A stretch of DNA of 64,000 nucleotides from NCBI RefSeq assembly GCF_000188155.2, contig NZ_KE124770.1:1-64000 (forward strand). The letters run 5' to 3'. The position numbers and the translations under genes are program-made. A model generated the notes under the pieces. That model saw nothing but the letters and a program-made list of their open reading frames with translations, searched no databases and was not told the DNA's origin. The DNA comes from Methylocystis sp. ATCC 49242 (GTDB lineage Bacteria; Pseudomonadota; Alphaproteobacteria; Rhizobiales; Beijerinckiaceae). This document shows positions 1-64,000 of this stretch, piece by piece. Each line of letters opens with the position of its first letter. Position 1 is the first letter of the stretch.

Positions 1-526
1 CCTGCTTTCCACTAACTCGAAAACAGCGGTCGCGCTCGAGCTTTCTAAATATTATTCGATCGCGGCGCTACATTCCAGACAGAAGCCCCCTGCTTTCGGT
101 AGCGGGACGAAACCTGTGCGTCATGGCCGCAACTCGTGCGAATCGAGGAGCGCGCCCGAATCTCACTGAATAGCGGCCGGATCGAATTATTGATATCGCA
201 GCTCGAGCGAATGACATCGACTTCGTATTGGGCGCGTATGATCGAATGCCGACGCGCTCCGGCCGAGCGTCTTTCAGTTCTGTCCGCCGAAAGATCGGGT
301 TAAGGCCTCAGCGCATCGCGGAAGGCTGGCGTTCCCTAACACGCGGGACCCAATCGTTCCGCTGCGCCTTCTTCGCCGCTCAAAGTCCATTTGCGGAGTG
401 GATGCAGACAATCGATTGTTTCCCTTGGCCGCGTCTTTCGCTAGTGGTGGCTGGTCAACATGGATAGGATCGAGCGTCGCCCGTCTCCATCTGGGCGGCC
501 GTATCCGTCAGAAAAGGGCCTGCACA
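1..526. other. No recognisable gene before the first symporter
   Basis: I see no convincing coding region here. An open frame runs upstream of the symporter start to a GTG at 398, but its residues before about 527 look non-conserved and low in complexity. No terminator or tRNA is visible. The stretch presumably holds the symporter promoter and the end of whatever lies outside the window. Confidence 0.4.
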
Positions 527-1795
527 TTGCCGTTTCCAGAAGACGAGCAGATTGAACCCGCGTCCGGCGCATTCGCATGGTGGCGCGGGTTGCCGCTTTA
601 TGTGCGTATACTGGCGGCGGTGGCGCTGGGCGTCGTCACTGGCCTCTTGCTGGGGGACGGCGCCGCGTCGCTGGCGATTCCGGCGAAGCTCGTTCTGCGG
701 GTGTTGGGAGCGCTTGCGCCGCCGTTGATCCTGTTCGCAATTGTGCAGGCCGTCATTAACGCGCCCGTGAGCGGGCGGCAATCGCTGCGTCTCACGACAT
801 TGCTAGCGGTGAATACGATCGTCGCCATCGTCATTGGCCTTGCGGTCGCGAATGTTCTTCGTCCCGGCGAATGGGTGCGGATGACGCCGCCAGTCACGAA
901 CGCAAAGGCCGCGGCGTCCGCTGCGGATCCTCTCACACAGTTTCTCGACAGCGTGCCGCGGAGCATCGCCGGCCCCTTTACCGACGACGGCAAGGTGATC
1001 GGCGTCATTCTCCTTGCGATCGCATTCGGCCTCTCGCTGCGAAAACTTCGAAACTATCCAATCCGGACCGTCGAAGATCTCGTCCATGTCGGCCTGTCGA
1101 GCCTCGTCACGATCCTAGAGGCGGTCGTGGAAGTCGTGCCGCTCGCCGTGTTCGGCGTCGTCGCGAGCATTGTCGGCGCCAAGGGCTTGAGCGATTTCCT
1201 GGCGCTCGGCGGCTTCGTCGGCGCAGTGATTGCGGCGCTCCTCCTTCAAGGAGTGTATTATCTCGTCCGCGTGCGGCTCGGGTCGTGGGTTCGACCCGCT
1301 GCGCTCTTGCGCGGCGTTCGGGACGCCCTGACGATGGCCTTTTCCACCGCCAGTTCGACGGCCACCATGCCCGTGACCTATCGCTGCCTGCGGGACAATG
1401 TCGGCCTGAGGGAACAATCCGCGAGTCTCGGCGCGCTGGTCGGAGCGAATTTCAACAATGACGGAACCGCGCTTTATGAAGCGATGTCGGCGCTGTTCGT
1501 CGCGCAGATGCTCGGGATAAACCTGACTTTCAGCCAGCAGCTCATGGTGGTGCTGACGTCCATCGTCGCTTCCGTCGGCGCGGCCGGCATTCCCGAGGCC
1601 GGACTCGTCACCATGACGCTTGTCTTCAAATCGGTGGGGCTGCCGACCGAATATATCGCCTTGCTCCTGACCGTGGACTGGTTTCTCGACCGCTGCCGGA
1701 CCGCGATCAACGTAATGGGAGACGTGACCGTCAGCAGCCTCCTCGACGGTAAGACACCGGAGAAGCCGGTTTCGCCTACGCTACAGAACGTTTAG
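527..1795 (+). CDS. Dicarboxylate/amino acid:cation symporter (DAACS family)
   Basis: This is an inner-membrane secondary transporter that probably imports C4-dicarboxylates or acidic amino acids with Na+ or H+. Family hallmarks are plain: a serine-rich re-entrant loop (FSTASSTATMPVT), the NMDGT-type cation motif here as NNDGT (in NFNNDGTALYE), and the late substrate/cation motif DWFLDRCRTAINVMGD. About eight hydrophobic segments begin just after the start. I chose the TTG at 527 because an AAAAGGG stretch precedes it and it gives about 422 residues, the usual length. A GTG at 398 would add 43 non-family residues. The gene converges on the SulP gene, with stops only about 12 bases apart. Substrate is not determinable. 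Confidence 0.82.
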   Translation: MPFPEDEQIEPASGAFAWWRGLPLYVRILAAVALGVVTGLLLGDGAASLAIPAKLVLRVLGALAPPLILFAIVQAVINAPVSGRQSLRLTTLLAVNTIVAIVIGLAVANVLRPGEWVRMTPPVTNAKAAASAADPLTQFLDSVPRSIAGPFTDDGKVIGVILLAIAFGLSLRKLRNYPIRTVEDLVHVGLSSLVTILEAVVEVVPLAVFGVVASIVGAKGLSDFLALGGFVGAVIAALLLQGVYYLVRVRLGSWVRPAALLRGVRDALTMAFSTASSTATMPVTYRCLRDNVGLREQSASLGALVGANFNNDGTALYEAMSALFVAQMLGINLTFSQQLMVVLTSIVASVGAAGIPEAGLVTMTLVFKSVGLPTEYIALLLTVDWFLDRCRTAINVMGDVTVSSLLDGKTPEKPVSPTLQNV

Positions 1796-1807
1796 GCGAG
1801 CGATCGA

Positions 1808-4048
1808 TCAACGCTGGAGGCCGGCGACTTCGCGATTGGCTATATCGAGCCGCGACGCCAGCATGCGCACCACGAATTTGTGGAAAGCGTGCGCGAGTTG
1901 GGGCTCCTCCCGCTCCATTCGGTCGAACGCCTCGTCGGAGAGCCGATAGACGTGGGTCGGCTCGTCGACCAGAACCGAGGCGCCGCGCGGCGCGCCGCGA
2001 TACAGACCCATTTCGCCCAGCAATGTATTGTCGAGCATGCTGCGCAGCCGCACGACCTTGCCGTCGGGCGAATTGAAGAGAATGGTGACGCGTCCGGACG
2101 ACAGAAGGAAGAGACTGTCGCCCGCGTCGCCTTGTTCGAAGACGAATTCGCCGGGCTGCAACTCGATCGACGTGAGGTAATTCGTCAAGCGCTCGAACAG
2201 GCCGGGGGCGCCGAGTTCGGCTTCGAGCCATTCCCTGGTCGAGCGTTTCCCTGCCGCGACGCCCGCCGAACTGGCGAGCAGCCTGTCCTCGCACCATTCG
2301 AGCGCGGCGTCGAGATCGGGGAAGACGCGACAGGACGCGTCTCCCTTCTCCCGAAGGAGGCCGCCATTCGCGAGCGAGAGCGCGACATTGGGCGGCAATT
2401 CGGCGAGCACCAGATCGAACCTTTCGCGCTCCGCGAGATGACGAAGTTTGAGCAGCGTCATGACAGCCGAATAATCGATCCCGAGCACCTGACGAAAATC
2501 GAGGATCAGACTTCGGCAGGCGCCTTCCTCGCCTGTCAGCGCTTCCTTGACATGCATGAGGAGATTGTGCGCGCTGCCAAAGAAAATAAAGCCGTGAAGC
2601 CACATGATCTGGATCTCCGAGCCCTGACGTCTCAGCGCGTCGGCGTGGTGGCTCGGCCGATCCACGCGGCTGGAGTAATTGCTGCGATCCATGCCGTGCT
2701 TCACGAGCCGCACGCGGCTCGTGCTGACGGCGAAAGTAATGCAGGCGGCGATGACGCCGACGCCGACGCCCGCGACGAAATCGAAAAGTACAATGGTAAG
2801 AAAAATAATGATCAATTGAAGATAGTCGGCGCGCTGCAACGTGCGCCAGCTCCTGACGAGCCATTCGTCTAGCATTCCGACGCCGAGTTGGAGCAGAAGT
2901 CCGCCGAGAACCGGCACGGGCACAAAACCGAGCGGCGTGGGGCCGAGCGCCAGTGGAAACAGGCACAGGGCTCCCGCCACGAGACCGCCCGCGCGCGATC
3001 TCGCTCCGATCTGGTGTCCGAAAAGAGTGCGGCTGACCGAAAGCGTTCCGACGGTTCCGCCGCCGAGACCGGCGACGGCGTTCGCAACGCCGTTGACTTT
3101 CAGCTCATGATCCAGGTCGACCTCGGCTCGCGTTTCGACTTCTATGGCCATGATGCTGAGAAGCAAGGTCGCGACGGTCACCGTGATCAGAGCAATATAA
3201 TCTCCCGCAGATTTCAGGATCTCGTCCGGAGCGACCTGCGTCAGGGCGCCGTAAAGCCAATGGACGGGGAGCGCGCCCGAAGAAGTCGCGGGAAGCGGAA
3301 GCAGCCAGCCGGCTTCGCGCGCCTGCGGGACAGGGACGCCCATCACGAGCAGCGCCAATGGAATCCCGGCGGTGGTGAAAATGAGAAGGCCCGGGAAAAC
3401 CGCCGGATGACGGGCGCGGCGCGCCTGAGCGAGGGCAATCGCGAAAGCGGCGCCCACGGCGAGTTGTGCGAGATGGCGGCCCGAGGCGACATCCGTCAGG
3501 AGTTCGGGAGACAGGGGCTTGCGACTGAGAATGCGGATCGCGCCGCTCGCGAGAAACCATCCCGATGCGGCCATGAAACCGCCGATCACGGGGTAGGGCA
3601 AAAATCTTATCCATCGTCCAAGCCTCAGTACGCCGAAGGCGTAGGAGGTGACGCCGACGATCAGCGAACCGGCGAGAAGCGCGGCGATGACTGTCGGGCC
3701 CGCCTGATCAGCGCGTCCCAGCCCGATCAGATTGTTCGCAATGATTGTCGACATCGACGCCAGCACAGCGATCGCCTTGGAATCCGGCGCCGCTATGGCG
3801 AAGGGCAGTCCGCTCATGACGGCGAAAACAATCGCGCCCAGTCCGGCGCCAACGAGCCCGGAAGCGATTCCGACAGGAAGGAACTCGGCGAGCGGTCCCG
3901 AGAAAATCAGCGCCGAGTAACTCAGAGAAGTGGCGATGATCACGACGGACGCGATCACTCCGGACATGACGTCCCTGGCGTTCATCGGATCAATGGGCTC
4001 TGCGCGAGCTGCGGAAGGCCAAAGAGGCGGCTCGTGTGAGCAATGCAA
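1808..4048 (-). CDS. SulP-family anion transporter with STAS and cyclic-nucleotide-binding domains
   Basis: The 746-residue protein has three parts. Residues about 25-430 form a SulP membrane core (hydrophobic segments, SYSALIFSGPLAE near the start). About 475-595 form a STAS domain (ILDFRQVLGIDYSAVMTLLKL). About 620-746 form a Crp-type cNMP-binding beta-barrel (FEQGDAGDSLFLLSSG, then GEMGLYRGAPRGAS, which keeps the phosphate-cassette Glu and Arg). SulP proteins move sulfate, bicarbonate or other anions; a cNMP domain suggests gating by cAMP or cGMP. Start 4048 is a TTG with AGGAG just upstream; an ATG at 3985 is the alternative. Two nucleotide cyclases are encoded further along (38803 and 63610). 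Substrate and ligand are inferred only. Confidence 0.82.
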   Translation of the reverse strand: MHCSHEPPLWPSAARAEPIDPMNARDVMSGVIASVVIIATSLSYSALIFSGPLAEFLPVGIASGLVGAGLGAIVFAVMSGLPFAIAAPDSKAIAVLASMSTIIANNLIGLGRADQAGPTVIAALLAGSLIVGVTSYAFGVLRLGRWIRFLPYPVIGGFMAASGWFLASGAIRILSRKPLSPELLTDVASGRHLAQLAVGAAFAIALAQARRARHPAVFPGLLIFTTAGIPLALLVMGVPVPQAREAGWLLPLPATSSGALPVHWLYGALTQVAPDEILKSAGDYIALITVTVATLLLSIMAIEVETRAEVDLDHELKVNGVANAVAGLGGGTVGTLSVSRTLFGHQIGARSRAGGLVAGALCLFPLALGPTPLGFVPVPVLGGLLLQLGVGMLDEWLVRSWRTLQRADYLQLIIIFLTIVLFDFVAGVGVGVIAACITFAVSTSRVRLVKHGMDRSNYSSRVDRPSHHADALRRQGSEIQIMWLHGFIFFGSAHNLLMHVKEALTGEEGACRSLILDFRQVLGIDYSAVMTLLKLRHLAERERFDLVLAELPPNVALSLANGGLLREKGDASCRVFPDLDAALEWCEDRLLASSAGVAAGKRSTREWLEAELGAPGLFERLTNYLTSIELQPGEFVFEQGDAGDSLFLLSSGRVTILFNSPDGKVVRLRSMLDNTLLGEMGLYRGAPRGASVLVDEPTHVYRLSDEAFDRMEREEPQLAHAFHKFVVRMLASRLDIANREVAGLQR

Positions 4049-4312
4049 ATCTCTCCTGGTTTTTTCGTTCGCAAGCGACCAGCGGACCGGACAGCGGCGT
4101 CATGGGCGAAAGCGCGCCGCCTCGTCGACAGACGCTTCGATACCAAACTGTTGCAGCTGAACAAATGAATACAGCCAGGCGACCGGATGACGGCAACCTC
4201 CAATTTACTAAAAATGTCTCGGAAAGGTCCTGATGGTTATGATATCTCTTTACGGGCCGGCGAAGGCCGTGTTGGACTGACGTGCGTCGTTCCGAAAGCC
4301 GAGGTTAAGGTT

Positions 4313-4804
4313 ATGCGTGTTTTGAATGCTTCGCGTCCATTTTTGATTTTGTCGGCGATCGGCACGATGGTCTCGCTGCTCTCCGCCTGTAACTCTACCC
4401 AGACCGCCGATCCGGGCGTGCAGGTCGCGCAGGGCGTCCCGTCAATTCCATCGACAATTCCTGCTGACTCGCTTGTCGGCCGTTGGGGGGTCGCCGCCTA
4501 TCACCGCGACAGCGACCGCGCGCGCACCGAGAGCGAGGCGCGCCGACAGTGCAACAATCCCTACACGATCAAGCGCGGGTCCAATGGCGGGGTGATGATG
4601 CATCTTGCCGATGAATCGGAAATTCGGGAGCTCGTGTTGAAGGGCAGCCCGAGCGGAGTCACCTATCTCGGCCTTGCAGGGCCGGCGGCGATCGCGAGCG
4701 ATCGCGAAATCGTCACGGTCAATGACAATTCATTCACCGTGAAATGGGTGAGCCCCGACAATTCTACCCGTTACGGCACGATGGTCTATGTCCGCTGCTC
4801 ATGA
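4313..4804 (+). CDS. Small lipoprotein of unknown function
   Basis: A 163-residue protein begins with a typical lipoprotein signal. A basic start (MRVLNASRP) is followed by a hydrophobic stretch and the lipobox LLSAC, so Cys about 26 would be lipidated. ATG 4313 is preceded by a GAGG/AAGG-type ribosome site; the longer in-frame extension upstream has no signal logic. The mature part starts low-complexity (NSTQTADPGVQVAQG) and ends in a compact beta-rich domain with two cysteines. No named domain was recognised. It lies 50 bases ahead of the L,D-transpeptidase on the same strand, suggesting an envelope role. Confidence 0.72.
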   Translation: MRVLNASRPFLILSAIGTMVSLLSACNSTQTADPGVQVAQGVPSIPSTIPADSLVGRWGVAAYHRDSDRARTESEARRQCNNPYTIKRGSNGGVMMHLADESEIRELVLKGSPSGVTYLGLAGPAAIASDREIVTVNDNSFTVKWVSPDNSTRYGTMVYVRCS

Positions 4805-4854
4805 GCAGTGGCGTCTGACCTTCCGAGTTCCTCCAGTCTCGCAAGGGGATCGAC

Positions 4855-5475
4855 ATGGGATTCATGAATGCGGGCGTCAAACGCCTGATGATTGCATCGG
4901 CGGCTTTTCTGTTTCTGGGTCATGGCCCTGTCGCTCTCGCGGCCGGCGCCCAACCTGATGAAATGGATATCGACGACCAGCCGGGCTACACGCCAACTCC
5001 AGAGGAGGAAAATCTCTCCGGCCCCTATGAGCGGCAAGTCGTTTTCTTTCGCACGACGGAAGCGCCCGGCACGATCGTCGTCCATACGGCGGAACGCTAT
5101 CTTTATCTCGTGCAGGGCAACAACCGCGCCATTCGCTACGGCATCGGCGTTGGCCGCGACGGTTTTCAATGGGCCGGCATGCACAAGATTTCTCGCAAGC
5201 AGGAATGGCCCGACTGGCGTCCGCCGCCGGAGATGATCCAGCGCCAGCCGTATCTTCCGCGTTTCATGGCGGGCGGTCCGGGGAATCCGATGGGCGCGCG
5301 TGCGCTCTATATCGGCACGACGATTTACCGCATCCACGGAACGAACCAGCCGCAAACTATCGGCCACGCCGTTTCGTCCGGCTGTTTCCGCCTCGTCAAT
5401 GGTGACGTCACCGACCTATACGGTCGCGTTCCCGTCGGAACCAAAATCGTGGTCAAGCAGGCTGCGGATCTGTAA
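4855..5475 (+). CDS. L,D-transpeptidase (YkuD fold)
   Basis: This is a periplasmic enzyme of the ErfK/YbiS/YcfS/YnhG type, which forms meso-DAP 3-3 cross-links in peptidoglycan or attaches proteins to it. An N-terminal signal (MIASAAFLFLGHGPVALAAG) is followed by the YkuD domain. The active-site block reads IHGTN, then GHAVSSGCFRLVNGDVTDLY, giving the catalytic His and Cys and the following Arg. At 206 residues it is a single-domain form without LysM. AAGGGG lies upstream of ATG 4855. The neighbours on the same strand, a lipoprotein and a periplasmic binding protein, form an envelope cluster. Confidence 0.9.
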   Translation: MGFMNAGVKRLMIASAAFLFLGHGPVALAAGAQPDEMDIDDQPGYTPTPEEENLSGPYERQVVFFRTTEAPGTIVVHTAERYLYLVQGNNRAIRYGIGVGRDGFQWAGMHKISRKQEWPDWRPPPEMIQRQPYLPRFMAGGPGNPMGARALYIGTTIYRIHGTNQPQTIGHAVSSGCFRLVNGDVTDLYGRVPVGTKIVVKQAADL

Positions 5476-5502
5476 TTTTCGAAAAACAGGAAAGAGGTGT
5501 TC

Positions 5503-6534
5503 ATGCGTATGTTCCAGAAGCGCGTCCGCGCGTCGCTATCACTGCTGATCGCCTCCTTCTGCCTCCTCGCGGCGCCCTCGCAGGCGTCCACGCTGGATAG
5601 TGTAAAACAGAGCGGCGCGCTTGCCTGTGGCGTAAGCAACGGCATTGTCGGATTCTCCATAGCCGACGATAAGGGCAATTGGTCCGGCTTCGATGTCGAT
5701 TTCTGCCGGGCGGTCGCCTCCGCCATCTTCGGTGACGCTTCCAAATTACGGTTCGTGCCCGTCGGAACCGAGGAGCGTTTCGAGGCGCTGAAGTCCGGAA
5801 AATTCGATCTCCTGTCTCGCAACTCGACCTGGGCTTTCTCCAACGAGGTCGACCAGGGGCTGATTTTTGCCGGCGTCACCTTTTACGACGGTCAGGGCTT
5901 TCTTGTTCCCAAAAGCCGCAAGATCGCTTCTGCGCTGGAACTCAATGGCAGCAAGGTCTGCGTGAAGTCCGCAACGACGACGGAAGCGAATGTAGCGGAT
6001 TTCTTCAAGCAGAATCACATGAGTTTCGAACCGGTTCGCTTCGAGACGCTCGCTGAAATCATCAAGGCCTATGATGCGGGGCAGTGTAACGCCATCAGCA
6101 GCGACATCTCTCAGCTTCATGCAATCAAGCTCGAACTCAAAAAGCCGGCGGACAACCTTATCCTGGCCGATGTGATCTCGAAGGAGCCGCTGGGCCCGGT
6201 TGTGCGTCAGGGCGACGACCAATGGCTGAATCTCGTAAAATGGGTCATTTTTGCGATGCTGAACGCCGAAGAGCTCGGCGTGTCGAGCTCCAATATCGAG
6301 CAGGCAAAGAAGTCGCAGAAACCCGCCGTGCGTCGCTTCATCGGCGCCGAGGGCGACATCGGCAAGCAACTCGGCCTGTCGCCGGACTGGGCGCTCAACA
6401 TCGTCAAGAACGTGGGCAACTACGGAGAAGTCCTGGAGCGCAACGTCGGCAAGAAATCCAAACTCGGCATTGCTCGCGGGCTCAATCAACTTTGGTCCAT
6501 GGGCGGCGTCCAATACGCGCCGCCGCTGCGCTGA
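5503..6534 (+). CDS. Amino-acid ABC transporter substrate-binding protein (AapJ-like)
   Basis: This is a periplasmic solute-binding protein of family 3. A cleavable signal ends near LLAAPSQAS. The lobe that follows (SGALACGVSNGIVGFS, then SGFDVDFCRAVASAIFG) matches general L-amino-acid-binding proteins such as AapJ. The second lobe carries DAGQCNAISSDISQLHAIK. ATG 5503 follows the strong site GGAAAGAGG at 5489-5497; a GTG at 5497 lies inside that site and is unlikely to be the start. No permease or ATPase gene is adjacent, so the protein either works with a transporter encoded elsewhere or serves in sensing. It starts 27 bases after the L,D-transpeptidase, probably in one operon. Confidence 0.88.
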   Translation: MRMFQKRVRASLSLLIASFCLLAAPSQASTLDSVKQSGALACGVSNGIVGFSIADDKGNWSGFDVDFCRAVASAIFGDASKLRFVPVGTEERFEALKSGKFDLLSRNSTWAFSNEVDQGLIFAGVTFYDGQGFLVPKSRKIASALELNGSKVCVKSATTTEANVADFFKQNHMSFEPVRFETLAEIIKAYDAGQCNAISSDISQLHAIKLELKKPADNLILADVISKEPLGPVVRQGDDQWLNLVKWVIFAMLNAEELGVSSSNIEQAKKSQKPAVRRFIGAEGDIGKQLGLSPDWALNIVKNVGNYGEVLERNVGKKSKLGIARGLNQLWSMGGVQYAPPLR

Positions 6535-6570
6535 CGCGCCCGGACAGGAATCCGCGGAAATGAAACTAAA

Positions 6571-6595
6571 GCTTCCCCGACTTTGTTGGGGGAGC
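6571..6595 (+). terminator. Terminator-like hairpin after the binding-protein gene
   Basis: GCTTCCCC at 6571-6578 pairs with GGGGGAGC at 6588-6595 (one G-T pair) around a 9-base loop. No clear T-run follows, so intrinsic termination is uncertain. Its position 37 bases after the stop codon fits an operon end. Confidence 0.35.
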
Positions 6596-7579
6596 AGAAG
6601 AGCTATGACGTTTTCGGGAGTCCATCGACGAAATCGCCCCTCGTGAGCATCCAGCGCGCGGCGAAGAAGATCAATTATGGGTGACCATGAATGCCTTCTC
6701 TGATTGAGGTCGCCAGCCTCAAGTCGCCCTGTCTCAATCGGAATCGACTTTTTGATCGTTCGATTTTCTCTCGCTTTTTTTCACTTGCTTTGACGGATCG
6801 TAATCAGCGCTCCCGGGCTTCGCCATTTACAGCAATCTGGAGCCGCATACGCGCGGGTCATTCGCCGCCCTGTCATTCAGCCCTCAGTCCGGCCGGGGCG
6901 TGACCAATAAGGGATCGAAGCCTTTTGCCGCCGCGCCCTGACGCCCGACCTTCAAGTCATTTTCGATCCTGCTGAGAATCCGCTGGCGTCGAACGTGGTC
7001 GTTGGCGGAGTGTGGCTTCGAACTCTACTTTGATGCGTTCCTTTATGCCCGGCACATCGATATCCTGAATTGTCGGTTTCTCTTCCCATGTGTTATTTTA
7101 GGAAAAGGAGGGCGCGGGCACGCAATCGCTCCGGGAACTGTATCTCTGCCACATGCAATTTCGCCTCTGACGCAAGGGCGATCGGCCTTTGACCCTTGGG
7201 CTCATAGTTCTGACGGCCGACGTCGGTGTCGACCAAAGTGATCACGCGAGCTCAATGAATTTCATCACCTTTAACCCGGGCGCGCCTTTCAGTCGCCGGA
7301 TCCAGCTTGCAGACGTCGTCCCCTAGCTCGAATCTCAGCACTCGGCTTTCTCCCCCGCTCCTCTGGCCTTCAGGGTCGTCGCATTGCCGCTTTCTCACCG
7401 ATCAATCACAGCGCGGACGGTCGACCACGACAGGTCCGCCAAGTCGACATTCGACAGCGCCCTGTAGCCATTCTGATCGCGCCAAGCGCCTCGCTTGCGG
7501 CGCTCGTGAGGCTCACGCAGCGATTGAGTGTGCGCTACTACCTCTTCCCAAACAAACTCACGGGAAGCGACACCGCATA

Positions 7580-7614
7580 TTCACACTTTAATACATTTTA
7601 TGTATAAATGTGAA
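7580..7614. promoter_or_regulatory. AT-rich imperfect inverted repeat, possible operator
   Basis: TTCACA at 7580-7585 is mirrored by TGTGAA at 7609-7614, and inner arms ATACAT (7591-7596) and ATGTAT (7600-7605) also mirror each other. The dyad sits just upstream of the predicted -35 of the exporter operon. That is a plausible site for a dimeric repressor or activator, though no regulator gene is adjacent. Confidence 0.45.
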
Positions 7615-7631
7615 TGGCTATTGCAAACTAT

Positions 7632-7659
7632 TTGAATACACATTTTCGCCGTTTATAAT
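7632..7659 (+). promoter_or_regulatory. Sigma70-type promoter of the HlyD/ABC exporter operon
   Basis: TTGAAT at 7632-7637 and a perfect TATAAT at 7654-7659 are separated by 16 bases, inside an AT-rich island 81 bases upstream of the first gene of the operon. No competing promoter of this quality was seen nearby. Confidence 0.6.
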
Positions 7660-7739
7660 AACGCATCGCAGATTTTCTTTTACCTTAGCTGTCTTTGGTG
7701 TAAATGGTTTTTAGCGCATGTGTTTAATTCGGGCAGAAT

Positions 7740-8753
7740 GTGAACAAAAACATGAAGGTTTTAGCTGCCCTTGTCGCAAGCGCGATCGTCATCGGGCTTT
7801 TTGGCGGGCAGGCGCTGCAAAGCGGGCATTCGGGTGAAAATGTTTCATTCCAGGGATATGTCGAAGGTGATTTCGTTTATGTCGCGCCAAGTGACGCAGA
7901 AAGAATCGCGGAGCTACACGTCGAGGCGGGAAGTTTTGTAAACGAGGGAGATGTCCTCTTCCAAATGTCGACGTCGCTTCTCGATAATAAGCGCGCGGAG
8001 GCTAGCGCCCGGATTGCCCAAGCTGAAGCGACATTGGGAAATCTGGAAGCTTCCGTAAGCCGTCCGGAACAGATCAGCGCCCTTCAGGCCGGCGTCGAGC
8101 GGGCGAAAGCGGGTCTCGAACTTTCCCAAAATGACTACAGCCGTCATTCGGCGCTTTTTGAAAAGGGAGTCATATCCAAGGCGCTTCTTGAGCGCGTCGC
8201 TATGGCCAGGTCTCGCGACATCGCGACGGTGAAAGAGGCAGAGCGGCATGTCGCCGCTGCACGCATAAGCGGCAGGTCATCAGAGATCGACGCAGCGCGC
8301 GCGGCGCTGCAGGAGGCGAAGATCCAGCGCGACGAGCTCGATATTCGGATCGCAAGACAACGAGTTGTCGCGCCCGTGTCAGGCGTCGTGCAGGAAGTTG
8401 TATTTCGCGCAGGTGAAATGGTTAATGCCGGCCAACCGGTTCTCACGCTGCTGCCGCCGGAAAACCGCTCGGTTAGATTTTTCGTGTCTGAGGCTTCGCT
8501 GTCCCAAGTGAAGCTCGGTGAGCGCGTGACGATAAAGAGCGAGTCCGGCGACCGGGTGTTCGGCGGCGTCGTATACTACATGGCGCCCCGAGAGGAATAT
8601 GCGCCTCCGGTGATCTTCGATTCCGCCGACCGGAAGCATCTCTTTTTCAAGGTATGCGCCCGTCTCGAAGGACGCGCGGAGGCGCTGGCGCTTGGTCAGC
8701 CATTGTCGGTGTCACTCATGACGGATGGACGACGCGCTGTTGCCAGCAGATGA
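7740..8753 (+). CDS. HlyD-family membrane-fusion (periplasmic adaptor) protein
   Basis: A 337-residue adaptor anchored by one N-terminal helix (VLAALVASAIVIGLFGG). Next come the first lipoyl half (VAPSDAERIAELHVEAGSF), a long coiled-coil hairpin rich in Glu, Arg and Ala (about 80-195), the second lipoyl half (RVVAPVSGVVQEVVFRAGE) and a beta-barrel. This is the YbhG-type architecture paired with ABC-2 exporters. The start is GTG 7740; ATG 7752 is the alternative. Its end overlaps the ATPase gene by 29 bases, so the two are translationally coupled. The exported substrate (drug, lipid or other) cannot be read from sequence. Confidence 0.88.
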   Translation: MNKNMKVLAALVASAIVIGLFGGQALQSGHSGENVSFQGYVEGDFVYVAPSDAERIAELHVEAGSFVNEGDVLFQMSTSLLDNKRAEASARIAQAEATLGNLEASVSRPEQISALQAGVERAKAGLELSQNDYSRHSALFEKGVISKALLERVAMARSRDIATVKEAERHVAAARISGRSSEIDAARAALQEAKIQRDELDIRIARQRVVAPVSGVVQEVVFRAGEMVNAGQPVLTLLPPENRSVRFFVSEASLSQVKLGERVTIKSESGDRVFGGVVYYMAPREEYAPPVIFDSADRKHLFFKVCARLEGRAEALALGQPLSVSLMTDGRRAVASR

Positions 8754-9726
8754 ACGAAACAATACAAGCGCAGGCCGGACGAGCGATGCGTCAATGCCAA
8801 ATTCTGCAATAGCGATCGAAGTCGACGGACTCACCAAATCCTTCGGTTCCAGAAAGGTGGTGGATAATCTCAATCTGCGCATTACGCGCGGCCGCATACA
8901 CGGATTTCTCGGACCGAATGGCAGCGGAAAAACGACGACTATTCGAATGTTGTGTGGTCTATTGACGCCTGATTCCGGGCGAGGCTCATGCCTTGGCTAC
9001 GACATCCGCACGCAACAGGCTGAGATCAAGCGTCGGGTTGGTTACATGACGCAAAACTTTTCACTCTATCGCGACCTGACCGTGCGGGAGAATTTGGAAT
9101 TTCTTGCCCGGGTGTATGGGCTCAGAAACCCCCGCATTCTGGCGAATGACGCGCTCGCGCGGCTCGGACTTGCATCGCGCGCGGATCAGCTCGCAGGCGA
9201 TCTTTCGGGCGGATGGAAACAACGACTTGCGCTTGGCGCCTGCATCTTGCCGAATCCGTCACTCTTGCTGCTCGATGAACCCACGGCGGGCGTCGATCCG
9301 AAGGCGCGACGGGATTTCTGGGACGAAATTCATCGTCTCGCAGCAGGTGGGCTGACGGTGCTTGTCTCAACTCATTATATGGACGAGGCAGAGCGCTGTC
9401 ACGAAATCGCATACATCTCCGGCGGTCATCTGCTTGCCAATGGCACGAGCGATGAAATCATCGGAGGTTCTGGCCTCGTGACCTATGTCGTTACCGGCCC
9501 GGAACTCGATAGTCTTGCTGAAAGGCTCAGAAACGCGAAAGGCGTCGAGATGGTCACGCGCTTTGGCGTCGCTCTTCACGTTTGCGGGCGCGATCTGCAA
9601 GATCTGGAAAAGCTTGCGAAAGACAGTGATGAAAAATCAGGACAAAAATGGATCCGCGAGCAGCCCTCTCTCGAAGACGTCTTCATTCATCTGATGAACG
9701 ATAAGGAAGGGCGCAAGTGCAACTGA
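8725..9726 (+). CDS. ABC transporter ATP-binding protein (ABC-2 exporter type)
   Basis: This is a cytoplasmic ATPase that powers the adjacent permease. Walker A is GPNGSGKTT, the signature is LSGGWKQR, Walker B is LLLLDEPTAGVDP, and the switch His lies in STHYMDEAERC. A C-terminal extension of about 90 residues (SLEDVFIHLM) matches DrrA/YbhF-type ATPases. There is one nucleotide-binding domain, unlike E. coli YbhF with two. The start is uncertain: ATG 8725 overlaps the adaptor gene, while ATG 8794 (MPNSAIAIEVDGL) gives a more typical N-terminus. The gene overlaps the downstream permease by about 10 bases. Confidence 0.9.
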   Translation: MDDALLPADERNNTSAGRTSDASMPNSAIAIEVDGLTKSFGSRKVVDNLNLRITRGRIHGFLGPNGSGKTTTIRMLCGLLTPDSGRGSCLGYDIRTQQAEIKRRVGYMTQNFSLYRDLTVRENLEFLARVYGLRNPRILANDALARLGLASRADQLAGDLSGGWKQRLALGACILPNPSLLLLDEPTAGVDPKARRDFWDEIHRLAAGGLTVLVSTHYMDEAERCHEIAYISGGHLLANGTSDEIIGGSGLVTYVVTGPELDSLAERLRNAKGVEMVTRFGVALHVCGRDLQDLEKLAKDSDEKSGQKWIREQPSLEDVFIHLMNDKEGRKCN

Positions 9727-10904
9727 TGCGAACTCGCTCTCAGGCACACCCCAGCCTTGAACGAAGTAGCTTAAGCGCCCTAGCGCCTCAAGGAATATGG
9801 GCCGTATTCATCAAGGAGTTTATACAGCTTCGTCGAGACGTGCCAACCTTTGTTTCGATCATCGCGATTCCGCTGATCGAACTGCTTCTCTTTGGTTACG
9901 CGATCAACACTGATCCAAAGCATCTGCCAACCGTGCTGCTTATCCAGGACGAAGGTCCTTTCGCTCGTTCGCTTGTATCGTCAATCGTCGGAACAGATTA
10001 TTTTTCGGTGAAGGCAAAAGCGACGACTGAAAAGGAGGCGGAGATGATGCTGCTATCAAATAGCGCCTTGTTTGTTCTCCAGATACCAGCAGACTTTTCG
10101 AAGCGTCTGATGAGAGGCGAAAAGCCAGCCTTGCTCCTCGACGCGGACGCGACCGACGCGACGTCCACAGCAGGGGCGATCGCCGCCGCTTCTGGAGCCG
10201 TGGCGGCCGCGCTCGATCGGGAAATGAAGGGTCCGCTCGCCTACTTGGCACAGAGTCCGCCACCGTTCGAGCTACGCGTGCATCATCGCTACAATCCCGC
10301 GAGCGATACGCGGCGCAATATCGTGCCAGGCATGATCGGAACGATCCTCACAATGACCATGCTGATTTATACAGCGCTCTCCGTAACGCGCGAGGTAGAG
10401 CGCGGAAATATGGAGGCGCTTCTTGCAACACCGCTGCGTCCGGTCGAAATCATGCTGGGGAAGATTTTGCCCTATGTCGTTGTTGGCGCCGTGCAGATGG
10501 TCACAATCCTGATCGTCGCTCATTTTCTTTTCGACGTTCCGATCGTTGGTTCGCTGATGGTGCTCACCACGCTGACGATGCTGTTCATCGTTGCCAATCT
10601 CGCTGTCGGCTATACATTTTCGACCATCGCTGAAACGCAGCTTCAGGCTGTGCAGATGACATTCCTGTTCTTCCTGCCTAACCTACTGCTGTCAGGTTTT
10701 CTGTTTCCCTTTTTCGGGATGCCGGGATGGGCGAGAGTGATTGGCGAATGTCTCCCGCTCACGCATTACACGCGGATTGTCCGCTCTGTCATGCTCAAGG
10801 GTTCGGGATTCATTGATCTTCTACCCGACACCGGAGCGCTCATGCTGTTCGCGCTGGTCGCGATGAGCATTGCCGCCGTAAGATTTCGACAGACGCTCGA
10901 CTAG
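9717..10904 (+). CDS. ABC-2 type transporter permease (YhhJ/YbhS/YbhR-like)
   Basis: This is the inner-membrane half of the exporter. An N-terminal membrane helix (FVSIIAIPLIELLLFGYAI) is followed by a periplasmic domain of about 150 residues. Five further helices include the ABC2_membrane core (NIVPGMIGTILTMTMLIYTA) and the conserved ERGNMEALLATPLRPVEIML. GTG 9717 is preceded by GGAAGGG at 9705-9711; ATG 9726 in the same frame overlaps the upstream stop. Only one permease gene is present, so the complex is probably a homodimer, unlike YbhR-YbhS. It is the last gene of the operon. Confidence 0.9.
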   Translation: MQLMRTRSQAHPSLERSSLSALAPQGIWAVFIKEFIQLRRDVPTFVSIIAIPLIELLLFGYAINTDPKHLPTVLLIQDEGPFARSLVSSIVGTDYFSVKAKATTEKEAEMMLLSNSALFVLQIPADFSKRLMRGEKPALLLDADATDATSTAGAIAAASGAVAAALDREMKGPLAYLAQSPPPFELRVHHRYNPASDTRRNIVPGMIGTILTMTMLIYTALSVTREVERGNMEALLATPLRPVEIMLGKILPYVVVGAVQMVTILIVAHFLFDVPIVGSLMVLTTLTMLFIVANLAVGYTFSTIAETQLQAVQMTFLFFLPNLLLSGFLFPFFGMPGWARVIGECLPLTHYTRIVRSVMLKGSGFIDLLPDTGALMLFALVAMSIAAVRFRQTLD

Positions 10905-11218
10905 CAAAGGAAGCCTTCGAATCGGCGCTGGCTCGGAATTGACGACCGTGGAGACTGCGTCACCTTCGACGACCCGAGTCCCGTCTCCGTCAAGCCGCAC
11001 TCGACGGCCATGCGCGCCGAACTCCCAACGGGGCGGAACAAGCTCCTTTCTCAGCGCTGGCGCACTTCAACGCGACGGGGAATGGATAATCGAAATCTTC
11101 CATGAATACGCCCTGCAGAACTGGCTGGAGCGCGCAGTGTCTATCCGTTCATCGGCAATCGGTGACTCAACCTCTCGCGCGTAGCTGCTGCGCGCCGCCG
11201 CGTCGGCAAAATCGCTTT
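10905..11218. other. Intergenic region between convergent exporter and topoisomerase genes
   Basis: I see no gene here. An open frame at 10939-11184 has no family resemblance and no clear ribosome site. No strong hairpin with a T-run was found. Confidence 0.35.
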
Positions 11219-12352
11219 TTACGGCAGGAACCGGCTCACATCCGACAGCTTGCGCGGCAAATATTCGTCGATGACATAGTTCAGCCCCCATTTGGCGAGC
11301 GCCTGCTGCTCCGCGCGAACGCCCATATCGAGCAGCTGCCTGATCGCGGCGGTCCATTGCGGATGCGCAATGATGAAAGGATCATTGCTCAATGCGTCCT
11401 TCGCGCGCTTCACATCGACCGGGGTCAGCGGATGCGTCGCGTCCTGAAGGCCGAAGTCGATGATGTCCTGCGGCGTGACGCCCAGAAATCTCGCGCGGGG
11501 CACGCAAAGGAACCGGTTGACATGGGCGGCGTTTCCCGAACCCGCCTTCAGCGTCCGATATATGTTGGTGAAGCCGTAAGGATCGCAATCGACGAAGCAA
11601 TAGACCGGCAGATCGTGTCTGTCGGACAGGAGGCGAATGAAGCGCCTTGTCGCGCGGGTCGGCACGCCTCCCATCTCGACGATGACGCATCGGGCGCTCT
11701 CCCAGAAACGGTGATTGTTGAGGCGCTGGAACATGCCGCCGGTTTCGATGGCGAGAATGAAGCGCGCATCCGTCCTGAAGCGCAAGTGTTCGGCGGACCG
11801 CGGTATGGTGTAAGCGCCGCTCCCGAGGTTGGCGCAATCGATCTCGATCGGCTCCCCCGTGACCGCGTTGCGATCGACGATAACGACCCGTCCCGCGACC
11901 GAGCCGCCGTGCGACTCGGGATAAAATCTGAGGTTCTCGCGCGACAGGCCATGGCGCGACGCGATCGCCTCGATGTCGTCCATGATGGCGTCGGACTCGG
12001 CCTGCTCGTCGAAACGGCAGTCGCCCCAGTTCTTGCTGATGTAATAGGCCTCGCGCTTGGTGGCGAAATCATTGCTCTCGACCATGGTCCGCGACGCCGC
12101 CATCAGTCGAAGCATCTGGGCGAAGGACCGCGCGGTGTTGACCGTCAGAGTGCGGACGCGCTCGATCCTGCCGAGTTCGAGATAGCCGGCCGCTTCGTCA
12201 TAGGTCACATTCTCCAGCCCGCGCGCCGGCGTCCTGATGTTCGGCAGGCTGCCGCTCGCGATGGCGTCGCGAACCTTGTTGGCGATCGACTCGATCAGCG
12301 CGATCGTCCGCCTGTCCTCATCGCCGCCGGAGGCGTTGGCGCCCTTTTTCAT
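11219..12352 (-). CDS. top6A: DNA topoisomerase VI subunit A (Spo11-type)
   Basis: This is the DNA-cleaving subunit of a type IIB topoisomerase. The 377-residue protein has the 5Y-CAP winged-helix domain with the catalytic tyrosine in KREAYYISKNWG (about 105-116). The Toprim metal site follows, with the acidic residue in LAIETGGMFQRL and the pair in FVDCDPYGF. Length matches archaeal Top6A. Its start overlaps the end of the B-subunit gene by 4 bases, so the two subunits are coupled. The A2B2 enzyme relaxes and decatenates DNA using ATP. Topo VI is mainly archaeal and plant, so its presence beside an alphaproteobacterial repABC is notable. Confidence 0.93.
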   Translation of the reverse strand: MKKGANASGGDEDRRTIALIESIANKVRDAIASGSLPNIRTPARGLENVTYDEAAGYLELGRIERVRTLTVNTARSFAQMLRLMAASRTMVESNDFATKREAYYISKNWGDCRFDEQAESDAIMDDIEAIASRHGLSRENLRFYPESHGGSVAGRVVIVDRNAVTGEPIEIDCANLGSGAYTIPRSAEHLRFRTDARFILAIETGGMFQRLNNHRFWESARCVIVEMGGVPTRATRRFIRLLSDRHDLPVYCFVDCDPYGFTNIYRTLKAGSGNAAHVNRFLCVPRARFLGVTPQDIIDFGLQDATHPLTPVDVKRAKDALSNDPFIIAHPQWTAAIRQLLDMGVRAEQQALAKWGLNYVIDEYLPRKLSDVSRFLP

Positions 12353-14019
12353 GAAGCTGACCTTTTCCCGGCTCGGCTCGAATGCAGCACGTCGTCGAGC
12401 TTCGTCACCGTCGCGTCCCGCTCGTCGTCGCTGAGCGCGAGGATTTCCTGAAGGGCGAGACCGATATGGGGAAGGTATTTCTCGATATAGGACCGCCGCT
12501 CATACTCGTGCTGCAAGCTGGATTCGCGCTGCAGATAATGCGACAGCCGCCGCGCGCATTGCTGCAGCCCGAGTTTGATCTCCCTGACCAGCTCGGGATA
12601 AGGCTCGATGGCCTCCTTGGCCTCCGACGTATAGGGAACCCAGACCGACGCGACATGAACGACGATCGCCATCGGCGCGATGGGCAAGGCGCCCCTCGAC
12701 TGATGCAGGCCGTAGGCGCGCCAGTTGGTCTGCAGCACAGATTTCGTGATCGCGCAGCTCGCCTGCTGATAAAGCAGCGGGACGCGGTTCGCAAAGCGCA
12801 GGAGGCGAACGGGTTCATCCTTCCTCGCGATCAGATGTCGCGTCGCGTCGGGACGTTCCTGCTTCTTCCTGCGCATGTGGCCGAGCGCGTCCACTTCGAT
12901 TTCAGACTCGCCGGGACGGGCGAAGGCGATGCCCACTTCCACCTGAAAGGGATTGCCGCGATAGGTCGCCGGGGGGCGTGTGGCGACCGTGTAGAAATCC
13001 GCGGGCAACTCCTTGCGCAGCCCTTCGAGAAGCCGAGCCTCGCCGATCGGAACAATGCAGTCAGTCCGCGGCGCCCGAACGCGCGTCTTCTGAAGAGCGC
13101 GATGCAGGGCGCTCGCCTGGGCGTGCGCGATATGCGCCGGATAGGAACGATCGCTCAAGGGTTTGCCGGCCCGACTGATGATCTCGAGCGCCGTCTTCGC
13201 GCCCACGCATGAGAATTCGTCGACGAGGAAGCGCAGCAGCGAACGGCTTTTCGTGACGTTCAGCATCTGGATCAGCCGCCCGAGCTCCATGCCGCTCGGA
13301 TGCGGCCTGATTTCCTTCGGCCGCGGTGGAAGCGTTTCCGACGAACGGGCGAAGACGAGCTCCCTGCCCCGCGGGCCTCGGTAAGCGATCGACACATGCG
13401 GATTGGCGATGGCGGTTTGCTTCAGATAGACCTCGACCGAATGCGGCCCCGCCTGGTCGACGCCCTCGATCTCCATCTCGACCCGCGTGCCGTGCGGGCT
13501 GTCCCACTCGATCCGTTTCTTCCTGTGAATGTCCGGGCGGTTGTTGGCCGTATCGATCGACACGTAAAGCTCGGAAGCGAGCGCGTCGCCCTCCGTGCGG
13601 CTGATGACATGCAGCGGTTTGCCAACCGTGAGCTGGCCATACATTCCCGCCGCGGAAATCCCCATGCCCTGCTGGCCGCGGGACTGGGCGAGCTTGTGAA
13701 ATTTCGAGCCGTAGAGAAGCTTGCCGAAGATGCGCGCGATCTGACTTTCGACGATCCCGGGGCCGTTATCCTCCACGACGATCCGCGATTTCTCGAAACG
13801 GCCCCGCACCTCGACCGTGATGTCCGGCAAGACCCCTGCTTCCTCGCAGGCGTCGAGGGCGTTGTCGACCGCCTCCTTGACCGCCGTGACCAGCGCCTTC
13901 GCGGGCGTGTCGAAGCCGAGCAGGTGGCGGTTCTTGAGAAAGAACTCCGAAACGGAGATCTCCCGCTGCCTGCCCGCCATTTCCAGGGCGGTCGGCGCCT
14001 TTGCTTGTCGATCAGACAT
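12349..14019 (-). CDS. top6B: DNA topoisomerase VI subunit B (GHKL ATPase)
   Basis: This is the ATPase subunit, which dimerises on ATP binding and drives strand passage. The Bergerat fold is clear: EAVDNALDACEEAGVLPDI holds the Mg-binding Asn, VEDNGPGI is the second motif, and GKLLYGSKFHKLAQSRGQQG is the ATP lid region of Top6B. A helix-two-turn-helix and a transducer domain with an IAFARPG-type strand follow. At 556 residues it is near crenarchaeal length and shorter than forms with a C-terminal Ig-like domain. It precedes top6A with a 4-base overlap. A gap of 236 bases separates it from the upstream PARG-like gene. Confidence 0.93.
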   Translation of the reverse strand: MSDRQAKAPTALEMAGRQREISVSEFFLKNRHLLGFDTPAKALVTAVKEAVDNALDACEEAGVLPDITVEVRGRFEKSRIVVEDNGPGIVESQIARIFGKLLYGSKFHKLAQSRGQQGMGISAAGMYGQLTVGKPLHVISRTEGDALASELYVSIDTANNRPDIHRKKRIEWDSPHGTRVEMEIEGVDQAGPHSVEVYLKQTAIANPHVSIAYRGPRGRELVFARSSETLPPRPKEIRPHPSGMELGRLIQMLNVTKSRSLLRFLVDEFSCVGAKTALEIISRAGKPLSDRSYPAHIAHAQASALHRALQKTRVRAPRTDCIVPIGEARLLEGLRKELPADFYTVATRPPATYRGNPFQVEVGIAFARPGESEIEVDALGHMRRKKQERPDATRHLIARKDEPVRLLRFANRVPLLYQQASCAITKSVLQTNWRAYGLHQSRGALPIAPMAIVVHVASVWVPYTSEAKEAIEPYPELVREIKLGLQQCARRLSHYLQRESSLQHEYERRSYIEKYLPHIGLALQEILALSDDERDATVTKLDDVLHSSRAGKRSAS

Positions 14020-14255
14020 CGGTCCACGCGAATTGGCGCCTGTGGCGGATCCGCTTGCGATCTCCCGATAGCCGCTTCAGAACCGCCACAACGTCGCCAA
14101 GGGTCCAAAGCTCGACGGCAGGGTCGAGACAGACGGCGCAACTCCGTCCGCACACGAGCGTAGCGAGGCGCTCGGCAATGTAAAGAGCTCGAAAAGGCTT
14201 GTCCCCGTGATGAAAGTCGCGCCCGGAACGAAGTCGCGGAAAGGTCTCGCACAGC

Positions 14256-15467
14256 CTAAACGCAAAACGCGTCCTCGACCTTGCGCCCCCAGTATCTCCA
14301 TGCGACATCGATCAAACCATTGACCGTCTTGTTTGGTTGGAGGTTGAAGTTAGCGCAGATAGTTGAAAATGCAGCGGAGGCGCGGGTGAACTCGGCGGCG
14401 CTGTAATCCCAATATTTCAGCTTGAGCCTTGGAGAGACCTGCTTGGCGGCGAGGCGCTGCAAAACATAGACAACCTCGGGATTATTGCCAAAGGCGCCAC
14501 AGCCGATCTTGCCCGTGTTGACCGTAATGATTCCCTTGTAAGCAGGATAAGCCTTTGCTGTGGCGTCGACCGACAGAGCGAAAGCCGCGAAAAATGTGTT
14601 GAACAGATCCCGCAGCGTAGCCTTGACGAAGGGCGTCGTGTCACGCCGGTAAAATATGTAGCAGGACGCGCCCACTTTTCTTGGGATTGTTAAATCTGGA
14701 GCGGCCGCAGCCAGCATATTGAATCTTTGCGCCGCCGGCAGTCGTTTGACGGCGCTCACGATTTCCATCTTGGTCGCGGTCTCGAAACGCTTTCCGTAAA
14801 TGCTGCGGTCGATTTGCAGCACCCGGTTCGCGCCCAGGATCGTGACCGGCGTCGGACTCCCTTGCAGGATGCCGGCGCCGGTCGCAGGGTTGCGCGTATG
14901 GATCACCGCCTTGTGGTTCGCGTCGAGAATTGCTGCGGCGTTCGCAAGATCGGGGGTTTCGCAGAACATGACCTCCTCCTGCACGAAGCCGCGGCCGAAG
15001 ACTCCGCCGCCCAGATAGGGATTTGCAAAATCCACCCAGAACGTCACATTGGCGCCGTCCGGCTTGTAGTCGTAGTAATCGGGGCTGTAACCGATTCCCG
15101 AGATGGAGAAATTCTTGTAAGCTTGCCCGAAATAGGCAGGGTTTATGGGTGGCGGATTCGGCAGGCCGCGAACCATATTTGCGGCTATCGGAACCGGCTT
15201 GATCGCGGAAAAATGTTTCAGCGCTTCCGAAAGGATGAACGCTTTTTTCCAATAGATGAAACCAGGGTCTTTGCCGGTCTGCGCGCGGCGCCAAAGATAA
15301 TCGATCTCACGCCGCAGATAGGTTGGAAAGTTCAATGGTGGGAGAACCTGGGCGAGCGCGATTTCGCTTTGCGTCGACAGGATGCTGTCGCTGACGGCCT
15401 GCCCCTGTGACGCGGAGGCGGTGGACAACATCGTCGAAACACCTGCAAGCAGGTCGCGGCGCGTCAC
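14256..15467 (-). CDS. Poly(ADP-ribose) glycohydrolase-like protein with Tat-type signal
   Basis: The catalytic macrodomain signature of PARG enzymes is present: VDFANPYLGGGVFGRG then FVQEEVMF. Gly-Gly-Gly lies at about 153-155 and the catalytic Glu pair at about 164-165, followed by a late KIGCGAFGNNPEVV block as in microbial PARG-type proteins. I chose GTG 15467, preceded by AGGAA at about 8 bases. The N-terminus then reads VTRRDLLAGVSTMLSTASAS, a twin-arginine-like signal, implying periplasmic export of a folded protein. A longer frame starts at 15665 but lacks sense. Substrate (ADP-ribosylated protein, nucleic acid or other) is unknown. It lies on the same strand just ahead of top6B. Confidence 0.72.
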   Translation of the reverse strand: MTRRDLLAGVSTMLSTASASQGQAVSDSILSTQSEIALAQVLPPLNFPTYLRREIDYLWRRAQTGKDPGFIYWKKAFILSEALKHFSAIKPVPIAANMVRGLPNPPPINPAYFGQAYKNFSISGIGYSPDYYDYKPDGANVTFWVDFANPYLGGGVFGRGFVQEEVMFCETPDLANAAAILDANHKAVIHTRNPATGAGILQGSPTPVTILGANRVLQIDRSIYGKRFETATKMEIVSAVKRLPAAQRFNMLAAAAPDLTIPRKVGASCYIFYRRDTTPFVKATLRDLFNTFFAAFALSVDATAKAYPAYKGIITVNTGKIGCGAFGNNPEVVYVLQRLAAKQVSPRLKLKYWDYSAAEFTRASAAFSTICANFNLQPNKTVNGLIDVAWRYWGRKVEDAFCV

Positions 15468-15790
15468 GGCGCATTTCCTGTCTACAATTAGCGAAGGTGT
15501 TGTTTGTGAGTGTTCGACAACTTTTGTGAGCAATTTCACGCCTCCGCCCCCCAAACAGCCCTTCGCCGGCAGGACGCTCTGCGAAAAACGGGCGGCCAAT
15601 TCAACGTATAATGTAACTCTTTTCATGTAACGCCATTGCGGCCAAATGACACGTATCCCGATCATTGGATGTTTGGTCGCCTGTCCAGCGATCTTTCGCC
15701 GGAGCGAGGAACAGGACGCCGATCCAGAATAAGGCGGAGCTTCAGGAGATCAACGCGGAACCCGACAGGCGGGGCGCACGCTTTTCCCGC
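15468..15790. other. Intergenic region upstream of the PARG-like gene
   Basis: This holds the putative promoter of the PARG-like gene (minus strand) and the 3' end of the HTH gene region. An upstream in-frame extension of the PARG-like gene covers part of it but looks non-coding. No RNA gene or repeat was recognised. Confidence 0.35.
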
Positions 15791-16933
15791 TCACATCACC
15801 GCCCAGGCGCGATAGCGTCGGCGGCCGGTGAGTTCGCGCAGGTTGGGGGAGAGTTCGTCGATCATCGTCGTCGCCGCCTGTTGCGAGACGCCGAGCTCCT
15901 TTGCGGCGAGCGGGACGCTGACGACCGGCAGGCGCAGACACAGATCGACGAGGCGCGGCAGTTTCGAATTGCCTCTCCTGCCCGCGCATCTTCGCAGCAG
16001 CAATTGGCGCGCGAGCGTCAGCCGGTCGATTTCCTTCAGCCCCGTCGCCGCCATGGTCTCGACCGCCTGCGCGAAGCCGACGAGCCGCGTCGCGAGATCG
16101 TGATGGCGCGAGCGGCGATATTTCACATGTCGAAATCCCGCATGCAGCGAAGCGAGATGATGGCGCGTCTTGCCGCGCGCCCGCAGCAGGGCGGCGGCGA
16201 GCAGCGGGCCGAGCCAGGACTGACGCCGCAGCGGCTCGAGCGTCTCCCAGCCTTCATAGGCGAGAGCGGCGGCGAGCAGAGGCGGCAGTGTTTCGATTTC
16301 CTTCAGCGCCGCGCGCCATTCGTCGAGCCTGCCCTCCTCGTCCCAGTCCTCGTCATAGACGAGGCCGGAGTCGTCGCGCTTGAGCGGAATCGCCCTTACA
16401 TCGCTCGCTGCGGCCGAGCTTCGCGCCAGCAGCGCGTCGATCTCGGCGAATTCGCCGGCCAATGGCGCGGCGTCGTCATCGGAGTCATGGAAGTCGCCGC
16501 CCTCGTCATCGTCGTCATATTCATTTCCGTCGTTCGTTTTGACGGCGCCGTCATCGACCGTTCGCGCGCCGCGCAGCGCGGCCAGTCCCGCGGCCGTCAG
16601 CGCCCATCCCGGCGGCTGACCGGCGATGCGACGGCGCGTCAGCAGCGCCGCATTGGCGCGGACCAGCTCATGCGTCGGCGCGCGCGCGTCCATGCCGGCG
16701 TCATGCAGCACGAGATCCTCGATCTGCACGAAATCGCCCTGCCGCCACAGCGCGGCGCAGGCGTCGTGGAAGTCGGCGCGGACGATGAAGGCTTCCGCCA
16801 CGGGGCTGGACCGCAATCGCTCGTCGAGCCGCGCCAGCACATCGGACGCGGCCTCGAACGGCCCCTGCAGACGGGCGGGAGGGAGCAGGCGCTCGATCTC
16901 GGAGTCTGCTGGAAATCTGTGCCTTGCAATCAT
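15791..16933 (-). CDS. RHE_PE00001-type HTH protein (DUF1612/HTH_13)
   Basis: A 380-residue protein of a family common on rhizobial plasmids. The N-terminal half resembles DUF1612 (ARLDERLRSSPVAEAFIVRADF, APTHELVRANAALLTRR). A very acidic linker (about 130-160, DGNEYDDDDEGG) follows. The C-terminus carries a helix-turn-helix (VPLAAKELGVSQQAATTMI) and ends RELTGRRRYRAWAVM. The family has no proven function; the HTH suggests DNA binding, perhaps plasmid maintenance or regulation. ATG 16933 is the natural start. Its presence supports a rhizobial-type extrachromosomal replicon. Confidence 0.75.
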   Translation of the reverse strand: MIARHRFPADSEIERLLPPARLQGPFEAASDVLARLDERLRSSPVAEAFIVRADFHDACAALWRQGDFVQIEDLVLHDAGMDARAPTHELVRANAALLTRRRIAGQPPGWALTAAGLAALRGARTVDDGAVKTNDGNEYDDDDEGGDFHDSDDDAAPLAGEFAEIDALLARSSAAASDVRAIPLKRDDSGLVYDEDWDEEGRLDEWRAALKEIETLPPLLAAALAYEGWETLEPLRRQSWLGPLLAAALLRARGKTRHHLASLHAGFRHVKYRRSRHHDLATRLVGFAQAVETMAATGLKEIDRLTLARQLLLRRCAGRRGNSKLPRLVDLCLRLPVVSVPLAAKELGVSQQAATTMIDELSPNLRELTGRRRYRAWAVM

Positions 16934-17355
16934 TGAACCAAGCTAAACTACGATTCGCTTTATTCACAGGCCATTCCGTTTGACGCCCCTCCCCGGCAAG
17001 ACGCTCCGTTCGCCTTTCGGCCGCCGATCAGAAGGCTCCCGCGTCCCGCAACAGGGCCTCCCGCCCCTCGAAACGCCGAAAAACGGCCCTTTTCGCCGCC
17101 ATTCGGAGCCGGTCAGCAGCCGAAAGGCGCTTCCGGAGGCGCGTTCAAACGGTCGTTTTGTGGAGCTGGGTGAAACTGGAAATCGGCCATCGGCGGCTCA
17201 TTGATCGCCTCATGGCCCGCAAAGGCGGCGAAGCGCCCCGGCCTGAAAGCGAGAGTCCGCCGAGGATCGCTGACGGAGCAAGCCGCCTTTCGCCTTGTCT
17301 TGGCGCGCGTTCCAATGGAAAACCGCCCGCAATTTTCCTGAACGCGCGACGATGT
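16934..17355. other. Intergenic region carrying one copy of the 43-bp repeat
   Basis: I find no convincing gene. The open frame 16980-17204 is low-complexity with no good start. The 43-bp repeat copy at 17305-17347 lies here, and 17141-17152 matches the first 12 bases or so of the same repeat's arm (GCGTTCAAACGG), possibly a half-copy. Confidence 0.35.
17305..17347 (+). repeat. 43-bp palindromic repeat, copy 1
   Basis: The unit starts GCGCGTTC, has GGAAAACCGCC near its centre-left, and ends TTTTCCTGAACGCGC. The outer arms (GCGCGTTC/GAACGCGC) and inner arms (GGAAAA/TTTTCC) are inverted, so it can fold as a REP-like hairpin. The other copies are at 18058 and 40805 (the latter in opposite orientation). 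Confidence 0.75.
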
Positions 17356-17604
17356 TCAGCGCTCGCGGCTGTTTTCCCAGTCGCGCAGCCGGTTGGCGAG
17401 AAGATAGCCCTCCGCCTCGCCGCTTTCGGCCAGGAATTCCTTTGCCGCCTCCTCGAGGGCCGAAATATTCTCGGGTTTGTATTTCTTCTTGTCGGGATTG
17501 AGTTCGGCGTTCGTCACGATGACGAGGATGCGTTTCGTCTCGCCATTGCCGAGTTTCGCCGTCCAGACCTTGGCGCCGCGCGCCATCGGATGTGTAAAAT
17601 CCAT
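17356..17604 (-). CDS. Small hypothetical cytoplasmic protein
   Basis: An 82-residue product starting MDFTHPMARGAKVWTAKLG. GGGAG lies about 9 bases ahead of ATG 17604. The sequence is mixed beta/alpha with an acidic, Lys-rich C-terminal helix (ISALEEAAKEFLAESGEAEG) and a basic end (DWENSRER). I recognise no domain. An upstream in-frame extension to 17682 is possible but has no start support. It stands alone on its strand in the backbone region among other very small genes. Confidence 0.5.
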   Translation of the reverse strand: MDFTHPMARGAKVWTAKLGNGETKRILVIVTNAELNPDKKKYKPENISALEEAAKEFLAESGEAEGYLLANRLRDWENSRER

Positions 17605-17819
17605 CGAAAAAGCTCCCAGCGGCGCCAGCCGCCGCGGCCGCGCCCCGGCGGCATGTGAAGGGCAAGAGACTGTCACATTCAACCGCCGCGGCTGCGACGG
17701 AGCGGGGTCCGGCCGCGCGAGCGCAGGCTAAACTGCTGGAATTTAATGATTATCTGCAGTTGCGCGCGGAGCGGCGCGCGCCATGTCTTCATTACAGCCA
17801 GTCTTACTGGGGGAATGAA

Positions 17820-18041
17820 ATGCGCAAATTGTCGATCCTCGTCGCCGGGTGCCTGCTGGCCTCCGCCGTGCCGGCGTCGGCGAGCCACGAAGAAAACCGC
17901 AAGCACAGCGCCATGCAGCATATCGGCGGCCACGCCCGGCACATGCACCGCGACTGGAGCGGCTCACAGGGCCGCGGCCATGTGCACAATATCTGCTGGG
18001 ACTGGGACGCCTTGGAAGGCTGGGTCTGGACCTGCCGGTGA
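17820..18041 (+). CDS. Small secreted His- and Trp-rich protein
   Basis: A 73-residue product with a clear signal peptide (MRKLSILVAGCLLASAVPAS, cleavage after ASA or ASAS). The mature part of about 51 residues is rich in His (SHEENRKHS, GGHARHMHRDW, GHVHNIC). Its C-terminal patch has two Cys and several Trp (CWDWDALEGWVWTCR). GGGGGA lies just upstream of ATG 17820. The His content suggests metal binding, and the Cys pair could form a disulfide in the periplasm; both are inference. No known family was recognised. Confidence 0.6.
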   Translation: MRKLSILVAGCLLASAVPASASHEENRKHSAMQHIGGHARHMHRDWSGSQGRGHVHNICWDWDALEGWVWTCR

Positions 18042-18057
18042 AGCCCGATGTCCGGTC

Positions 18058-18100
18058 GCGCACTGGAATGGAAAACCGCCTGCGTTTTTCCTGAACGCGC
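18058..18100 (+). repeat. 43-bp palindromic repeat, copy 2
   Basis: This is the same unit as at 17305: GGAAAACCGCCTGC in the first half and TTTTTCCTGAACGCGC at the end. The left outer arm (GCGCACTGG) has diverged. It lies 17 bases after the stop of the small secreted-protein gene, where it could act as a transcript-end hairpin. Confidence 0.75.
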
Positions 18101-18115
18101 TTGAGCGCGGCCCTC

Positions 18116-18499
18116 TCAGAGCAGCGTCCCCTGCTTTTCCCCGCTCTCGCGGCTTGCTTTCTTCAGGCTCTCGGTGAAGCTGAAGGGAACCTGCGGGCGC
18201 CTGCCCTCGATCACCTCTTCCGCCGTGAGGATTTGCAGGCGTGGGAATTTGTGATTGCCGGTCTCGTAGAAGCCGGCGGAGACCGCCTCCTTCTCCATCT
18301 CGCGCGTGGGCCTGTTGAGGGTGAGGAAAATCCCCATCGCCGCGCCCTCCCGCTCGACGACGCCCTTGAGGTCGCGGATGTCGCCGGATTTCGTCGCGCC
18401 GCCCCTCAAATCCGTGGACAGCGCCGGCGCGCCGCCGCTCCCCTGACTGTAAACATATGTAAACAAAGAGTTTTCCGTCATCCACGTGCGCCCCCGCAC
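18116..18499 (-). pseudogene. C-terminal remnant of a DNA methyltransferase
   Basis: Residues from about 30 on (LRGGATKSGDIRDLKGVVER, then GAAMGIFLTLNRPTREMEKE, FPRLQILTAEEVIEGRRP) match the non-catalytic C-terminal region seen in site-specific N4/N6 adenine/cytosine methyltransferases. The segment before it (MRGRTWMTENSLFTYV) is unrelated, and no SAM-binding FxGxG or DPPY/SPPY motif is present anywhere near. The open frame therefore looks like a decayed gene end. A short stand-alone restriction-associated domain protein cannot be excluded. Confidence 0.55.
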
Positions 18500-18778
18500 A
18501 TTTTTCGGGAAGCCGCGCCGTTACCTTCCTCTCATCGAAACACGGAGCGACGGAGACGCGAAATGATCGAGTGGGACGGCTTCTGAGGCCGACGAAACAG
18601 AGGGAAACGGGCTTCCCGCAAGACCCGGCGGGATCGTTTGCCGCCCGGAATGGTCACGGTGAAATCTTCCGCAACGCCTGCGGATATCGAGAAGCGGGTG
18701 ACGGCGCGCCACTATCGCGCCCGCCCGGCGAACGGCGACAGGGCTGCGTGACGCGCGCCGCAATGAAAGGAGAAAGCC

Positions 18779-18910
18779 ATGAAAGGCCGCAGATTTACGA
18801 TCGAACCCGAGAAGCGGGGACCGGGCGCCGCAGTAGCATGGGCCATGGGGCTCGGCTTCGTCCTCGCCGCCCTCGCCACGGAGGTCTCTCTCGGCGCCCT
18901 GACCTTCTGA
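18779..18910 (+). CDS. 43-residue single-helix membrane protein
   Basis: This very short gene begins MKGRRFTIEPEKRGPGAA and continues into one hydrophobic helix (VAWAMGLGFVLAALATEVSL), ending ALTF. AAAGGAGAAAGCC immediately precedes the ATG, the best ribosome site in this stretch. The product would be a small inner-membrane protein of unknown role. Two even shorter frames lie upstream on the same strand: 18650-18751 (33 residues, MVTVKSSATPADIEKR) and 18563-18586 (MIEWDGF, GGAG 7 bases ahead). They could be leaders or chance frames. Confidence 0.5.
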   Translation: MKGRRFTIEPEKRGPGAAVAWAMGLGFVLAALATEVSLGALTF

Positions 18911-18981
18911 GGGCGTCCGCCCGGCGCGCAGAACGGCCCCGGCGGCCTTTCGCCGGCGGCGCGGCCGGCCGGGGGTTTTCC

Positions 18982-19194
18982 TCAGGCGGGGATGGGGAGC
19001 GGATCGCGAGCCTGCTCCATCAACAGATCGAGTGTCGCGATCTCCTCCTCGAGATCGCGTATCCGGGCCTCGAGCGCGCGAATGACCGCCGCCGCCTCGA
19101 AACCGTCGGGATTGCGGATCGAGGCTATTCGTTCACCATTTTCCCACATGCAGAATTCGAGTTTCTGCAGTCGATCCAGAAGGGATGAGTCCAT
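18982..19194 (-). CDS. Small coiled-coil protein, paralogue 1
   Basis: A 70-residue product (MDSSLLDRLQKLEFCMWENG) with the core RNPDGFEAAAVIRALEARI and a C-terminal Glu/Leu heptad helix (RDLEEEIATLDLLMEQA). It aligns end to end with the product of 19434-19646, also 70 residues, sharing SSLLDRL, W..GE.I, RNPDGFEAAA.IR.LEA and LEEEI. ATG 19194 is chosen because it matches the paralogue length; an upstream in-frame extension to 19281 is AT-rich. Function is unknown; the coiled coil implies self-association or a partner. Confidence 0.6.
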   Translation of the reverse strand: MDSSLLDRLQKLEFCMWENGERIASIRNPDGFEAAAVIRALEARIRDLEEEIATLDLLMEQARDPLPIPA

Positions 19195-19433
19195 AGGGCA
19201 AAGCTCCGAAGCTGTGCTGTCAGTCCAGCCACGTAAACATGAATCATAGGTTACGTCGATGGAAAATATTGAATTTTCCATGCTGAATGCTTTTCAACAC
19301 GCAATTCGTAAGTGAGGCCATATGTAAACTTACAGAAAAAACAGGCGCAGATGCGCTTTTATAGTCACGTTCACGCTTCGATTATTTCCAGCCCAACGCC
19401 GAAGACATGGACCAGATGCGCGCCCGCCCTCGT

Positions 19434-19646
19434 TCAGTCGCAAACCGGATCGGGATCGCCGCGCGCCTCAAGAATATGGTCGAGCGCTTCGATCTCCTCC
19501 TCGAGCTCGCGGAGCTTCGCCTCGAGATCCCGGATTGCCGCCGCCGCCTCGAAACCGTCGGGATTGCGAAGACAGCCAATGACTTCGCCATGTCTCCAGG
19601 GGTGGTAATCCAGCGCCTCGAGCCGGTCCAAAAGCGATGAAATCAT
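19434..19646 (-). CDS. Small coiled-coil protein, paralogue 2
   Basis: A 70-residue product, MISSLLDRLEALDYHPWRHG, followed by RNPDGFEAAAAIRDLEAKL and an acidic coiled coil (RELEEEIEALDHILEA). It duplicates the neighbouring gene at 18982-19194 in the same orientation, with about 240 AT-richer bases between. Conservation of both copies at identical length argues that both are real genes. No family was recognised. Confidence 0.6.
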   Translation of the reverse strand: MISSLLDRLEALDYHPWRHGEVIGCLRNPDGFEAAAAIRDLEAKLRELEEEIEALDHILEARGDPDPVCD

Positions 19647-19926
19647 CGTGATAATCCCAACTTATATTACTCAGCCCAAGGTAGTGAACTGATAAAATGT
19701 AAACAGTTTCTTATGATTTTCGTCCGGTCCCGGCCGGTGCGGAACTTTTTGCGCGGCCCTCGCCCGGCCCGGCGATCATGAACCGCCCTCAGGCCCCTGA
19801 ATCAGCTCCCGGAATCCGCCGCCGGGTGAAGAAGCGAGAAGACCGTTCCCGAGACGCTTGCATAACCCGCCCCGGCGCGGGCAATTTAGCAGGCGCTCGA
19901 ATTCAGAGCGGCCGCCGAGGTTCAGC

Positions 19927-20046
19927 ATGCCATCAGACGACAGGATCAAACAGGCGCTCATCGTGGCGGGGGCCGTTCTCGCCGGCCTCGCCTGGGTTGC
20001 GCTGCTGTTGTATCTGATCGGGATACGCGCGGGCCGCTTCGCATGA
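19927..20046 (+). CDS. 39-residue single-helix membrane protein
   Basis: The frame begins MPSDDRIKQ, followed by one hydrophobic helix (ALIVAGAVLAGLAWVALLLY) and a short basic tail (GIRAGRFA). It ends 46 bases before the recombinase gene on the same strand. The ribosome site is weak (GAGG-like). It may be a small membrane protein of the replicon backbone; function unknown. A longer in-frame form from 19858 lacks support. Confidence 0.45.
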   Translation: MPSDDRIKQALIVAGAVLAGLAWVALLLYLIGIRAGRFA

Positions 20047-20092
20047 AACGGTCCCGCAGGACCGCGCGGCGACGCGCTGACGGCGCAGGCGG

Positions 20093-20995
20093 ATGACCCT
20101 CATCGGCTATGCGCGCGTCTCGACCGAGGATCAGGCGACGGACGCGCAGGCGGACGCGCTGGCCGCCGCCGGCTGCGCGGTCATTTTCCGCGAGCACATG
20201 TCGGGCGCGAAGGCGTCGCGGCCCGAGCTGGCGAAGGCGCTGGCGCGCGTCGGCAAGGGCGACGTGCTGGTGGTGGCGCGGCTCGACCGGCTCGCCCGCT
20301 CCCTCTCCCATCTTCTCCGGGTGATCGCCGAGCTCGACGCGCGGGGCGCGCATTTCAGGTCGCTCGCCGACCCGATCGACACCACGACGCCGCAGGGGCG
20401 TTTCGCGCTTCAGGTGCTCGGCGCCGTCGCGGAGCTGGAACGCGCGCTGATCCAGGAAAGAACCAGGGATGGGCTGAAGGCCGCCAGAAAGCGCGGCCGC
20501 GTCGGCGGCAATCCGAAATTGCGCGCCAGGGATCCGCAGGCCATCCGCCGCATCGCCGACGCGCGCAGCCGGAGCTATTTCGACCGGGTCAATCAGGACG
20601 CCGGCGCGTGGCTCCCCACGGTCAGGCAGATGCGTCCCGAACATCGCTGGGAGGATGTTGTTCGCGTCCTCAACGCCAAAGCGCAGGGTGGCGGCTCCCC
20701 GTGCTGGACCGTCGAGCGCCTAAAGCGCGCCGTCAAACGCTTCGTCGCCGAGGGGCTGGCCGATCCCGACCTCCTCCGCCCCGCCCGCCGCAGGCAAAGC
20801 AGCGAGCGGCTGCTCACCCTCGTCGCCGGCGTCGCGCGCGCCAATCCGCAACTGACGCTGGCCCAGATCGGCGCGCAGCTCGAAGCCATGTTCGAGCGCA
20901 CCCCGCGCGGCGGAACGCGCTGGTCGCCCTCCTCGGTGAAGAGCCTGCTCGATCGCGCCGAAAGGCTCGGGCTGCTGGCGCGCGACGGGCGATAA
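20093..20995 (+). CDS. Serine recombinase (resolvase/invertase family)
   Basis: A 300-residue site-specific recombinase. The N-terminal catalytic domain starts LIGYARVSTEDQ, giving the nucleophilic Ser at about 10, and has the active-site arginines in VARLDRLARS and the E helix GRFALQVLGAVAELERALI. After QERTRDGLKAARKRGRVGG a C-terminal extension of about 160 residues replaces the short resolvase HTH. It contains WTVERLKRAVKRFVAEG and SPSSVKSLLDRAERLGLL, probably DNA-binding. Next to repABC it likely resolves replicon multimers or is a former transposon resolvase. No terminal repeats were seen around it. Confidence 0.88.
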   Translation: MTLIGYARVSTEDQATDAQADALAAAGCAVIFREHMSGAKASRPELAKALARVGKGDVLVVARLDRLARSLSHLLRVIAELDARGAHFRSLADPIDTTTPQGRFALQVLGAVAELERALIQERTRDGLKAARKRGRVGGNPKLRARDPQAIRRIADARSRSYFDRVNQDAGAWLPTVRQMRPEHRWEDVVRVLNAKAQGGGSPCWTVERLKRAVKRFVAEGLADPDLLRPARRRQSSERLLTLVAGVARANPQLTLAQIGAQLEAMFERTPRGGTRWSPSSVKSLLDRAERLGLLARDGR

Positions 20996-21015
20996 AGTAA
21001 GGCAGGCAGGTCGGC

Positions 21016-22320
21016 TCACCCTGCGGCCTTTTGCTTTCGGGGGGTTTTTGCGCGCAGCAGGGCCATGAGCAGGGGGCCGAGGGAGAATTCGCCGGCCTGC
21101 GCTTTGGCGGTGAGGGCGCGCAGATAGCCGCCGGCGCTTCTGATTTCTTCGCTGCGTTGCAGGATGGCGGCGATGACGATTGCGGCGTCATGTTCGCCCA
21201 TCGTCTCCAGCGCCTGCGACCAGGCGTCGGGAGAGACGCCCAGCGCCGGGCGCGCGACCGCCGCCGCCGCGGCGAGGTCGCGCCAATTGGCGATTTCCCC
21301 GCCCCTGGCGTAATCGAGGATGTCCGGACAGGCCGAGAGCACCATGCCGAGCGGATAGGTTTTCGCCGCGCCGCCGCCGCCGGGGTTGAGCGCGCCGGCG
21401 GATGGCGGTTCGGGCGCGACCGGCGGCGGCGATCGCCGGCCGGTCGGTCCGGACGGTTCGGGCCCGCCTTCTCGAAGGCTTGGTTCAGAATCGCGAGAGT
21501 CGGTGATTTGATTTTGTATGTGGCGCTCAGAATGGGACTCACTGGCGCTCTTTTTTCGGCCGTTCACGTGGTCTTCCAGCAGCTTGCGGAGTTGCGCGGC
21601 AAAGCCCGCGAGATCGCCCGCCAGAGCCTCCAGATCACGACGGGTGAGATTGCGGGCGTAGCGGGCCGCGAGCCGCAGATAGCCGTCCTGCGCGCCCCGC
21701 CAGTCGCCGGGAACCCCCTCCCCGACGCCGGTCTCGATCATCTTGACGATGTCGCGCCGCGCCAGCGTGATCTTCTCCCGCAAGAGCGCCATCGCCCGGC
21801 TTTCGGCCCGCGCCTCCTCGGCGAGATTCTCGATCTCATCGGCGCGCGCGACGAGCGGCGTCAGATCGAAGCCGAAGGCGTTTTCGATCTCTCCCCCCTG
21901 CCCCTTGCGCGCATAGCGTTTGCCGTTGGGGGAGTCGCGGCGGATGATCAGCCCGGCCTCGACGAGACTGGCGAGATGGCGGCGCAGCGTCGCCGGCGCC
22001 ATGCCATGGGCGCGGATCGACAATTCGCGGTTCGACGGGAAGACGACGAGGCCGGCGCGCTCCTCCCCCGCCGCGGCCGGCAGGCTCAGCGCCGTCTCCT
22101 GATGGAAGCTCAGCAGCGCATGCAAAACCGAAAGCGCGCGGTCGGTGACGCCGAGCGGCCCCTTCGCCTCGGTGAGCGCGCGGAACAGCCGCCATTTGTG
22201 CACGACCGTCTGCGCCGCGCCGGGGCGCTCAGCAAAATCCTTCATCGCCGCCTGGCTCGCCACCATGGCGAGCGTCAGCGACCGCCGCCCGAAGGGCGTC
22301 GTCGGCTGTGTCTGCATCAT
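21016..22320 (-). CDS. repC: Plasmid replication initiator RepC
   Basis: This is the initiator of repABC replicons; in characterised members it binds an origin inside its own gene. The 434-residue product shows the family start (FGRRSLTLAMVASQAA), the HTH-rich core (HKWRLFRALTEAKGPLGVTD, FPSNRELSIRAHGMAPATLRRHLASL), then NAFGFDLTPLVAR and a C-terminal domain ending LMALLRAKTPR. It lies last in repA-repB-repC with a gap of 161 bases after repB that encodes the antisense RNA. The origin should lie in the middle of this gene; I could not define it by eye. Confidence 0.95.
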   Translation of the reverse strand: MMQTQPTTPFGRRSLTLAMVASQAAMKDFAERPGAAQTVVHKWRLFRALTEAKGPLGVTDRALSVLHALLSFHQETALSLPAAAGEERAGLVVFPSNRELSIRAHGMAPATLRRHLASLVEAGLIIRRDSPNGKRYARKGQGGEIENAFGFDLTPLVARADEIENLAEEARAESRAMALLREKITLARRDIVKMIETGVGEGVPGDWRGAQDGYLRLAARYARNLTRRDLEALAGDLAGFAAQLRKLLEDHVNGRKKSASESHSERHIQNQITDSRDSEPSLREGGPEPSGPTGRRSPPPVAPEPPSAGALNPGGGGAAKTYPLGMVLSACPDILDYARGGEIANWRDLAAAAAVARPALGVSPDAWSQALETMGEHDAAIVIAAILQRSEEIRSAGGYLRALTAKAQAGEFSLGPLLMALLRAKTPRKQKAAG

Positions 22321-22372
22321 CCTTCGCCCTCTTCAGGCAAAAGAAATCCGCTCGCCAAAACAGCGCCCAGTA

Positions 22373-22399
22373 TTGACAGCAATTTGCGGAAGTGATTCT
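22373..22399 (+). promoter_or_regulatory. Promoter of the repABC counter-transcribed RNA
   Basis: A perfect TTGACA -35 at 22373-22378 is followed, 15 bases on, by GATTCT at 22394-22399 as the best -10. It points opposite to repB and repC, as expected for the incompatibility RNA, and is the clearest promoter in the repABC region. Confidence 0.65.
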
Positions 22400-22404
22400 C
22401 TAGA

Positions 22405-22460
22405 GGTGCGAACTACAGAGAGGCTTCCGGGCGGCGACGTTTCGGGGGCCTTTTTCTTTT
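22405..22460 (+). ncRNA. Counter-transcribed antisense RNA (ctRNA) of the repABC operon
   Basis: In repABC plasmids a small RNA of about 50-60 nt, transcribed against the repB-repC gap, limits repC expression and sets copy number and incompatibility. This gap shows exactly that layout: a strong plus-strand promoter, about 20 unpaired bases, then an intrinsic terminator hairpin ending in a T-run at 22460. The exact 5' end is inferred from promoter spacing. Confidence 0.75.
22422..22460 (+). terminator. Intrinsic terminator of the ctRNA
   Basis: GGCTTCCGGG (22422-22431) pairs with TTCGGGGGCC (22441-22450), with some G-T pairs, around a 9-base loop, followed by TTTTTCTTTT. It forms both the functional stem-loop and the terminator of the antisense RNA. 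Confidence 0.8.
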
Positions 22461-22481
22461 GCTGATGTTGCTCCTTCGTTT

Positions 22482-23510
22482 TCAAAGATCTTTCGGGACG
22501 TTTTCGACGTCCCCGGAAGCGTGAAACGCCTCGATCAATTCCGGCAGGCGGCCGGCCAGGAACCGCGCGAATGCTGCGCCGTCCGGTTTTGCGAGCCTCA
22601 CCTTGACGTCGCGCGTCGTGGCTCTGATCTCGGCGACAGCCTGACCCCTGGCGTCGTTGATCGCAATCACCGATGGGGCAGGGGTCCCGTTTTCATCTGT
22701 GCGCTTCGCCGCTTTCAACACGCGCAGGAATCGTTCGTCCGCTTCCGCCCTGGCGAAGGCCGGGCCATCGGTCGCCGCCCTGGCTCTCTTGATCGCGGTC
22801 TTGTCCTGAAGGGCTTCGGCGAGTTCCTGCCAGCGGCCGCGGCCGATCTTCGGCGCCTTGCCAATGGCCCGAACCAGTTCCTCGGGCACCGCCCTTGCGA
22901 CGGAAATGAGCTTCGAAGCCTCGGCTCGATCGATGGCGAGCGCCTGTTGAATGATTGTCCGGCTTCGGCCGCTGGCCTCGAGTCTCAGAGCAAAAACCGC
23001 GCGCTCGATGAAGCTCAGATCCTCGCGCGCGGCGTTTTCGACGCCCTGTGCGACGACGAGCTCGTCGTCGCTGAGCGCCCGGACAATCGCCTTTACCGAG
23101 CGTCCGAGCAGTCGGGCCGCCCGAATTCGGCGGTGTCCGAAAGCCGTCTGATAGCGGCCGGGCGCGGCTACATGCTCGCGAAGAAGGACCGGTATCTCCT
23201 GCCCCCGTTCGGCGATCGATTGTTTTAGCGCCTCGAAGGAAGGGTCGTCCTCCTGGGCGAACCGGTCAGCGAATGGCGAGGGGTCGATCAGCGCCGGGTC
23301 GACGTCGACCACCTGCTCGGCGTTCTCCAGCCGCGCGCGAAGGGATTCGTTTTCGCGCTCGACGTCCGAAAAGGTTTCCTGCATCGAGCGGACCGGCCCC
23401 GCCGCGACGCGCCTTGGTTCGGCCCGCATGTTGTCAGCAGACAACACCGGGGTGGGGGCTCGCGTAAAAAGGGAGCGCAACGTGTCCGTGCGTTTGCTCA
23501 TCGCCGCCAT
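22482..23510 (-). CDS. repB: Plasmid partition protein RepB (ParB family)
   Basis: This is the centromere-binding partner of RepA. The 342-residue product begins MAAMSKRTDTLRSLF, a typical RepB start, and has the ParB N-terminal nuclease-like fold (IDPSPFADRF, QEIPVLLR, TAFGHRRIRAARLLGR). An HTH central region (EDLSFIERAVFALRLEASG, ALAIDRAEASKLISVARAV) and a C-terminal dimerisation domain follow. It overlaps repA by 13 bases. A parS-like palindrome lies inside its 5' end. ATG 23501 is an alternative start. Confidence 0.95.
   Translation of the reverse strand: MAAMSKRTDTLRSLFTRAPTPVLSADNMRAEPRRVAAGPVRSMQETFSDVERENESLRARLENAEQVVDVDPALIDPSPFADRFAQEDDPSFEALKQSIAERGQEIPVLLREHVAAPGRYQTAFGHRRIRAARLLGRSVKAIVRALSDDELVVAQGVENAAREDLSFIERAVFALRLEASGRSRTIIQQALAIDRAEASKLISVARAVPEELVRAIGKAPKIGRGRWQELAEALQDKTAIKRARAATDGPAFARAEADERFLRVLKAAKRTDENGTPAPSVIAINDARGQAVAEIRATTRDVKVRLAKPDGAAFARFLAGRLPELIEAFHASGDVENVPKDL
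23430..23445. promoter_or_regulatory. parS-like centromere palindrome
   Basis: GTTGTCAGCAGACAAC fits the repABC parS pattern GTT-N4-GC-N4-AAC. Its outer six bases (GTTGTC/GACAAC) are perfectly inverted. It lies within the first codons of repB (encoding LSADN). No second copy matching this pattern was spotted in the surrounding 10 kb by eye. Confidence 0.65.
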
Positions 23511-24715
23511 ACCCCCCTGACGAGACCGAGGATTTCGTTGTTGGCCCCGTTGACCGATTCGAGCGCTCTTTCATAAGCCGCTCGCCCCACCGAACCCTTG
23601 TCCAGCTCGTAGAGCGACTGCTTGGTCAGACCCGCGTTGGCGATGGCCGTCGACTTCCAGACGGTGGCGCGCAGGACGTCCTCGCCGAACAGATTGCGAA
23701 GCAAAGCGACGATCTGGGTCTCCGGCACGTCATTGGGGTCGTGACGGGTCACGACATAGCGGATGAAGTCGTAATCGAGCTGCCCTCCCGCCTCTTCAAT
23801 CACCGACATCACGTCGGAGGTCATGAGCAGAAATTGATTCATCGACGCGACATCCACCATTTGCGGATGGATCGTGATCAGCATGGCGGTCGCCGCGTTG
23901 AGCGCGCCCATGGTGAGATAGCCCAGCTGCGGCGGGCAATCGATCACGACGATGTCGAAGTCTTCCTCCACCTCCGCGACGGCGGCGCCGACGCGCCGGA
24001 AAAACACATTCGCGCCGCGCAGCGACCGCTCGGCCATCGCGCGCGGCGTATGGTGCTCGAACTCCATCAGCTCCAGATTGCCGGGAACCAGGGAGACGCC
24101 GTCGAAATAGGTCGGCCGCACGACCTCGCGCATGGGGCGCCGCGCATCGTCGTAGCGGATCGCGCCGTAAAGCGTTTCGCCCTCGCCGAGGTCGAATTCC
24201 GGCTGATAACCGAACATCGCCGAAAGCGACGCCTGCGGATCGAGATCGATCGCCAGAACCCGAAACCCCTGAAGCGCGAGAAACTGCGCGAGATAAAGCG
24301 CCGTGGTCGTTTTGGCCGAGCCGCCCTTGAAGTTGGCGACGGCGATAACCTGCAGTTTGTCGCCCTCACGACGCGCAGGCAGGAACGAAAGCGCCTCCTT
24401 CGGCCGTGCGCCGGCCAGATATTGACGCAGCTCGCGAATCTGCGCCGGCGTGTATGAGCGACGTCCGCCCGCCGTCAAGGACGGGGCGGGGCCAAGTCCG
24501 TCGAGCGACAATTGCCGCAGATAGCCGTCCGACACGCCGAGAAAGCGGGCGACCTCTCCGGAGGAGAAAGACCGCAAGCTCTTTTTGGACGAGGGAGGAA
24601 ACAGCGTCTCGCTCAAAGACTGCAATTGGCCCGACAAGACTTTCGCGTGTCGACTGAGACGCACAAGCGCGCTCTCAGCGGCATGAGAAGGCTGGGCGCT
24701 TGGCATACTTGCCAT
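23498..24715 (-). CDS. repA: Plasmid partition ATPase RepA (ParA family)
   Basis: This Walker-type ATPase segregates the plasmid with RepB and represses the operon. The 405-residue product has an N-terminal winged-helix/MerR-like part (SSGEVARFLGVSDGYLRQLS, RRSYTPAQIRELR). The deviant Walker A is NFKGGSAKTTTALYLAQ, A' is RVLAIDLDPQASLS, and Walker B-like IVVIDCPPQLGYLTM follows. AGGAA lies about 9 bases before ATG 24715. It is the first gene of repABC. The repeated AGACGG/CCGTCT motif just upstream may be its operator. Confidence 0.95.
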   Translation of the reverse strand: MASMPSAQPSHAAESALVRLSRHAKVLSGQLQSLSETLFPPSSKKSLRSFSSGEVARFLGVSDGYLRQLSLDGLGPAPSLTAGGRRSYTPAQIRELRQYLAGARPKEALSFLPARREGDKLQVIAVANFKGGSAKTTTALYLAQFLALQGFRVLAIDLDPQASLSAMFGYQPEFDLGEGETLYGAIRYDDARRPMREVVRPTYFDGVSLVPGNLELMEFEHHTPRAMAERSLRGANVFFRRVGAAVAEVEEDFDIVVIDCPPQLGYLTMGALNAATAMLITIHPQMVDVASMNQFLLMTSDVMSVIEEAGGQLDYDFIRYVVTRHDPNDVPETQIVALLRNLFGEDVLRATVWKSTAIANAGLTKQSLYELDKGSVGRAAYERALESVNGANNEILGLVRGVWRR

Positions 24716-25167
24716 TGGAGACGGTTCCTGAGCGTTAGACGGCGATTTTCCGTCTCAAACTAAAAGCTGATTCTCACTCCTTGGCAAGAATTAAAGGGTT
24801 AATGAAATCTTAATGGCTTATCCTCACTCGGGCGTCGACTTCCTGAAGGGTGAGCGCAAACAACGCTGTGGACTCAAGAACAAAGCCATCAGCAACTGAA
24901 AGAAGAACTTCGCCTCGATCAAGCCGGAAGCGCGAACATGGCGGGGACTTTGCTCATTTTCGAGCGTCTTCTGGATTACTCCGAGTCTGCTCGAATTGAT
25001 TCGGATTCGTGTCTCGATGACGGGGCGACGCCGGGAGCAGGGGCGCACTCACGAAAGTCAGCCGCCGCTGACTTCTTTTCGAGAGCGCGCCCGCCGATTG
25101 CGAATCGTCATTCGCTCTCTGCCTGGAGACCGGAGATCCACAAACTCGGCAGATCCCGCGCCAGGCA
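24716..25167. other. Region upstream of repA with inverted AGACGG repeats
   Basis: This 450-base stretch holds no gene I can support. AGACGG at 24737-24742 faces CCGTCT at 24750-24755, and GAGACGG occurs again at 24718-24724. The position between repA and its likely promoter suits autoregulation by RepA/RepB. A moderately AT-rich segment (24765-24815) probably carries the promoter. Confidence 0.45.
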
Positions 25168-26970
25168 TTACCAGTATATTTGCGCGCGAGCTTCGAAGAG
25201 GTTCGGATGCGCGCCGTTGAAATATGGTCCCTGGCGAGCCGGAACGCCGGCGGAGAACAGACCGTAGTCGTTGAGCGGAGCGGACGTCTGCATGACATGC
25301 GTCCAGTTGAACTGGAAATGGAAGCCGTTTTCCGGATACCAGTTCAGCCCCAGCGTGAAATTCTGCTGCCTTCCGCCGACGACGCCGGCATTCGCCACAG
25401 CGCTGGCCGCCAGGGGATTGGGTGACACAAGTGTGGTGTAGGCGAGCATATTGTAAAGCGCGGAGCCCGAAAACGGCCCGCTGTTGAGATTGACCTCGCT
25501 GTATCGCGCGGCGACGCCGATGGCGCCGAAGCCACCCTCGCTGAAAGGATGTTTGATCTTGATTTGCGTGAAATTCGCGCCAATCTTGTCGCTGACGTTG
25601 TAAGCTGCGGCGCGCTCCTCGCCGGTCAGATACCACTGGCCATAGACGTAAAAGCCGACGAAATAATGCGACGCGCCGCCTGGCGCGAATGCGCCACCCA
25701 AGCGCGCCAGCATGATCCTCGTCGGATCGCGGTTCACTTGCTGGCCCAGATACTCTGCCTGAAGCGAGAACGGTCCATGCGCGGCGGACATCTCCACTCC
25801 GAAGGATTCGACATTATTTACACAATGTGCGGCCGCGGCCGTCGTCCCGCCGGGCGTAATGATGGAGCCGCAGGAGAGGTCCGGCGTTCCCAATAGCCCC
25901 TGATTCAGGATATAATTCTCCGACCGCACGCGATTGCCGAGCCTTAACACCCGATCGTCCGAAAGGCCCGTCGCGTCATTGGGCTGGTGATAGCGGCCGG
26001 AAACGCCGAGATGCAGCAAATCATGCTCGGTCTTGATCGGCGCATATGTCAGGCGGCCCGTAAGATCGAAATATTGTCCGCCTCCCGTGGAAACCCATCC
26101 CGCTTTCGCCGGGACGCCGAACACGGCCGGGGTTCCAAAGGCCGGATTCATGTTCAGGTCCTCGAAACTCGTCGTGAATATGCCGCCCTTGGCCGACCAG
26201 TTGTCGCCATAGGCTCCGATAGCGGCGCCGAGATGTCGATTCGGCGCGATCGCGTCCACCGCCATCGCGCGTTCGATGAAGTCGCGGAAGCGCGAGGATG
26301 CGGTGAACTCCAGGCTGAAGGGCTCGAAATAGCTGCCAACGTGAATGAAGGCGGGCTCTTTGGCGAACGGCAATGTGAGCGCCGGATGTTGCAGGGCAAT
26401 CCAGAAGTCCCGAATGCCGCCCTGCACGGGGGCGTTGAAGGGCCCACCATATTGCGCGCCGGCAAAATCATATTGGAGCTTGTAGAACCAGTAATTCGCC
26501 GCCTTGCCTTCGACTTCGAGGCGAACCTGTCGCACGCCCGCCTGACCCGACCAGCCGTTCAGCGGTTGTGTGGCCACGCCGCCGTCGAATTGCATGCGGC
26601 CGCCGATCTTGAAGCTGTATGCCTTATCCGCTGTCTCGACAAAAAGGCCGTTGCGGAAGCTCACGAAGACAGGCGGCGGCGCGGGCTTCGAGTCGCCGGA
26701 CGCAAGCGACGCCGAATTCGCAACATTTGTCGCACGCGGAACGTTGGGAGAACTACGGCCGGCGCGTGTCTTCAGGGGTTTTGACCTTGCGCCGCCCTGC
26801 GCGCTGAGGAGAGCGTCGACCTTCGCCTCCAGAAGGCGCAAGCGTTCTTTCAGCATTCGGTTTTCCGCAGAGAGATCCCCTGCGGAAGCCGGAAAAACGG
26901 TGAGCGCCGAGAACAGGACGTTTCCGGTTGCGACTGCAGCGAGAAGTTCTCTTCCTGCCTGTTTCTGCAT
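25168..26970 (-). CDS. Phosphate-selective-type outer-membrane porin (OprO/OprP-like)
   Basis: A 600-residue outer-membrane protein. After a signal peptide (SALTVFPASAG) comes a short coiled coil (SAENRMLKERLRLLEAKVDA, about 35-55). A Pro-rich linker follows, then a beta-barrel opening with FSFKIGGRM-type residues (here YSFKIGGRMQFDGGVA). It ends with an aromatic strand (NLFEARAQIYW), as expected for BAM insertion. Typical strands (VRQVRLEVEGKAANYWFYKL, FTLGLNWYPENGFHFQFNW) support the OprO/P family. Related coiled-coil-plus-barrel porins take up phosphate or other anions; selectivity is unknown. It is a single gene between repABC and the Hyf-like operon. Confidence 0.85.
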   Translation of the reverse strand: MQKQAGRELLAAVATGNVLFSALTVFPASAGDLSAENRMLKERLRLLEAKVDALLSAQGGARSKPLKTRAGRSSPNVPRATNVANSASLASGDSKPAPPPVFVSFRNGLFVETADKAYSFKIGGRMQFDGGVATQPLNGWSGQAGVRQVRLEVEGKAANYWFYKLQYDFAGAQYGGPFNAPVQGGIRDFWIALQHPALTLPFAKEPAFIHVGSYFEPFSLEFTASSRFRDFIERAMAVDAIAPNRHLGAAIGAYGDNWSAKGGIFTTSFEDLNMNPAFGTPAVFGVPAKAGWVSTGGGQYFDLTGRLTYAPIKTEHDLLHLGVSGRYHQPNDATGLSDDRVLRLGNRVRSENYILNQGLLGTPDLSCGSIITPGGTTAAAAHCVNNVESFGVEMSAAHGPFSLQAEYLGQQVNRDPTRIMLARLGGAFAPGGASHYFVGFYVYGQWYLTGEERAAAYNVSDKIGANFTQIKIKHPFSEGGFGAIGVAARYSEVNLNSGPFSGSALYNMLAYTTLVSPNPLAASAVANAGVVGGRQQNFTLGLNWYPENGFHFQFNWTHVMQTSAPLNDYGLFSAGVPARQGPYFNGAHPNLFEARAQIYW

Positions 26971-27125
26971 GATGTCATCCCTGCTGAACTCCTGACATCA
27001 GGTGTCGCAGGCGACGTTTTCTGCAGTTTTTCATTCAGCAATTGAATGTTGCTCGCGCATTTCCGGAAATCGGCAGATTTTCCAGCGCTGCATGTCATGG
27101 AAAAGAGAAGAAGTTTGGCCCCGGC

Positions 27126-27653
27126 TTACCTCGCCGCTTTTCCGGCGGCGTCGACCAGCGCGATCAGGCCCTTGAGCAGAGCAATCGGATCCGGCGGACA
27201 GCCTCTGACATGCAGGTCCACAGGAACAACCTTTGTAACTGCGCCGACGCAAGCGTAACTTCCAGCGAACACGCCGCCATCGAAAGCGCAGTCTCCGACC
27301 GCGACCACCCATTTTGGGTTAGGCGTCGCATCATAAGTCCGCTGAAGCGCCTCACACATATTCTTTGTCACCGGCCCCGTCACCATCAACACGTCCGCGT
27401 GTCGAGGCGAGGCGACGAAGCGCAGGCCGAATCGCTCCAAATCGTAATAGGGGTTGCTCAATGCATGGATTTCAAGTTCGCATCCGTTGCACGAGCCTGC
27501 GTCGACCTGGCGGACGGAAAGGCTGCGCCCCAGCGCCCGGCGCGCGCTCGTCGAAAGCGTTTCGCCAAGCTCCGCAAGCATTTTTTCATCAGATTCGGGC
27601 GGCGGCTCGGTGAGGACTCTTTGCATCAGAGCCTGAAAAAGAAGTCGTCTCAT
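27126..27653 (-). CDS. hyfI: Hyf-like complex small subunit (NuoB/HyfI-type Fe-S protein)
   Basis: This peripheral-arm subunit holds one [4Fe-4S] cluster. Its 175 residues include the ligand motif VDAGSCNGCELEIHAL, then VTGPVTKNMCEAL, VVAVGDCAFDGG and the final VRGCPPDPIALL, matching NuoB and energy-converting hydrogenase small subunits. It is the last gene of the six-gene operon, 14 bases after the large-subunit gene. No hydrogenase maturation gene or ferredoxin-type HyfA/HyfH gene is nearby. Confidence 0.88.
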   Translation of the reverse strand: MRRLLFQALMQRVLTEPPPESDEKMLAELGETLSTSARRALGRSLSVRQVDAGSCNGCELEIHALSNPYYDLERFGLRFVASPRHADVLMVTGPVTKNMCEALQRTYDATPNPKWVVAVGDCAFDGGVFAGSYACVGAVTKVVPVDLHVRGCPPDPIALLKGLIALVDAAGKAAR

Positions 27654-27667
27654 CGCGAAGATCGGTC

Positions 27668-29185
27668 CTAAAGGTCATGCCCCGAATAGGAGCAATTGAA
27701 GGATTTGTTGCACAAAGGAAAATCCGCGACGATGTTTCCCTTGATCGCCGCTTCAAGCAGCGGCCACTGGAACCATGAGGGATCGCGAAGATGAGAGCGT
27801 TCGACGACGCCCCCCGATATCCTGACCCAGGCAAGGATGTCGCCGCGGAAGCCTTCGACGAGCGCGGCGCCTTCGCAGATTGAATCATCCGACGGTCCGA
27901 CATTCACATTAATCGGACCCGAGGGGAGTTGGTCCAATATCTGTTCGATGATCTGAAGCGACGCTTTCACTTCGTCGAAACGCACCCATACGCGCGCGTC
28001 GACATCGCCATCCGTGGAGGCGCCTGTTTCGAAAGAAAGCGCCGGATATGGCGCGTAGCCGATCGCCTTTCGGGCGTCGAACGAGCGACCGGACGCCCGG
28101 CCGACAAACCCGCCGCAAGCGTATTGCGCGGCGAGATTATTGCTCAGAACGCCGGTCGACACGGTACGATCCTGCAGGGAGGTTGTGTCGCCGTAGACAG
28201 TAATGAGCTGCGGCAGCGCCGACGAAATGGAGTCGATGAGGACACGAAGCGACGTTACGCCGTCCTCCGCGAGGTCGGTGACGATTCCACCGGGCGCAAT
28301 TCGATCCATCATGAGGCGATGACCGAAGCATGTCTTCGAGGCCCTCAAAACCTTCTCGCGAACAACGCCGCAATGAGCATGCATCAATGAGAAGGAGGCG
28401 TCGTTGCAGATCGCGCCGATGTCGCCGATGTGATTGGCGAGACGCTCCAGTTCCGCCATCAGCGCACGCAAATAAATGGCCCGTGGAGGCGGTTCTATTC
28501 CAAGCGCCGCTTCGACAGCCTGCGCGAAGGCGAGACTATAGGCGACAGTGCTGTCGCCCGAGACACGCGCAGCCAACCTGGCCGCGCGGTCGATCGACGC
28601 GCCGGCCATGAGCTGATCAACGCCCTTGTGGACGAAACCCAGCCGCTCTTCGAGTCGAACAACAACCTCGCCATTCGCCGAAAAACGAAAGTGCCCCGGC
28701 TCGATGATTCCGGCGTGAACCGGGCCGACCGGTATCTGGTGAAGAGGCTCGCCTTCTGCTGGCAGAAAGGTATATTCATCGCGCGTCGAGTCGATCGTTT
28801 CCCGCGTTCCTCCCGGATAACGAAAGCCCCAGCGCCCATGGTCAAGCCACCTCCGGCGATCCGGCGTTTTTCGGGGCTCCAGTCCGTAAAGGTCGTGAAT
28901 CGCCCGCTCCAGCCGGAGCGCGGGGGGATGCAATCGCCCGACTGACGGGAAGCGGGAATCCTCACATTTATAGGAAATGATGCGGAACTCCTTCGTCTCC
29001 TTTTCAAAGGTGGCAAGGAAGACGTTCGCCCCATCGCTCCAGAGGCTCAGCATGTCTCTGCCCCCCGTTGCGATCTGCTCGATCGCGCGCGACCATCCTG
29101 TTTCGTCCACGTTTTCACGCATCCATGGCCCCGCCTGCGGAGCCGACGACGCCGGGATCGGCTTGTCCTTGCGCGAGATCAGCAT
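27668..29185 (-). CDS. hyfG: Hyf-like complex large subunit (NuoC-NuoD/HyfG-type) lacking proximal NiFe ligands
   Basis: A 505-residue fusion of a NuoC-like N-terminal domain (residues about 30-135, IHDLYGLEP) and a NuoD/hydrogenase large-subunit domain (PVGPVHAGIIEPGHFRFSAN, RLGFVHKGVDQLM, AELERLANHIGDIG). Where NiFe enzymes of this type have RVCGIC, this protein has RVSGDSTVAYS (207-217), so both proximal cysteines are missing. The C-terminal site reads PLCNKSFNCSYSGHDL, with Cys about 492 and 498 not spaced CxxC. It therefore probably cannot bind a NiFe centre and belongs with hydrogenase-related (Ehr-type) complexes. Confidence 0.88.
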   Translation of the reverse strand: MLISRKDKPIPASSAPQAGPWMRENVDETGWSRAIEQIATGGRDMLSLWSDGANVFLATFEKETKEFRIISYKCEDSRFPSVGRLHPPALRLERAIHDLYGLEPRKTPDRRRWLDHGRWGFRYPGGTRETIDSTRDEYTFLPAEGEPLHQIPVGPVHAGIIEPGHFRFSANGEVVVRLEERLGFVHKGVDQLMAGASIDRAARLAARVSGDSTVAYSLAFAQAVEAALGIEPPPRAIYLRALMAELERLANHIGDIGAICNDASFSLMHAHCGVVREKVLRASKTCFGHRLMMDRIAPGGIVTDLAEDGVTSLRVLIDSISSALPQLITVYGDTTSLQDRTVSTGVLSNNLAAQYACGGFVGRASGRSFDARKAIGYAPYPALSFETGASTDGDVDARVWVRFDEVKASLQIIEQILDQLPSGPINVNVGPSDDSICEGAALVEGFRGDILAWVRISGGVVERSHLRDPSWFQWPLLEAAIKGNIVADFPLCNKSFNCSYSGHDL

Positions 29186-29203
29186 CTCCTGTCCCTCTCT
29201 TGC

Positions 29204-30655
29204 TTATCCCAACAATCGCGCCACGTTTTGAAACCAGGCGACTAGGTAGGAGGGGAGATAAAGTCCCGCGATCAGCACCAGAATGAGATGGGCGAAGAGC
29301 GGGACGACGGACGCCTCCACTTTCCCGATGCTGCGCGACGGTTCGCCGAAAGCCATGCTCGTCAATCGCATCAGCAGGGCGCCGAAAGCGAGAAGGAGAC
29401 CGACGACGAGCGGAAGCGCCAGCCAGGGCTGCTGCGCGAAGGTCGAGCTCACGAGCAGAAATTCACTCATGAACAGGCCGAGCGGCGGCATGCCACATAT
29501 TGCGAGCACGCCGAGAACGAGGCCCCAGCCCAGCACTGGATGGCTTTCCGTCAAGCCTCTTATCTCCGCGATCTTCTGCGTGCCCTTTACCTGAGCAATG
29601 TGGCCGACGGTAAAAAAAATCGCCGATTTCGTCAGGCTGTGCAGCGTCATGTGAAGGAGCCCGGCGAAATTCGCCAGTGGACCGCCGACGCCGAAGGCGA
29701 AAGCGATGATGCCCATGTGCTCGATCGAGGAATATGCGAAGAGTCGCTTTATGTCGTCGCGCCGGTAGAGCATGACGGCCGCGAAAATGAGAGATATGAG
29801 GCCAAGGACCATCAGCATCGGCCCCGGCGTGATCGCCGCCGCATTCGCCGTCAGCAGCATCTTGAAACGTAGCACCGCATAAAGCGCGACGTTGAGCAGC
29901 AACCCGGACAGGACCGCCGAAATCGGCGTCGGACCTTCCGCATGAGCGTCAGGGAGCCAGGCATGCATTGGCGCAAGGCCGACCTTCGTGCCATAGCCCA
30001 GCATCAGGAAGATGAAGGCGACATTCAGTAGTCTGGGACTGAATTGGGGAGCCTGTTGCATGAGGGACGACCAGACCATGGCGTTATACCCTTCGCCCAG
30101 CACCGGTTCGGCGGCCATGTAAACGAGGATCGTGCCAAACAGCGCCAGCGCAATGCCGACGCTGCCAAGAATGAAATATTTCCAGGCGGCCTCCAGTGCG
30201 TCGCGCGTCCGGTAAATTCCGACCATCAGGACTGTCGTCAGCGTCGCAACTTCCACCGCGACCCACATGAGACCGATATTGCTCGCGAGCAAAGCGAGAT
30301 TCATCGCGCACATCAGGGACTGAAACATTGCATGGTAGAAGCGAAGATTTGTCGACGTAAGGCGACCGATCTCGATCTCATGCGCGATATAACTGGCGCT
30401 GAAAGCGCTTGTCGTGAAGCCGACGAAGGTGGAGAGCACGACGAAAACGATGTTGAGGTCGTCGACGGACAGGAAGCTCCCTGTCTCCTTGCCCTTGAAG
30501 AGGAGAATGATCGCATAGAAAAGCGTCACGCCGGACGCGGCCAGATTGATCTGCGCCGACCTTTGGTAATCCGTCCGGTAAATGAGAAGTATTATGGCGG
30601 CCGCCGCCGGTATCGCTATGAGGGCGTTGGACACCATCAGAATTTCGGAAATCAT
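29204..30655 (-). CDS. hyfF: Hyf-like complex antiporter-type membrane subunit (HyfF/NuoN-like)
   Basis: This inner-membrane subunit of 483 residues has the proton-antiporter fold. Markers include MWVAVEVATLTTVLMVGIYR (the conserved Glu helix), KVGLAPMHAWLPDAHAEGPT with its functional Lys, and DDIKRLFAYSSIEHMGIIAF. The C-terminal block is GMPPLGLFMSEFLLV. In complex I and group 4 hydrogenases such subunits couple redox change to ion pumping. Its start overlaps the end of the preceding gene (hyfE-like) by 4 bases, showing tight coupling. Confidence 0.9.
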   Translation of the reverse strand: MISEILMVSNALIAIPAAAAIILLIYRTDYQRSAQINLAASGVTLFYAIILLFKGKETGSFLSVDDLNIVFVVLSTFVGFTTSAFSASYIAHEIEIGRLTSTNLRFYHAMFQSLMCAMNLALLASNIGLMWVAVEVATLTTVLMVGIYRTRDALEAAWKYFILGSVGIALALFGTILVYMAAEPVLGEGYNAMVWSSLMQQAPQFSPRLLNVAFIFLMLGYGTKVGLAPMHAWLPDAHAEGPTPISAVLSGLLLNVALYAVLRFKMLLTANAAAITPGPMLMVLGLISLIFAAVMLYRRDDIKRLFAYSSIEHMGIIAFAFGVGGPLANFAGLLHMTLHSLTKSAIFFTVGHIAQVKGTQKIAEIRGLTESHPVLGWGLVLGVLAICGMPPLGLFMSEFLLVSSTFAQQPWLALPLVVGLLLAFGALLMRLTSMAFGEPSRSIGKVEASVVPLFAHLILVLIAGLYLPSYLVAWFQNVARLLG

Positions 30656-31317
30656 CGACGCTCTCCCCGCACGCGATCGAGCTCGAACAGATCAACCGTG
30701 TCGAAGCGCTCGCGAATTCTGAAAAGAAAGATTCCGATCACGATGAACGCGATCAGGACGGACAGCGCGACGCTGATTTCTACCACGAGCGGCATGCCAT
30801 TCGCGCCGGCGGCGGCGAGGATGAGCCCGTTTTCGAGCGACATGAAGCCGATGATCTGGCTGACGGCGTTTCGGCGCGTCACCATCATCAGGAGACCCAG
30901 CAGTACGATCGATAGGGCAAAGGCGAGATCCTCTCTTGCGATCGGTTCGGCCTCGGTGGTTGACCGCAGCATGACGACGAGCGACAGGGCGACGAGAAAG
31001 ATTCCGACGAGCATCGTCGGACCTATGCCGCCGACAACCTCGACAGTACGATGAATGCGCAGCCGTTTCACGATCTTGTGGAGGCTCAAGGGAATGATCA
31101 GAGCCTTGAAGATCAGGGCGATTCCAGCCGTCAGATAGAGATGGGGAGCCTGCTGGACATAGGCCTGCCATGCGACAGAGAGTGTCAGCAGGAAGGCGTG
31201 AAGCGCGAAAATATTGATGAGGCCGGACAGCCGATCCTGATAAAGCAGCATGAAGCTGACGAGCACCAGCCCACCGGCGAGGAGTTGCGCGATATCAAGC
31301 GAAAGATGCGTCATCAA
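30652..31317 (-). CDS. hyfE: Hyf-like complex membrane subunit (HyfE/NuoK-like)
   Basis: A 221-residue hydrophobic protein with six or seven predicted helices. Its later part resembles NuoK (MMVTRRNAVSQIIGFMSLEN followed by GLILAAAGANGMPLVVEI), as in HyfE of hydrogenase-4. The C-terminal tail is charged (FRIRERFDTVDLFELDRVRG). It overlaps both neighbours by 4 bases (ATGA-type junctions), so it is translated with the rest of the membrane arm. Confidence 0.88.
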   Translation of the reverse strand: MMTHLSLDIAQLLAGGLVLVSFMLLYQDRLSGLINIFALHAFLLTLSVAWQAYVQQAPHLYLTAGIALIFKALIIPLSLHKIVKRLRIHRTVEVVGGIGPTMLVGIFLVALSLVVMLRSTTEAEPIAREDLAFALSIVLLGLLMMVTRRNAVSQIIGFMSLENGLILAAAGANGMPLVVEISVALSVLIAFIVIGIFLFRIRERFDTVDLFELDRVRGERR

Positions 31318-32267
31318 AGACTCCGGGTGACAAAGACGAGCAGGGTTCCAAGGAGCCCCAGCATCAATGCGGCGCCGAGAAAATCCGGGACCCTGAAAAC
31401 GCGCATCTTTGCGGTCGAGACTTCAAAGAAGGCAAGGAGAAAGCCTCCAATCGCAAGCTTTGCCAGATAAAACGCCGCGCCATTCGCCATCGCCCTGACG
31501 CCCGCATCGTGCGGCGCGAGGCCGAAGGGAAAAAAGACGCAGGCGATGAGCGACATGTAAAGCAACAGCTTGAGCGCCGTAGCGAGTTCGATGATGGCGA
31601 GATGACGTCCCGAATACTCCAGGATCATCGCCTCATGCACCATTGTCAGCTCGAGATGCGTCGCCGGATTATCGACGGGGATTCGGCCGTTCTCCGCTAT
31701 TGCGACAATGATCAGGCCGATCAGCGCAAATCCAAATGAAACGCGCAGCTCAAGGTGTGACGCCATATAGGCCGCGACTTCGGAAAGCTGGGTAGACCCT
31801 GCGATGAGCGACACGACGAAAACGATCATGATCGTCGCGGGCTCGGCGAAGGAGCCAAACATCGTCTCTCGGCTGGACCCTATGCCGCCGAAACTCGTCC
31901 CGACGTCCATGCCCGCAAGCGCAAGGAAAAATCGAGCGCCGCCAAGCAGGGCCGTGAGCGCCAGCAGGTCCGCCGTCCAGCTGAACATCAATCCCGTAGC
32001 GAAAGTCGGCACGAGGGAAGCGGCGATCCATGTCATGGCGAAAATGATGTAAGGCGCCGACTGATAAAGCCAGGAAGCGTTCTCCGCGAGTACGGCCTCC
32101 TTTCGCAGCAGGCGGACAAGGTCGTAATAAGGCTGCAGTAGCGGCGGCCCCCGCCGGCGCAGCAGGCGCGCCTTCACCTTGCGCGTGAAGCCGATCAGCA
32201 ACGGCGACAGCGCTAGCACGAGGGTCATTTGAACGGCTTGAGCGACGAGATCGAAAAGAAATGTCAT
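31314..32267 (-). CDS. hyfC: Hyf-like complex membrane subunit (HyfC/HycD/NuoH-like)
   Basis: A 317-residue NuoH-type subunit that links the redox arm to the membrane arm. Markers are ARLLRRRGPPLLQPYYDLVR near the start, the loop VAIAENGRIPVDNPATHLEL and TMVHEAMILEYSGRHLAIIE, all typical of HycD/HyfC. I chose ATG 32267, which overlaps the stop of the upstream gene by 4 bases; a longer frame to 32585 runs antisense-like through that gene and has no membrane logic. It has about eight hydrophobic helices. Confidence 0.9.
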   Translation of the reverse strand: MTFLFDLVAQAVQMTLVLALSPLLIGFTRKVKARLLRRRGPPLLQPYYDLVRLLRKEAVLAENASWLYQSAPYIIFAMTWIAASLVPTFATGLMFSWTADLLALTALLGGARFFLALAGMDVGTSFGGIGSSRETMFGSFAEPATIMIVFVVSLIAGSTQLSEVAAYMASHLELRVSFGFALIGLIIVAIAENGRIPVDNPATHLELTMVHEAMILEYSGRHLAIIELATALKLLLYMSLIACVFFPFGLAPHDAGVRAMANGAAFYLAKLAIGGFLLAFFEVSTAKMRVFRVPDFLGAALMLGLLGTLLVFVTRSL

Positions 32268-34261
32268 AGCGCGGCGAGGGTGAGAAGGAAGACAAGTGCG
32301 ACGAAGACAAGCGCGAGATATTCCTGGATCGTCAGGAAATTGAGGATGTTCAGTTTGCCCGCGCAGAACCAGACCGCGCGTGAGAGGGGACCATAAATGT
32401 AGTCCATGAACCGATCGTCGATCTCGACGCCAAATCTTGCGGCGCGCGTCTCTCCCGGCAGAGGGAAATCGAGCCGTTCTCGCGCAGAGAACGCAATTGC
32501 GCCAAGCGCCCGGCGGACCGGCTGCGCGAAGCTGCTCGCAGTATATTGCGTCGCGGGGTTTGCATCGACATAGCCGCAGTCCCATGCCGGCGCGCGCCGC
32601 GTCTCCCGCCGCCAGAAGCTGTGAATGAGCTTCATCGAACCCAATGTCGAAAACAGCATGAAGGCGAAAACGAGAAGTCCGTTATAGGAGCTGCGACTCT
32701 CGGCGATGGGCGCAATCGACAGCCAGGGGATCTGGCCCTGCGCGGGCATGCGGCCGCCGACATACTCCGCCGCAGCAGGCGAAATCGTGTCGATCATGAG
32801 ACTGGGCAGCACGCCCGCCAGCAGGCAGGGACCGAGCAGCGTAGCCATGGCGCGCAGCGACCATTGGTCCGCTTCCGTCGCGCCTTCGGCGGCCGGAGAA
32901 CGGGGGCGCCCCAAAAATGTGACGCCATAGGCGCGCACATAGCATCCCGCACCCAGCGCGGCGCTCAACGCCAGCGCCACTCCCGCCGCGGGCGTCGTGA
33001 GTTTCAATATCCATTGCGGCAGCGACGGACTCAGCAAGATCGCCTGGAAGATAAGCCACTCGGACACGAATCCGTTGAGCGGGGGCAGCGCCGAGATCGC
33101 CGCGCATCCGCCGAGGACGATGAAGGCGGTTTTCGGCATTCTGTGAATTAGGCCGCCCAACCGCTCTATGTTTCTCTCGCCCGTCGCGCCGAGCACCGCC
33201 CCCGCGCCGAAGAAAAGGATGCATTTGAAGAGCATGTGGTTGAACACGTGGAACAGCGCCGCCGTAAAGGCGAGCGCAGCGGGCGTCGCCTGGCCATTGG
33301 ACTTGAACGCGAGCGCGAGCCCCAGCGCGATGAAGATGATGCCAATGTTCTCGATCGTGCTGTAGGCGAGAAGCTTCTTGAGGTCGCTCTGCATCGTGGC
33401 GAAGAGAACACCCACGAGAGCGCTGACCGCGCCGAAAACCAGCGGATGAATGGCCCACCAGAACGGCGGCTGCCCAAGGAGATCGAACACGACCCGGATG
33501 AAGCCGTATATCGCCACCTTGGTCATAACTCCGCTCATCAGCGCCGAAACATGGCTTGGGGCTGCGGGATGCGCGAGCGGCAGCCAGATGTGAAGCGGAA
33601 CGAGCCCCGCCTTCGATCCGGCGCCCAAAGTAACCAGAGCGAGGACCAGACCGGCTTTCCAGCCCTCTCTGGTCGCTTCGCGGATGGTGGAGAAGTCATA
33701 GGCGCCGCCCACCCCACCCAGAAGACCGAAAGCCATCAGCAGGGAAAGCGTGCCGAAGCTCGCCATTACAAGGTAAATATACGCCGCCTTCCGGTTTTCG
33801 ACGTCGTGATGATGCGCGAGCACGAGCGCCCAGGAAACGATCGACATGAATTCCCAGGAGACAAGAAATGTGAACGCGTCGTCCGCCAGCACGACGAGAT
33901 TCATGCCGGCGATGAAAGCCGGAAAAAACGGAAGCACGCGCATCGGGCTTTTTTCATGCGCGCCGTATCCGATCGCATAGGCGCTCGCGGCGGCGCCGCC
34001 GATATTTATGACCGCCAGGAAGAAGGCGCTGAGCGCATCCAGACGAAAATGCATCCCGACCCACGGCAGTCCGAGCGGCAAGGTCGTCGATAGCGAATTC
34101 GCGCCTCTCGTCACGACGACCGCGATGAAAATCATTGCGCAGACGCCGCCGCAGGCGATGTAGACGCGTTCGCTGATGCGGTCGCGATCTCTCGAGAAGA
34201 TCGAAAACGCGCTCACGCCGAATAATGCGGCGATGCACAGCAAGGCAATGTCAAGCGGCAT
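32264..34261 (-). CDS. hyfB: Hyf-like complex antiporter-type membrane subunit (HyfB/NuoL-like)
   Basis: A 665-residue antiporter-type subunit and first gene of the membrane complex. Markers are the early Glu helix FLVSWEFMSIVSWALVLAHH, the Lys helix GSKAGLVPLHIWLPLAHPA, SDLKKLLAYSTIENIGIIFI and the late LPPLNGFVSEWLIFQAILL. About fourteen or more hydrophobic helices and a lateral-type C-terminal extension are present. Its start lies 33 bases after the stop of the SulP transporter gene on the same strand, so transporter and complex are likely co-transcribed. Confidence 0.9.
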   Translation of the reverse strand: MPLDIALLCIAALFGVSAFSIFSRDRDRISERVYIACGGVCAMIFIAVVVTRGANSLSTTLPLGLPWVGMHFRLDALSAFFLAVINIGGAAASAYAIGYGAHEKSPMRVLPFFPAFIAGMNLVVLADDAFTFLVSWEFMSIVSWALVLAHHHDVENRKAAYIYLVMASFGTLSLLMAFGLLGGVGGAYDFSTIREATREGWKAGLVLALVTLGAGSKAGLVPLHIWLPLAHPAAPSHVSALMSGVMTKVAIYGFIRVVFDLLGQPPFWWAIHPLVFGAVSALVGVLFATMQSDLKKLLAYSTIENIGIIFIALGLALAFKSNGQATPAALAFTAALFHVFNHMLFKCILFFGAGAVLGATGERNIERLGGLIHRMPKTAFIVLGGCAAISALPPLNGFVSEWLIFQAILLSPSLPQWILKLTTPAAGVALALSAALGAGCYVRAYGVTFLGRPRSPAAEGATEADQWSLRAMATLLGPCLLAGVLPSLMIDTISPAAAEYVGGRMPAQGQIPWLSIAPIAESRSSYNGLLVFAFMLFSTLGSMKLIHSFWRRETRRAPAWDCGYVDANPATQYTASSFAQPVRRALGAIAFSARERLDFPLPGETRAARFGVEIDDRFMDYIYGPLSRAVWFCAGKLNILNFLTIQEYLALVFVALVFLLTLAAL

Positions 34262-34294
34262 TCGTCTCCCCTTCCGTGAAGTCGCAGCGTGGTC

Positions 34295-35950
34295 TCAGGC
34301 GCTCCGCTTGCGCGGAGCCAGGGGATGGTTGGACGTGGCGACCAGTTGATCGAGCCCGCGTATCTCGGCAAGACCGCCCTTGCCCCTGTAGTCCTCGCAG
34401 TAGTGATGAAGGTTCTCCATCACGGTGTGGTCGATCGAGGACGCTTGTGAAAGATCGAAGACGACGCATTTACCTTGCGGGATTCTCGAAAGATCGCTTT
34501 TGAGCGCGAGATAGTTGGCGAAGAAAGCCGCTCCCTTCACCTCGACATGAAACACGCCCGGCGCCCTCTCCTCGACGCTGCGACTGACTCCGAGGACGTC
34601 GCGCCAGTTGATGCTGCGCCAGAAATGGAAGAGAAATTCGGCAACGACGCCGATGGCGACCCCGATGAGAAGGTCGGTGGCGAGCACGCCGATTATGGTG
34701 ATCAGAAAGACGCCGAGCTGGTCCCAGCCGATCTCCAGCGTCTTCCTGAACTCATGGGGCGAAGCGAGCCGATAGCCGGTGAAGACGAGAAGCGCCGCGA
34801 GCGAAGCAAGCGGGATCTCATGGATCACATTGGGAAACAGGGCGACGAAGACGAGCAGGAACAGGCCGTGGAAGAAATTGGCCCATCCCGTGCGAGCCCC
34901 GTTGTTTATATTTGCGGAGCTGCGCACGATTTCCGCGATCATCGGCAGACCGCCGATCAGGCCGCAGATCGTATTGCCGACCCCGACGGCGGCGATGTCG
35001 CGATTTAGATCGGAGGCGCGCTTGTAAGGGTCCAGCTTGTCGACGGCGGCGGCGCTCAGAAGGCTTTCGAGGCTTCCCACCAGCGCGATCGCGAACACCT
35101 GCTGCCAGAACAGCCGCTCGCCGACCCGGGCGAAATCCGGGAAGGCGAATCCGGCCAGGAAATTCTGCGGAAGCGAAACAAGGAACTTCGGGCCGATCGT
35201 GTATTCGTGATGCGGCATAAACTCCGCATTCGGCAGGAACAGATAGATGTGTTCGTCATTGAGGTCGAAATATTGGGCGAGCGCCATGCCGACGACGACG
35301 ACGACCAGCGGCGCCGGGATCATTTTGAGACGGCGGTTGCTTACGAAGGTCCAGACGGCGAGAATCCCGATCCCGAGGAAACCGATGACCGCGACTTCGG
35401 GATTCATGTCCCTGAAGCTCGCCGGAATAGCCCCGATTGTCTGAAAAAGCGTCTGCGCCTCGGGCTTAACGCCGATCATGACGTGAATTTGTTTAGCCAT
35501 GATGATGATGCCGATGGCGGCGAGCATCCCATGCACGGCCGAGGACGGAAAGAAGGCGCTCATCTTTCCGGCCTTCATCACGCCCATGAGAATCTGAATA
35601 ATTCCTGCAAAGAAAACAGCCGCCAGCGTGTAGCGATATCCGGCCATCGCGTCGCCGGCGCCGAGTTCCTGAACCGAATCCAGAATGACGACGATAAGAC
35701 CCGCGGCCGGCCCCATGATCGTCACATAGGAGCCGTTGATACGAGACACGAGGACGCCGCCGACGATCGCGGTGATAATTCCCGCCTGGGGCGGAAAGCC
35801 GGACGCCATAGCGATGCCGAGACACAAGGGAAGGGCGATGAGAAAAACCAGAAAGCCCGACAGGACATCGACGCGCCAGTTCTGGAGAAGGCCGGGGATC
35901 CCGGTCAGGGGCGCCTCCGGCGAATGGCTGGAAGGTCTTGCATAGTTCAT
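34295..35950 (-). CDS. SulP-family anion transporter with STAS domain
   Basis: A 551-residue transporter. Early helices carry DVLSGFLVFLIALPLCLGIA and ASGFPPQAGIITAIVGG, and NGSYVTIMGPAAGLIVVI is the SulP core signature. A C-terminal STAS-like domain follows (about 445-535, GKCVVFDLSQASSIDHTVME). Its resemblance is to bicarbonate/sulfate-type SulP proteins, often found beside carbonic-anhydrase-like functions. I chose ATG 35950 (MNYARPSSHSPEAPL) rather than an upstream in-frame start at 36028, which adds a Cys/Arg-rich piece. It heads the Hyf-like operon, and a two-component system is transcribed divergently upstream. Substrate unknown. Confidence 0.85.
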   Translation of the reverse strand: MNYARPSSHSPEAPLTGIPGLLQNWRVDVLSGFLVFLIALPLCLGIAMASGFPPQAGIITAIVGGVLVSRINGSYVTIMGPAAGLIVVILDSVQELGAGDAMAGYRYTLAAVFFAGIIQILMGVMKAGKMSAFFPSSAVHGMLAAIGIIIMAKQIHVMIGVKPEAQTLFQTIGAIPASFRDMNPEVAVIGFLGIGILAVWTFVSNRRLKMIPAPLVVVVVGMALAQYFDLNDEHIYLFLPNAEFMPHHEYTIGPKFLVSLPQNFLAGFAFPDFARVGERLFWQQVFAIALVGSLESLLSAAAVDKLDPYKRASDLNRDIAAVGVGNTICGLIGGLPMIAEIVRSSANINNGARTGWANFFHGLFLLVFVALFPNVIHEIPLASLAALLVFTGYRLASPHEFRKTLEIGWDQLGVFLITIIGVLATDLLIGVAIGVVAEFLFHFWRSINWRDVLGVSRSVEERAPGVFHVEVKGAAFFANYLALKSDLSRIPQGKCVVFDLSQASSIDHTVMENLHHYCEDYRGKGGLAEIRGLDQLVATSNHPLAPRKRSA

Positions 35951-36447
35951 GCTGCCGATGGCTCCGCAAAGAAGGAGGAGGAGGGGGCTGGCGCGCGGCG
36001 GCGCCCGTCCGCAGGGGCATTCCCGCATTTCCGGCGCTCGTCCGCGACGACGCTGGCGCCGCTTTCAACAAAGCCGTTGAATTTTTCGTGCGCGCCAATG
36101 TATTTTGCCACAATAAGCTGCTGTTTTTTGAGCTGCCTTGCAGGCTTTTCCGGACGGGATCGGAACTCCCGCAAGCAAGCGTCCGCGAAATGGCGTCCTC
36201 GGCCACGAACAAAGCCAGGGTGCGGCCTCATTTTGTTTTTCCCGGTTGGGAGCAGCAACAGATCGACTTTTGCAGCTGGCCGTTTCCACAGTTTTTCGCG
36301 CTGCAAAAAAATGTTTCTGGCTCATGTCCCAAAAGTGGCGGCGCGCCATATTCGCCGGACAATAGGACGCAGGAGCGCTATAGGGCCGGTATCAGGTCGG
36401 GCCTGAAAATTTCGAGTCGACGCGAGCATTGGGAGGCTGATCAACAT
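35951..36447. promoter_or_regulatory. Divergent promoter region of SulP/Hyf-like operon and two-component system
   Basis: These 497 bases separate the divergent SulP and response-regulator genes. TTTTGCAGC at 36268-36276 is inverted as GCTGCAAAA at 36300-36308, a 9-base dyad with a 23-base spacer that could be an operator or a transcript hairpin. No further gene is visible; open frames here run antisense and lack family features. Confidence 0.45.
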
Positions 36448-37167
36448 ATGAACGATCGCATTTCGGTTCTGCTCGTGGAAGACGACGCCGAGATCGGCGA
36501 GCTTGTGTCTCGCTACCTTGAAAACAACGGGATGGACGTAACGCTCGTGGCGGACGGCGCGGCCATGGACGCCAGATTTTCGAAGGAAAGCTTCGATATT
36601 CTGATATTGGACCTGAACCTGCCCGGGGAGGACGGTCTTTCCATTTGCCGACGGGTTCGGACGACGCATGAAATTCCGATAATAATCCTCACCGCGAATG
36701 GCGAGGATGTGGAAAAGATTCTCGGTCTCGAAATGGGGGCTGACGACTACATCGTAAAGCCGTTCAATTCTCGCGAGCTGCTGGCGCGTGTGCGCGCGGT
36801 GCTTCGGCGGACCGAGGCGCGAGGCCGGATCGACGATCGATCGCCCCGCCAGGGATACCAGTTTCTTGGCTGGCGGATGGACCTGCTTTCGCGCGAAGTC
36901 GTTTCGCCCGAAGACACCAAGGTCGCAATGACCGGAGCCGAATTCGATCTTCTTCACGCCTTGTGCGAAAATCCCAATCGGGTGCTGACGCGGGATCAGC
37001 TCATCAGCATGACTCATGGGCCGACTTCGGGACCGTTCGAAAGAAGCATCGACGTGCTTGTCAGCCGCCTGAGACAGAAGCTGGAGAAGGACCCGAGAAA
37101 TCCCTCGATCATCCTGACCGTGAGGTCCGAAGGCTACCTGTTTTCGGCGCCGGTCACGCGAGGGTGA
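36448..37167 (+). CDS. OmpR-family response regulator
   Basis: A 239-residue DNA-binding regulator. The receiver domain has the acidic pair LLVEDDAEIG, the phospho-acceptor Asp in LDLNLPGEDG, and the Lys in DDYIVKPF. The C-terminal winged helix reads MTGAEFDLLHALCENPNRVL, TRDQLISMTHG and SIDVLVSRLRQKLEKDP. ATG 36448 follows GGGAGG at 36431-36436; a longer frame upstream to 35938 is not supported. The partner kinase starts 8 bases after its stop. Divergence from the SulP/Hyf-like operon makes that operon its most likely target. Confidence 0.93.
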   Translation: MNDRISVLLVEDDAEIGELVSRYLENNGMDVTLVADGAAMDARFSKESFDILILDLNLPGEDGLSICRRVRTTHEIPIIILTANGEDVEKILGLEMGADDYIVKPFNSRELLARVRAVLRRTEARGRIDDRSPRQGYQFLGWRMDLLSREVVSPEDTKVAMTGAEFDLLHALCENPNRVLTRDQLISMTHGPTSGPFERSIDVLVSRLRQKLEKDPRNPSIILTVRSEGYLFSAPVTRG

Positions 37168-37175
37168 GAGGCCTC

Positions 37176-38564
37176 ATGCGCCTGCTGTTCGTGGATCGTC
37201 TCGCCAGTCAGATCACGCTGCTGATATTGATCGCGATCGTGTGCTTCCAGACGATTGTGCTCGTTACATTCCATTTGCTCGACGTCGAGGGACGACGGCA
37301 CATTGTCGACCAGACCGATTTTGTCGCGAGCATCGTTCTCGCGCTGGACGCCGCGCCTGTTTCGGATCGGGGCAATCTGCTGTCGGGATTCTCGCACGCC
37401 GTTCCCTTCGCCAGTATCCACCTTCGCAGCGAACGCCCCAAAGCCGTCGAATTGGAGGATCGGGAATTCATCAGCGAGATTCGCCGCGTTCGCTCGGATC
37501 TCTGGCCCGACGCCGACATCTTCGCCGCGGCCGCACCCGGCGACGACGCGCCGGGCGTCATGGCGGTGGCTCTGCGCAAGGGAGGCTATGCGCTCATTTC
37601 GATCTTCCAGCATCGCAAGCCGCCGCGCTCCGTATGGCGATGGCTCTGGCAGCCCGAACCCGGCACGCCCTTCCTGCTGACGCCCTGGGCGCTCTCCGCC
37701 ATTCTTTTCTTCATATGCACGACAGTTCTCGTGCTTTGGGCCTCCAATGCGATCATCGCGCCGCTGGTCAATCTGGCCAGGCATGCGGAGCAGTTTCCAG
37801 GCGAGGCGGGAGGGCTGGCGCCGCTTCCCGAACGCGGCGCGCATGAAGTTCGGGAGCTCACGCGATCGATCAATCGAATGCAGGAACGAATTCGTTCGAT
37901 GATCGCCGCAAGAACGCGAGCGCTCGCCGCCGTCAGTCACGATCTGAAGACGATCATCACACGGCTAAACCTGCGCATGGAGTTCGTCGCGCCTGGCGAG
38001 CTTCGAGAAAAAATGCTTCGCGACATCAATCTGATGGATGCGATGCTGCGCAAGAACCTGCAATATTTGCGGGCTGAAAGCGACCGGTCGGACTATTCGC
38101 TGATCGATCTCGACAGCGTTCTCCAGACAGTCACAGACCAGTTTTGCGACATCGGCCACGAAGTTGTCTATCACGGCGGCGGCAGACAAATGGTGATGGG
38201 ATCGATGACGGATCTGCAGCGGATTTTTTCCAATCTGGTCGAAAACGCCACCCATCACGCCAGCCGGATTGAAATCGCGATTTCCGAGGCGACGCCGAAA
38301 AACCTTCACGTCGACGTAATAGACAATGGCCCGGGAATGCCTCCCGAGCAAAAAGCGGCGGCGTTTGAGCCTTTCGTGCGTGGCCAACCCGGGCGCACGA
38401 TCGACAATCACAGTGGCTTCGGGCTGGGTCTGTCAATCGTTCGCTCGCTCGTCGAACGCCATGGCGGGTCAGTCGAACTGCTGGACGCCGAGCCGCACGG
38501 CCTGATCGCGCGGGTTACTCTTCCGCGCGCAAGCGGTCCTGTCGGTTCGGGCGTTTTCGAGTAG
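37176..38564 (+). CDS. Membrane sensor histidine kinase (EnvZ-type)
   Basis: A 462-residue kinase. One helix at the start (ITLLILIAIVCFQTIVLVTF), a periplasmic sensor region of about 120 residues, a second helix (ALSAILFFICTTVLVLWASN) and a HAMP linker come first. The DHp domain has the phospho-accepting His in AAVSHDLKTIITRLNLRME. The ATPase domain has NLVENATHHA, DVIDNGPGMPPEQ and GFGLGLSIVRSLVERHGG. ATG 37176 (MRLLFVDRL) follows the regulator stop by 8 bases; a start further upstream would overlap the regulator without reason. The stimulus is unknown. Confidence 0.9.
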   Translation: MRLLFVDRLASQITLLILIAIVCFQTIVLVTFHLLDVEGRRHIVDQTDFVASIVLALDAAPVSDRGNLLSGFSHAVPFASIHLRSERPKAVELEDREFISEIRRVRSDLWPDADIFAAAAPGDDAPGVMAVALRKGGYALISIFQHRKPPRSVWRWLWQPEPGTPFLLTPWALSAILFFICTTVLVLWASNAIIAPLVNLARHAEQFPGEAGGLAPLPERGAHEVRELTRSINRMQERIRSMIAARTRALAAVSHDLKTIITRLNLRMEFVAPGELREKMLRDINLMDAMLRKNLQYLRAESDRSDYSLIDLDSVLQTVTDQFCDIGHEVVYHGGGRQMVMGSMTDLQRIFSNLVENATHHASRIEIAISEATPKNLHVDVIDNGPGMPPEQKAAAFEPFVRGQPGRTIDNHSGFGLGLSIVRSLVERHGGSVELLDAEPHGLIARVTLPRASGPVGSGVFE

Positions 38565-38802
38565 CGTTTTAACCGGCCGTTTTCTTTCTCCAGGCCCGAA
38601 TTGTCGGAGTAGATTGAAATGCGCCTGCGCCAGACTTGCGGCGGGGCCTCGGCGCGGCGCCCCGTCACAACCTCCTGAACGTCCCCGGCTCGCAGGCCGG
38701 AGGCAGTCAACGAAACGCTGACGGCCTTCGCGGCTTCTGACGGGCTGTCATTTTCGCGCCGGACGTGCAAATCTGCGCGGCGATCCCTGCGTGAAAGGTC
38801 AA

Positions 38803-40803
38803 ATGGCTTTCGACGGTCGCCTGTCTGCAACCCGGGCCGGAAAACTCGGCCTGAACACGGTCTTCACGCTCGGGATCGCCGTCTCGGTCATTCCCGTCCT
38901 GCTGTTCATCCTGACCTTCGGCTATTCACGACTCTCGGCCGCCGGCCGCGCATTGCTCGAGGAGCGCGTCGCCCAGTCGCAGCGCGCGATCATCGCCTCG
39001 ACATATAATTTCTTCGGCGTCGTCGAGACCGGCATCGGCGCCGTGGCGCAGTTCGCCGCAGCCGATCCGAATTTCTTCAGGAAAAACGAAAGTCGCGACA
39101 TTCTCTATCAGACATTGCGGCCGATCCCGCAGGTCGATGCGCTCTATGTGAGTTTCGAGGACGGATACCATCGCGTCGTCACGCGCATCGACGAGGACCG
39201 TCGCAGCGCCGATCCGAGAATTCCGCCGCAGGCCATGTGGCATTCGAGCTATGTCGACGCCTATTCCGCAGGCGCGGACCGGCGGCGCCGGCGCACTTTC
39301 TTCGACGTCTGGCCGCATGTCTTGAAGGCCTATGACGAGGAGACGACGCTCGACATGCCTGCGACGCCACAATACCGGCTCGCGAGGGAGCGCCGCGCCT
39401 TCGTCATGACCGATCCCTCGATCAACCCCGACACGGGCTATCCGGTCATCGCGCTTTCAAGCCCCATTCTCGTTTCCGGCGCATCCGGCGCCGAAAACGA
39501 ATCCTTCATCGGCATTGTCGCCGCCAATGTGACCATGCAGATGCTTTCGGAGTTTCTGAAAGCCAACCAGGCGAGCCGCAACAGCCTCACGCTCATCGTC
39601 GACGCGGACGGCCGAATCTTCGCGCATCCCGATCCGGAAAAGGCGCGGCGCCGGACCGAAAAGACGCTGGAGTTCGCCACGCTCGACAACACCGCCGACA
39701 GCCGCATCCGTCAGGCGGCTGTGAAGCGGCGCGAGCTGGGGCGCGACGCCTTCCGCTTCACGAGCGCGGAAGGCGAGGAGCTGAACGTCTCCTTTCTGGG
39801 CTTTCCCGCCGAGTTCGGGCGCCCCTGGCAGGTCGTGGTCATCACGCCGACCGACGATTTCATCGGCGAACTGAAGGCGACGAGCCATGTCATCGCCCTT
39901 GTGACGAGCCTTGCCCTGCTGCTGGGGATGCTGCTGATCTATCTCCTGTCGCGCAGCCTTTCTCAGTCGATCCGCAGCCTCACGCGGCAGTCGCACGAAA
40001 TACAGGCGCTCCGCTTCGCGCCGGCGCAGACGCGCGCTTCGCCCATCCGGGAAATATCCGACCTGCAACAAGGCTTCGCGCTGTTGCGCAACGCGCTGCA
40101 GACCTTCGTGCAATATGTGCCGACGGATCTCGTGCGCACGCTCGTCAGCTCCAACCAGCCGCTGGGGCTCGGCGTCGAGTCGCGCAACCTGACCGTCTTC
40201 TTCTCCGATCTCGAAAATTTCTCCACCCTCGCGGAAGCGATGGACGCCGACGAACTGTTGCTTCAGGTGTCGCAATATTTCTCGACCGTCACAGGAGCGG
40301 TCGGCGAGGAGGGGGGCACGGTCGACAAATTCATCGGCGATTCCGTCATGGCCTTCTGGGGCGCGCCGCTCTCCATGGAGGACCATGCGCTTCGCGCCTG
40401 CGCCGGAGCCCTGCGCGCGGCGCGGCGAATGGAAAGGCTCAATCGGGAATGGGCCCGTGAGGGCCGCGCGCAGATGCGGCTGCGCATCGGGCTCAATACG
40501 GCGCATGTTCTCGTCGGCAATGTCGGCTCGTCCGAGCGGATGAGCTATACGGCGATGGGCGATGGCGTGAATGTCGCCTCGCGGCTCGAACGCATGAACA
40601 AACGCTTCGGCACGACGATCTGCATCGCCGACAGCGTGCTGGCGGCGGCGGGCGCGCGCCTCGTCGTACGCGATCTCGACGTGGTGACGGTCGAAGGCCG
40701 CAGCACGCCGTTCCGCATTTATGAACTGCTGGGACTGAGGGATAGCGACGACCCCGAACTCGCGCCGCCGCCCGCAGTCCCCGCGCGACAGGAATCGCTC
40801 TAA
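38803..40803 (+). CDS. Membrane adenylate/guanylate cyclase with extracytoplasmic Cache-type sensor
   Basis: A class III nucleotide cyclase of 666 residues. A first helix (VSVIPVLLFILTFGYSRLS), an extracytoplasmic Cache-like sensor of about 300 residues, and a second helix (VTSLALLLGMLLIYLLSRSL) with HAMP-like linker come first. The C-terminal catalytic domain has both metal aspartates (VFFSDLENFSTL, KFIGDSVMAFWGAP) and MGDGVNVASRLERMNKRFG with the transition-state Asn and Arg. ATG 38803 follows GAAAGG; GTG 38791 is an alternative. The product could feed the cNMP-binding SulP transporter at 1808. The stretch 38565-38802 holds no visible gene. Confidence 0.9.
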   Translation: MAFDGRLSATRAGKLGLNTVFTLGIAVSVIPVLLFILTFGYSRLSAAGRALLEERVAQSQRAIIASTYNFFGVVETGIGAVAQFAAADPNFFRKNESRDILYQTLRPIPQVDALYVSFEDGYHRVVTRIDEDRRSADPRIPPQAMWHSSYVDAYSAGADRRRRRTFFDVWPHVLKAYDEETTLDMPATPQYRLARERRAFVMTDPSINPDTGYPVIALSSPILVSGASGAENESFIGIVAANVTMQMLSEFLKANQASRNSLTLIVDADGRIFAHPDPEKARRRTEKTLEFATLDNTADSRIRQAAVKRRELGRDAFRFTSAEGEELNVSFLGFPAEFGRPWQVVVITPTDDFIGELKATSHVIALVTSLALLLGMLLIYLLSRSLSQSIRSLTRQSHEIQALRFAPAQTRASPIREISDLQQGFALLRNALQTFVQYVPTDLVRTLVSSNQPLGLGVESRNLTVFFSDLENFSTLAEAMDADELLLQVSQYFSTVTGAVGEEGGTVDKFIGDSVMAFWGAPLSMEDHALRACAGALRAARRMERLNREWAREGRAQMRLRIGLNTAHVLVGNVGSSERMSYTAMGDGVNVASRLERMNKRFGTTICIADSVLAAAGARLVVRDLDVVTVEGRSTPFRIYELLGLRDSDDPELAPPPAVPARQESL

Positions 40804-40804
40804 A

Positions 40805-40847
40805 GCGCGTTCAGGAAAAGTGTAGGCGGTTTTCCGTTTGAACGCGC
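40805..40847 (-). repeat. 43-bp palindromic repeat, copy 3 (inverted orientation)
   Basis: Read on the minus strand this unit aligns with the copies at 17305 and 18058: GCGCGTTCAAAC, GGAAAACCGCCTAC, TTTTCCTGAACGCGC. It begins directly after the cyclase stop codon, again at a transcript end. Confidence 0.75.
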
Positions 40848-40890
40848 GACAAGATTTGAAGCGAGAGCAAATTCGCCGAATTTGCTCTAG

Positions 40891-41753
40891 AGGGTGTTAT
40901 GTACTTTGGTGATTGATTGTCTTAGTAGAATCGGATGTCTCCGATTCGCAAACCTTATCCGTCTGACGTCAGCGACGAAGAATGGTCGCTGGTTGCGCCT
41001 TATCTGACGCTCATGGACGAAGGCGCGCCGCAGCGTCAACATTCGCTGCGCGAGCTGTTCAACGGCCTGCGTTACGTGCTGCGCTACGGCATCGCCTGGC
41101 GCGCCATGCCCAACGATCTGCCGCCATGGTTCGCCGTGTATCAGCAATCGCAGCGCTGGCTGTCGGCGGGCGTGTTCGAGGCGCTTGCGCAGGATCTGCG
41201 CGCCCAGTTGCGCGTCGCTTCCGGGCGGGCGGCGGAGCCGACGGCGGCGATCATCGACAGCCGCACCTTGCGCTCGACCCCTGAGAGCGGCCCACGAGCG
41301 GGCTATGACGGCGCGAAGCGAAAGCGCGGCTCGAAGCTGCACATGGCAGTCGACACATTGGGCCATTTGCTGGCGTTGCATGTCACGCCGGCGAATGTCG
41401 ATGACCGCGCCGAGGTCGGCAAGCTCATCGCAGCCGTGCAGGATGTGACAGGCGAAAGCGTCGAACTCGTTTATGTCGATCAGGGCTACACCGGCGAAAA
41501 GGCGTCCGAGGCGGCGAAGGCGCAAGGCGCCGAACTGTGCGTCGTCAAACTTGCCGAAGCGAAGAAGGGCTTCGTGTTGCTGCCCAAGCGCTGGGTGGTC
41601 GAGCGTTCATTCGCCTGGGCGACGCGATGCAGGCGGCTCGTCAAAGACTACGAGCGCTATGCTCAGACCCTCGCAGGACTCCACGTCGTCGCCTTCGCAT
41701 GTCTCATGCTCAAGCGCGCAGCAGATTTCATGATCCAAGGTGCATAACACCCT
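40891..41753 (+). mobile_element. IS5-family insertion sequence, 863 bp, complete
   Basis: The terminal inverted repeats are AGGGTGTTATGTACTTTGG (40891-40909) and, at the far end, CCAAGGTGCATAACACCCT (41735-41753), matching at 17 of 19 positions. A CTAG target duplication flanks it (40887-40890 and 41754-41757). It holds one intact transposase gene. It landed exactly at the stop codon of the VOC-protein gene, whose TAG is preserved within the duplication. Intact ends and frame suggest recent insertion. Confidence 0.88.
40935..41747 (+). CDS. IS5-family transposase
   Basis: A 270-residue DDE transposase. The N-terminal IS5-type domain reads SDEEWSLVAPYLTL, RELFNGLRYVLRYGIAWRAM and PPWFAVYQQSQRW. 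The catalytic core includes AAIIDSRTLRSTPESG (first Asp), VYVDQGYTGEKA (second Asp) and KRWVVERSFAWATRCRRL (Glu in the YREK-like region). It is encoded in one uninterrupted frame, without the frameshift of some IS5 relatives, and fills almost the whole element. Confidence 0.93.
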   Translation: MSPIRKPYPSDVSDEEWSLVAPYLTLMDEGAPQRQHSLRELFNGLRYVLRYGIAWRAMPNDLPPWFAVYQQSQRWLSAGVFEALAQDLRAQLRVASGRAAEPTAAIIDSRTLRSTPESGPRAGYDGAKRKRGSKLHMAVDTLGHLLALHVTPANVDDRAEVGKLIAAVQDVTGESVELVYVDQGYTGEKASEAAKAQGAELCVVKLAEAKKGFVLLPKRWVVERSFAWATRCRRLVKDYERYAQTLAGLHVVAFACLMLKRAADFMIQGA

Positions 41754-42146
41754 CTAGACGCCGGGGCTTTCCGCGGCGGCGAAGTCGACCTCGATCTTCG
41801 CGCCATTGGGATCGAGGAAGAAGAGTTGCCAAACGCCGGCGCAATGTCCGCCTTCCGGCAATCTCCGCAGCTCATACGCCACGTCGCGCGCCCTCAGCTT
41901 TTCGAGACAGGCGGGAAGGCCCTCGCCCCAGAAGGCGACATGGTCTAAGACGCCGCCGCCCGCGGGCGCGTCCGGCCGCTCGACGAGATGCAACGCCGCC
42001 CGCTCCCCGGCATAAAGCCAGGCGCCGGGGAAATCGAAGGCCGGCCGAGGCCCCGGCGCGAGGCCGAGAATATCGCCGTAGAAAGCGGCCGAGCCTTTCG
42101 CATCCCGTGTGAGAATGGTGAAATGATCCATTCGGACAATCGTCAT
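41754..42146 (-). CDS. VOC-superfamily (glyoxalase/bleomycin-resistance fold) protein
   Basis: A 130-residue single VOC domain starting MTIVRMDHFTILTRDAKGSA, with FYGDILGLAPGPRP, LHLVERPDAP, LDHVAFWGEGLP and the C-terminal FFLDPNGAKIEVDFA. The His in MDHF and the Glu in IEVDF fit the metal positions. Related proteins include dioxygenases, lyases and resistance proteins; the substrate is unknown. Its TAG stop lies in the CTAG duplication of the IS element, so its 3' end is intact. ATG 42131 is an alternative start. Confidence 0.82.
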   Translation of the reverse strand: MTIVRMDHFTILTRDAKGSAAFYGDILGLAPGPRPAFDFPGAWLYAGERAALHLVERPDAPAGGGVLDHVAFWGEGLPACLEKLRARDVAYELRRLPEGGHCAGVWQLFFLDPNGAKIEVDFAAAESPGV

Positions 42147-42408
42147 GAGCGTCCCCGATTTGCCGCCCTCATCATAACCCGCATTCGATCCCGCGTCCTC
42201 CCGGTAAGTGTTTCACGCGTCGTCGCGCTCATCATCGCGATATCTTTGAAACCACGAAAGGCGCCTTCGGGCTAACGCCAGATTCATTGGCGAGAAAAAC
42301 ACGAGACGGAAAGCCCGGCCTTGACCCCGGCATGAGCGCCGAAACATAAATCGATCTCGGTCGCCTCCCGGTGAGAAAACCGGGTCAAATCCTCGCGGAA
42401 ATCAACAA

Positions 42409-43260
42409 ATGTCTCTCGGGACGCTCACTGAACACGCAGACGAGCTTTTTGTCGCGAAATATGTAAACTCCTCCGCGCATTTCGCGCCTGATCTCCCGAC
42501 GCTCGAGAGCAGCCTTCGCTCCTTCTCGCGGATGGACGAGGCGCGCGAAGCCCTTGCGGCGCTCGGAGGCCGCGCCTCCTGCCTCATTCAGGGATATACG
42601 GCTCCGCAGAATGTCGAGGCGCTGCGGCGCCGTTTGTCGGAGGCGGGCGTCGCGCGCGCCGACGTCGTCGCGGTCGATCTTCTCGATCTCCCGCGCATCT
42701 ACGATCGTCTCGGCGTCGGCATCCCAGATGTCGACTTTCTGCAGGGCGACGCCTGCGATCTTTCGGCGCTGATCGCGGACGCGGTCTTCGACATCGTCAT
42801 TCAGGACTTCACGCTCAACTGCCTGCCGCCGGTCCTGGCGCCCAAACTGTCGCGCGAGGCGCAGCGCGTGCTGAAAGCCGACGGTTTTGCGATGGTCAGT
42901 TTCACCGACGCGACCGGATTGCGCGAGCGTCCCGTGCTTCCCGCGACGAACGCGCTGCTGCGCCATGGCGTCGAATGGACATCGACGTTGACGGGACTGA
43001 TGGACGCGGCGGAGTCCGGCAGCCATTTCGATGAACTCTCAGCCGGCCTCATGGGCGCAACGCTCGCCGCGGGCGCCCGGGGCGAGCTGATTTTCGTCAC
43101 GCCGCCGTCCGGACGCTTCGAGTTCTTCGCGCCCGCCGACTCTACTTTCGAGATGCTGCGCCACGCGGGATTTCACTGCGTCGCCTTCGATCGCAGCATC
43201 GGGATCGATCCCGCCGGATTGCAATGCGCGCGATATCGCTGCCTGCTGCGCCCGATCTAG
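42409..43260 (+). CDS. SAM-dependent methyltransferase (class I fold)
   Basis: A 283-residue protein with a class I methyltransferase core. The first strand region is poorly conserved (ASCLIQGYTAPQNVEALRRR). It is followed by ADVVAVDLLDLPRIYDRLG (acidic end of strand 2), VDFLQGDACDLS, and the post-core VFDIVIQDFTLNCLPPVLAP with KLSREAQRVLKADGFAMVSF. The typical GxGxG loop is degenerate (LIQGYTAP), so binding should be tested. It converges on the Mur ligase-NRPS gene with 4 overlapping bases at the stops, hinting at related function. Confidence 0.7.
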   Translation: MSLGTLTEHADELFVAKYVNSSAHFAPDLPTLESSLRSFSRMDEAREALAALGGRASCLIQGYTAPQNVEALRRRLSEAGVARADVVAVDLLDLPRIYDRLGVGIPDVDFLQGDACDLSALIADAVFDIVIQDFTLNCLPPVLAPKLSREAQRVLKADGFAMVSFTDATGLRERPVLPATNALLRHGVEWTSTLTGLMDAAESGSHFDELSAGLMGATLAAGARGELIFVTPPSGRFEFFAPADSTFEMLRHAGFHCVAFDRSIGIDPAGLQCARYRCLLRPI

Positions 43261-46200
43261 GCGCAGGCCGAATCCCCTCCCGCCAGAATGGAGCGGATGG
43301 CTCCGGCGAGACTGCCGACGTTCGGAGGTTCGAAGAACTCGCCATGCTCGCCGGAAATGAAGTGAAGCGCATAACCTCCGGCATAGGCCGCGCGAAGGGC
43401 GGGATCCGGCTCCGATATCCGTCGCCTCGGATTGAAGCTGCTGTCTTCGCCGAAAATGAGATCGACGCGCTCGTCATACGGCCAGTAGCCGTCCTGCTCC
43501 ATGAGGATAAGGCGGTCGACGCGGCGCCCTTGCGCGCGCAAAGCCAAGGCCGTCGCCCGGGCAATGAGGCCGCCCTGACAATTGCCGCCGAGCGCGATCG
43601 CGCCTTCGGGCTGGATGGAGTTGATTTCCTGCGCGTAAAGCCGCGCAAGCGCTTCGATCGTGTCCGGCCTGTATTCAAATGCGAGATGGCCCGAGCGCAT
43701 GCCATGCGCCGGCTGATCGGGTCCCAGCTCCCCGGCGAGCGCGACAAGCTCGGGATAGGCCTGAAAGCACCAGAAGAGACCCCCGCGCCCACCCGCCTCA
43801 TTGAGCGTGACGATGAGTGACTCCGGCGTCCGCCGGGCGCCTTTCCAGCCGGCGAGATAGTTTCTGATCTTGCCCAGCGACGTCTCGAAATCGTCCATCG
43901 CGCCGGACTGCGTCGCCGCGCCATCATCGAGGGCCCTGCGAACGAAAGTCGCCATATGCGCCGCCGTCGCCAGCTGTTCGAACGCCTCGACCGGGAGCCG
44001 GACGTCGAATGCGTCTTCGACGGCGAGCGTCAGCGTCATGGCGGCGAGGGAGTCGCCCCCCGTCTCGAAAAAGTCGTCGTCGACGCCGAGCGCCGGCGCC
44101 CGCAACGCTTTCCGCCATATGTCGAGCAGGCGCCGTTCGATGTCGTCCCGCGGCGGCGCCGCGGGCCGCAGCATGGCTGCGAGGGGAACGAGCTGCGCGA
44201 GTTTGCGCCGGTCGAGCTTGCCGCCGACGGTGAGCGGCAGATCGGGCGCACGCAGGATGAGTCCTGGCGTCAGCGCCTTCGGCAGCCGCTTGTCGAGCTC
44301 GGCGCGGATGCGGGAGAAGTCGGCGTCGGCGGCCGCAGTCACATAGGCGACGAGTTGCGGCGGACCGCTCCTTTGCGAGGAGAGAACGACGGCGGCGCGT
44401 TCTACGCCGGAGCAGGCTTCGAGCTGCGTCTCGATCTCGACGGGCTCGAAGCGCACGCCGTTGATCTTGAGCTGCGCATCCTTGCGGCCGATGAATTCCA
44501 GCGATCCGTCGGAAAGCCGCCGGCCGAGATCGCCCGTGCGATACATTCTCTCGCCGGGGCGCGACGAGAAAATATCCGCGCCGAAACGCTCGTTCGTCAA
44601 TGCGGGGTCGCCGAGATAGCCGCGGCTGACGCCTCCGCCCGCTATGACGATTTCGCCAGTCTCGCCGTCGGGGACGATGTTTCCATTGTCATCGACGAGA
44701 TGAACGCGCGTGTCGCGAATGGGAAAGCCGATGACGCGCCCGGCGACTTCACCGGGACGGGAAGCGGCGTCCGCGTCGAGCAGGCGCGCGACGGTGGAAT
44801 AGATCGTCGTTTCGGACGGGCCGTAGAAATTCAGCGCGCTGCGCAGTCCGCGAGCCTCGCGAAGACGCGCGACGAGCGACGCGGGAACCGCTTCGCCGCC
44901 GACCATGATGAGGCGCAGCGAGACCGGAAGCGACGACGCCTCGATCAGCCGCTGCAAGACCGACGGCGTGGCGCCAAGCGCAGTGATCGCGGCCGCGTGT
45001 TTCGATTTCAGCAGGCTCGCGAGGTCACGCTCGATCAACAGCGCGCCGCCATGGGCGAGCGTCGTGAAGATCTGATGGACGCTGGCGTCGAAACTGATCG
45101 AATCGATAAAGGGCGCAAGCGCGAGATCCTCGGGCTGGATCAACTCCTCGACAGCGTAGTCGATGACATTCGTGACGTTGCGATGTTCGACGCCGACAAG
45201 ACGGCATTCTCCCGTCGAACCCGAGGTGAAAATCGCATAGGCGAGATTGCCGCCCGTCGCGGGGCAGGGCGGGGGCGCGGCGGCGGCGAGCGCGCGCCAG
45301 AAGCTTTCGATGTCGACGCAGTCCACGCCCGACAAACCGCCATGGCGCGGCGCTTCATCCGTGATGGCGAGCGCGGCTCCCGCGCGCATGAGCGCCGCAT
45401 CGATCCCTGGCCGCTCCATTTTCGGGTCGATCGGCGCGAATGCGCAGCCAGCTTTCAGCACGCCGATCATGAGGGCGACAAGTCGCGCGGATTTATTCAG
45501 GCGGAGCACGACGATGTCGTCGGGACGCAGGCCGCGTTTGATCAGCTCATGCGCGACGCGATCGGACGCCTTCGCAATGCCCGCGTATGTCCATGTCGTC
45601 TCTCCGTCGATGACGCAGGGCGCGGAGGGTTGAAGCGCTCCCATGCGTTCGAAACGCGAATGCAGGCGTTCGCCGCCATCGGCGAGCGGCGTCGGGGCAG
45701 GGGGCTGAATCACGGGCGCGGGCGGTCGTTCCCCGCACGGCTTTTGCTCCGATATTGCGGCGATTATCGCGGGTCCGCAACGCTGCGCGAGACCGGCGCC
45801 CATCGTCACGACGACGTCGCCGGGGCCGGCGAGAGCCGCGACGGTCGACGCCGCATCCGTCGGACCATTGCAACAGGCGAAGCGCAAGCCGGAGCGGCGA
45901 AACACATCATGCAAGAGCGCGTCGGAGGAATCCGCCGGAGTAGGCTCGCCGGCTCCGTCGACCGGAAGGACGATCGTGTAATCCGCCATCGAAAGCGCGC
46001 GGGCGTAATGCGTCGCGAGACGACAGATGCGCGCGTGCGACAGCGGTTCGACAATGGCGACGACCTTCCCGCCTGCTTCGGCTGAGTCGCGCGCGGCGGC
46101 GAGCGTCGCCGCGATCTCGGTCGGATGATGCGCGAAATCGTCGAATATGCGCACGCCGTCCGCTTCCCCAACCCGCTCCCATCTCCTGCCGACGGGGATG

Positions 46201-47159
46201 AAGCGCTCCAGCGCAAGGGCGGCGGCGTCGAAAGGCGCGCCGAGCGCATTCGCCAGTGCGAGGGCGCCGAGCGCGTTGGCGGCGTTATGCGCGCCGGGAG
46301 CTTTCAACCGAATGCGGCCAAGCGGCCGCCCCCATGCAATGGCGTCGAAAGCGACGGCGTCGCGCCCGCGCTCGATCCTGTCCGCGCGCCACGACGACTT
46401 GTCGCCAAATCCGTAAGTAACGGCGCGGGAACCGGGCTTTTCGGCCATTGCGGCGAGAAACGGATCGTCGCCGCAAAGAACGATATGGCCGTCACTCCGC
46501 GTCCTCTCGATCATCGCCGCAAAGGCCGCTTCGAGCCTGTCGCGTCCACCATAGTGCTCGCTGTGTTCGTCATCGACATTCGTCACGAGGCAATGGGCGG
46601 GCCGCACATGGTCGAGCGCGCGGAACGCCTCGCAGCTTTCCGCCACGAAGAGCGAACCTTCGCTCCAGCGCGCGTTGACGTCGCCGAGCGCAGGCGCGGC
46701 CGCGCCAATCGTGAAACCGGGCGAAAACCCCGCGTGTTCGAGGATTGCGGCGAGCATCGCCGCCGTCGTCGTCTTCCCGTGACTGCCGGCGACGCCGATG
46801 ACGTCGCGGCCATCCAGCAGATCCGCCAGCGCGCCTGCGCGCGAGCGAATGACGAGGCCCCGCTCGCGCGCCGCCTTCAGCTCGACATTGTCGCGCGGCA
46901 CGGCGGGGCTGAAGACGACGAGATCGGCCCGCCCGAGATTGTCGGCGGCGTGACCGACGCTGACCTCCGCCCCGATGTCGCGTAACCCGCGAAGCCTGTC
47001 GCCATCGACCTCGTCGCTGCCGGTGACACAGGCGCCGCTCTCGATGAACAGCCGCGCGAGCGCGCTCATGCCGGAGCCCTGAACGCCGACGAGATGGACG
47101 CGCCTGTGTCCGCAAATGCCGCGCCCGTCAGTCAATCGAAAGATCGCCCTTGACCGCAT
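43257..47159 (-). CDS. Mur ligase-NRPS (adenylation, carrier, thioesterase) fusion protein
   Basis: A protein of about 1300 residues joining two unlike enzymes (positions counted from a TTG three codons upstream). Residues 20-475 are a MurC/Mpl-type ligase: HLVGVQGSGMSALARLF, P-loop GVAGSHGKTTT (125-135), VTNVDDEHSEHYGG and DDFAHHPTEIAATL. Residues 500-985 are an NRPS adenylation domain: IFTSGSTGECRLVGVEH, FDASVHQIF, NFYGPSETT, YRTGDLGRRL and GGKLDR with the catalytic Lys about 984. A carrier domain follows (FFETGGDSLAAM, Ser about 1040). A thioesterase ends it, with GGNCQGGLIA giving Cys about 1197 as nucleophile and GEHGEFFEPP the His. There is no condensation domain. ATG 47159 overlaps the DUF218 gene. 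Confidence 0.88.
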   Translation of the reverse strand: MRSRAIFRLTDGRGICGHRRVHLVGVQGSGMSALARLFIESGACVTGSDEVDGDRLRGLRDIGAEVSVGHAADNLGRADLVVFSPAVPRDNVELKAARERGLVIRSRAGALADLLDGRDVIGVAGSHGKTTTAAMLAAILEHAGFSPGFTIGAAAPALGDVNARWSEGSLFVAESCEAFRALDHVRPAHCLVTNVDDEHSEHYGGRDRLEAAFAAMIERTRSDGHIVLCGDDPFLAAMAEKPGSRAVTYGFGDKSSWRADRIERGRDAVAFDAIAWGRPLGRIRLKAPGAHNAANALGALALANALGAPFDAAALALERFIPVGRRWERVGEADGVRIFDDFAHHPTEIAATLAAARDSAEAGGKVVAIVEPLSHARICRLATHYARALSMADYTIVLPVDGAGEPTPADSSDALLHDVFRRSGLRFACCNGPTDAASTVAALAGPGDVVVTMGAGLAQRCGPAIIAAISEQKPCGERPPAPVIQPPAPTPLADGGERLHSRFERMGALQPSAPCVIDGETTWTYAGIAKASDRVAHELIKRGLRPDDIVVLRLNKSARLVALMIGVLKAGCAFAPIDPKMERPGIDAALMRAGAALAITDEAPRHGGLSGVDCVDIESFWRALAAAAPPPCPATGGNLAYAIFTSGSTGECRLVGVEHRNVTNVIDYAVEELIQPEDLALAPFIDSISFDASVHQIFTTLAHGGALLIERDLASLLKSKHAAAITALGATPSVLQRLIEASSLPVSLRLIMVGGEAVPASLVARLREARGLRSALNFYGPSETTIYSTVARLLDADAASRPGEVAGRVIGFPIRDTRVHLVDDNGNIVPDGETGEIVIAGGGVSRGYLGDPALTNERFGADIFSSRPGERMYRTGDLGRRLSDGSLEFIGRKDAQLKINGVRFEPVEIETQLEACSGVERAAVVLSSQRSGPPQLVAYVTAAADADFSRIRAELDKRLPKALTPGLILRAPDLPLTVGGKLDRRKLAQLVPLAAMLRPAAPPRDDIERRLLDIWRKALRAPALGVDDDFFETGGDSLAAMTLTLAVEDAFDVRLPVEAFEQLATAAHMATFVRRALDDGAATQSGAMDDFETSLGKIRNYLAGWKGARRTPESLIVTLNEAGGRGGLFWCFQAYPELVALAGELGPDQPAHGMRSGHLAFEYRPDTIEALARLYAQEINSIQPEGAIALGGNCQGGLIARATALALRAQGRRVDRLILMEQDGYWPYDERVDLIFGEDSSFNPRRRISEPDPALRAAYAGGYALHFISGEHGEFFEPPNVGSLAGAIRSILAGGDSACA

Positions 47160-47727
47160 ATTCGCCAATGCGGCGCAACTCGCCCATCACGCGCTCGCGC
47201 CCGACAGGCGTGCGCCACCAGTCGTCCGCCTGAATGTCGGCGGGATGCTTAGGCGGCGTCATCAACAGAACGACGTCCTTCGGGAAATGCCGGCGAGCGG
47301 TCATGTAGGCGCGCCGGGCATGCAACGGCTTGCTGCAGATCGCCATGGAGCCGATGTTCGACCAGCCGATTTCATCGGCGATGAGTCTGTCGCTGAAGAC
47401 GAAATTCTCGAGCGTGTTGCGCGCGTGCGGCTCGACGAGAATCGCCGCCTCGGGCACGCCGGCGCTCAACGCGTAATCACGGTAGACGCGCCATTCCGGC
47501 TCCGAACCGTCTGCGGGTCCATGGCCGGTGACGACGATCCGGCGCGTCATTCCCTGCATATAGAGAGAAACGGCGGGAAGAATGTTGCTGATCGACGGAG
47601 AGCCGAGAACGAGCGCAACGTCCACATTCTCCGGCTGATGGCTGAGAAAGACGAGACGGGTGATGGCGTCCCGGGTCGCCTGTCCCGGCGCGGAATCGGC
47701 CTTCCCCGAAGGGAATCCTTCGACCAT
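47128..47727 (-). CDS. YdcF/DUF218-family protein
   Basis: A 199-residue protein of the SanA/YdcF/DUF218 group, linked by family association to cell-envelope precursors. Markers are VDVALVLGSPSISNILPAVS, TRRIVVTGHGP (the conserved G-H-G strand), ILVEPHARNTLENFVFS (the conserved Glu-x-x-x-x-Asn-Thr-x-Glu-Asn pattern) and SMAICSKPLHARRAYMTAR. No signal or membrane anchor is obvious in this start (ATG 47727); a GTG at 47793 would add 22 residues. It precedes and overlaps the Mur ligase-NRPS gene by about 32 bases, so they are translationally coupled. Confidence 0.75.
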   Translation of the reverse strand: MVEGFPSGKADSAPGQATRDAITRLVFLSHQPENVDVALVLGSPSISNILPAVSLYMQGMTRRIVVTGHGPADGSEPEWRVYRDYALSAGVPEAAILVEPHARNTLENFVFSDRLIADEIGWSNIGSMAICSKPLHARRAYMTARRHFPKDVVLLMTPPKHPADIQADDWWRTPVGRERVMGELRRIGEYAVKGDLSID

Positions 47728-48289
47728 TTTTTCCCCAGCCCCGCTGTTGACAAAACAAGATGAAGCCCAGGCGGCAAGCCGCTTCGACCGCACTAGAGGA
47801 GAAGGCCGGACTCCGCAACACGAAGGCGCCGCAGGGCGGCCCCATCCCCGCCGAACAGTCGCAGACTCGAAGCCTCCTCTCTATCCACCCGGCGCGATCG
47901 TCGGAGCTTCGAGCGGTTCTCGCCGCCTCGCGAGCCGGAACCGATGACAGGGTCCATTTCATACCCCCGGCGCGGCGTCATTTCCCGAAATCCCTTTTTT
48001 GCGAGGCTCCATCGGTTTTCATGGTTCCACGTGGCGATGGCTCGACCTGCGTCGTTCGCGACCGTTGTTCCTCGCGGACAGCCGCTCTAATTTATTGCGG
48101 ACGCCTGGATCGGAGCTGCGAGCGGGGGCCTGTCCATTCGCATTGCGCTCGGGAGCCCGGGCGCCATCCTTCTGCATAAGGCGAAGCTTGGCGGAGCTTC
48201 GCTGCGTCGCCAACAATTTCCGCGCGGCGACGAACGCCGCGAAGATCCCGGGGCTGCGCGAGAGAGCGCGATAAGTTTTCAGGAGCATC
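47728..48289. other. Divergent intergenic region between YdcF-like and P-type ATPase genes
   Basis: These 560 bases hold no supported gene; short frames on both strands are low-complexity. The region must carry the divergent promoters of the DUF218/Mur-NRPS operon and the ATPase-adaptor gene. No strong consensus pair was found by eye. Confidence 0.35.
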
Positions 48290-51200
48290 ATGGACGGATT
48301 GACAACCCGCGAAGCGCAGGAGCGCCTCGCAGAATTCGGCCCGAATGCGCTGCCGGAAGCGCGCCCCCCCTCCTTCGCGGCAGTCTTTTTCAGACAGTTT
48401 CTCAGTCCGCTGATTTATATTCTTGTCGGCGCGGCGGCTGTCGCGATGACGATCGGCGACGCCAAGGACGCCATCTTCATCGGCGTCGTGCTGATCATCA
48501 ACGGAATTATCGGCGCGGTTCAGGAATATTCCGCCGGCCAGGCGGCGGCCGCGCTGCGCGAACAGGATCAGCCGCGCGCCTTTGTCCTGCGCGACGGCGT
48601 GCAGCAGGAAATCGACGCGCGCGATGTCGTGCCGGGCGACATCGTGCTGCTCGAGGCCGGACGCCGGGCGCCCGCGGACATGCGGCTGATCGAAGCCATC
48701 GATCTGCGCTGCGATGAATCACTGCTGACGGGCGAGTCCCTGCCGGTGAAGAAGGTCGCGGCGACGAAGACGCAGGAGACGCCGCGCGACGGCATGGTCT
48801 TCGCGGGCTCGATGGTCACGCGCGGGCGCGGGGTCGGAGAAGCGACGGCGACGGGTCTCGCGACGGAAGTCGGCAAGATCGCCGGCGAACTCGTCAAGCC
48901 ATCCGCGTCCCAGCCGCCGCTGATCATCCGCATGGAGCGGTTTTCGAAGCTCATCGCCGTTCTCGTCGCCGTGGCCGTGGGCGTTCTGATGGTCGTCGGC
49001 TATCTGCGCCACATGGGGATCGTCGAGCTCTTCATGATGGCGGTGGGCCTCGCCGTCGCGGCCATCCCCGAAGGGCTTCCGGTCGCGATCGCCGTGGCGC
49101 TGGCGATCGGCATGCGGCGCATGGCCAAGGCCAATGTGATCGTGCGCAAGATGGCGGCGGTCGAGTCGCTCGGCTCCTGCACCATGATCGCCACCGACAA
49201 GACCGGCACGCTCACGCGCAACGAGCTGACCGTCACCGACATCGTGTTGCCGGACGGCTCGGCCCTGTCGCTCGAGCCCGGGGAGGGCGTCGAATCCTAT
49301 TCCTTCCGCGGCGCGACGCGCAACGAGCAGGCCGATCTCCTGCTCGCGGCGCTGCTGCGCGCGGCGGCGCTGCCCAACGAGGCGGAAATCCGTCGCGAAA
49401 AGGAAGAGATCAAGGGCATAGGCGACACGGTCGACGTCGCCTTGCTGGTCGCCGCGTACAGAAGCGGCGTCGCGCATGAGGATCTGCGCGCGCGCTATCC
49501 GCTCGTCAAACGCATCCCCTACGAGCCGGACCTCAAATATGCGGCCTCCTTCCATCTCCACGAGGAAGAGCGCGCCGTTCGCGTTTTTGCGAAGGGCGCG
49601 CCGGAGACGCTCATCGCCATGGCCGGCCGGATGGACGTCGGCGGCGCATTGGCCCCGATCGACCGCGAGGCGCTCTGGCGCCAGAAAGACGAACTGTCGG
49701 CGAGGGGTCTGCGCGTCCTTGCCTTCGCCGAAGGCGAGATCGCGCCGGAGCCCGACGATGGCTATGGCCCGAGCCATCTCGAAAACCTCGTCTTTCTCGG
49801 CCTCGTCGGCATGCATGATCCGCTGCGGCCGGAAGTGCGGCGCGCCATCGGCGAATGCCACGACGCCGGCGTCGTCGTGGCGATGGTCACGGGCGACGCG
49901 CCCGGCACGGCCGCCGCCATCGCCAGAGAGGCGGGCATGCACTTTTCCCCGGACCAGATCGTCACGGGCGACGAGGTGCGTCGCGCCGAGGAGGCGGGCG
50001 AGGCGTCGCTCGACGCCTTGACCAGGCGCGCCCGCATCTACGCCCGCGTCGAGCCGATACAGAAACTCGCCATTGTCCTGTCGCTCGCGCGCAACGGTCA
50101 TTTCGTCGCCGTCACGGGAGACGGCGTCAACGACGCGCCGGCGCTCAAACATGCGCATGTCGGGGTCGCCATGGGCAAGCAGGGCACCGACGTCGCCAAG
50201 GAAAGCGCCGACATCATCATCGCCGACGACAATTTCGCGTCGATCGTGCGCGGCGTGCTGGAGGGCCGCGTCGCCTACGCCAACATCCGCAAGGTCATCT
50301 TCCTTCTGGTCTCGACCGGCGCGGCCGAATTGCTGCTCTTCCTGCTCACGATCCCGGTCGGCCTGCCCATGCCGCTCCTGCCCGTGCAGCTGCTGTGGCT
50401 CAACCTCGTCACCAATGGCGTCCAGCATATCGCTCTCGCCGCCGAAAAGCCCGAGGGCGACGAGCTGACCTATCCGCCGCGCAAGCCCGAGGAGCCGATT
50501 TTCGACCGCGTGATGATTGTTCGCAACCTCTATTCGGCGATCGTCATGGCGGGCGTCGGCTTCGGCCTGTTTTACTGGCTGATCGCGCAGGGCTACGAGA
50601 CGAATCACGCGCGCAACCTGCTGCTTCTGCTCTTCGTCATCTTCGAGAATTTCCAGGCGCTGAATGCGCGCTCGGAACATCATTCCCTGTTCTACAGAGG
50701 CCTGTTCTCCAGTCCGCTGCTCGTGGCGAGCGTTTTCGGCGCCCAGGCCATCCATCTTCTGGCGTCGCATGTTCCGGGCCTTGCCGACACGCTGCGGATC
50801 TGGCCGCCGACGCTTGCCGAATGGGGCGCCTTGCTCGTCGCCGGCTCATCTCTGCTTGTCGTGATGGAGCTCGAGAAATGGTGGAGCGAGCGCCACAGGC
50901 GCCCGAAGACCCGGCCCGAAACAGAGATCGCGATCGCCGCGCCGTCCCCCATTCGCCGCTACGCGCCTCTGGCTGCGGGCCTCGCGCTCGCTGTCGGCGT
51001 CGCCGCAGGCGGAGCGCTCTATTGGCGGGCCATGCGCGAGGAGGCGAGCCTTCAGCTGGCGACGGTCGAGCGCGGCGATATCGTCCGGACCGCCGATGTG
51101 GCGGGCGTCGTCGTTTCCGCGCCGCCGGCCGAGGCGGCTGCGCCGGTCGGGGGGACGATCGATGCGGCGGCGTGCGCCGTCGGCGACCGGATCGACGCCG

Positions 51201-52021
51201 GGCGCGTCTGCGCAAGGATCATCCCTCCCGATCTCCAGGCCGAGGTCGCCCGCGCCCGTCGGGCGTTCGATGCCGCGCAGGCGGCGCAGCGCAAACGCGC
51301 GGATGCGTTCGAACGCGCCAAGGCGGCCTATGAAAGCGCAACGAGCAAGCGGAAGGCGAGAACGCGCGCCGCAGCGGCGCGCGCGGAGTCCCGCCTGGCG
51401 CAGGCGCAGGCCGAGACGAGCCGGCGCGAAGCGGCGTTGCGCGCGGCGCTGGAGAAGGGCGCGGCGGTCGTCGCGCCCGTCGGCGGAGCCATCCGCGATA
51501 GCCGTCTGGAGGCAGGCGGGAAGGCGAAGGCGGGCGACATATTGTTCCGCGTCGATCCGGCTGACAGGGACGCCTTGCACATCGAAGCCGCGCCGGAGGC
51601 GGGCGCGGCCCTGCAGGCGCGGCCCGGCGCCACGGTGACGGCGACCCTCGCCGCCGATGCGGCGCAGCGAATCGAGGGCAGGCTGCGCGAGATCGTCCCG
51701 ACACAGCGCGGCCCGAGGATCGTCGTCGACGCGCCGGCGCCGGCTTCCGCCGCGCAGCCGGGCGGGGCGGCGTCGCTTCGCATCGAGCTCGACCGGCGGG
51801 AGAATGTGCTGCGCGTCCCGAGCCGCGCCCTGACTTACGTCCCCGCCGCAAGCGCGCCGGCTGCGTCGCCGCCCGCGGGATGGGCGCGCGTGTGGGCGTG
51901 GCGCGAGGGCGCTGCGGTTCCCGTCGATGTGAAGCCGGGACTCGACGACGGAGCCTTCGCCGAGATCAGCGACGGCGCGCTCGAGGCGGGCGATCGGGTC
52001 ATCGTCGACGGGGAAAGGTGA
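48290..52021 (+). CDS. P-type cation ATPase fused to HlyD/MacA-type membrane-fusion domain
   Basis: A 1243-residue fusion. Residues 1-860 form a full P2-type (Ca2+/cation) ATPase: actuator CDESLLTGESLPVKK (TGES about 147), the membrane motif AIPEGLPVAIAVAL (about 260), phosphorylation site DKTGTLTRNE (Asp about 303), GDGVNDAPALKHAHVG (about 610), and ten helices. After KWWSERHRRPKTRPE an extra helix (RRYAPLAAGLALAVGVAAGG, about 890-912) leads to a 330-residue adaptor domain. That domain has lipoyl-like halves (AAPVGGTIDAAACAVGDRI, APVGGAIRDSRLEAGGKAKA), a coiled coil rich in Ala, Arg and Lys, and a barrel end (LRVPSRALTYVP). Usual P2 ATPases stop near 900 residues. The transported ion is unknown. 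Confidence 0.88.
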   Translation: MDGLTTREAQERLAEFGPNALPEARPPSFAAVFFRQFLSPLIYILVGAAAVAMTIGDAKDAIFIGVVLIINGIIGAVQEYSAGQAAAALREQDQPRAFVLRDGVQQEIDARDVVPGDIVLLEAGRRAPADMRLIEAIDLRCDESLLTGESLPVKKVAATKTQETPRDGMVFAGSMVTRGRGVGEATATGLATEVGKIAGELVKPSASQPPLIIRMERFSKLIAVLVAVAVGVLMVVGYLRHMGIVELFMMAVGLAVAAIPEGLPVAIAVALAIGMRRMAKANVIVRKMAAVESLGSCTMIATDKTGTLTRNELTVTDIVLPDGSALSLEPGEGVESYSFRGATRNEQADLLLAALLRAAALPNEAEIRREKEEIKGIGDTVDVALLVAAYRSGVAHEDLRARYPLVKRIPYEPDLKYAASFHLHEEERAVRVFAKGAPETLIAMAGRMDVGGALAPIDREALWRQKDELSARGLRVLAFAEGEIAPEPDDGYGPSHLENLVFLGLVGMHDPLRPEVRRAIGECHDAGVVVAMVTGDAPGTAAAIAREAGMHFSPDQIVTGDEVRRAEEAGEASLDALTRRARIYARVEPIQKLAIVLSLARNGHFVAVTGDGVNDAPALKHAHVGVAMGKQGTDVAKESADIIIADDNFASIVRGVLEGRVAYANIRKVIFLLVSTGAAELLLFLLTIPVGLPMPLLPVQLLWLNLVTNGVQHIALAAEKPEGDELTYPPRKPEEPIFDRVMIVRNLYSAIVMAGVGFGLFYWLIAQGYETNHARNLLLLLFVIFENFQALNARSEHHSLFYRGLFSSPLLVASVFGAQAIHLLASHVPGLADTLRIWPPTLAEWGALLVAGSSLLVVMELEKWWSERHRRPKTRPETEIAIAAPSPIRRYAPLAAGLALAVGVAAGGALYWRAMREEASLQLATVERGDIVRTADVAGVVVSAPPAEAAAPVGGTIDAAACAVGDRIDAGRVCARIIPPDLQAEVARARRAFDAAQAAQRKRADAFERAKAAYESATSKRKARTRAAAARAESRLAQAQAETSRREAALRAALEKGAAVVAPVGGAIRDSRLEAGGKAKAGDILFRVDPADRDALHIEAAPEAGAALQARPGATVTATLAADAAQRIEGRLREIVPTQRGPRIVVDAPAPASAAQPGGAASLRIELDRRENVLRVPSRALTYVPAASAPAASPPAGWARVWAWREGAAVPVDVKPGLDDGAFAEISDGALEAGDRVIVDGER

Positions 52022-52528
52022 GCGCCTTGACCAGCGACGCTTTCAATATGACCGCAGCGGAGAAAGCGGGATAGCCGATCGATCCGGACGATTTTCGGCG
52101 CGGCGCGGAGAACCGCGTCGACGCCACCTGGAGTGAATACGGGATCGTCCGCCTGATTTGCGCACGCCCAGATTTTGAGCAACCGCGCGACCTTCTATGC
52201 GAAGGCGCCTTCAAAGACGGCGTCGCCGCAAATCGGCCGACAGCCCTTCACGAGCCTTGGCGGCTCCGCAAAGCAGCTGATTCCAGCCAGATGCGACCCG
52301 ACCTCGACCGCGGCGCGAAGGCTGGCCCGGTTCGTGCTTTATCATTTCCAGTCAACGACGACCTCCGGTCCGCCGGACACGAGCCCGACGATGGGTTCGT
52401 ATCACAGATGTCGCCTGAAGGACTCCCGTATGGGAATCCGATGCGACGATGGTCGTCTTGCCCTGCTCCCCCAGCCAAGCCGATCGACCTGTGGACGGAC
52501 CGCGAGGACGCTTAGCAGGGTCGGTAAC
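52022..52528. other. Leader/promoter region of the nitrate assimilation operon
   Basis: I find no gene here; the open frame from 52175 is an upstream extension of nirB without family residues. The stretch should carry the operon promoter and any leader control. I could not identify a sigma54 -24/-12 pair or a clear NasR/NasT-type hairpin by eye. Confidence 0.35.
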
Positions 52529-55009
52529 ATGTCCATCGCCAGAGATAAAAACAAACGCCCCAGGCTCGTCGTCATCGGCAACGGCATGGCCGCCGGCCGC
52601 GTGCTCGAGGAATTGTTCGAGCGCCGCGCCGATGCGTTCGACGTTGTCGTCTTCGGGTCGGAGCCGCGCGTCAATTACAACCGCATCATGCTGTCGCCGG
52701 TTCTGGCCGGCGAGAAAAGCTACGAAGACATCATCATTCACGACGACGGCTGGTATGCGCGCCACGGCGTCGCGCTTCACAAGGGCGAGACCATCGTCGC
52801 CATCGATCGAAACGCGAGGAGCGTGGCGACGGCGTCGGGGCGTGTCGAGACCTACGACAAATTGCTCATAGCCACCGGCTCCACGCCGATCGCCATCCCC
52901 GTGCACGGCGTCAATCTGCCGGGCGTCGTCACTTTCCGCGATCTCGACGATGTCGACGTCATGTTGCGGCAGGCTGGAAAGGGCGGCCGCGCCGTCGTCA
53001 TCGGCGGCGGTCTGTTGGGACTGGAGGCGGCCGCGGGCCTCAAGGCCAAGGGCATGGAGGTCAGCGTCGTTCATCTGATGCCGACGCTGATGGAGCGCCA
53101 GCTCGATCCTTCGGCCGGCTATCTCCTGCAAAAGGCGATCGAGAAGCGCGGCATCGAGGTGCTGACCGGCGCCAATACGCAGGCCATTCTCGGCGACGCG
53201 AAGGTCGAAGGCGTGAAGCTCGACGACGGCCGCGTCATTCCCTGCGAGATGGTGGTGATGGCGGTCGGCATTCGTCCGAACGCCAGCCTCGCCAGGACTG
53301 CCGGTCTCGCCGTCGAACGCGGCGTCATGGTGGACGACGCGATGCGCACGAGCGATCCCGACATCTACGCGGTCGGAGAATGCGTCGAACATCGCGGCCA
53401 ATGCTACGGTCTTGTCGCGCCGCTTTTTGAAATGGCGAAAGTCGTCGCCGCGCAACTCGTCGAGGATGGCGCAGCGAGCTACGAGGGTTCGGTCACCTCC
53501 ACGAAGCTCAAGGTCTCCGGCATCGACCTCTTTTCGGCAGGCGATTTCTCCCAGGGCGACGACGACGACGAAATCGTGCTGCGCGATCCGTCGCGCGGAG
53601 TCTACAAGCGGATCGTGCTGCGCGAAAATCGGGTCAAGGGCGCTGTGCTCTATGGCGAGACCGACGACGGCCCCTGGCTCTTCGATCTGCTGAAGAAACA
53701 GACGGACGTCGGGGCGATGCGCGACACGCTGATCTTCGGTCAGGCCTATCAGGGAGGGTCTCCGCTGGACCCTACGGCGGCCGTTGCAGCCTTGCCGGAT
53801 GATGCGGAAATCTGCGGCTGCAACGGCGTGTGCAAGGGCGCGATCGTCTCGGCGATCACGGGCGGGGGACTCACCTCGCTCGACGAGGTGCGCGCGCAAA
53901 CGAAGGCCTCCGCCTCCTGCGGTCAATGCACGTCGAAAGTCGAAACGCTCATCGTCAGCGTGCTCGGCGACGAATACAAAGGCGCCGCGCGGCGGCCGAT
54001 GTGCAAATGCACCGACCTCACGCATGAGGAAGTTCGCGGCTTCATCGTGTCGAAGACGCTCGACTCCATGCCCGCCGCCATGCAGGAACTAGCCTGGAAG
54101 ACCTCCTGCGGCTGTCCGACCTGCCGCCCGGCGCTGAATTATTATCTGCTCTGCGCTTTCCCGCTGACCTATCGCGACGACGGCCAGTCGCGTTTCGTCA
54201 ACGAGCGCGTGCACGCCAACATTCAAAAGGATGGAACCTTCTCCGTCGTTCCGCGCATGTGGGGCGGTCTGACCACGCCCGACGAATTACGCGCCATCGC
54301 CGATGTGGCGGAGCGTTTCAACATCCCGACCGTCAAGGTCACCGGCGGGCAGCGGATCGATTTGCTGGGCGTGAGGAAGGAGGATCTGCCCGCCGTCTGG
54401 GCGCAGCTCAATCGCGCGGGCCTCGTGTCCGGCCACGCCTATGCGAAGGGCCTGCGCACGGTGAAGACCTGCGTGGGCAAGGAATGGTGCCGGTTCGGCA
54501 CGCAGGACTCGATGGGCCTCGGCGTCAGGCTCGAACGCCTGCTCTGCGGATCGTGGACGCCGGCGAAAGTGAAGCTTGCCGCCTCCGGCTGTCCGCGAAA
54601 CTGCGCCGAAGCGACGGTGAAGGACATCGGCGTCATTTGCGTCGACTCCGGCTACGACATCCATATCGCCGGCGCCGCGGGGCTTCATGTGCGCGCCACC
54701 GATCTTCTCGGCCATGTCGAGACCGAAGAGGAGGCGCTGGAATATGTCGCCGCCGTCCTTCAGCTCTATCGGGAAGAGGCCGCCTATCTCGACCGCCTCT
54801 ACAAATGGGTCGAGAAAACGGGGCTCGAGCGCGTGCGCCGTCTGATCATGGAGGATCACGACGCGCGCAAGGCGCTCTATGAGCGCTTCCTCGTCTCGCA
54901 GCGTGCGGTGCGCAAGGACCCATGGGCGGAGCGCGCGGCGGGCTTCGGCTCGCAGGAGTTCACCCCCCTCGCCATCGTCGCGCCCATCGCGCAAATCGCT
55001 GCGGAGTAA
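52529..55009 (+). CDS. nirB: Assimilatory nitrite reductase large subunit
   Basis: This siroheme enzyme reduces nitrite to ammonium with NAD(P)H in the cytoplasm. The 826-residue product has an FAD/NAD(P)H domain (VVIGNGMAAGRVLEEL, AVVIGGGLLGLEAAAGLKAK). A BFD-like [2Fe-2S] site follows (EICGCNGVCKGAIVSA, ASCGQCTSKVE), with a second CKC/CGCPTC cluster-like region. The siroheme/[4Fe-4S] C-terminal part has TCVGKEWCRFGTQDS and ASGCPRNCAEATVKDIG. ATG 52529 (MSIARDKNKRP) fits the family. It is the first gene of the nitrate operon. Confidence 0.95.
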   Translation: MSIARDKNKRPRLVVIGNGMAAGRVLEELFERRADAFDVVVFGSEPRVNYNRIMLSPVLAGEKSYEDIIIHDDGWYARHGVALHKGETIVAIDRNARSVATASGRVETYDKLLIATGSTPIAIPVHGVNLPGVVTFRDLDDVDVMLRQAGKGGRAVVIGGGLLGLEAAAGLKAKGMEVSVVHLMPTLMERQLDPSAGYLLQKAIEKRGIEVLTGANTQAILGDAKVEGVKLDDGRVIPCEMVVMAVGIRPNASLARTAGLAVERGVMVDDAMRTSDPDIYAVGECVEHRGQCYGLVAPLFEMAKVVAAQLVEDGAASYEGSVTSTKLKVSGIDLFSAGDFSQGDDDDEIVLRDPSRGVYKRIVLRENRVKGAVLYGETDDGPWLFDLLKKQTDVGAMRDTLIFGQAYQGGSPLDPTAAVAALPDDAEICGCNGVCKGAIVSAITGGGLTSLDEVRAQTKASASCGQCTSKVETLIVSVLGDEYKGAARRPMCKCTDLTHEEVRGFIVSKTLDSMPAAMQELAWKTSCGCPTCRPALNYYLLCAFPLTYRDDGQSRFVNERVHANIQKDGTFSVVPRMWGGLTTPDELRAIADVAERFNIPTVKVTGGQRIDLLGVRKEDLPAVWAQLNRAGLVSGHAYAKGLRTVKTCVGKEWCRFGTQDSMGLGVRLERLLCGSWTPAKVKLAASGCPRNCAEATVKDIGVICVDSGYDIHIAGAAGLHVRATDLLGHVETEEEALEYVAAVLQLYREEAAYLDRLYKWVEKTGLERVRRLIMEDHDARKALYERFLVSQRAVRKDPWAERAAGFGSQEFTPLAIVAPIAQIAAE

Positions 55010-55015
55010 CGCGCC

Positions 55016-55354
55016 ATGAACGATATGTCGCCGAACTGGTTCGACATCGGACCGCTCGATCAGATCCCTCAGCGCGGCGCGCGGCTCGTGAAGACGCCCC
55101 GGCGCAACATCGCCGTCTTCCGCACCGCCGGCGACGAGGTCTTCGCGCTCGAAAATCGCTGCCCGCACAAGGGCGGCCCGTTGAGCGAAGGGATCGTGCA
55201 CGGACGAAAGGTCGCCTGCCCCCTGCACAACTGGGTGATCGATCTCGAAAGCGGTACAGCAACGGGCGCCGATCACGGCTGCGCGCGCAGCTTTCCGGTG
55301 AAGATCGAGAAAGGGCGCATCTATCTCGAAATGGGCGTCGCGGTTACGCCATAA
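55016..55354 (+). CDS. nirD: Nitrite reductase small subunit (Rieske-like)
   Basis: A 112-residue partner of NirB with the NirD Rieske-like fold. Unlike many NirD proteins it keeps a full Rieske motif: ENRCPHKGGPLSEG and VACPLHNWVIDLESG (Cys-x-His and Cys-x2-His). It may therefore bind a [2Fe-2S] cluster. It starts 6 bases after nirB and is followed 11 bases later by the nitrate reductase gene. Confidence 0.93.
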   Translation: MNDMSPNWFDIGPLDQIPQRGARLVKTPRRNIAVFRTAGDEVFALENRCPHKGGPLSEGIVHGRKVACPLHNWVIDLESGTATGADHGCARSFPVKIEKGRIYLEMGVAVTP

Positions 55355-55365
55355 GGGAGACGGCC

Positions 55366-58041
55366 GTGAACGCACCGTCGAAGATCATCCGCACGACCTG
55401 CCCCTATTGCGGGACCGGATGCGGCGTCAAGGCCTTGGTGTCGAGCGCCGGCGCCGTGCATGTTTCCGGCGACGAGGAGCACCCGGCGAATTTCGGCAGG
55501 CTCTGCGTCAAGGGCGCCGCGCTCGCCGAAACGCTGACCCACGAAGGGCGTCTGCTTCACCCCCGGATCAACGGCCAGCGCGCGAGCTGGAACGAGGCGC
55601 TGTCGCGCGTCGCGCGCGGCTTTCGCGCGGCTGTCGACGCGCATGGGCCAGACTCGGTCGCCTTCTATGTTTCCGGACAGATGCTCACGGAAGACTATTA
55701 TGTCGCCAACAAGCTGATGAAGGGCTTCATCGGCTCGGCCAATATCGACACCAATTCGCGCCTCTGCATGGCGTCTTCCGTGGCCGGCCACAAGCGCGCC
55801 TTCGGCGCCGACGTCGTCCCCAATTGCTACGAAGATCTCGAACTCGCGGATCTCGTCATTCTCGTCGGCTCCAATCTCGCCTGGTGCCATCCCGTGCTGT
55901 TCCAGCGACTGGAGCGCGCGAGGGCCGCGCGGCCGGACATGCGCATCGTCAATATCGATCCGCGCCGCACGGCGACGAGCGAGATTTGCGATCTCCATCT
56001 CGCGCTCTCGCCCGGCTCCGACGTGGCGCTCTTTCTCGGCCTTCTGCGCCACCTCGAACAGACCGGAAGACGCGACGCGGCCTATGTCGCGCGCCACACG
56101 CGCGGACTCGAAGACGCGCTCGCCGTCGCCGACGCATGGGACGTTGCGGCTGTCGCGAAGGCGACCGGACTCGAGCCGACAGCCATCGAACGGTTTTTCG
56201 GACTTTACGCCGAAAACGCGCGCGTCGTCACCGTCTACTCCCAGGGCGTCAATCAGTCCGTCTGCGGCGTCGACAAGGTCAATGCGATCATCAATTGCCA
56301 TCTCCTGACGGGGCGCATCGGCAAGCCGGGCGCCGGGCCTTTTTCAGTGACCGGGCAGCCGAACGCCATGGGCGGGCGCGAGGTCGGCGGACTGGCCAAC
56401 CAGCTCGCCTGCCACATGGAGCTCGACAATCCGCAGCATCGCGACATCGTTCGGCATTACTGGCGCTCGCCAACCATCGCGAACCGGGCCGGTCTCAAGG
56501 CGATCGATCTGTTCAAAGCGGTCGGCGACGGCGAGATCAAGGCGCTGTGGATCATCGGCACCAATCCGGTCGACAGCCTGCCCGAAGCCGATCGCGTGAA
56601 AGCCGCGCTGGCGTCCTGCCCCTTCGTTGTCGTCTCCGACGTCATGGAGCGCACGGACACGACGGCCTTCGCGCATGTTCTGCTGCCCGCGCGCGCATGG
56701 GGCGAGAAGGACGGCGTCGTCACGAATTCGGAACGGCGCATTTCCCGCCAGAGGCCGCTTCGCGCGGCTGCGGGCGAAGCGATGCCGGATTGGTGGAGCG
56801 TCTGCCGCGTCGCGAAGCTCATGGGTTTTGCGGAGGGCTTCGACTACGGCGGGCCCTGCGACATATTCCGGGAATATGCCGGCCTCTCGGGGCGTCTCAA
56901 CAATGGTTCGCGCGATTTCGACATTTCGGCCTGCGCGGATATTTCTCAGGCCGACTATGATCGCCTCGAACCGTTTCAATGGCCCCTCCCCAGGGATGCG
57001 GCGCCGAACGACGAGCCGAAAAGGTTCTTCGCCGAGGGCGGATATTTCACGCCGGACGGGCGCGCCCGGCTTGTCGCAACACCCTTCCAGCCACCCCGGA
57101 GTCGCAAGAACGACGGCGCGTTCATTCTCAACACCGGGCGCATCCGCGACCAGTGGCACACGATGACGCGCACCGGCGTTTCGCCGCGCCTGTCGCAACA
57201 TATCGCGGAGCCATTCGTCGAAATACATCCGTCCGACGCTCGCGCCCTCGACATATCGCCGGCGAGCCTCGTACGGCTTTCCAACGCGCATGGCGCCGTT
57301 ATCCTTCGCGCGCTCGTGACGGATCGCCAAAGAGAGGGCTCGGTCTTCGCGCCCATGCACTGGACGGGGCGCAATTCGAGCGACTGCAGGATCGACGCGC
57401 TCGTCGAGGCGAACACGGACCCCCTGTCCGGACAGCCCGACTCCAAAGGCTCGCGCGTCGACGTCGAGCCCTGGCCCGCCGCCTGTTTCGGCTTCGCGCT
57501 CATGCGCGATGAACCCGACCATGTCGAGGCGGACTACTGGGCTCTTGCGCGCACGACCTTCGGCTGGCGCATGGAGCTTGCCGGACTGAACCAGCCGCAG
57601 GACTTCGAGCGCTACGCCCGCGAGCTTTTCGGCCTGAACGGCGATTGCGAGATCGCCAGCGTCGCGGATGAAGCGCGCGGCTCCTTCCGCCTTCTGGCGG
57701 TTCGCGACGGGCGCGCACAGAGTCTCCTCATCGTTTCGCGCGCGCCGGTCGCGGCCGCGCGCGCCTTCCTTTGCGAGAGTTTCGCGACCCGCGAACCGAA
57801 AGCTCTGATGGGGCTGCTCGCCGGGCGGCCGCCGGCCAACGCCGACTGCGGCCGGACGATCTGCGTCTGCCACGGCGTCGGCGCAAGAGAAATTGAAACG
57901 GCTATAGAGGATCGCGCGCATACGGTCGACGCCATCGGGCGCAAGACCCGCGCGGGAACCGGCTGCGGCTCGTGCCGGCCCGAAATTCAGCGCCTCATCA
58001 ACGACGCGACCGCGGCGAAACGCGAGCTGGCGCCAGCGTGA
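55366..58041 (+). CDS. nasA: Assimilatory nitrate reductase catalytic subunit (molybdopterin)
   Basis: An 891-residue cytoplasmic Mo-bisMGD enzyme that reduces nitrate to nitrite. The N-terminal [4Fe-4S] site is TCPYCGTGCGVKAL with RLCVKGAALAE. Molybdopterin motifs include SVAFYVSGQMLTEDYYVANK, NIDTNSRLCMASSVAGHKRA and GVNQSVCGVDKVNAIIN. The C-terminal BFD-like [2Fe-2S] domain reads ICVCHGVGAREIETAIE and GCGSCRPEIQRLI, the usual electron entry in NAD(P)H- or ferredoxin-linked forms. The start is GTG 55366 after AAGGGAGA; longer frames upstream overlap nirD and nirB and are not real. The symbol nasA is also used for a transporter in some bacteria. Confidence 0.93.
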   Translation: MNAPSKIIRTTCPYCGTGCGVKALVSSAGAVHVSGDEEHPANFGRLCVKGAALAETLTHEGRLLHPRINGQRASWNEALSRVARGFRAAVDAHGPDSVAFYVSGQMLTEDYYVANKLMKGFIGSANIDTNSRLCMASSVAGHKRAFGADVVPNCYEDLELADLVILVGSNLAWCHPVLFQRLERARAARPDMRIVNIDPRRTATSEICDLHLALSPGSDVALFLGLLRHLEQTGRRDAAYVARHTRGLEDALAVADAWDVAAVAKATGLEPTAIERFFGLYAENARVVTVYSQGVNQSVCGVDKVNAIINCHLLTGRIGKPGAGPFSVTGQPNAMGGREVGGLANQLACHMELDNPQHRDIVRHYWRSPTIANRAGLKAIDLFKAVGDGEIKALWIIGTNPVDSLPEADRVKAALASCPFVVVSDVMERTDTTAFAHVLLPARAWGEKDGVVTNSERRISRQRPLRAAAGEAMPDWWSVCRVAKLMGFAEGFDYGGPCDIFREYAGLSGRLNNGSRDFDISACADISQADYDRLEPFQWPLPRDAAPNDEPKRFFAEGGYFTPDGRARLVATPFQPPRSRKNDGAFILNTGRIRDQWHTMTRTGVSPRLSQHIAEPFVEIHPSDARALDISPASLVRLSNAHGAVILRALVTDRQREGSVFAPMHWTGRNSSDCRIDALVEANTDPLSGQPDSKGSRVDVEPWPAACFGFALMRDEPDHVEADYWALARTTFGWRMELAGLNQPQDFERYARELFGLNGDCEIASVADEARGSFRLLAVRDGRAQSLLIVSRAPVAAARAFLCESFATREPKALMGLLAGRPPANADCGRTICVCHGVGAREIETAIEDRAHTVDAIGRKTRAGTGCGSCRPEIQRLINDATAAKRELAPA

Positions 58042-58066
58042 AATTCCGGTTTTGAAAGGAGCAGAC

Positions 58067-59329
58067 ATGAAACTCGACGACTTCAAAAAAGCCGGCCATT
58101 GGCCGACGCTGCTTGCGGCGTTTCTCTATTTCGACATCAGCTTCATGGCCTGGGTCTCTCTCGGACCGCTGATGGTCTACATCACGAAGGACATGCATAT
58201 CCCTGTCGAGGACAAGCTGTCGCTCGTCGCGATCCCCGTTCTCGGCGGCGCCATTTTCCGCATGCCGCTCGGTATTCTCGCGGACACGATCGGCTCCAAG
58301 CGCGCCGGAATCGCCGCCCAGGTCATCGTGATATTCGCGGTTTCTCTGGTCGCCGTCTTCGGGCTGACCTGTCCGGCGGCAATCGCATTGTTCGGCGTTT
58401 CGCTGGGCGTCGCCGGCGCGTCCTTCGCGGTCGCCTTGCCGCAGGCGGGCCGCTGGTATCCGCCGCAATATCAGGGCGTGGTGATGGGCATAGCCGGCGC
58501 CGGCAACATGGGCGTCGTGCTCGACACCCTTTTCGCGCCGTGGATCGCCGAAACCTTCGGATGGCGGGCGGTCTATGGCGTGCTGCTCGCCCTCATGGTT
58601 CTGGTCGCCGTAATCTATGCGATCATCGCCAGGGATCCGCCGGGCGCGAAAACGACGATCAGCCTCTCCGACTATGGCAAGATCCTGCTCGACTCGGACA
58701 GCCGCTGGTTCATGTTTTTCTACTTCATCACCTTCGGCGGCTTTGTCGGCCTCGCGTCGGCGCTGCCGCTCTACTTCACCACGCAATATCATGCGAACGG
58801 CGTCGCCGCGGGCCTCATGGTCGCGCTGATCGTCGCTTTCGGCTCCGGCTTCCGTCCCGTCGGCGGTTATATCGCCGACCGCATCGGCGGCGTGAAGACC
58901 CTGTCCTTCCTGTTCCTGATCGTCTCCGCCTGCTACTTCGCCATCGCCTTTCTGCCGGCGGGTCCCGCGCCGGCGGCAGGCGCGCCGGGCTGGCGACTGA
59001 CCGAGCTTCCGCAAATCGCCTTTGTGGCGGTGGCGCTGTTCTCGCTCGGCGTGCTTTGCCTCGGCATGGGCAATGGCGCGGTGTTCCAGCTGTTGCCGCA
59101 GAGGTTCCGGCGGGAAATCGGCGCGATGACGGGGCTCGTCGGCGCGGCGGGCGGTCTTGGCGGCTTCTTCCTGGCCAAGACGCTGGCCTTCTCCAAGGGA
59201 GCGACCGACAATTTCGCGGCGGGGTTCATGTTCTTCGGACTACTTGCGCTGCTCGGCCTCATCGGCTTGCTTGTCGTGAAGACCCGCTGGCGTACCACCT
59301 GGGGCGCCGTGTCGGGCGCGAGAATCTAG
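58067..59329 (+). CDS. Nitrate/nitrite transporter (MFS, NarK/NasA-type)
   Basis: A 420-residue, twelve-helix major facilitator. Markers include FDISFMAWVSLGPLMVYITK, GILADTIGSKRAGIAAQ and the nitrate signature segment GVSLGVAGASFAVALPQAGRW. The second signature is AGAGNMGVVLDTLFAPWIAE. ATG 58067 (MKLDDFKKAGHWP) follows GAAAGGAG with 5-8 bases spacing; a TTG at 58052 lies within that site. It is 25 bases after the nitrate reductase gene, so uptake and reduction are co-expressed. Confidence 0.93.
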   Translation: MKLDDFKKAGHWPTLLAAFLYFDISFMAWVSLGPLMVYITKDMHIPVEDKLSLVAIPVLGGAIFRMPLGILADTIGSKRAGIAAQVIVIFAVSLVAVFGLTCPAAIALFGVSLGVAGASFAVALPQAGRWYPPQYQGVVMGIAGAGNMGVVLDTLFAPWIAETFGWRAVYGVLLALMVLVAVIYAIIARDPPGAKTTISLSDYGKILLDSDSRWFMFFYFITFGGFVGLASALPLYFTTQYHANGVAAGLMVALIVAFGSGFRPVGGYIADRIGGVKTLSFLFLIVSACYFAIAFLPAGPAPAAGAPGWRLTELPQIAFVAVALFSLGVLCLGMGNGAVFQLLPQRFRREIGAMTGLVGAAGGLGGFFLAKTLAFSKGATDNFAAGFMFFGLLALLGLIGLLVVKTRWRTTWGAVSGARI

Positions 59330-59347
59330 TCCGCCCAGAGGTCGATT

Positions 59348-61054
59348 TTGCTCACCCGCTACGATCATGATCTTCGAGTCGAAGCGGGCTTCGCCAGCCG
59401 GGCGGGCCGGCGCCCCGACAATCAGGACTATGTCGGGGTCTGTTTCGGTCCGCGCGGCGCAGGGGCGTTGCATGGCGTGGTCGCCGCCGTCGCGGATGGC
59501 GTCGGCGGCCACAAGGGCGGGCGCGAGGCGGCCGAAACCGCCGTGCGCGCGTTCATGGAAGGTTATTACGCCCAGCCCGAGACGCTGGGCGTCATTCGCG
59601 CGGCGGCGCGGTCGCTCGAAGCGGCCAACGCCTGGATTGCGGCGCAGGCGCGCGTCGATCCGGCGCTTGAGGGAATGGCGACCACCTTCAGCACGCTGAT
59701 TCTGTCGCGGCGCGCCGCTTTCGTCCTCCACGTGGGCGACACGCGCATCTATCGCTTCGACGCCAATGGTCTGGAGCAGCTGACGAAAGATCACGTCGTC
59801 GGTCGCGGCGAATTCGCCAATGCGTTGCGCCGCGCCGTGGGTTTCGAGGACACGCTGCTTTTCGAGCATGCGTCCCATGGTCTCAGCCTGCATGATCGAT
59901 TTCTGCTTTGTTCGGACGGCGTCCATGGCGCCTTGCGCCACGCGCGGCTGCGCGATCTGCTCGCCGAACGGCGCTCGCCTCGGGAAACGTCGCAAAAAAT
60001 CGTCGAGGCGGCGCTGGACGCCGGAAGCAGCGACAATGTCACCGCTCTCGTGATCGACATCGTCGATCTGCCCCCGGCCGATGAACGCGCCTTGTCGCGC
60101 ACTGTGTCGGCTCTTCCAGTTCGCGACCTGCCGGCTGCTGGAGAGACGGTCGACGATTTCCGGCTCGAAGCCGTCATCTCGGAGGGGCGTTACAGCCTGC
60201 TGATGCGCGCGACCGACCTGCAAAACGGCAAGGCGCTCGCGCTGAAGTTTCCGCATCCTCGCATTGCGGACGACGCGACCTACAGGCTTGCCTTCGTCAA
60301 TGAAGCCTGGGTCGCTGCGCGGGTGAGGAGCCCCTTTATCGGCGAAATCGTCGAATTGCCGCCGGGCCGTCAGACCCGCCTCTATTCGGCAATGCCCTTC
60401 TACGACGGCGAGACGCTGGAGCAGCGCCTGCGGCGCGGCCCGAAAATGAATATCCCGGAGGGGCTGTCGATCGCAACGCGCCTTTCGCGCGCGGTCGCGA
60501 CGCTTCATCGCTCCGGCGTCATCCATCGCGACATAAAGCCCGACAACGTCATTCTCCTTCACGACGGCGGGTTGCGGCTCGTCGATCTCGGCGTCTGCCG
60601 CGCGCCGCATCTGGACGATTTCCCGACACAGGACATTCCCGGCACGCCAAGCTACATGGCGCCGGAGCTGTTCCAGGGCGCCGCCGGCGACGAAATGTCC
60701 GATCTCTACGCGCTCGGCGTCACCGTCTACCGCATGTTCAGCGGCGCCTACCCCTATGGCGAAATCGAACCCTTCAGCAATCCGCGTTTCGGCAAGCCGC
60801 AGCCGCTCGGCGCGAAGCGGCCCGACCTGCCGGCATGGCTCGACGGCGCGGTCATGACCGCCGTCGCCGTCAATCCGCGCGACCGCTTCGGGGACGTTCT
60901 CGAGTTCGCCTTCGAACTCGAGAACGGCGCAGCGCGAGCGGAGCCGGCGCGGCCGCGCAGGAAATCGCTTTACGAACGCAACCCGCTCATCTTCTGGCGA
61001 TGGTTGAGTCTCGTGCTGGCCTGCCTGTTGATCCTCTCGCTGGCGGCTCGATGA
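59348..61054 (+). CDS. PP2C phosphatase-Ser/Thr kinase fusion with C-terminal membrane anchor
   Basis: A 568-residue bifunctional protein. The N-terminal PP2C domain (1-240) has the metal motifs RPDNQDYVG, AVADGVGGHKGG, LLCSDGVHGAL and SSDNVTALVI. The kinase domain (about 265-525) has the Lys in KALALKFPHP, HRDIKPDNVILLHDG, DLGVC in place of DFG, and GTPSYMAPELF. A single helix (WRWLSLVLACLLILSLAAR) ends it, placing both domains in the cytoplasm. The start is TTG 59348 with AGAGG upstream. Location 18 bases after the transporter gene suggests control of nitrate assimilation; targets are unknown. Confidence 0.9.
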   Translation: MLTRYDHDLRVEAGFASRAGRRPDNQDYVGVCFGPRGAGALHGVVAAVADGVGGHKGGREAAETAVRAFMEGYYAQPETLGVIRAAARSLEAANAWIAAQARVDPALEGMATTFSTLILSRRAAFVLHVGDTRIYRFDANGLEQLTKDHVVGRGEFANALRRAVGFEDTLLFEHASHGLSLHDRFLLCSDGVHGALRHARLRDLLAERRSPRETSQKIVEAALDAGSSDNVTALVIDIVDLPPADERALSRTVSALPVRDLPAAGETVDDFRLEAVISEGRYSLLMRATDLQNGKALALKFPHPRIADDATYRLAFVNEAWVAARVRSPFIGEIVELPPGRQTRLYSAMPFYDGETLEQRLRRGPKMNIPEGLSIATRLSRAVATLHRSGVIHRDIKPDNVILLHDGGLRLVDLGVCRAPHLDDFPTQDIPGTPSYMAPELFQGAAGDEMSDLYALGVTVYRMFSGAYPYGEIEPFSNPRFGKPQPLGAKRPDLPAWLDGAVMTAVAVNPRDRFGDVLEFAFELENGAARAEPARPRRKSLYERNPLIFWRWLSLVLACLLILSLAAR

Positions 61055-61062
61055 AGGCAGGC

Positions 61063-61103
61063 GAAAACGACGGCAGGCCGATCGCCGGCGCGCCGCCGTT
61101 TTC
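61063..61103. terminator. Bidirectional hairpin between convergent genes
   Basis: GAAAACGACGGC (61063-61074) pairs with GCCGCCGTTTTC (61092-61103) with one mismatch. A-rich and T-rich bases at the stem foot suit termination in both directions, between the kinase gene ending at 61054 and the HdeD-type gene ending at 61157. Confidence 0.55.
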
Positions 61104-61156
61104 CATCAACCTGGCGTCGCCTGAATCGGCGATCAAACCCGGCGTTTCGTCGCCAT

Positions 61157-61735
61157 TCACATGAGAGGGCCTTCCGAAATCGCCCGCAGGCCGAAGCCCA
61201 AGGCAATGATCGACATGCCTTTGAACAGCAGATCGACGCCGATAAAGGTCCCGATCACCCAATTACCCGTAAACGGCCAGCCGACGAGCAAAAGCGCGCC
61301 GAGGAACAGGCTTACCGCGCCCTGAGCAAGGTAAATCCACAATCCGTCGACGTGAGCGGAAATGGCGAAGCCGATCGTCGTCAAGCCGCTCACAAGAAAG
61401 TAGAAGGCGAGCAGCAATGTGATGGCCTGCGCGCCCACCAATGGCCGCGTCAGCAACATCACGCCGACGATGCCGACGAGCGCGGCGGACAGGACGTGAA
61501 CGAAGAAGCCGGACCAGAGGCCCGCGACCGAGATATCAAAGAACAGGATCGCCACCGCCGATGTGACTAGGAGCGCGCCAAAAAAACCTACAGCAATCTG
61601 GGTCGCGGCTCGGGCGCGTATCAACGCAAGAATGCCAAGAGCGCCGATTGCAATTCCGAGCGCAAGAGTCCAGCCCCAATGAACGGCGAGCACGTCAGGC
61701 GCTTCGGCGACAAAAATATCGAATGGCTTCGTCAT
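61157..61735 (-). CDS. HdeD/DUF308-family membrane protein
   Basis: A 192-residue inner-membrane protein with six hydrophobic helices in three pairs. It starts MTKPFDIFVAEAPDVLAVHW and includes ALGIAIGALGILALIRARAA, LVGIVGVMLLTRPLVGAQAI and GALLLVGWPFTGNWVIGTFI, ending near LLFKGMSIIALGFG. The pattern matches HdeD, tied to acid resistance in enterobacteria, but the wider DUF308 family is uncharacterised. It is a single gene. The 255 bases upstream (61736-61990) hold no visible gene. Confidence 0.82.
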   Translation of the reverse strand: MTKPFDIFVAEAPDVLAVHWGWTLALGIAIGALGILALIRARAATQIAVGFFGALLVTSAVAILFFDISVAGLWSGFFVHVLSAALVGIVGVMLLTRPLVGAQAITLLLAFYFLVSGLTTIGFAISAHVDGLWIYLAQGAVSLFLGALLLVGWPFTGNWVIGTFIGVDLLFKGMSIIALGFGLRAISEGPLM

Positions 61736-61990
61736 GTGAGACCTCCAGAAAGAGTGCGCCCCTTGATATCAGGGCGCGAGGGTGATGCCCACTCCCTGCT
61801 CAATGTCATCCCGGGCCGTTGTGACATCAACGACCTTCATCTCCCGGCAAACATCGGGACCTGCGAGAGCGCAATCGGAAAGGCGACATTGTGCAGATTT
61901 GGAATCGATCCTTTTGCGAAGGCGCGTGGGAGGGAAGCCGGAGCCCAAGAGGAGCGCGCCCGGCGGGCCGCCTTTCTGTTCGATTGGCGA

Positions 61991-63610
61991 CTATACTCTC
62001 CTGATCAGAAAATAAGTTTGCAATAAACCCTTGCCTTTGATTTCAAGGCCGCCGCGCGGCTCGAAAACGAATTCATCGCGCAAGTGCTCATAGGTCGCTC
62101 TCGAAACCTGGATGCAGCCTGGCAGGCTTGTCGACTCGAGTCTGCTGGCGACATTCACTGCGTCGCCCCAGATATCATAGACGAACTTATGCGTGCCGAT
62201 GACGCCCGCGATAACGTCGCTGGAGTTTATGCCGATTCTGATCTCGAGCCGAGTCGGCAGTTCGTCGTTGAGCTTCCTCAGCGTCTCGATCATCGCCATC
62301 GCCATATTCCCGACGGCGTGGGCGTGATCGTCTCGCTGGCCGAAAAGCCCGCAGGCGGCCATATAGGCGTCGCCGATTGTCTTGATCTTTTCGACGCCGA
62401 ATTTGACCGCGAGCCTGTCAAAGGCCGAGAAAACCCGTCCCAATACGCCAACCAGTTCAGGGGCGGACAGTTTGGAGGAGAGCTCCGTAAAGCCGACAAA
62501 GTCGGCAAACAGAATGGTCACATTGGCGAGATGGTCAGCGATGACCGTTTCCCCGTCTTTCAAACGATCGACGATCGGCGCCGGGAGAATATTGAGGAGC
62601 AGCTGTTCGGATCGCTCCTTCTCGACTCGAAGGGCTTCCGACGCCTCGCGTTCACGATCGCGCAGGCGCTTTTTCTCTAGGGACGACCCGATGCGGGCGC
62701 GCAGAAGCACCGGTTCGAAGGGTTTTGCGAGATAATCCTCCGCGCCGGCCTCGATGCATCTGACGATCGTGTCGATCTCATTTAAAGCCGAAATCATGAT
62801 AACGGGAATATCTCTCAAAGATAAATCTGATTTCAGGATCGAAAGGACATCGAAGCCGCTGATGTCGGGCATGAGCAGATCGAGCAGGACGAGATCGAAT
62901 TGCGCCTGCTTGACGATCGCCAGCGCTGATGACCCGTTTTCAGCCAGCACGACCGCGTGGCCCTGTCGCTCGAGGCGCCGCTTCAAGAGATCGCGATTGG
63001 ACGCGTTATCGTCGACGACCAGAATGCGGCTCGGCAACGAAGCGGCGCTGTCGGTTTCGCGTTCCGAAATCGGTTGGACAGATGTGACGAAACGGCGCGC
63101 GACCTCGGCCGAGACCGGCACGGCGCCGGCGTCCCCTGTCGAAACCATATCTTCGGGGAGTGAAAAATTCACCACCCCCTCGATCCGCTCGAGAAACCGC
63201 GAAGCCTCTCCAAGGAGCTGGTCGAGATCCTCGACCAGCGCGCTGGATTTATCAATCTCTACTGCGTCTTCACGCAGCATCTCGCCATACCCCTTGATTG
63301 CGTTGATCGGGGTGCGGAGGTCATGACGCAAGCGTCGTCGATATTCCTCGGGATCGTCGCTCGCCTTTCGCCGCTGCGAACGGACAGGACCCACCAATGA
63401 TGCAATGAGACTGCTGAGCGAGCGGGTGGCGAGCTGAATTTTTTCGAGGTCGTCGCGGAACTGGGTCTGACCGTTCTTCTCAGCTTCGTCCAGTAAAATT
63501 TGGGCATAGCCAGCGATCGCCTCGGCGGGCGCGCTCAATTCCTGCTTGATATAGGCGATCAGGGCGCGGTCGATCCTGTCGACGGATGGTTGGTCGCCGT
63601 GTGAAATCAT
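61991..63610 (-). CDS. Receiver-cyclase signalling protein with tandem DHp-like domains
   Basis: A 539-residue cytoplasmic protein. Residues about 15-75 resemble a DHp helix hairpin, but the His is Gln (YIKQELSAPAEAIAGYAQIL). About 90-150 form a second DHp with an intact H-box (RRRLRHDLRTPINAIKGYGE). No HATPase domain follows. About 195-310 form a receiver (ILVVDDNASNRD, LVLLDLLMPDISG, YLAKPFEP). About 360-535 form a class III cyclase (TILFADFVGFTELSS, KTIGDAYMAACG, IWGDAVNVASRLEST). Its activity is probably set by phosphorylation from another kinase. It lies 27 bases after a receiver gene on the same strand. Confidence 0.88.
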   Translation of the reverse strand: MISHGDQPSVDRIDRALIAYIKQELSAPAEAIAGYAQILLDEAEKNGQTQFRDDLEKIQLATRSLSSLIASLVGPVRSQRRKASDDPEEYRRRLRHDLRTPINAIKGYGEMLREDAVEIDKSSALVEDLDQLLGEASRFLERIEGVVNFSLPEDMVSTGDAGAVPVSAEVARRFVTSVQPISERETDSAASLPSRILVVDDNASNRDLLKRRLERQGHAVVLAENGSSALAIVKQAQFDLVLLDLLMPDISGFDVLSILKSDLSLRDIPVIMISALNEIDTIVRCIEAGAEDYLAKPFEPVLLRARIGSSLEKKRLRDREREASEALRVEKERSEQLLLNILPAPIVDRLKDGETVIADHLANVTILFADFVGFTELSSKLSAPELVGVLGRVFSAFDRLAVKFGVEKIKTIGDAYMAACGLFGQRDDHAHAVGNMAMAMIETLRKLNDELPTRLEIRIGINSSDVIAGVIGTHKFVYDIWGDAVNVASRLESTSLPGCIQVSRATYEHLRDEFVFEPRGGLEIKGKGLLQTYFLIRRV

Positions 63611-63637
63611 TTCAATTATCCGGAGACTCGGCCAAGG

Positions 63638-64000
63638 TCACGGGACGGAATCGAGCAAGGCTGTGATCTTGCCCAGGAGCCGTGTGATCTCGACCGGCTT
63701 GGTGTCATAGTCTTCGCAACCCGCTTCGATTGCTTTTTCCCGGTCTCCCGCCATGGCGTGGGCTGTTAAAGCAATTACGGGAATCTTCCGCGTGGCTTGA
63801 TTCTGTTTGACCTGACGAGTCGCCTCCCATCCGTCGATCACGGGAAGGCTCATATCCATCAAGATGAGGTCGGGCGTTTCCGACGCAGCCATCTCGACGC
63901 CCTGCCGCCCGTCTACAGCAATCACGACGTCATAGCCATTGCGCTTGAGACGTCTCGAAAGCATGTCCCTGTTCATTTCATTATCTTCGACAAGCAAAAT
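63638..64000 (-). CDS. CheY-like receiver protein, cut by the window edge
   Basis: The visible 121 residues are a receiver domain: LLVEDNEMNRDMLSRRL at the start, the phospho-acceptor Asp in LILMDMSLPVIDG, and the Lys as DYDTKPVEI. The 5' end, possibly with more domains, lies beyond 64000. It precedes the DHp-REC-cyclase gene by 27 bases on the same strand and likely belongs to the same phosphorelay; a hybrid kinase may sit further upstream. Confidence 0.88.
   Translation of the reverse strand: MLLVEDNEMNRDMLSRRLKRNGYDVVIAVDGRQGVEMAASETPDLILMDMSLPVIDGWEATRQVKQNQATRKIPVIALTAHAMAGDREKAIEAGCEDYDTKPVEITRLLGKITALLDSVP

Follow-up and report, generated by a model that had tools for sequence, protein, structure and literature searches.

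The MysE-type enzyme of shinorine biosynthesis consists of an adenylation (A), a carrier (T) and a thioesterase (TE) domain, and attaches its amino acid onto a small acceptor molecule without a condensation (C) or a Mur domain. To our knowledge, peptide synthetases are generally thought to require a condensation domain for acylating a carrier-bound amine.

For the Mur ligase HiMurC, the residues acting on ATP, on metal and as substitute for the carbamoyl-lysine are named in PMC3060825. There, binding of the amino acid that comes in is ascribed presumptively to His376, Arg377, Arg380, Tyr346 and His348, and Mpl (murein peptide ligase) is described as lacking the uracil-contacting His of MurC. 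Characterized NRPS thioesterases have lids of 54-101 residues, and the thioesterases of SulM and ObiF1, which use a Cys nucleophile and form a beta-lactam and a beta-lactone, have lid helices and an acid after strand 7 (PMC11298585). SanA and ElyC, two proteins with DUF218, have effects on the synthesis of peptidoglycan and of ECA (PMC12176290).

We analyzed a stretch of 64,000 nucleotides from Methylocystis sp. ATCC 49242 (contig NZ_KE124770.1, positions 1 to 64,000), here termed the window, that carries a gene in which a Mur ligase is fused to A, T and TE domains.

Domain Organization of the Fusion Gene

A preliminary description of the window had read one uninterrupted frame with a Mur ligase followed by A, T and TE domains and no condensation domain, and had quoted the motifs GSHGKTTT and DDFAHHPTEIAATL. 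Both motifs were found as given, and the layout was borne out by the domain search of the translation in Pfam and NCBIfam. The frame starts either with the TTG at 47168 or with the ATG at 47159, the coordinate of the preliminary description, and its stop codon ends at 43257.

43257..47168, minus strand: Mur ligase-A-T-TE fusion gene, 1303 aa from TTG (open frame; same architecture in relatives)
45792..47099, minus strand: MurC-type ligase domain, residues 24-459 (Pfam, NCBIfam, structure model)
44199..45656, minus strand: A domain, residues 505-990 (Pfam, NCBIfam)
43941..44135, minus strand: T domain, residues 1012-1076, attachment site Ser1040 (Pfam; Ser in 52/52 rows)
43269..43856, minus strand: TE, residues 1105-1300, proposed triad Cys1197-Glu1224-His1275 (alignment)
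42409..43260, plus strand: convergent methyltransferase-like gene (domain search)

Pfam matches above cut-off were Mur_ligase (24-119), Mur_ligase_M (126-306) and Mur_ligase_C (328-459) in the Mur part, and AMP-binding (507-852), PP-binding (1012-1076) and Thioesterase (1168-1223) in the NRPS part. AMP-binding_C scored slightly below its cut-off (22.5 versus 24.5). The protein passed the NCBIfam murC equivalog with 354.9 bits (cut-off 335.1) and AA-adenyl-dom with 345.6 bits (cut-off 317.4). No Pfam match to a Condensation domain was found at E <= 0.001; compared to a canonical NRPS elongation module (C, A, T), A and T are present and C is absent.

The fusion gene is probably plasmid-borne. 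The convergent methyltransferase-like gene was considered as a partner, but no similarity was found by BLASTP to the gene of this kind next to the L009 homologue; it probably lies outside the fusion system.

Distribution and Conservation of the Fusion Family

The joint protein recurs as a small, scattered family. The searches yielded 52 kindred proteins, fragments counted; part of the searches used the window's protein with a cut-off of 1e-120, which distant members would escape, and the profile-based ones scored the best 2, 2, 7 and 16 candidates per genome. No relatives were found in the viral contigs scanned. The same domain order was recovered in other sequences as distant as 31-32% identity, and the two genes have therefore not been joined by an assembly error.

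Conservation was assessed in 52 aligned rows, several of them near copies of one another. This set differs from the 52 database proteins and comprises the window, 46 database proteins and five loci (L010, L011, L013, L089, L139). The fragments P0005, P0006, P0127, P0130, P0139 and P0140 were left out, as were L009, L012 and L140. Invariant in all 52 rows were Lys132, Glu177, Glu180, His202, Asp344 and His347, Asp694 and Lys984 of the A domain, Ser1040 of the carrier and Cys1197 of the TE. As the same frame is found in many sequences with invariant catalytic residues, an assembly artefact or a decaying pseudogene is extremely improbable. Nothing in the window speaks for it; one relative, P0030, has a degenerate TE in which the acid and the His are missing.

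In a tree, the Mur domains of the fusion were found on one side of a branch (support only 77), whereas the fusion A domains fell into two distinct clades when placed among 130 further NRPS A domains, which had been drawn by searches with the fusion family itself. This difference suggests that the A domain was swapped while the Mur domain was retained. The two halves could also be independent and fused merely for joint expression, and the residue sets of both halves appear complete. However, the fusion persists in relatives down to 31% identity and stayed unbroken while the A domain was apparently exchanged, and we consider independence quite improbable.

Mur Ligase Domain

When compared with HiMurC (1p3d), the structure model of the Mur domain (pLDDT 94.5) reached a TM-score of 0.94, normalized by query length. 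Four sequence elements were compared with MurC:

46764..46787, minus strand: P-loop GSHGKTTT, residues 128-135 (Lys132 in 52/52 rows)
46626..46640, minus strand: ESCEA, residues 177-181, versus EADES in most MurCs; Glu177 and Glu180 kept (alignment)
46122..46142, minus strand: DDFAHHP, residues 343-349, with Phe345 at the place of MurC Tyr346 (Tyr in 0/52 rows, 24/24 MurC)
46029..46049, minus strand: EPLSHAR, residues 374-380, without the MurC His376-Arg377 pair (His in 0/52, Arg in 2/52 rows)

Among the residues named for ATP, for metal and as stand-in for the carbamoyl-lysine, Lys132, Thr134, Glu177, Glu180, His202, Asn298, Asp344 and His347 were kept in every row and Arg329 in 51 of 52 rows, and residue 133 was Thr or Ser. 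The Gly-rich UDP loop was kept in 49-50 of the 52 rows and Asp52 in all. The uracil-contacting His of MurC was kept in only 30 of them.

The amino acid site with Tyr346, His376 and Arg377 in MurC (HiMurC numbering) was found to be altered. Tyr346 and His376 were missing from all 52 rows and Arg377 from 50, whereas a set of 24 MurC domains, of which 19 belong to MurC fusion proteins, four to kin genomes and one to the host, had Tyr346 and His376 throughout and Arg377 in 22. The two MurC-type domains without Arg377, P0208 and P0209, carry EADEYD. Arg380 was kept in 47 of the fusion rows and His348 in all. Three loci examined separately from the 52 rows also had DDFAHHP, in L140 and L012 together with EPQLHSR and in L009.

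The EADESD of MurC was changed to E.CEA[FHY] in all fusion rows. Neither MurC nor Mpl has this form of the motif, so a compound other than UDP-MurNAc may be the acid partner. The altered amino acid site, which shares its three losses with the peptide-coupling Mpl of E. coli, fits a nucleophile with a masked carboxylate, as an aminoacyl thioester would be; the loss could equally point to a different amino acid or to a peptide, either one in free form, as the substrate. A plain MurC role was rejected for the host, as a separate MurC is already present there, as in 5/5 kin genomes.

Adenylation, Carrier and Thioesterase Domains

By sequence, the A-T-TE part has the residue set of an NRPS-like A-T-TE module: besides the invariant Asp694, Lys984, Ser1040 and Cys1197, the TE acid and the TE His were each found in 51 of 52 rows. 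The specificity residues of the window's A domain were read as DAHGIVFIYK, by placing the positions by hand on GrsA motifs. Read in the same way, most type I rows had D[AS]HG.. and most type II rows DVGS.., and these residues did not point to a substrate.

The predicted nucleophile of the TE is a Cys (Cys1197), not a Ser. The lid stretch was 11 residues long in all 52 rows. An acid was found at position 1224 in 51 rows, while position 1242 was Asp in 23 and Glu in 10. Thus, compared to SulM and ObiF1, the fusion TE has an 11-residue stretch in place of lid helices and its conserved acid after strand 6, and a strained-ring-forming Cys TE of their type was rejected on these grounds. A kindred TE was found in one glycan locus and another in a Phaeobacter locus without glycan genes.

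The two best plasmid matches after the Paracoccus fusion were C-A-T-TE modules from plasmids of Methylomagnum ishizawai and Rhodobacter sp. CZR27, with 36% and 35% identity to the fusion over A-T-TE. They share the A-T-TE order and the GGNCQG of the TE, but have a condensation domain at the place of the fusion's Mur domain. Since these are the nearest other plasmid modules, the Mur domain occupies the place of a condensation domain.

These data bear on an explanation in which the Mur domain couples a sugar acid, as an amide, to an amino acid (not the L-Ala of MurC) or peptide in free form and the TE adds the carrier's separately loaded amino acid to a hydroxyl or amine of the product. Mur and A-T-TE each seem to keep a full catalytic set of their own, a large acceptor would suit a TE that is nearly or wholly lidless, and a glycan locus contains a kindred TE. 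On the other hand, most of the MurC residues for holding a free amino acid are missing, and the kindred modules have an N-terminal C domain, the kind of domain that acts on a carrier-bound amine. We regard this explanation as unlikely. It is close to that of the preliminary description, in which the amino acid on the carrier would be handed to the product of the ligase or released onto a small acid; the sequence data rather favor the opposite direction. The bond-forming logic unlike that of standard NRPS, proposed in the same description, does agree with the layout and its missing C domain.

Partner Genes

A DUF218 gene is located directly upstream of the fusion gene:

47128..47793, minus strand: DUF218 (SanA/ElyC/YdcF-type) gene, overlapping the fusion's ATG start by 32 bases

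Its product scored 72.1 bits in Pfam (cut-off 27.6). A DUF218 gene was found upstream of the fusion gene, or fused to it, in 9/9 loci. A Thr-His-Glu triad has been proposed for SanA; in seven aligned DUF218 partners, columns with Thr, His and Glu were invariant and may or may not correspond to its positions. A NagZ-like GH3 gene follows in six of the nine loci and does not adjoin the fusion gene in the window, L009 and L011. Three GH3 partners scored 152-159 bits against the NagZ model NF003740, below its cut-off of 207; the best solved relative of the Paracoccus partner was a GH3 beta-N-acetylglucosaminidase. Together with the Cys in place of Ser in the TE, the near-absent lid and the altered amino acid site of the Mur domain, the DUF218 partner adds to the preliminary description.

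Proposed Mechanism

We tentatively favor a one-module peptide synthetase with a Mur ligase in place of the condensation domain, in which the Mur domain would act on the carrier-bound amine before the TE transfers the product. The loss of the residues for a free amino acid, together with the place of the C domain, makes it more likely that the Mur domain acylates the loaded amino acid at its amine. We infer the following order of steps. The A domain would activate one amino acid and load it onto the carrier. The Mur domain would phosphorylate an acid at its carboxylate and couple it with the amino acid on the carrier, whose amine is free; this acid is most likely a UDP-sugar acid similar to UDP-MurNAc. 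The Cys TE would act last and pass the acyl-aminoacyl group on to an acceptor of large size, perhaps a sugar or other envelope component. DUF218 would act on the same sugar-linked material, joined in six of nine loci by the NagZ-like GH3. It is possible, if doubtful, that the Mur domain specifically builds a UDP-sugar-acyl-aminoacyl thioester on the carrier, which the near-lidless Cys TE then delivers to an acceptor in the envelope, such as a glycan.

If this is true, an acyl-phosphate ligase at the C position, with a nucleotide sugar as its probable substrate, would directly link cell wall precursor metabolism with thiotemplate synthesis. It would also imply possible muramyl-type natural products, ranked low by genome mining based on C domains.

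Comparison With Known Systems

The preliminary description knew of no characterized system with this layout. In agreement with this, no description of a Mur-A-T-TE protein was found in one open-access library, among the matches listed, and the available parts of PMC7601586 and PMC2812497 do not mention such a fusion protein.

The Mpl of E. coli, a ligase that couples a peptide, also lacks Tyr346, His376 and Arg377. Both Mpl and the fusion have Phe in the position of Tyr346 and no His376-Arg377 pair, and at residue 151 both have Gly instead of Thr. These Mpl-like losses, and the NagZ-like GH3 and DUF218 partners, would suit an explanation in which a small aminoacyl product, once released by A-T-TE, is ligated to UDP-MurNAc by the Mur domain, whereby peptidoglycan precursors are edited or refilled. 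However, the fusion scored only 179.9 bits against the Mpl model (curated cut-off 388.7), the fusion has no counterpart of the insert that follows EADEYD in E. coli Mpl, and a single A-T-TE module is unable to make a peptide alone. Such a role is improbable.

MurC-Ddl, MurC-MurB and MurG-MurC fusions likewise carry MurC in a larger polypeptide, but their partners are cell wall enzymes. The 19 such fusions compared all had Tyr346 and His376, and 17 had Arg377. With MurC itself the Mur-A-T-TE protein has the fold, the ATP and metal residues and the UDP loop in common; it differs by the added A-T-TE part, the altered EADESD and the lost Tyr346/His376/Arg377 site.

The fusion gene and its replicon

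An uninterrupted frame at 43257-47168 (minus strand) encodes 1303 amino acids from a TTG, or 1300 from an ATG at 47159. Its Pfam matches, all on the minus strand, were:

Residues 24-459, minus: Mur ligase (Mur_ligase, Mur_ligase_M and Mur_ligase_C)
Residues 507-852, minus: adenylation domain, A (AMP-binding)
Residues 1012-1076, minus: carrier, T (PP-binding)
Residues 1168-1223, minus: thioesterase, TE (Thioesterase)

No Pfam match to a condensation (C) domain was found in the protein. The NCBIfam models whose cut-offs were passed are murC for the first part and amino-acid adenylation for the second. The preliminary description of a single open frame with a Mur ligase followed by A-T-TE and lacking C was thereby borne out. 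A separate MurC, 36% identical, is encoded elsewhere in the host genome, and a separate MurC was also present in all five kin genomes.

The window covers 64,000 of the 68,082 bases of a contig that is probably a plasmid, since it carries RepB and ParA-type partition genes of plasmid type. For positions 36000-60000 the nearest plasmid records were from Methylocystis iwaonis (78.9% identity over 32%). Other genes in the window were:

12349-14019, minus: topoisomerase VI B-type protein with transducer and ATPase domains, on an apparent bacterial plasmid
48290-52021, plus: P-type cation ATPase with an HlyD/CusB-type membrane-fusion adaptor region in the same frame (Pfam), an unusual pump-adaptor union
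52175-61054, plus: run of consecutive genes (nitrite reductase type, molybdopterin oxidoreductase, MFS, PP2C plus kinase) matching a nitrate/nitrite block of M. iwaonis plasmids at 78.9% identity
61991-63610, minus: single chain combining a histidine kinase A domain, a response regulator domain and a guanylate/adenylate cyclase domain

Distribution of the fusion

Among the best 120 of 3468 matches to the window protein, 32 proteins (P0001-P0031 and P0116, a few without one end) joined Mur to A. A profile search gave 20 further members (P0121-P0140, fragments among them) in the best 120 of 588 matches, and both searches together gave at least 52 database proteins of the family. Beneath the family, the matches listed were ordinary NRPS and fusions of MurC with Ddl, MurB or MurG. 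The few named hosts include Falsiroseomonas, Xinfangfangia and a Baltobacteraceae MAG from the protein searches, as well as Pararhodobacter, Sphingobium, a Rhodobacteraceae, a Rhodobacterales MAG and Paracoccus aminophilus, which carries the fusion on plasmid pAMI4.

The distribution is patchy. The full-length fusion was seen only in the window's own genome among 385 genomes of its class and 39 of its genus. It was found in 3 of 295 genomes of the family of Pararhodobacter marinus and in 1 of 94 of the genus of Sphingobium sp. D43FB; all these genome counts are lower bounds, because scoring in each genome was limited to its 2 to 16 best candidates. One of 72,556 plasmid records had a match covering at least 80%, and no fusion was found in the viral contigs scanned.

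The Mur domain and its predicted role

The AlphaFold2 model of the Mur domain (mean pLDDT 94.5) had a TM-score of 0.94 to the HiMurC structure 1p3d. PMC3060825 assigns the MurC residues for ATP, metal and the carbamoyl-lysine substitute. Lys132, Thr134, Glu177, Glu180, His202, Asn298, Asp344 and His347 were kept in all 52 aligned fusion rows and Arg329 in 51, while residue 133 was Thr or Ser. The same text assigns HiMurC His376, Arg377, Arg380, Tyr346 and His348 to the incoming amino acid. Tyr346 and His376 were found in none of the 52 rows, Arg377 in 2, Arg380 in 47 and His348 in 52, compared to Tyr in 24, His in 24 and Arg in 22 of 24 MurC domains (the host's, 19 MurC fusions and those of 4 kin genomes). 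Since the ATP and metal residues are kept and amino-acid residues are lost, the domain may retain acyl-phosphate chemistry and use a nucleophile with a masked carboxylate. Two MurC-MurB fusions (P0208 and P0209) have EADEYD and QPHT compared to EADESD and QPHR in most MurCs.

The scheme best supported, from sequence and model, is that Mur replaces C. The A domain would load an amino acid onto T, and Mur would turn an acid, probably borne by a UDP-sugar, into an acyl phosphate. The activated acid would then acylate the carrier-bound amine at Mur, and the TE Cys would accept the product and hand it to a large acceptor. A carrier-bound amine is preferred because Mur occupies the place of C in kindred plasmid C-A-T-TE modules and because the clamp for a free amino acid is lost. 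These two features speak against the chief rival, in which Mur and A-T-TE perform separate steps and the TE does the joining. A second rival has A-T-TE release a product that Mur would then ligate in Mpl fashion. E. coli Mpl, a tripeptide-coupling ligase, resembles the fusion in having Phe for Tyr346 and no His-Arg pair, whereas the E.CEA[FHY] that replaces EADESD in all fusion rows is unlike both MurC and Mpl. The uracil-contacting His of MurC, kept in 30 of 52 rows, is missing from Mpl too. It is doubtful that the acid partner is UDP-MurNAc itself.

The A, T and TE domains

The carrier Ser and the A-domain Asp and Lys were invariant in the aligned rows. Two kinds of A domain were found, type I (the window's, 33 rows) and type II (18 or 19). 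In a tree with 130 A domains from other NRPS, either type formed a clade of its own (support 100 and 98), and two changes were forced by well-supported branches alone. The fusions' Mur domains fell on one side of a branch and 23 MurC on the other, with weak support (77). Within the family, the types split at one branch in both the A and TE trees; the Mur tree required three changes, one of them forced by well-supported branches. As the A domains form two clades among NRPS and the Mur domains lie on one side, the simplest account would be that A was exchanged, perhaps together with TE, while the Mur framework was kept.

Relatives of the Cys TE, or NRPS ends with a Cys TE or the GGNCQG motif, were also seen at other loci:

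L110, 10564-16620, plus: Methylomagnum ishizawai plasmid NRPS, C-A-T-TE (Cys), whose chain continues into a sulfotransferase domain and TPR repeats
L119, 12145-12957, plus: stand-alone relative; annotated AMP-binding gene nearby
L130, 8987-10111, minus: stand-alone relative; AMP-binding-like gene nearby (by eye)
L131, 375-1367, plus: stand-alone relative; radical-SAM-type gene nearby (by eye)
L091, 3-3737, plus: NRPS end with GGNCQG kept, usual TE His missing by eye, then a C-terminal extension

Neighboring genes

A DUF218 gene lies upstream of the fusion in eight loci (window, L010, L011, L012, L013, L089, L139 and L140) and is joined to its N-terminus in L009, and is thus upstream or fused in 9 of 9 loci examined. 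Among the matches listed, the domain also occurs within eight proteins of the window-protein search and P0139 of the profile search. In E. coli, SanA affects peptidoglycan synthesis and ElyC ECA synthesis, and the triad proposed for DUF218 is Thr-His-Glu (PMC12176290). Thr, His and Glu columns, matched to the triad by residue letter only, were invariant in seven aligned DUF218 partners.

A GH3 gene follows the fusion in six of nine loci (L010, L013, L089, L139, L140 and L133, the contig on which the L012 protein has its C-terminal half), all with a type II A domain. None adjoins the window copy or L009 (both type I, L009 being a short contig) or the type II fusion of L011. Three GH3 partners scored 152-159 bits with a NagZ-type model, below its cut-off of 207, and among solved structures the best relative of the Paracoccus partner was a GH3 beta-N-acetylglucosaminidase. 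Elsewhere in its genome the host carries three GH3 genes, the one on contig C6 being most like the partners.

Comparison with known systems

No description of the Mur-A-T-TE architecture was found in the searches of one open-access library, in agreement with the earlier statement that no characterized system with this layout was known. PMC2922099 notes a different system, an operon that contains a Mur ligase gene alongside a cyclodipeptide-synthase-like gene. The component domains of the fusion are known families. What appears to be new is how they are combined, and the likely takeover of the C position by Mur; that the fusion performs new chemistry has a sizeable minority chance.
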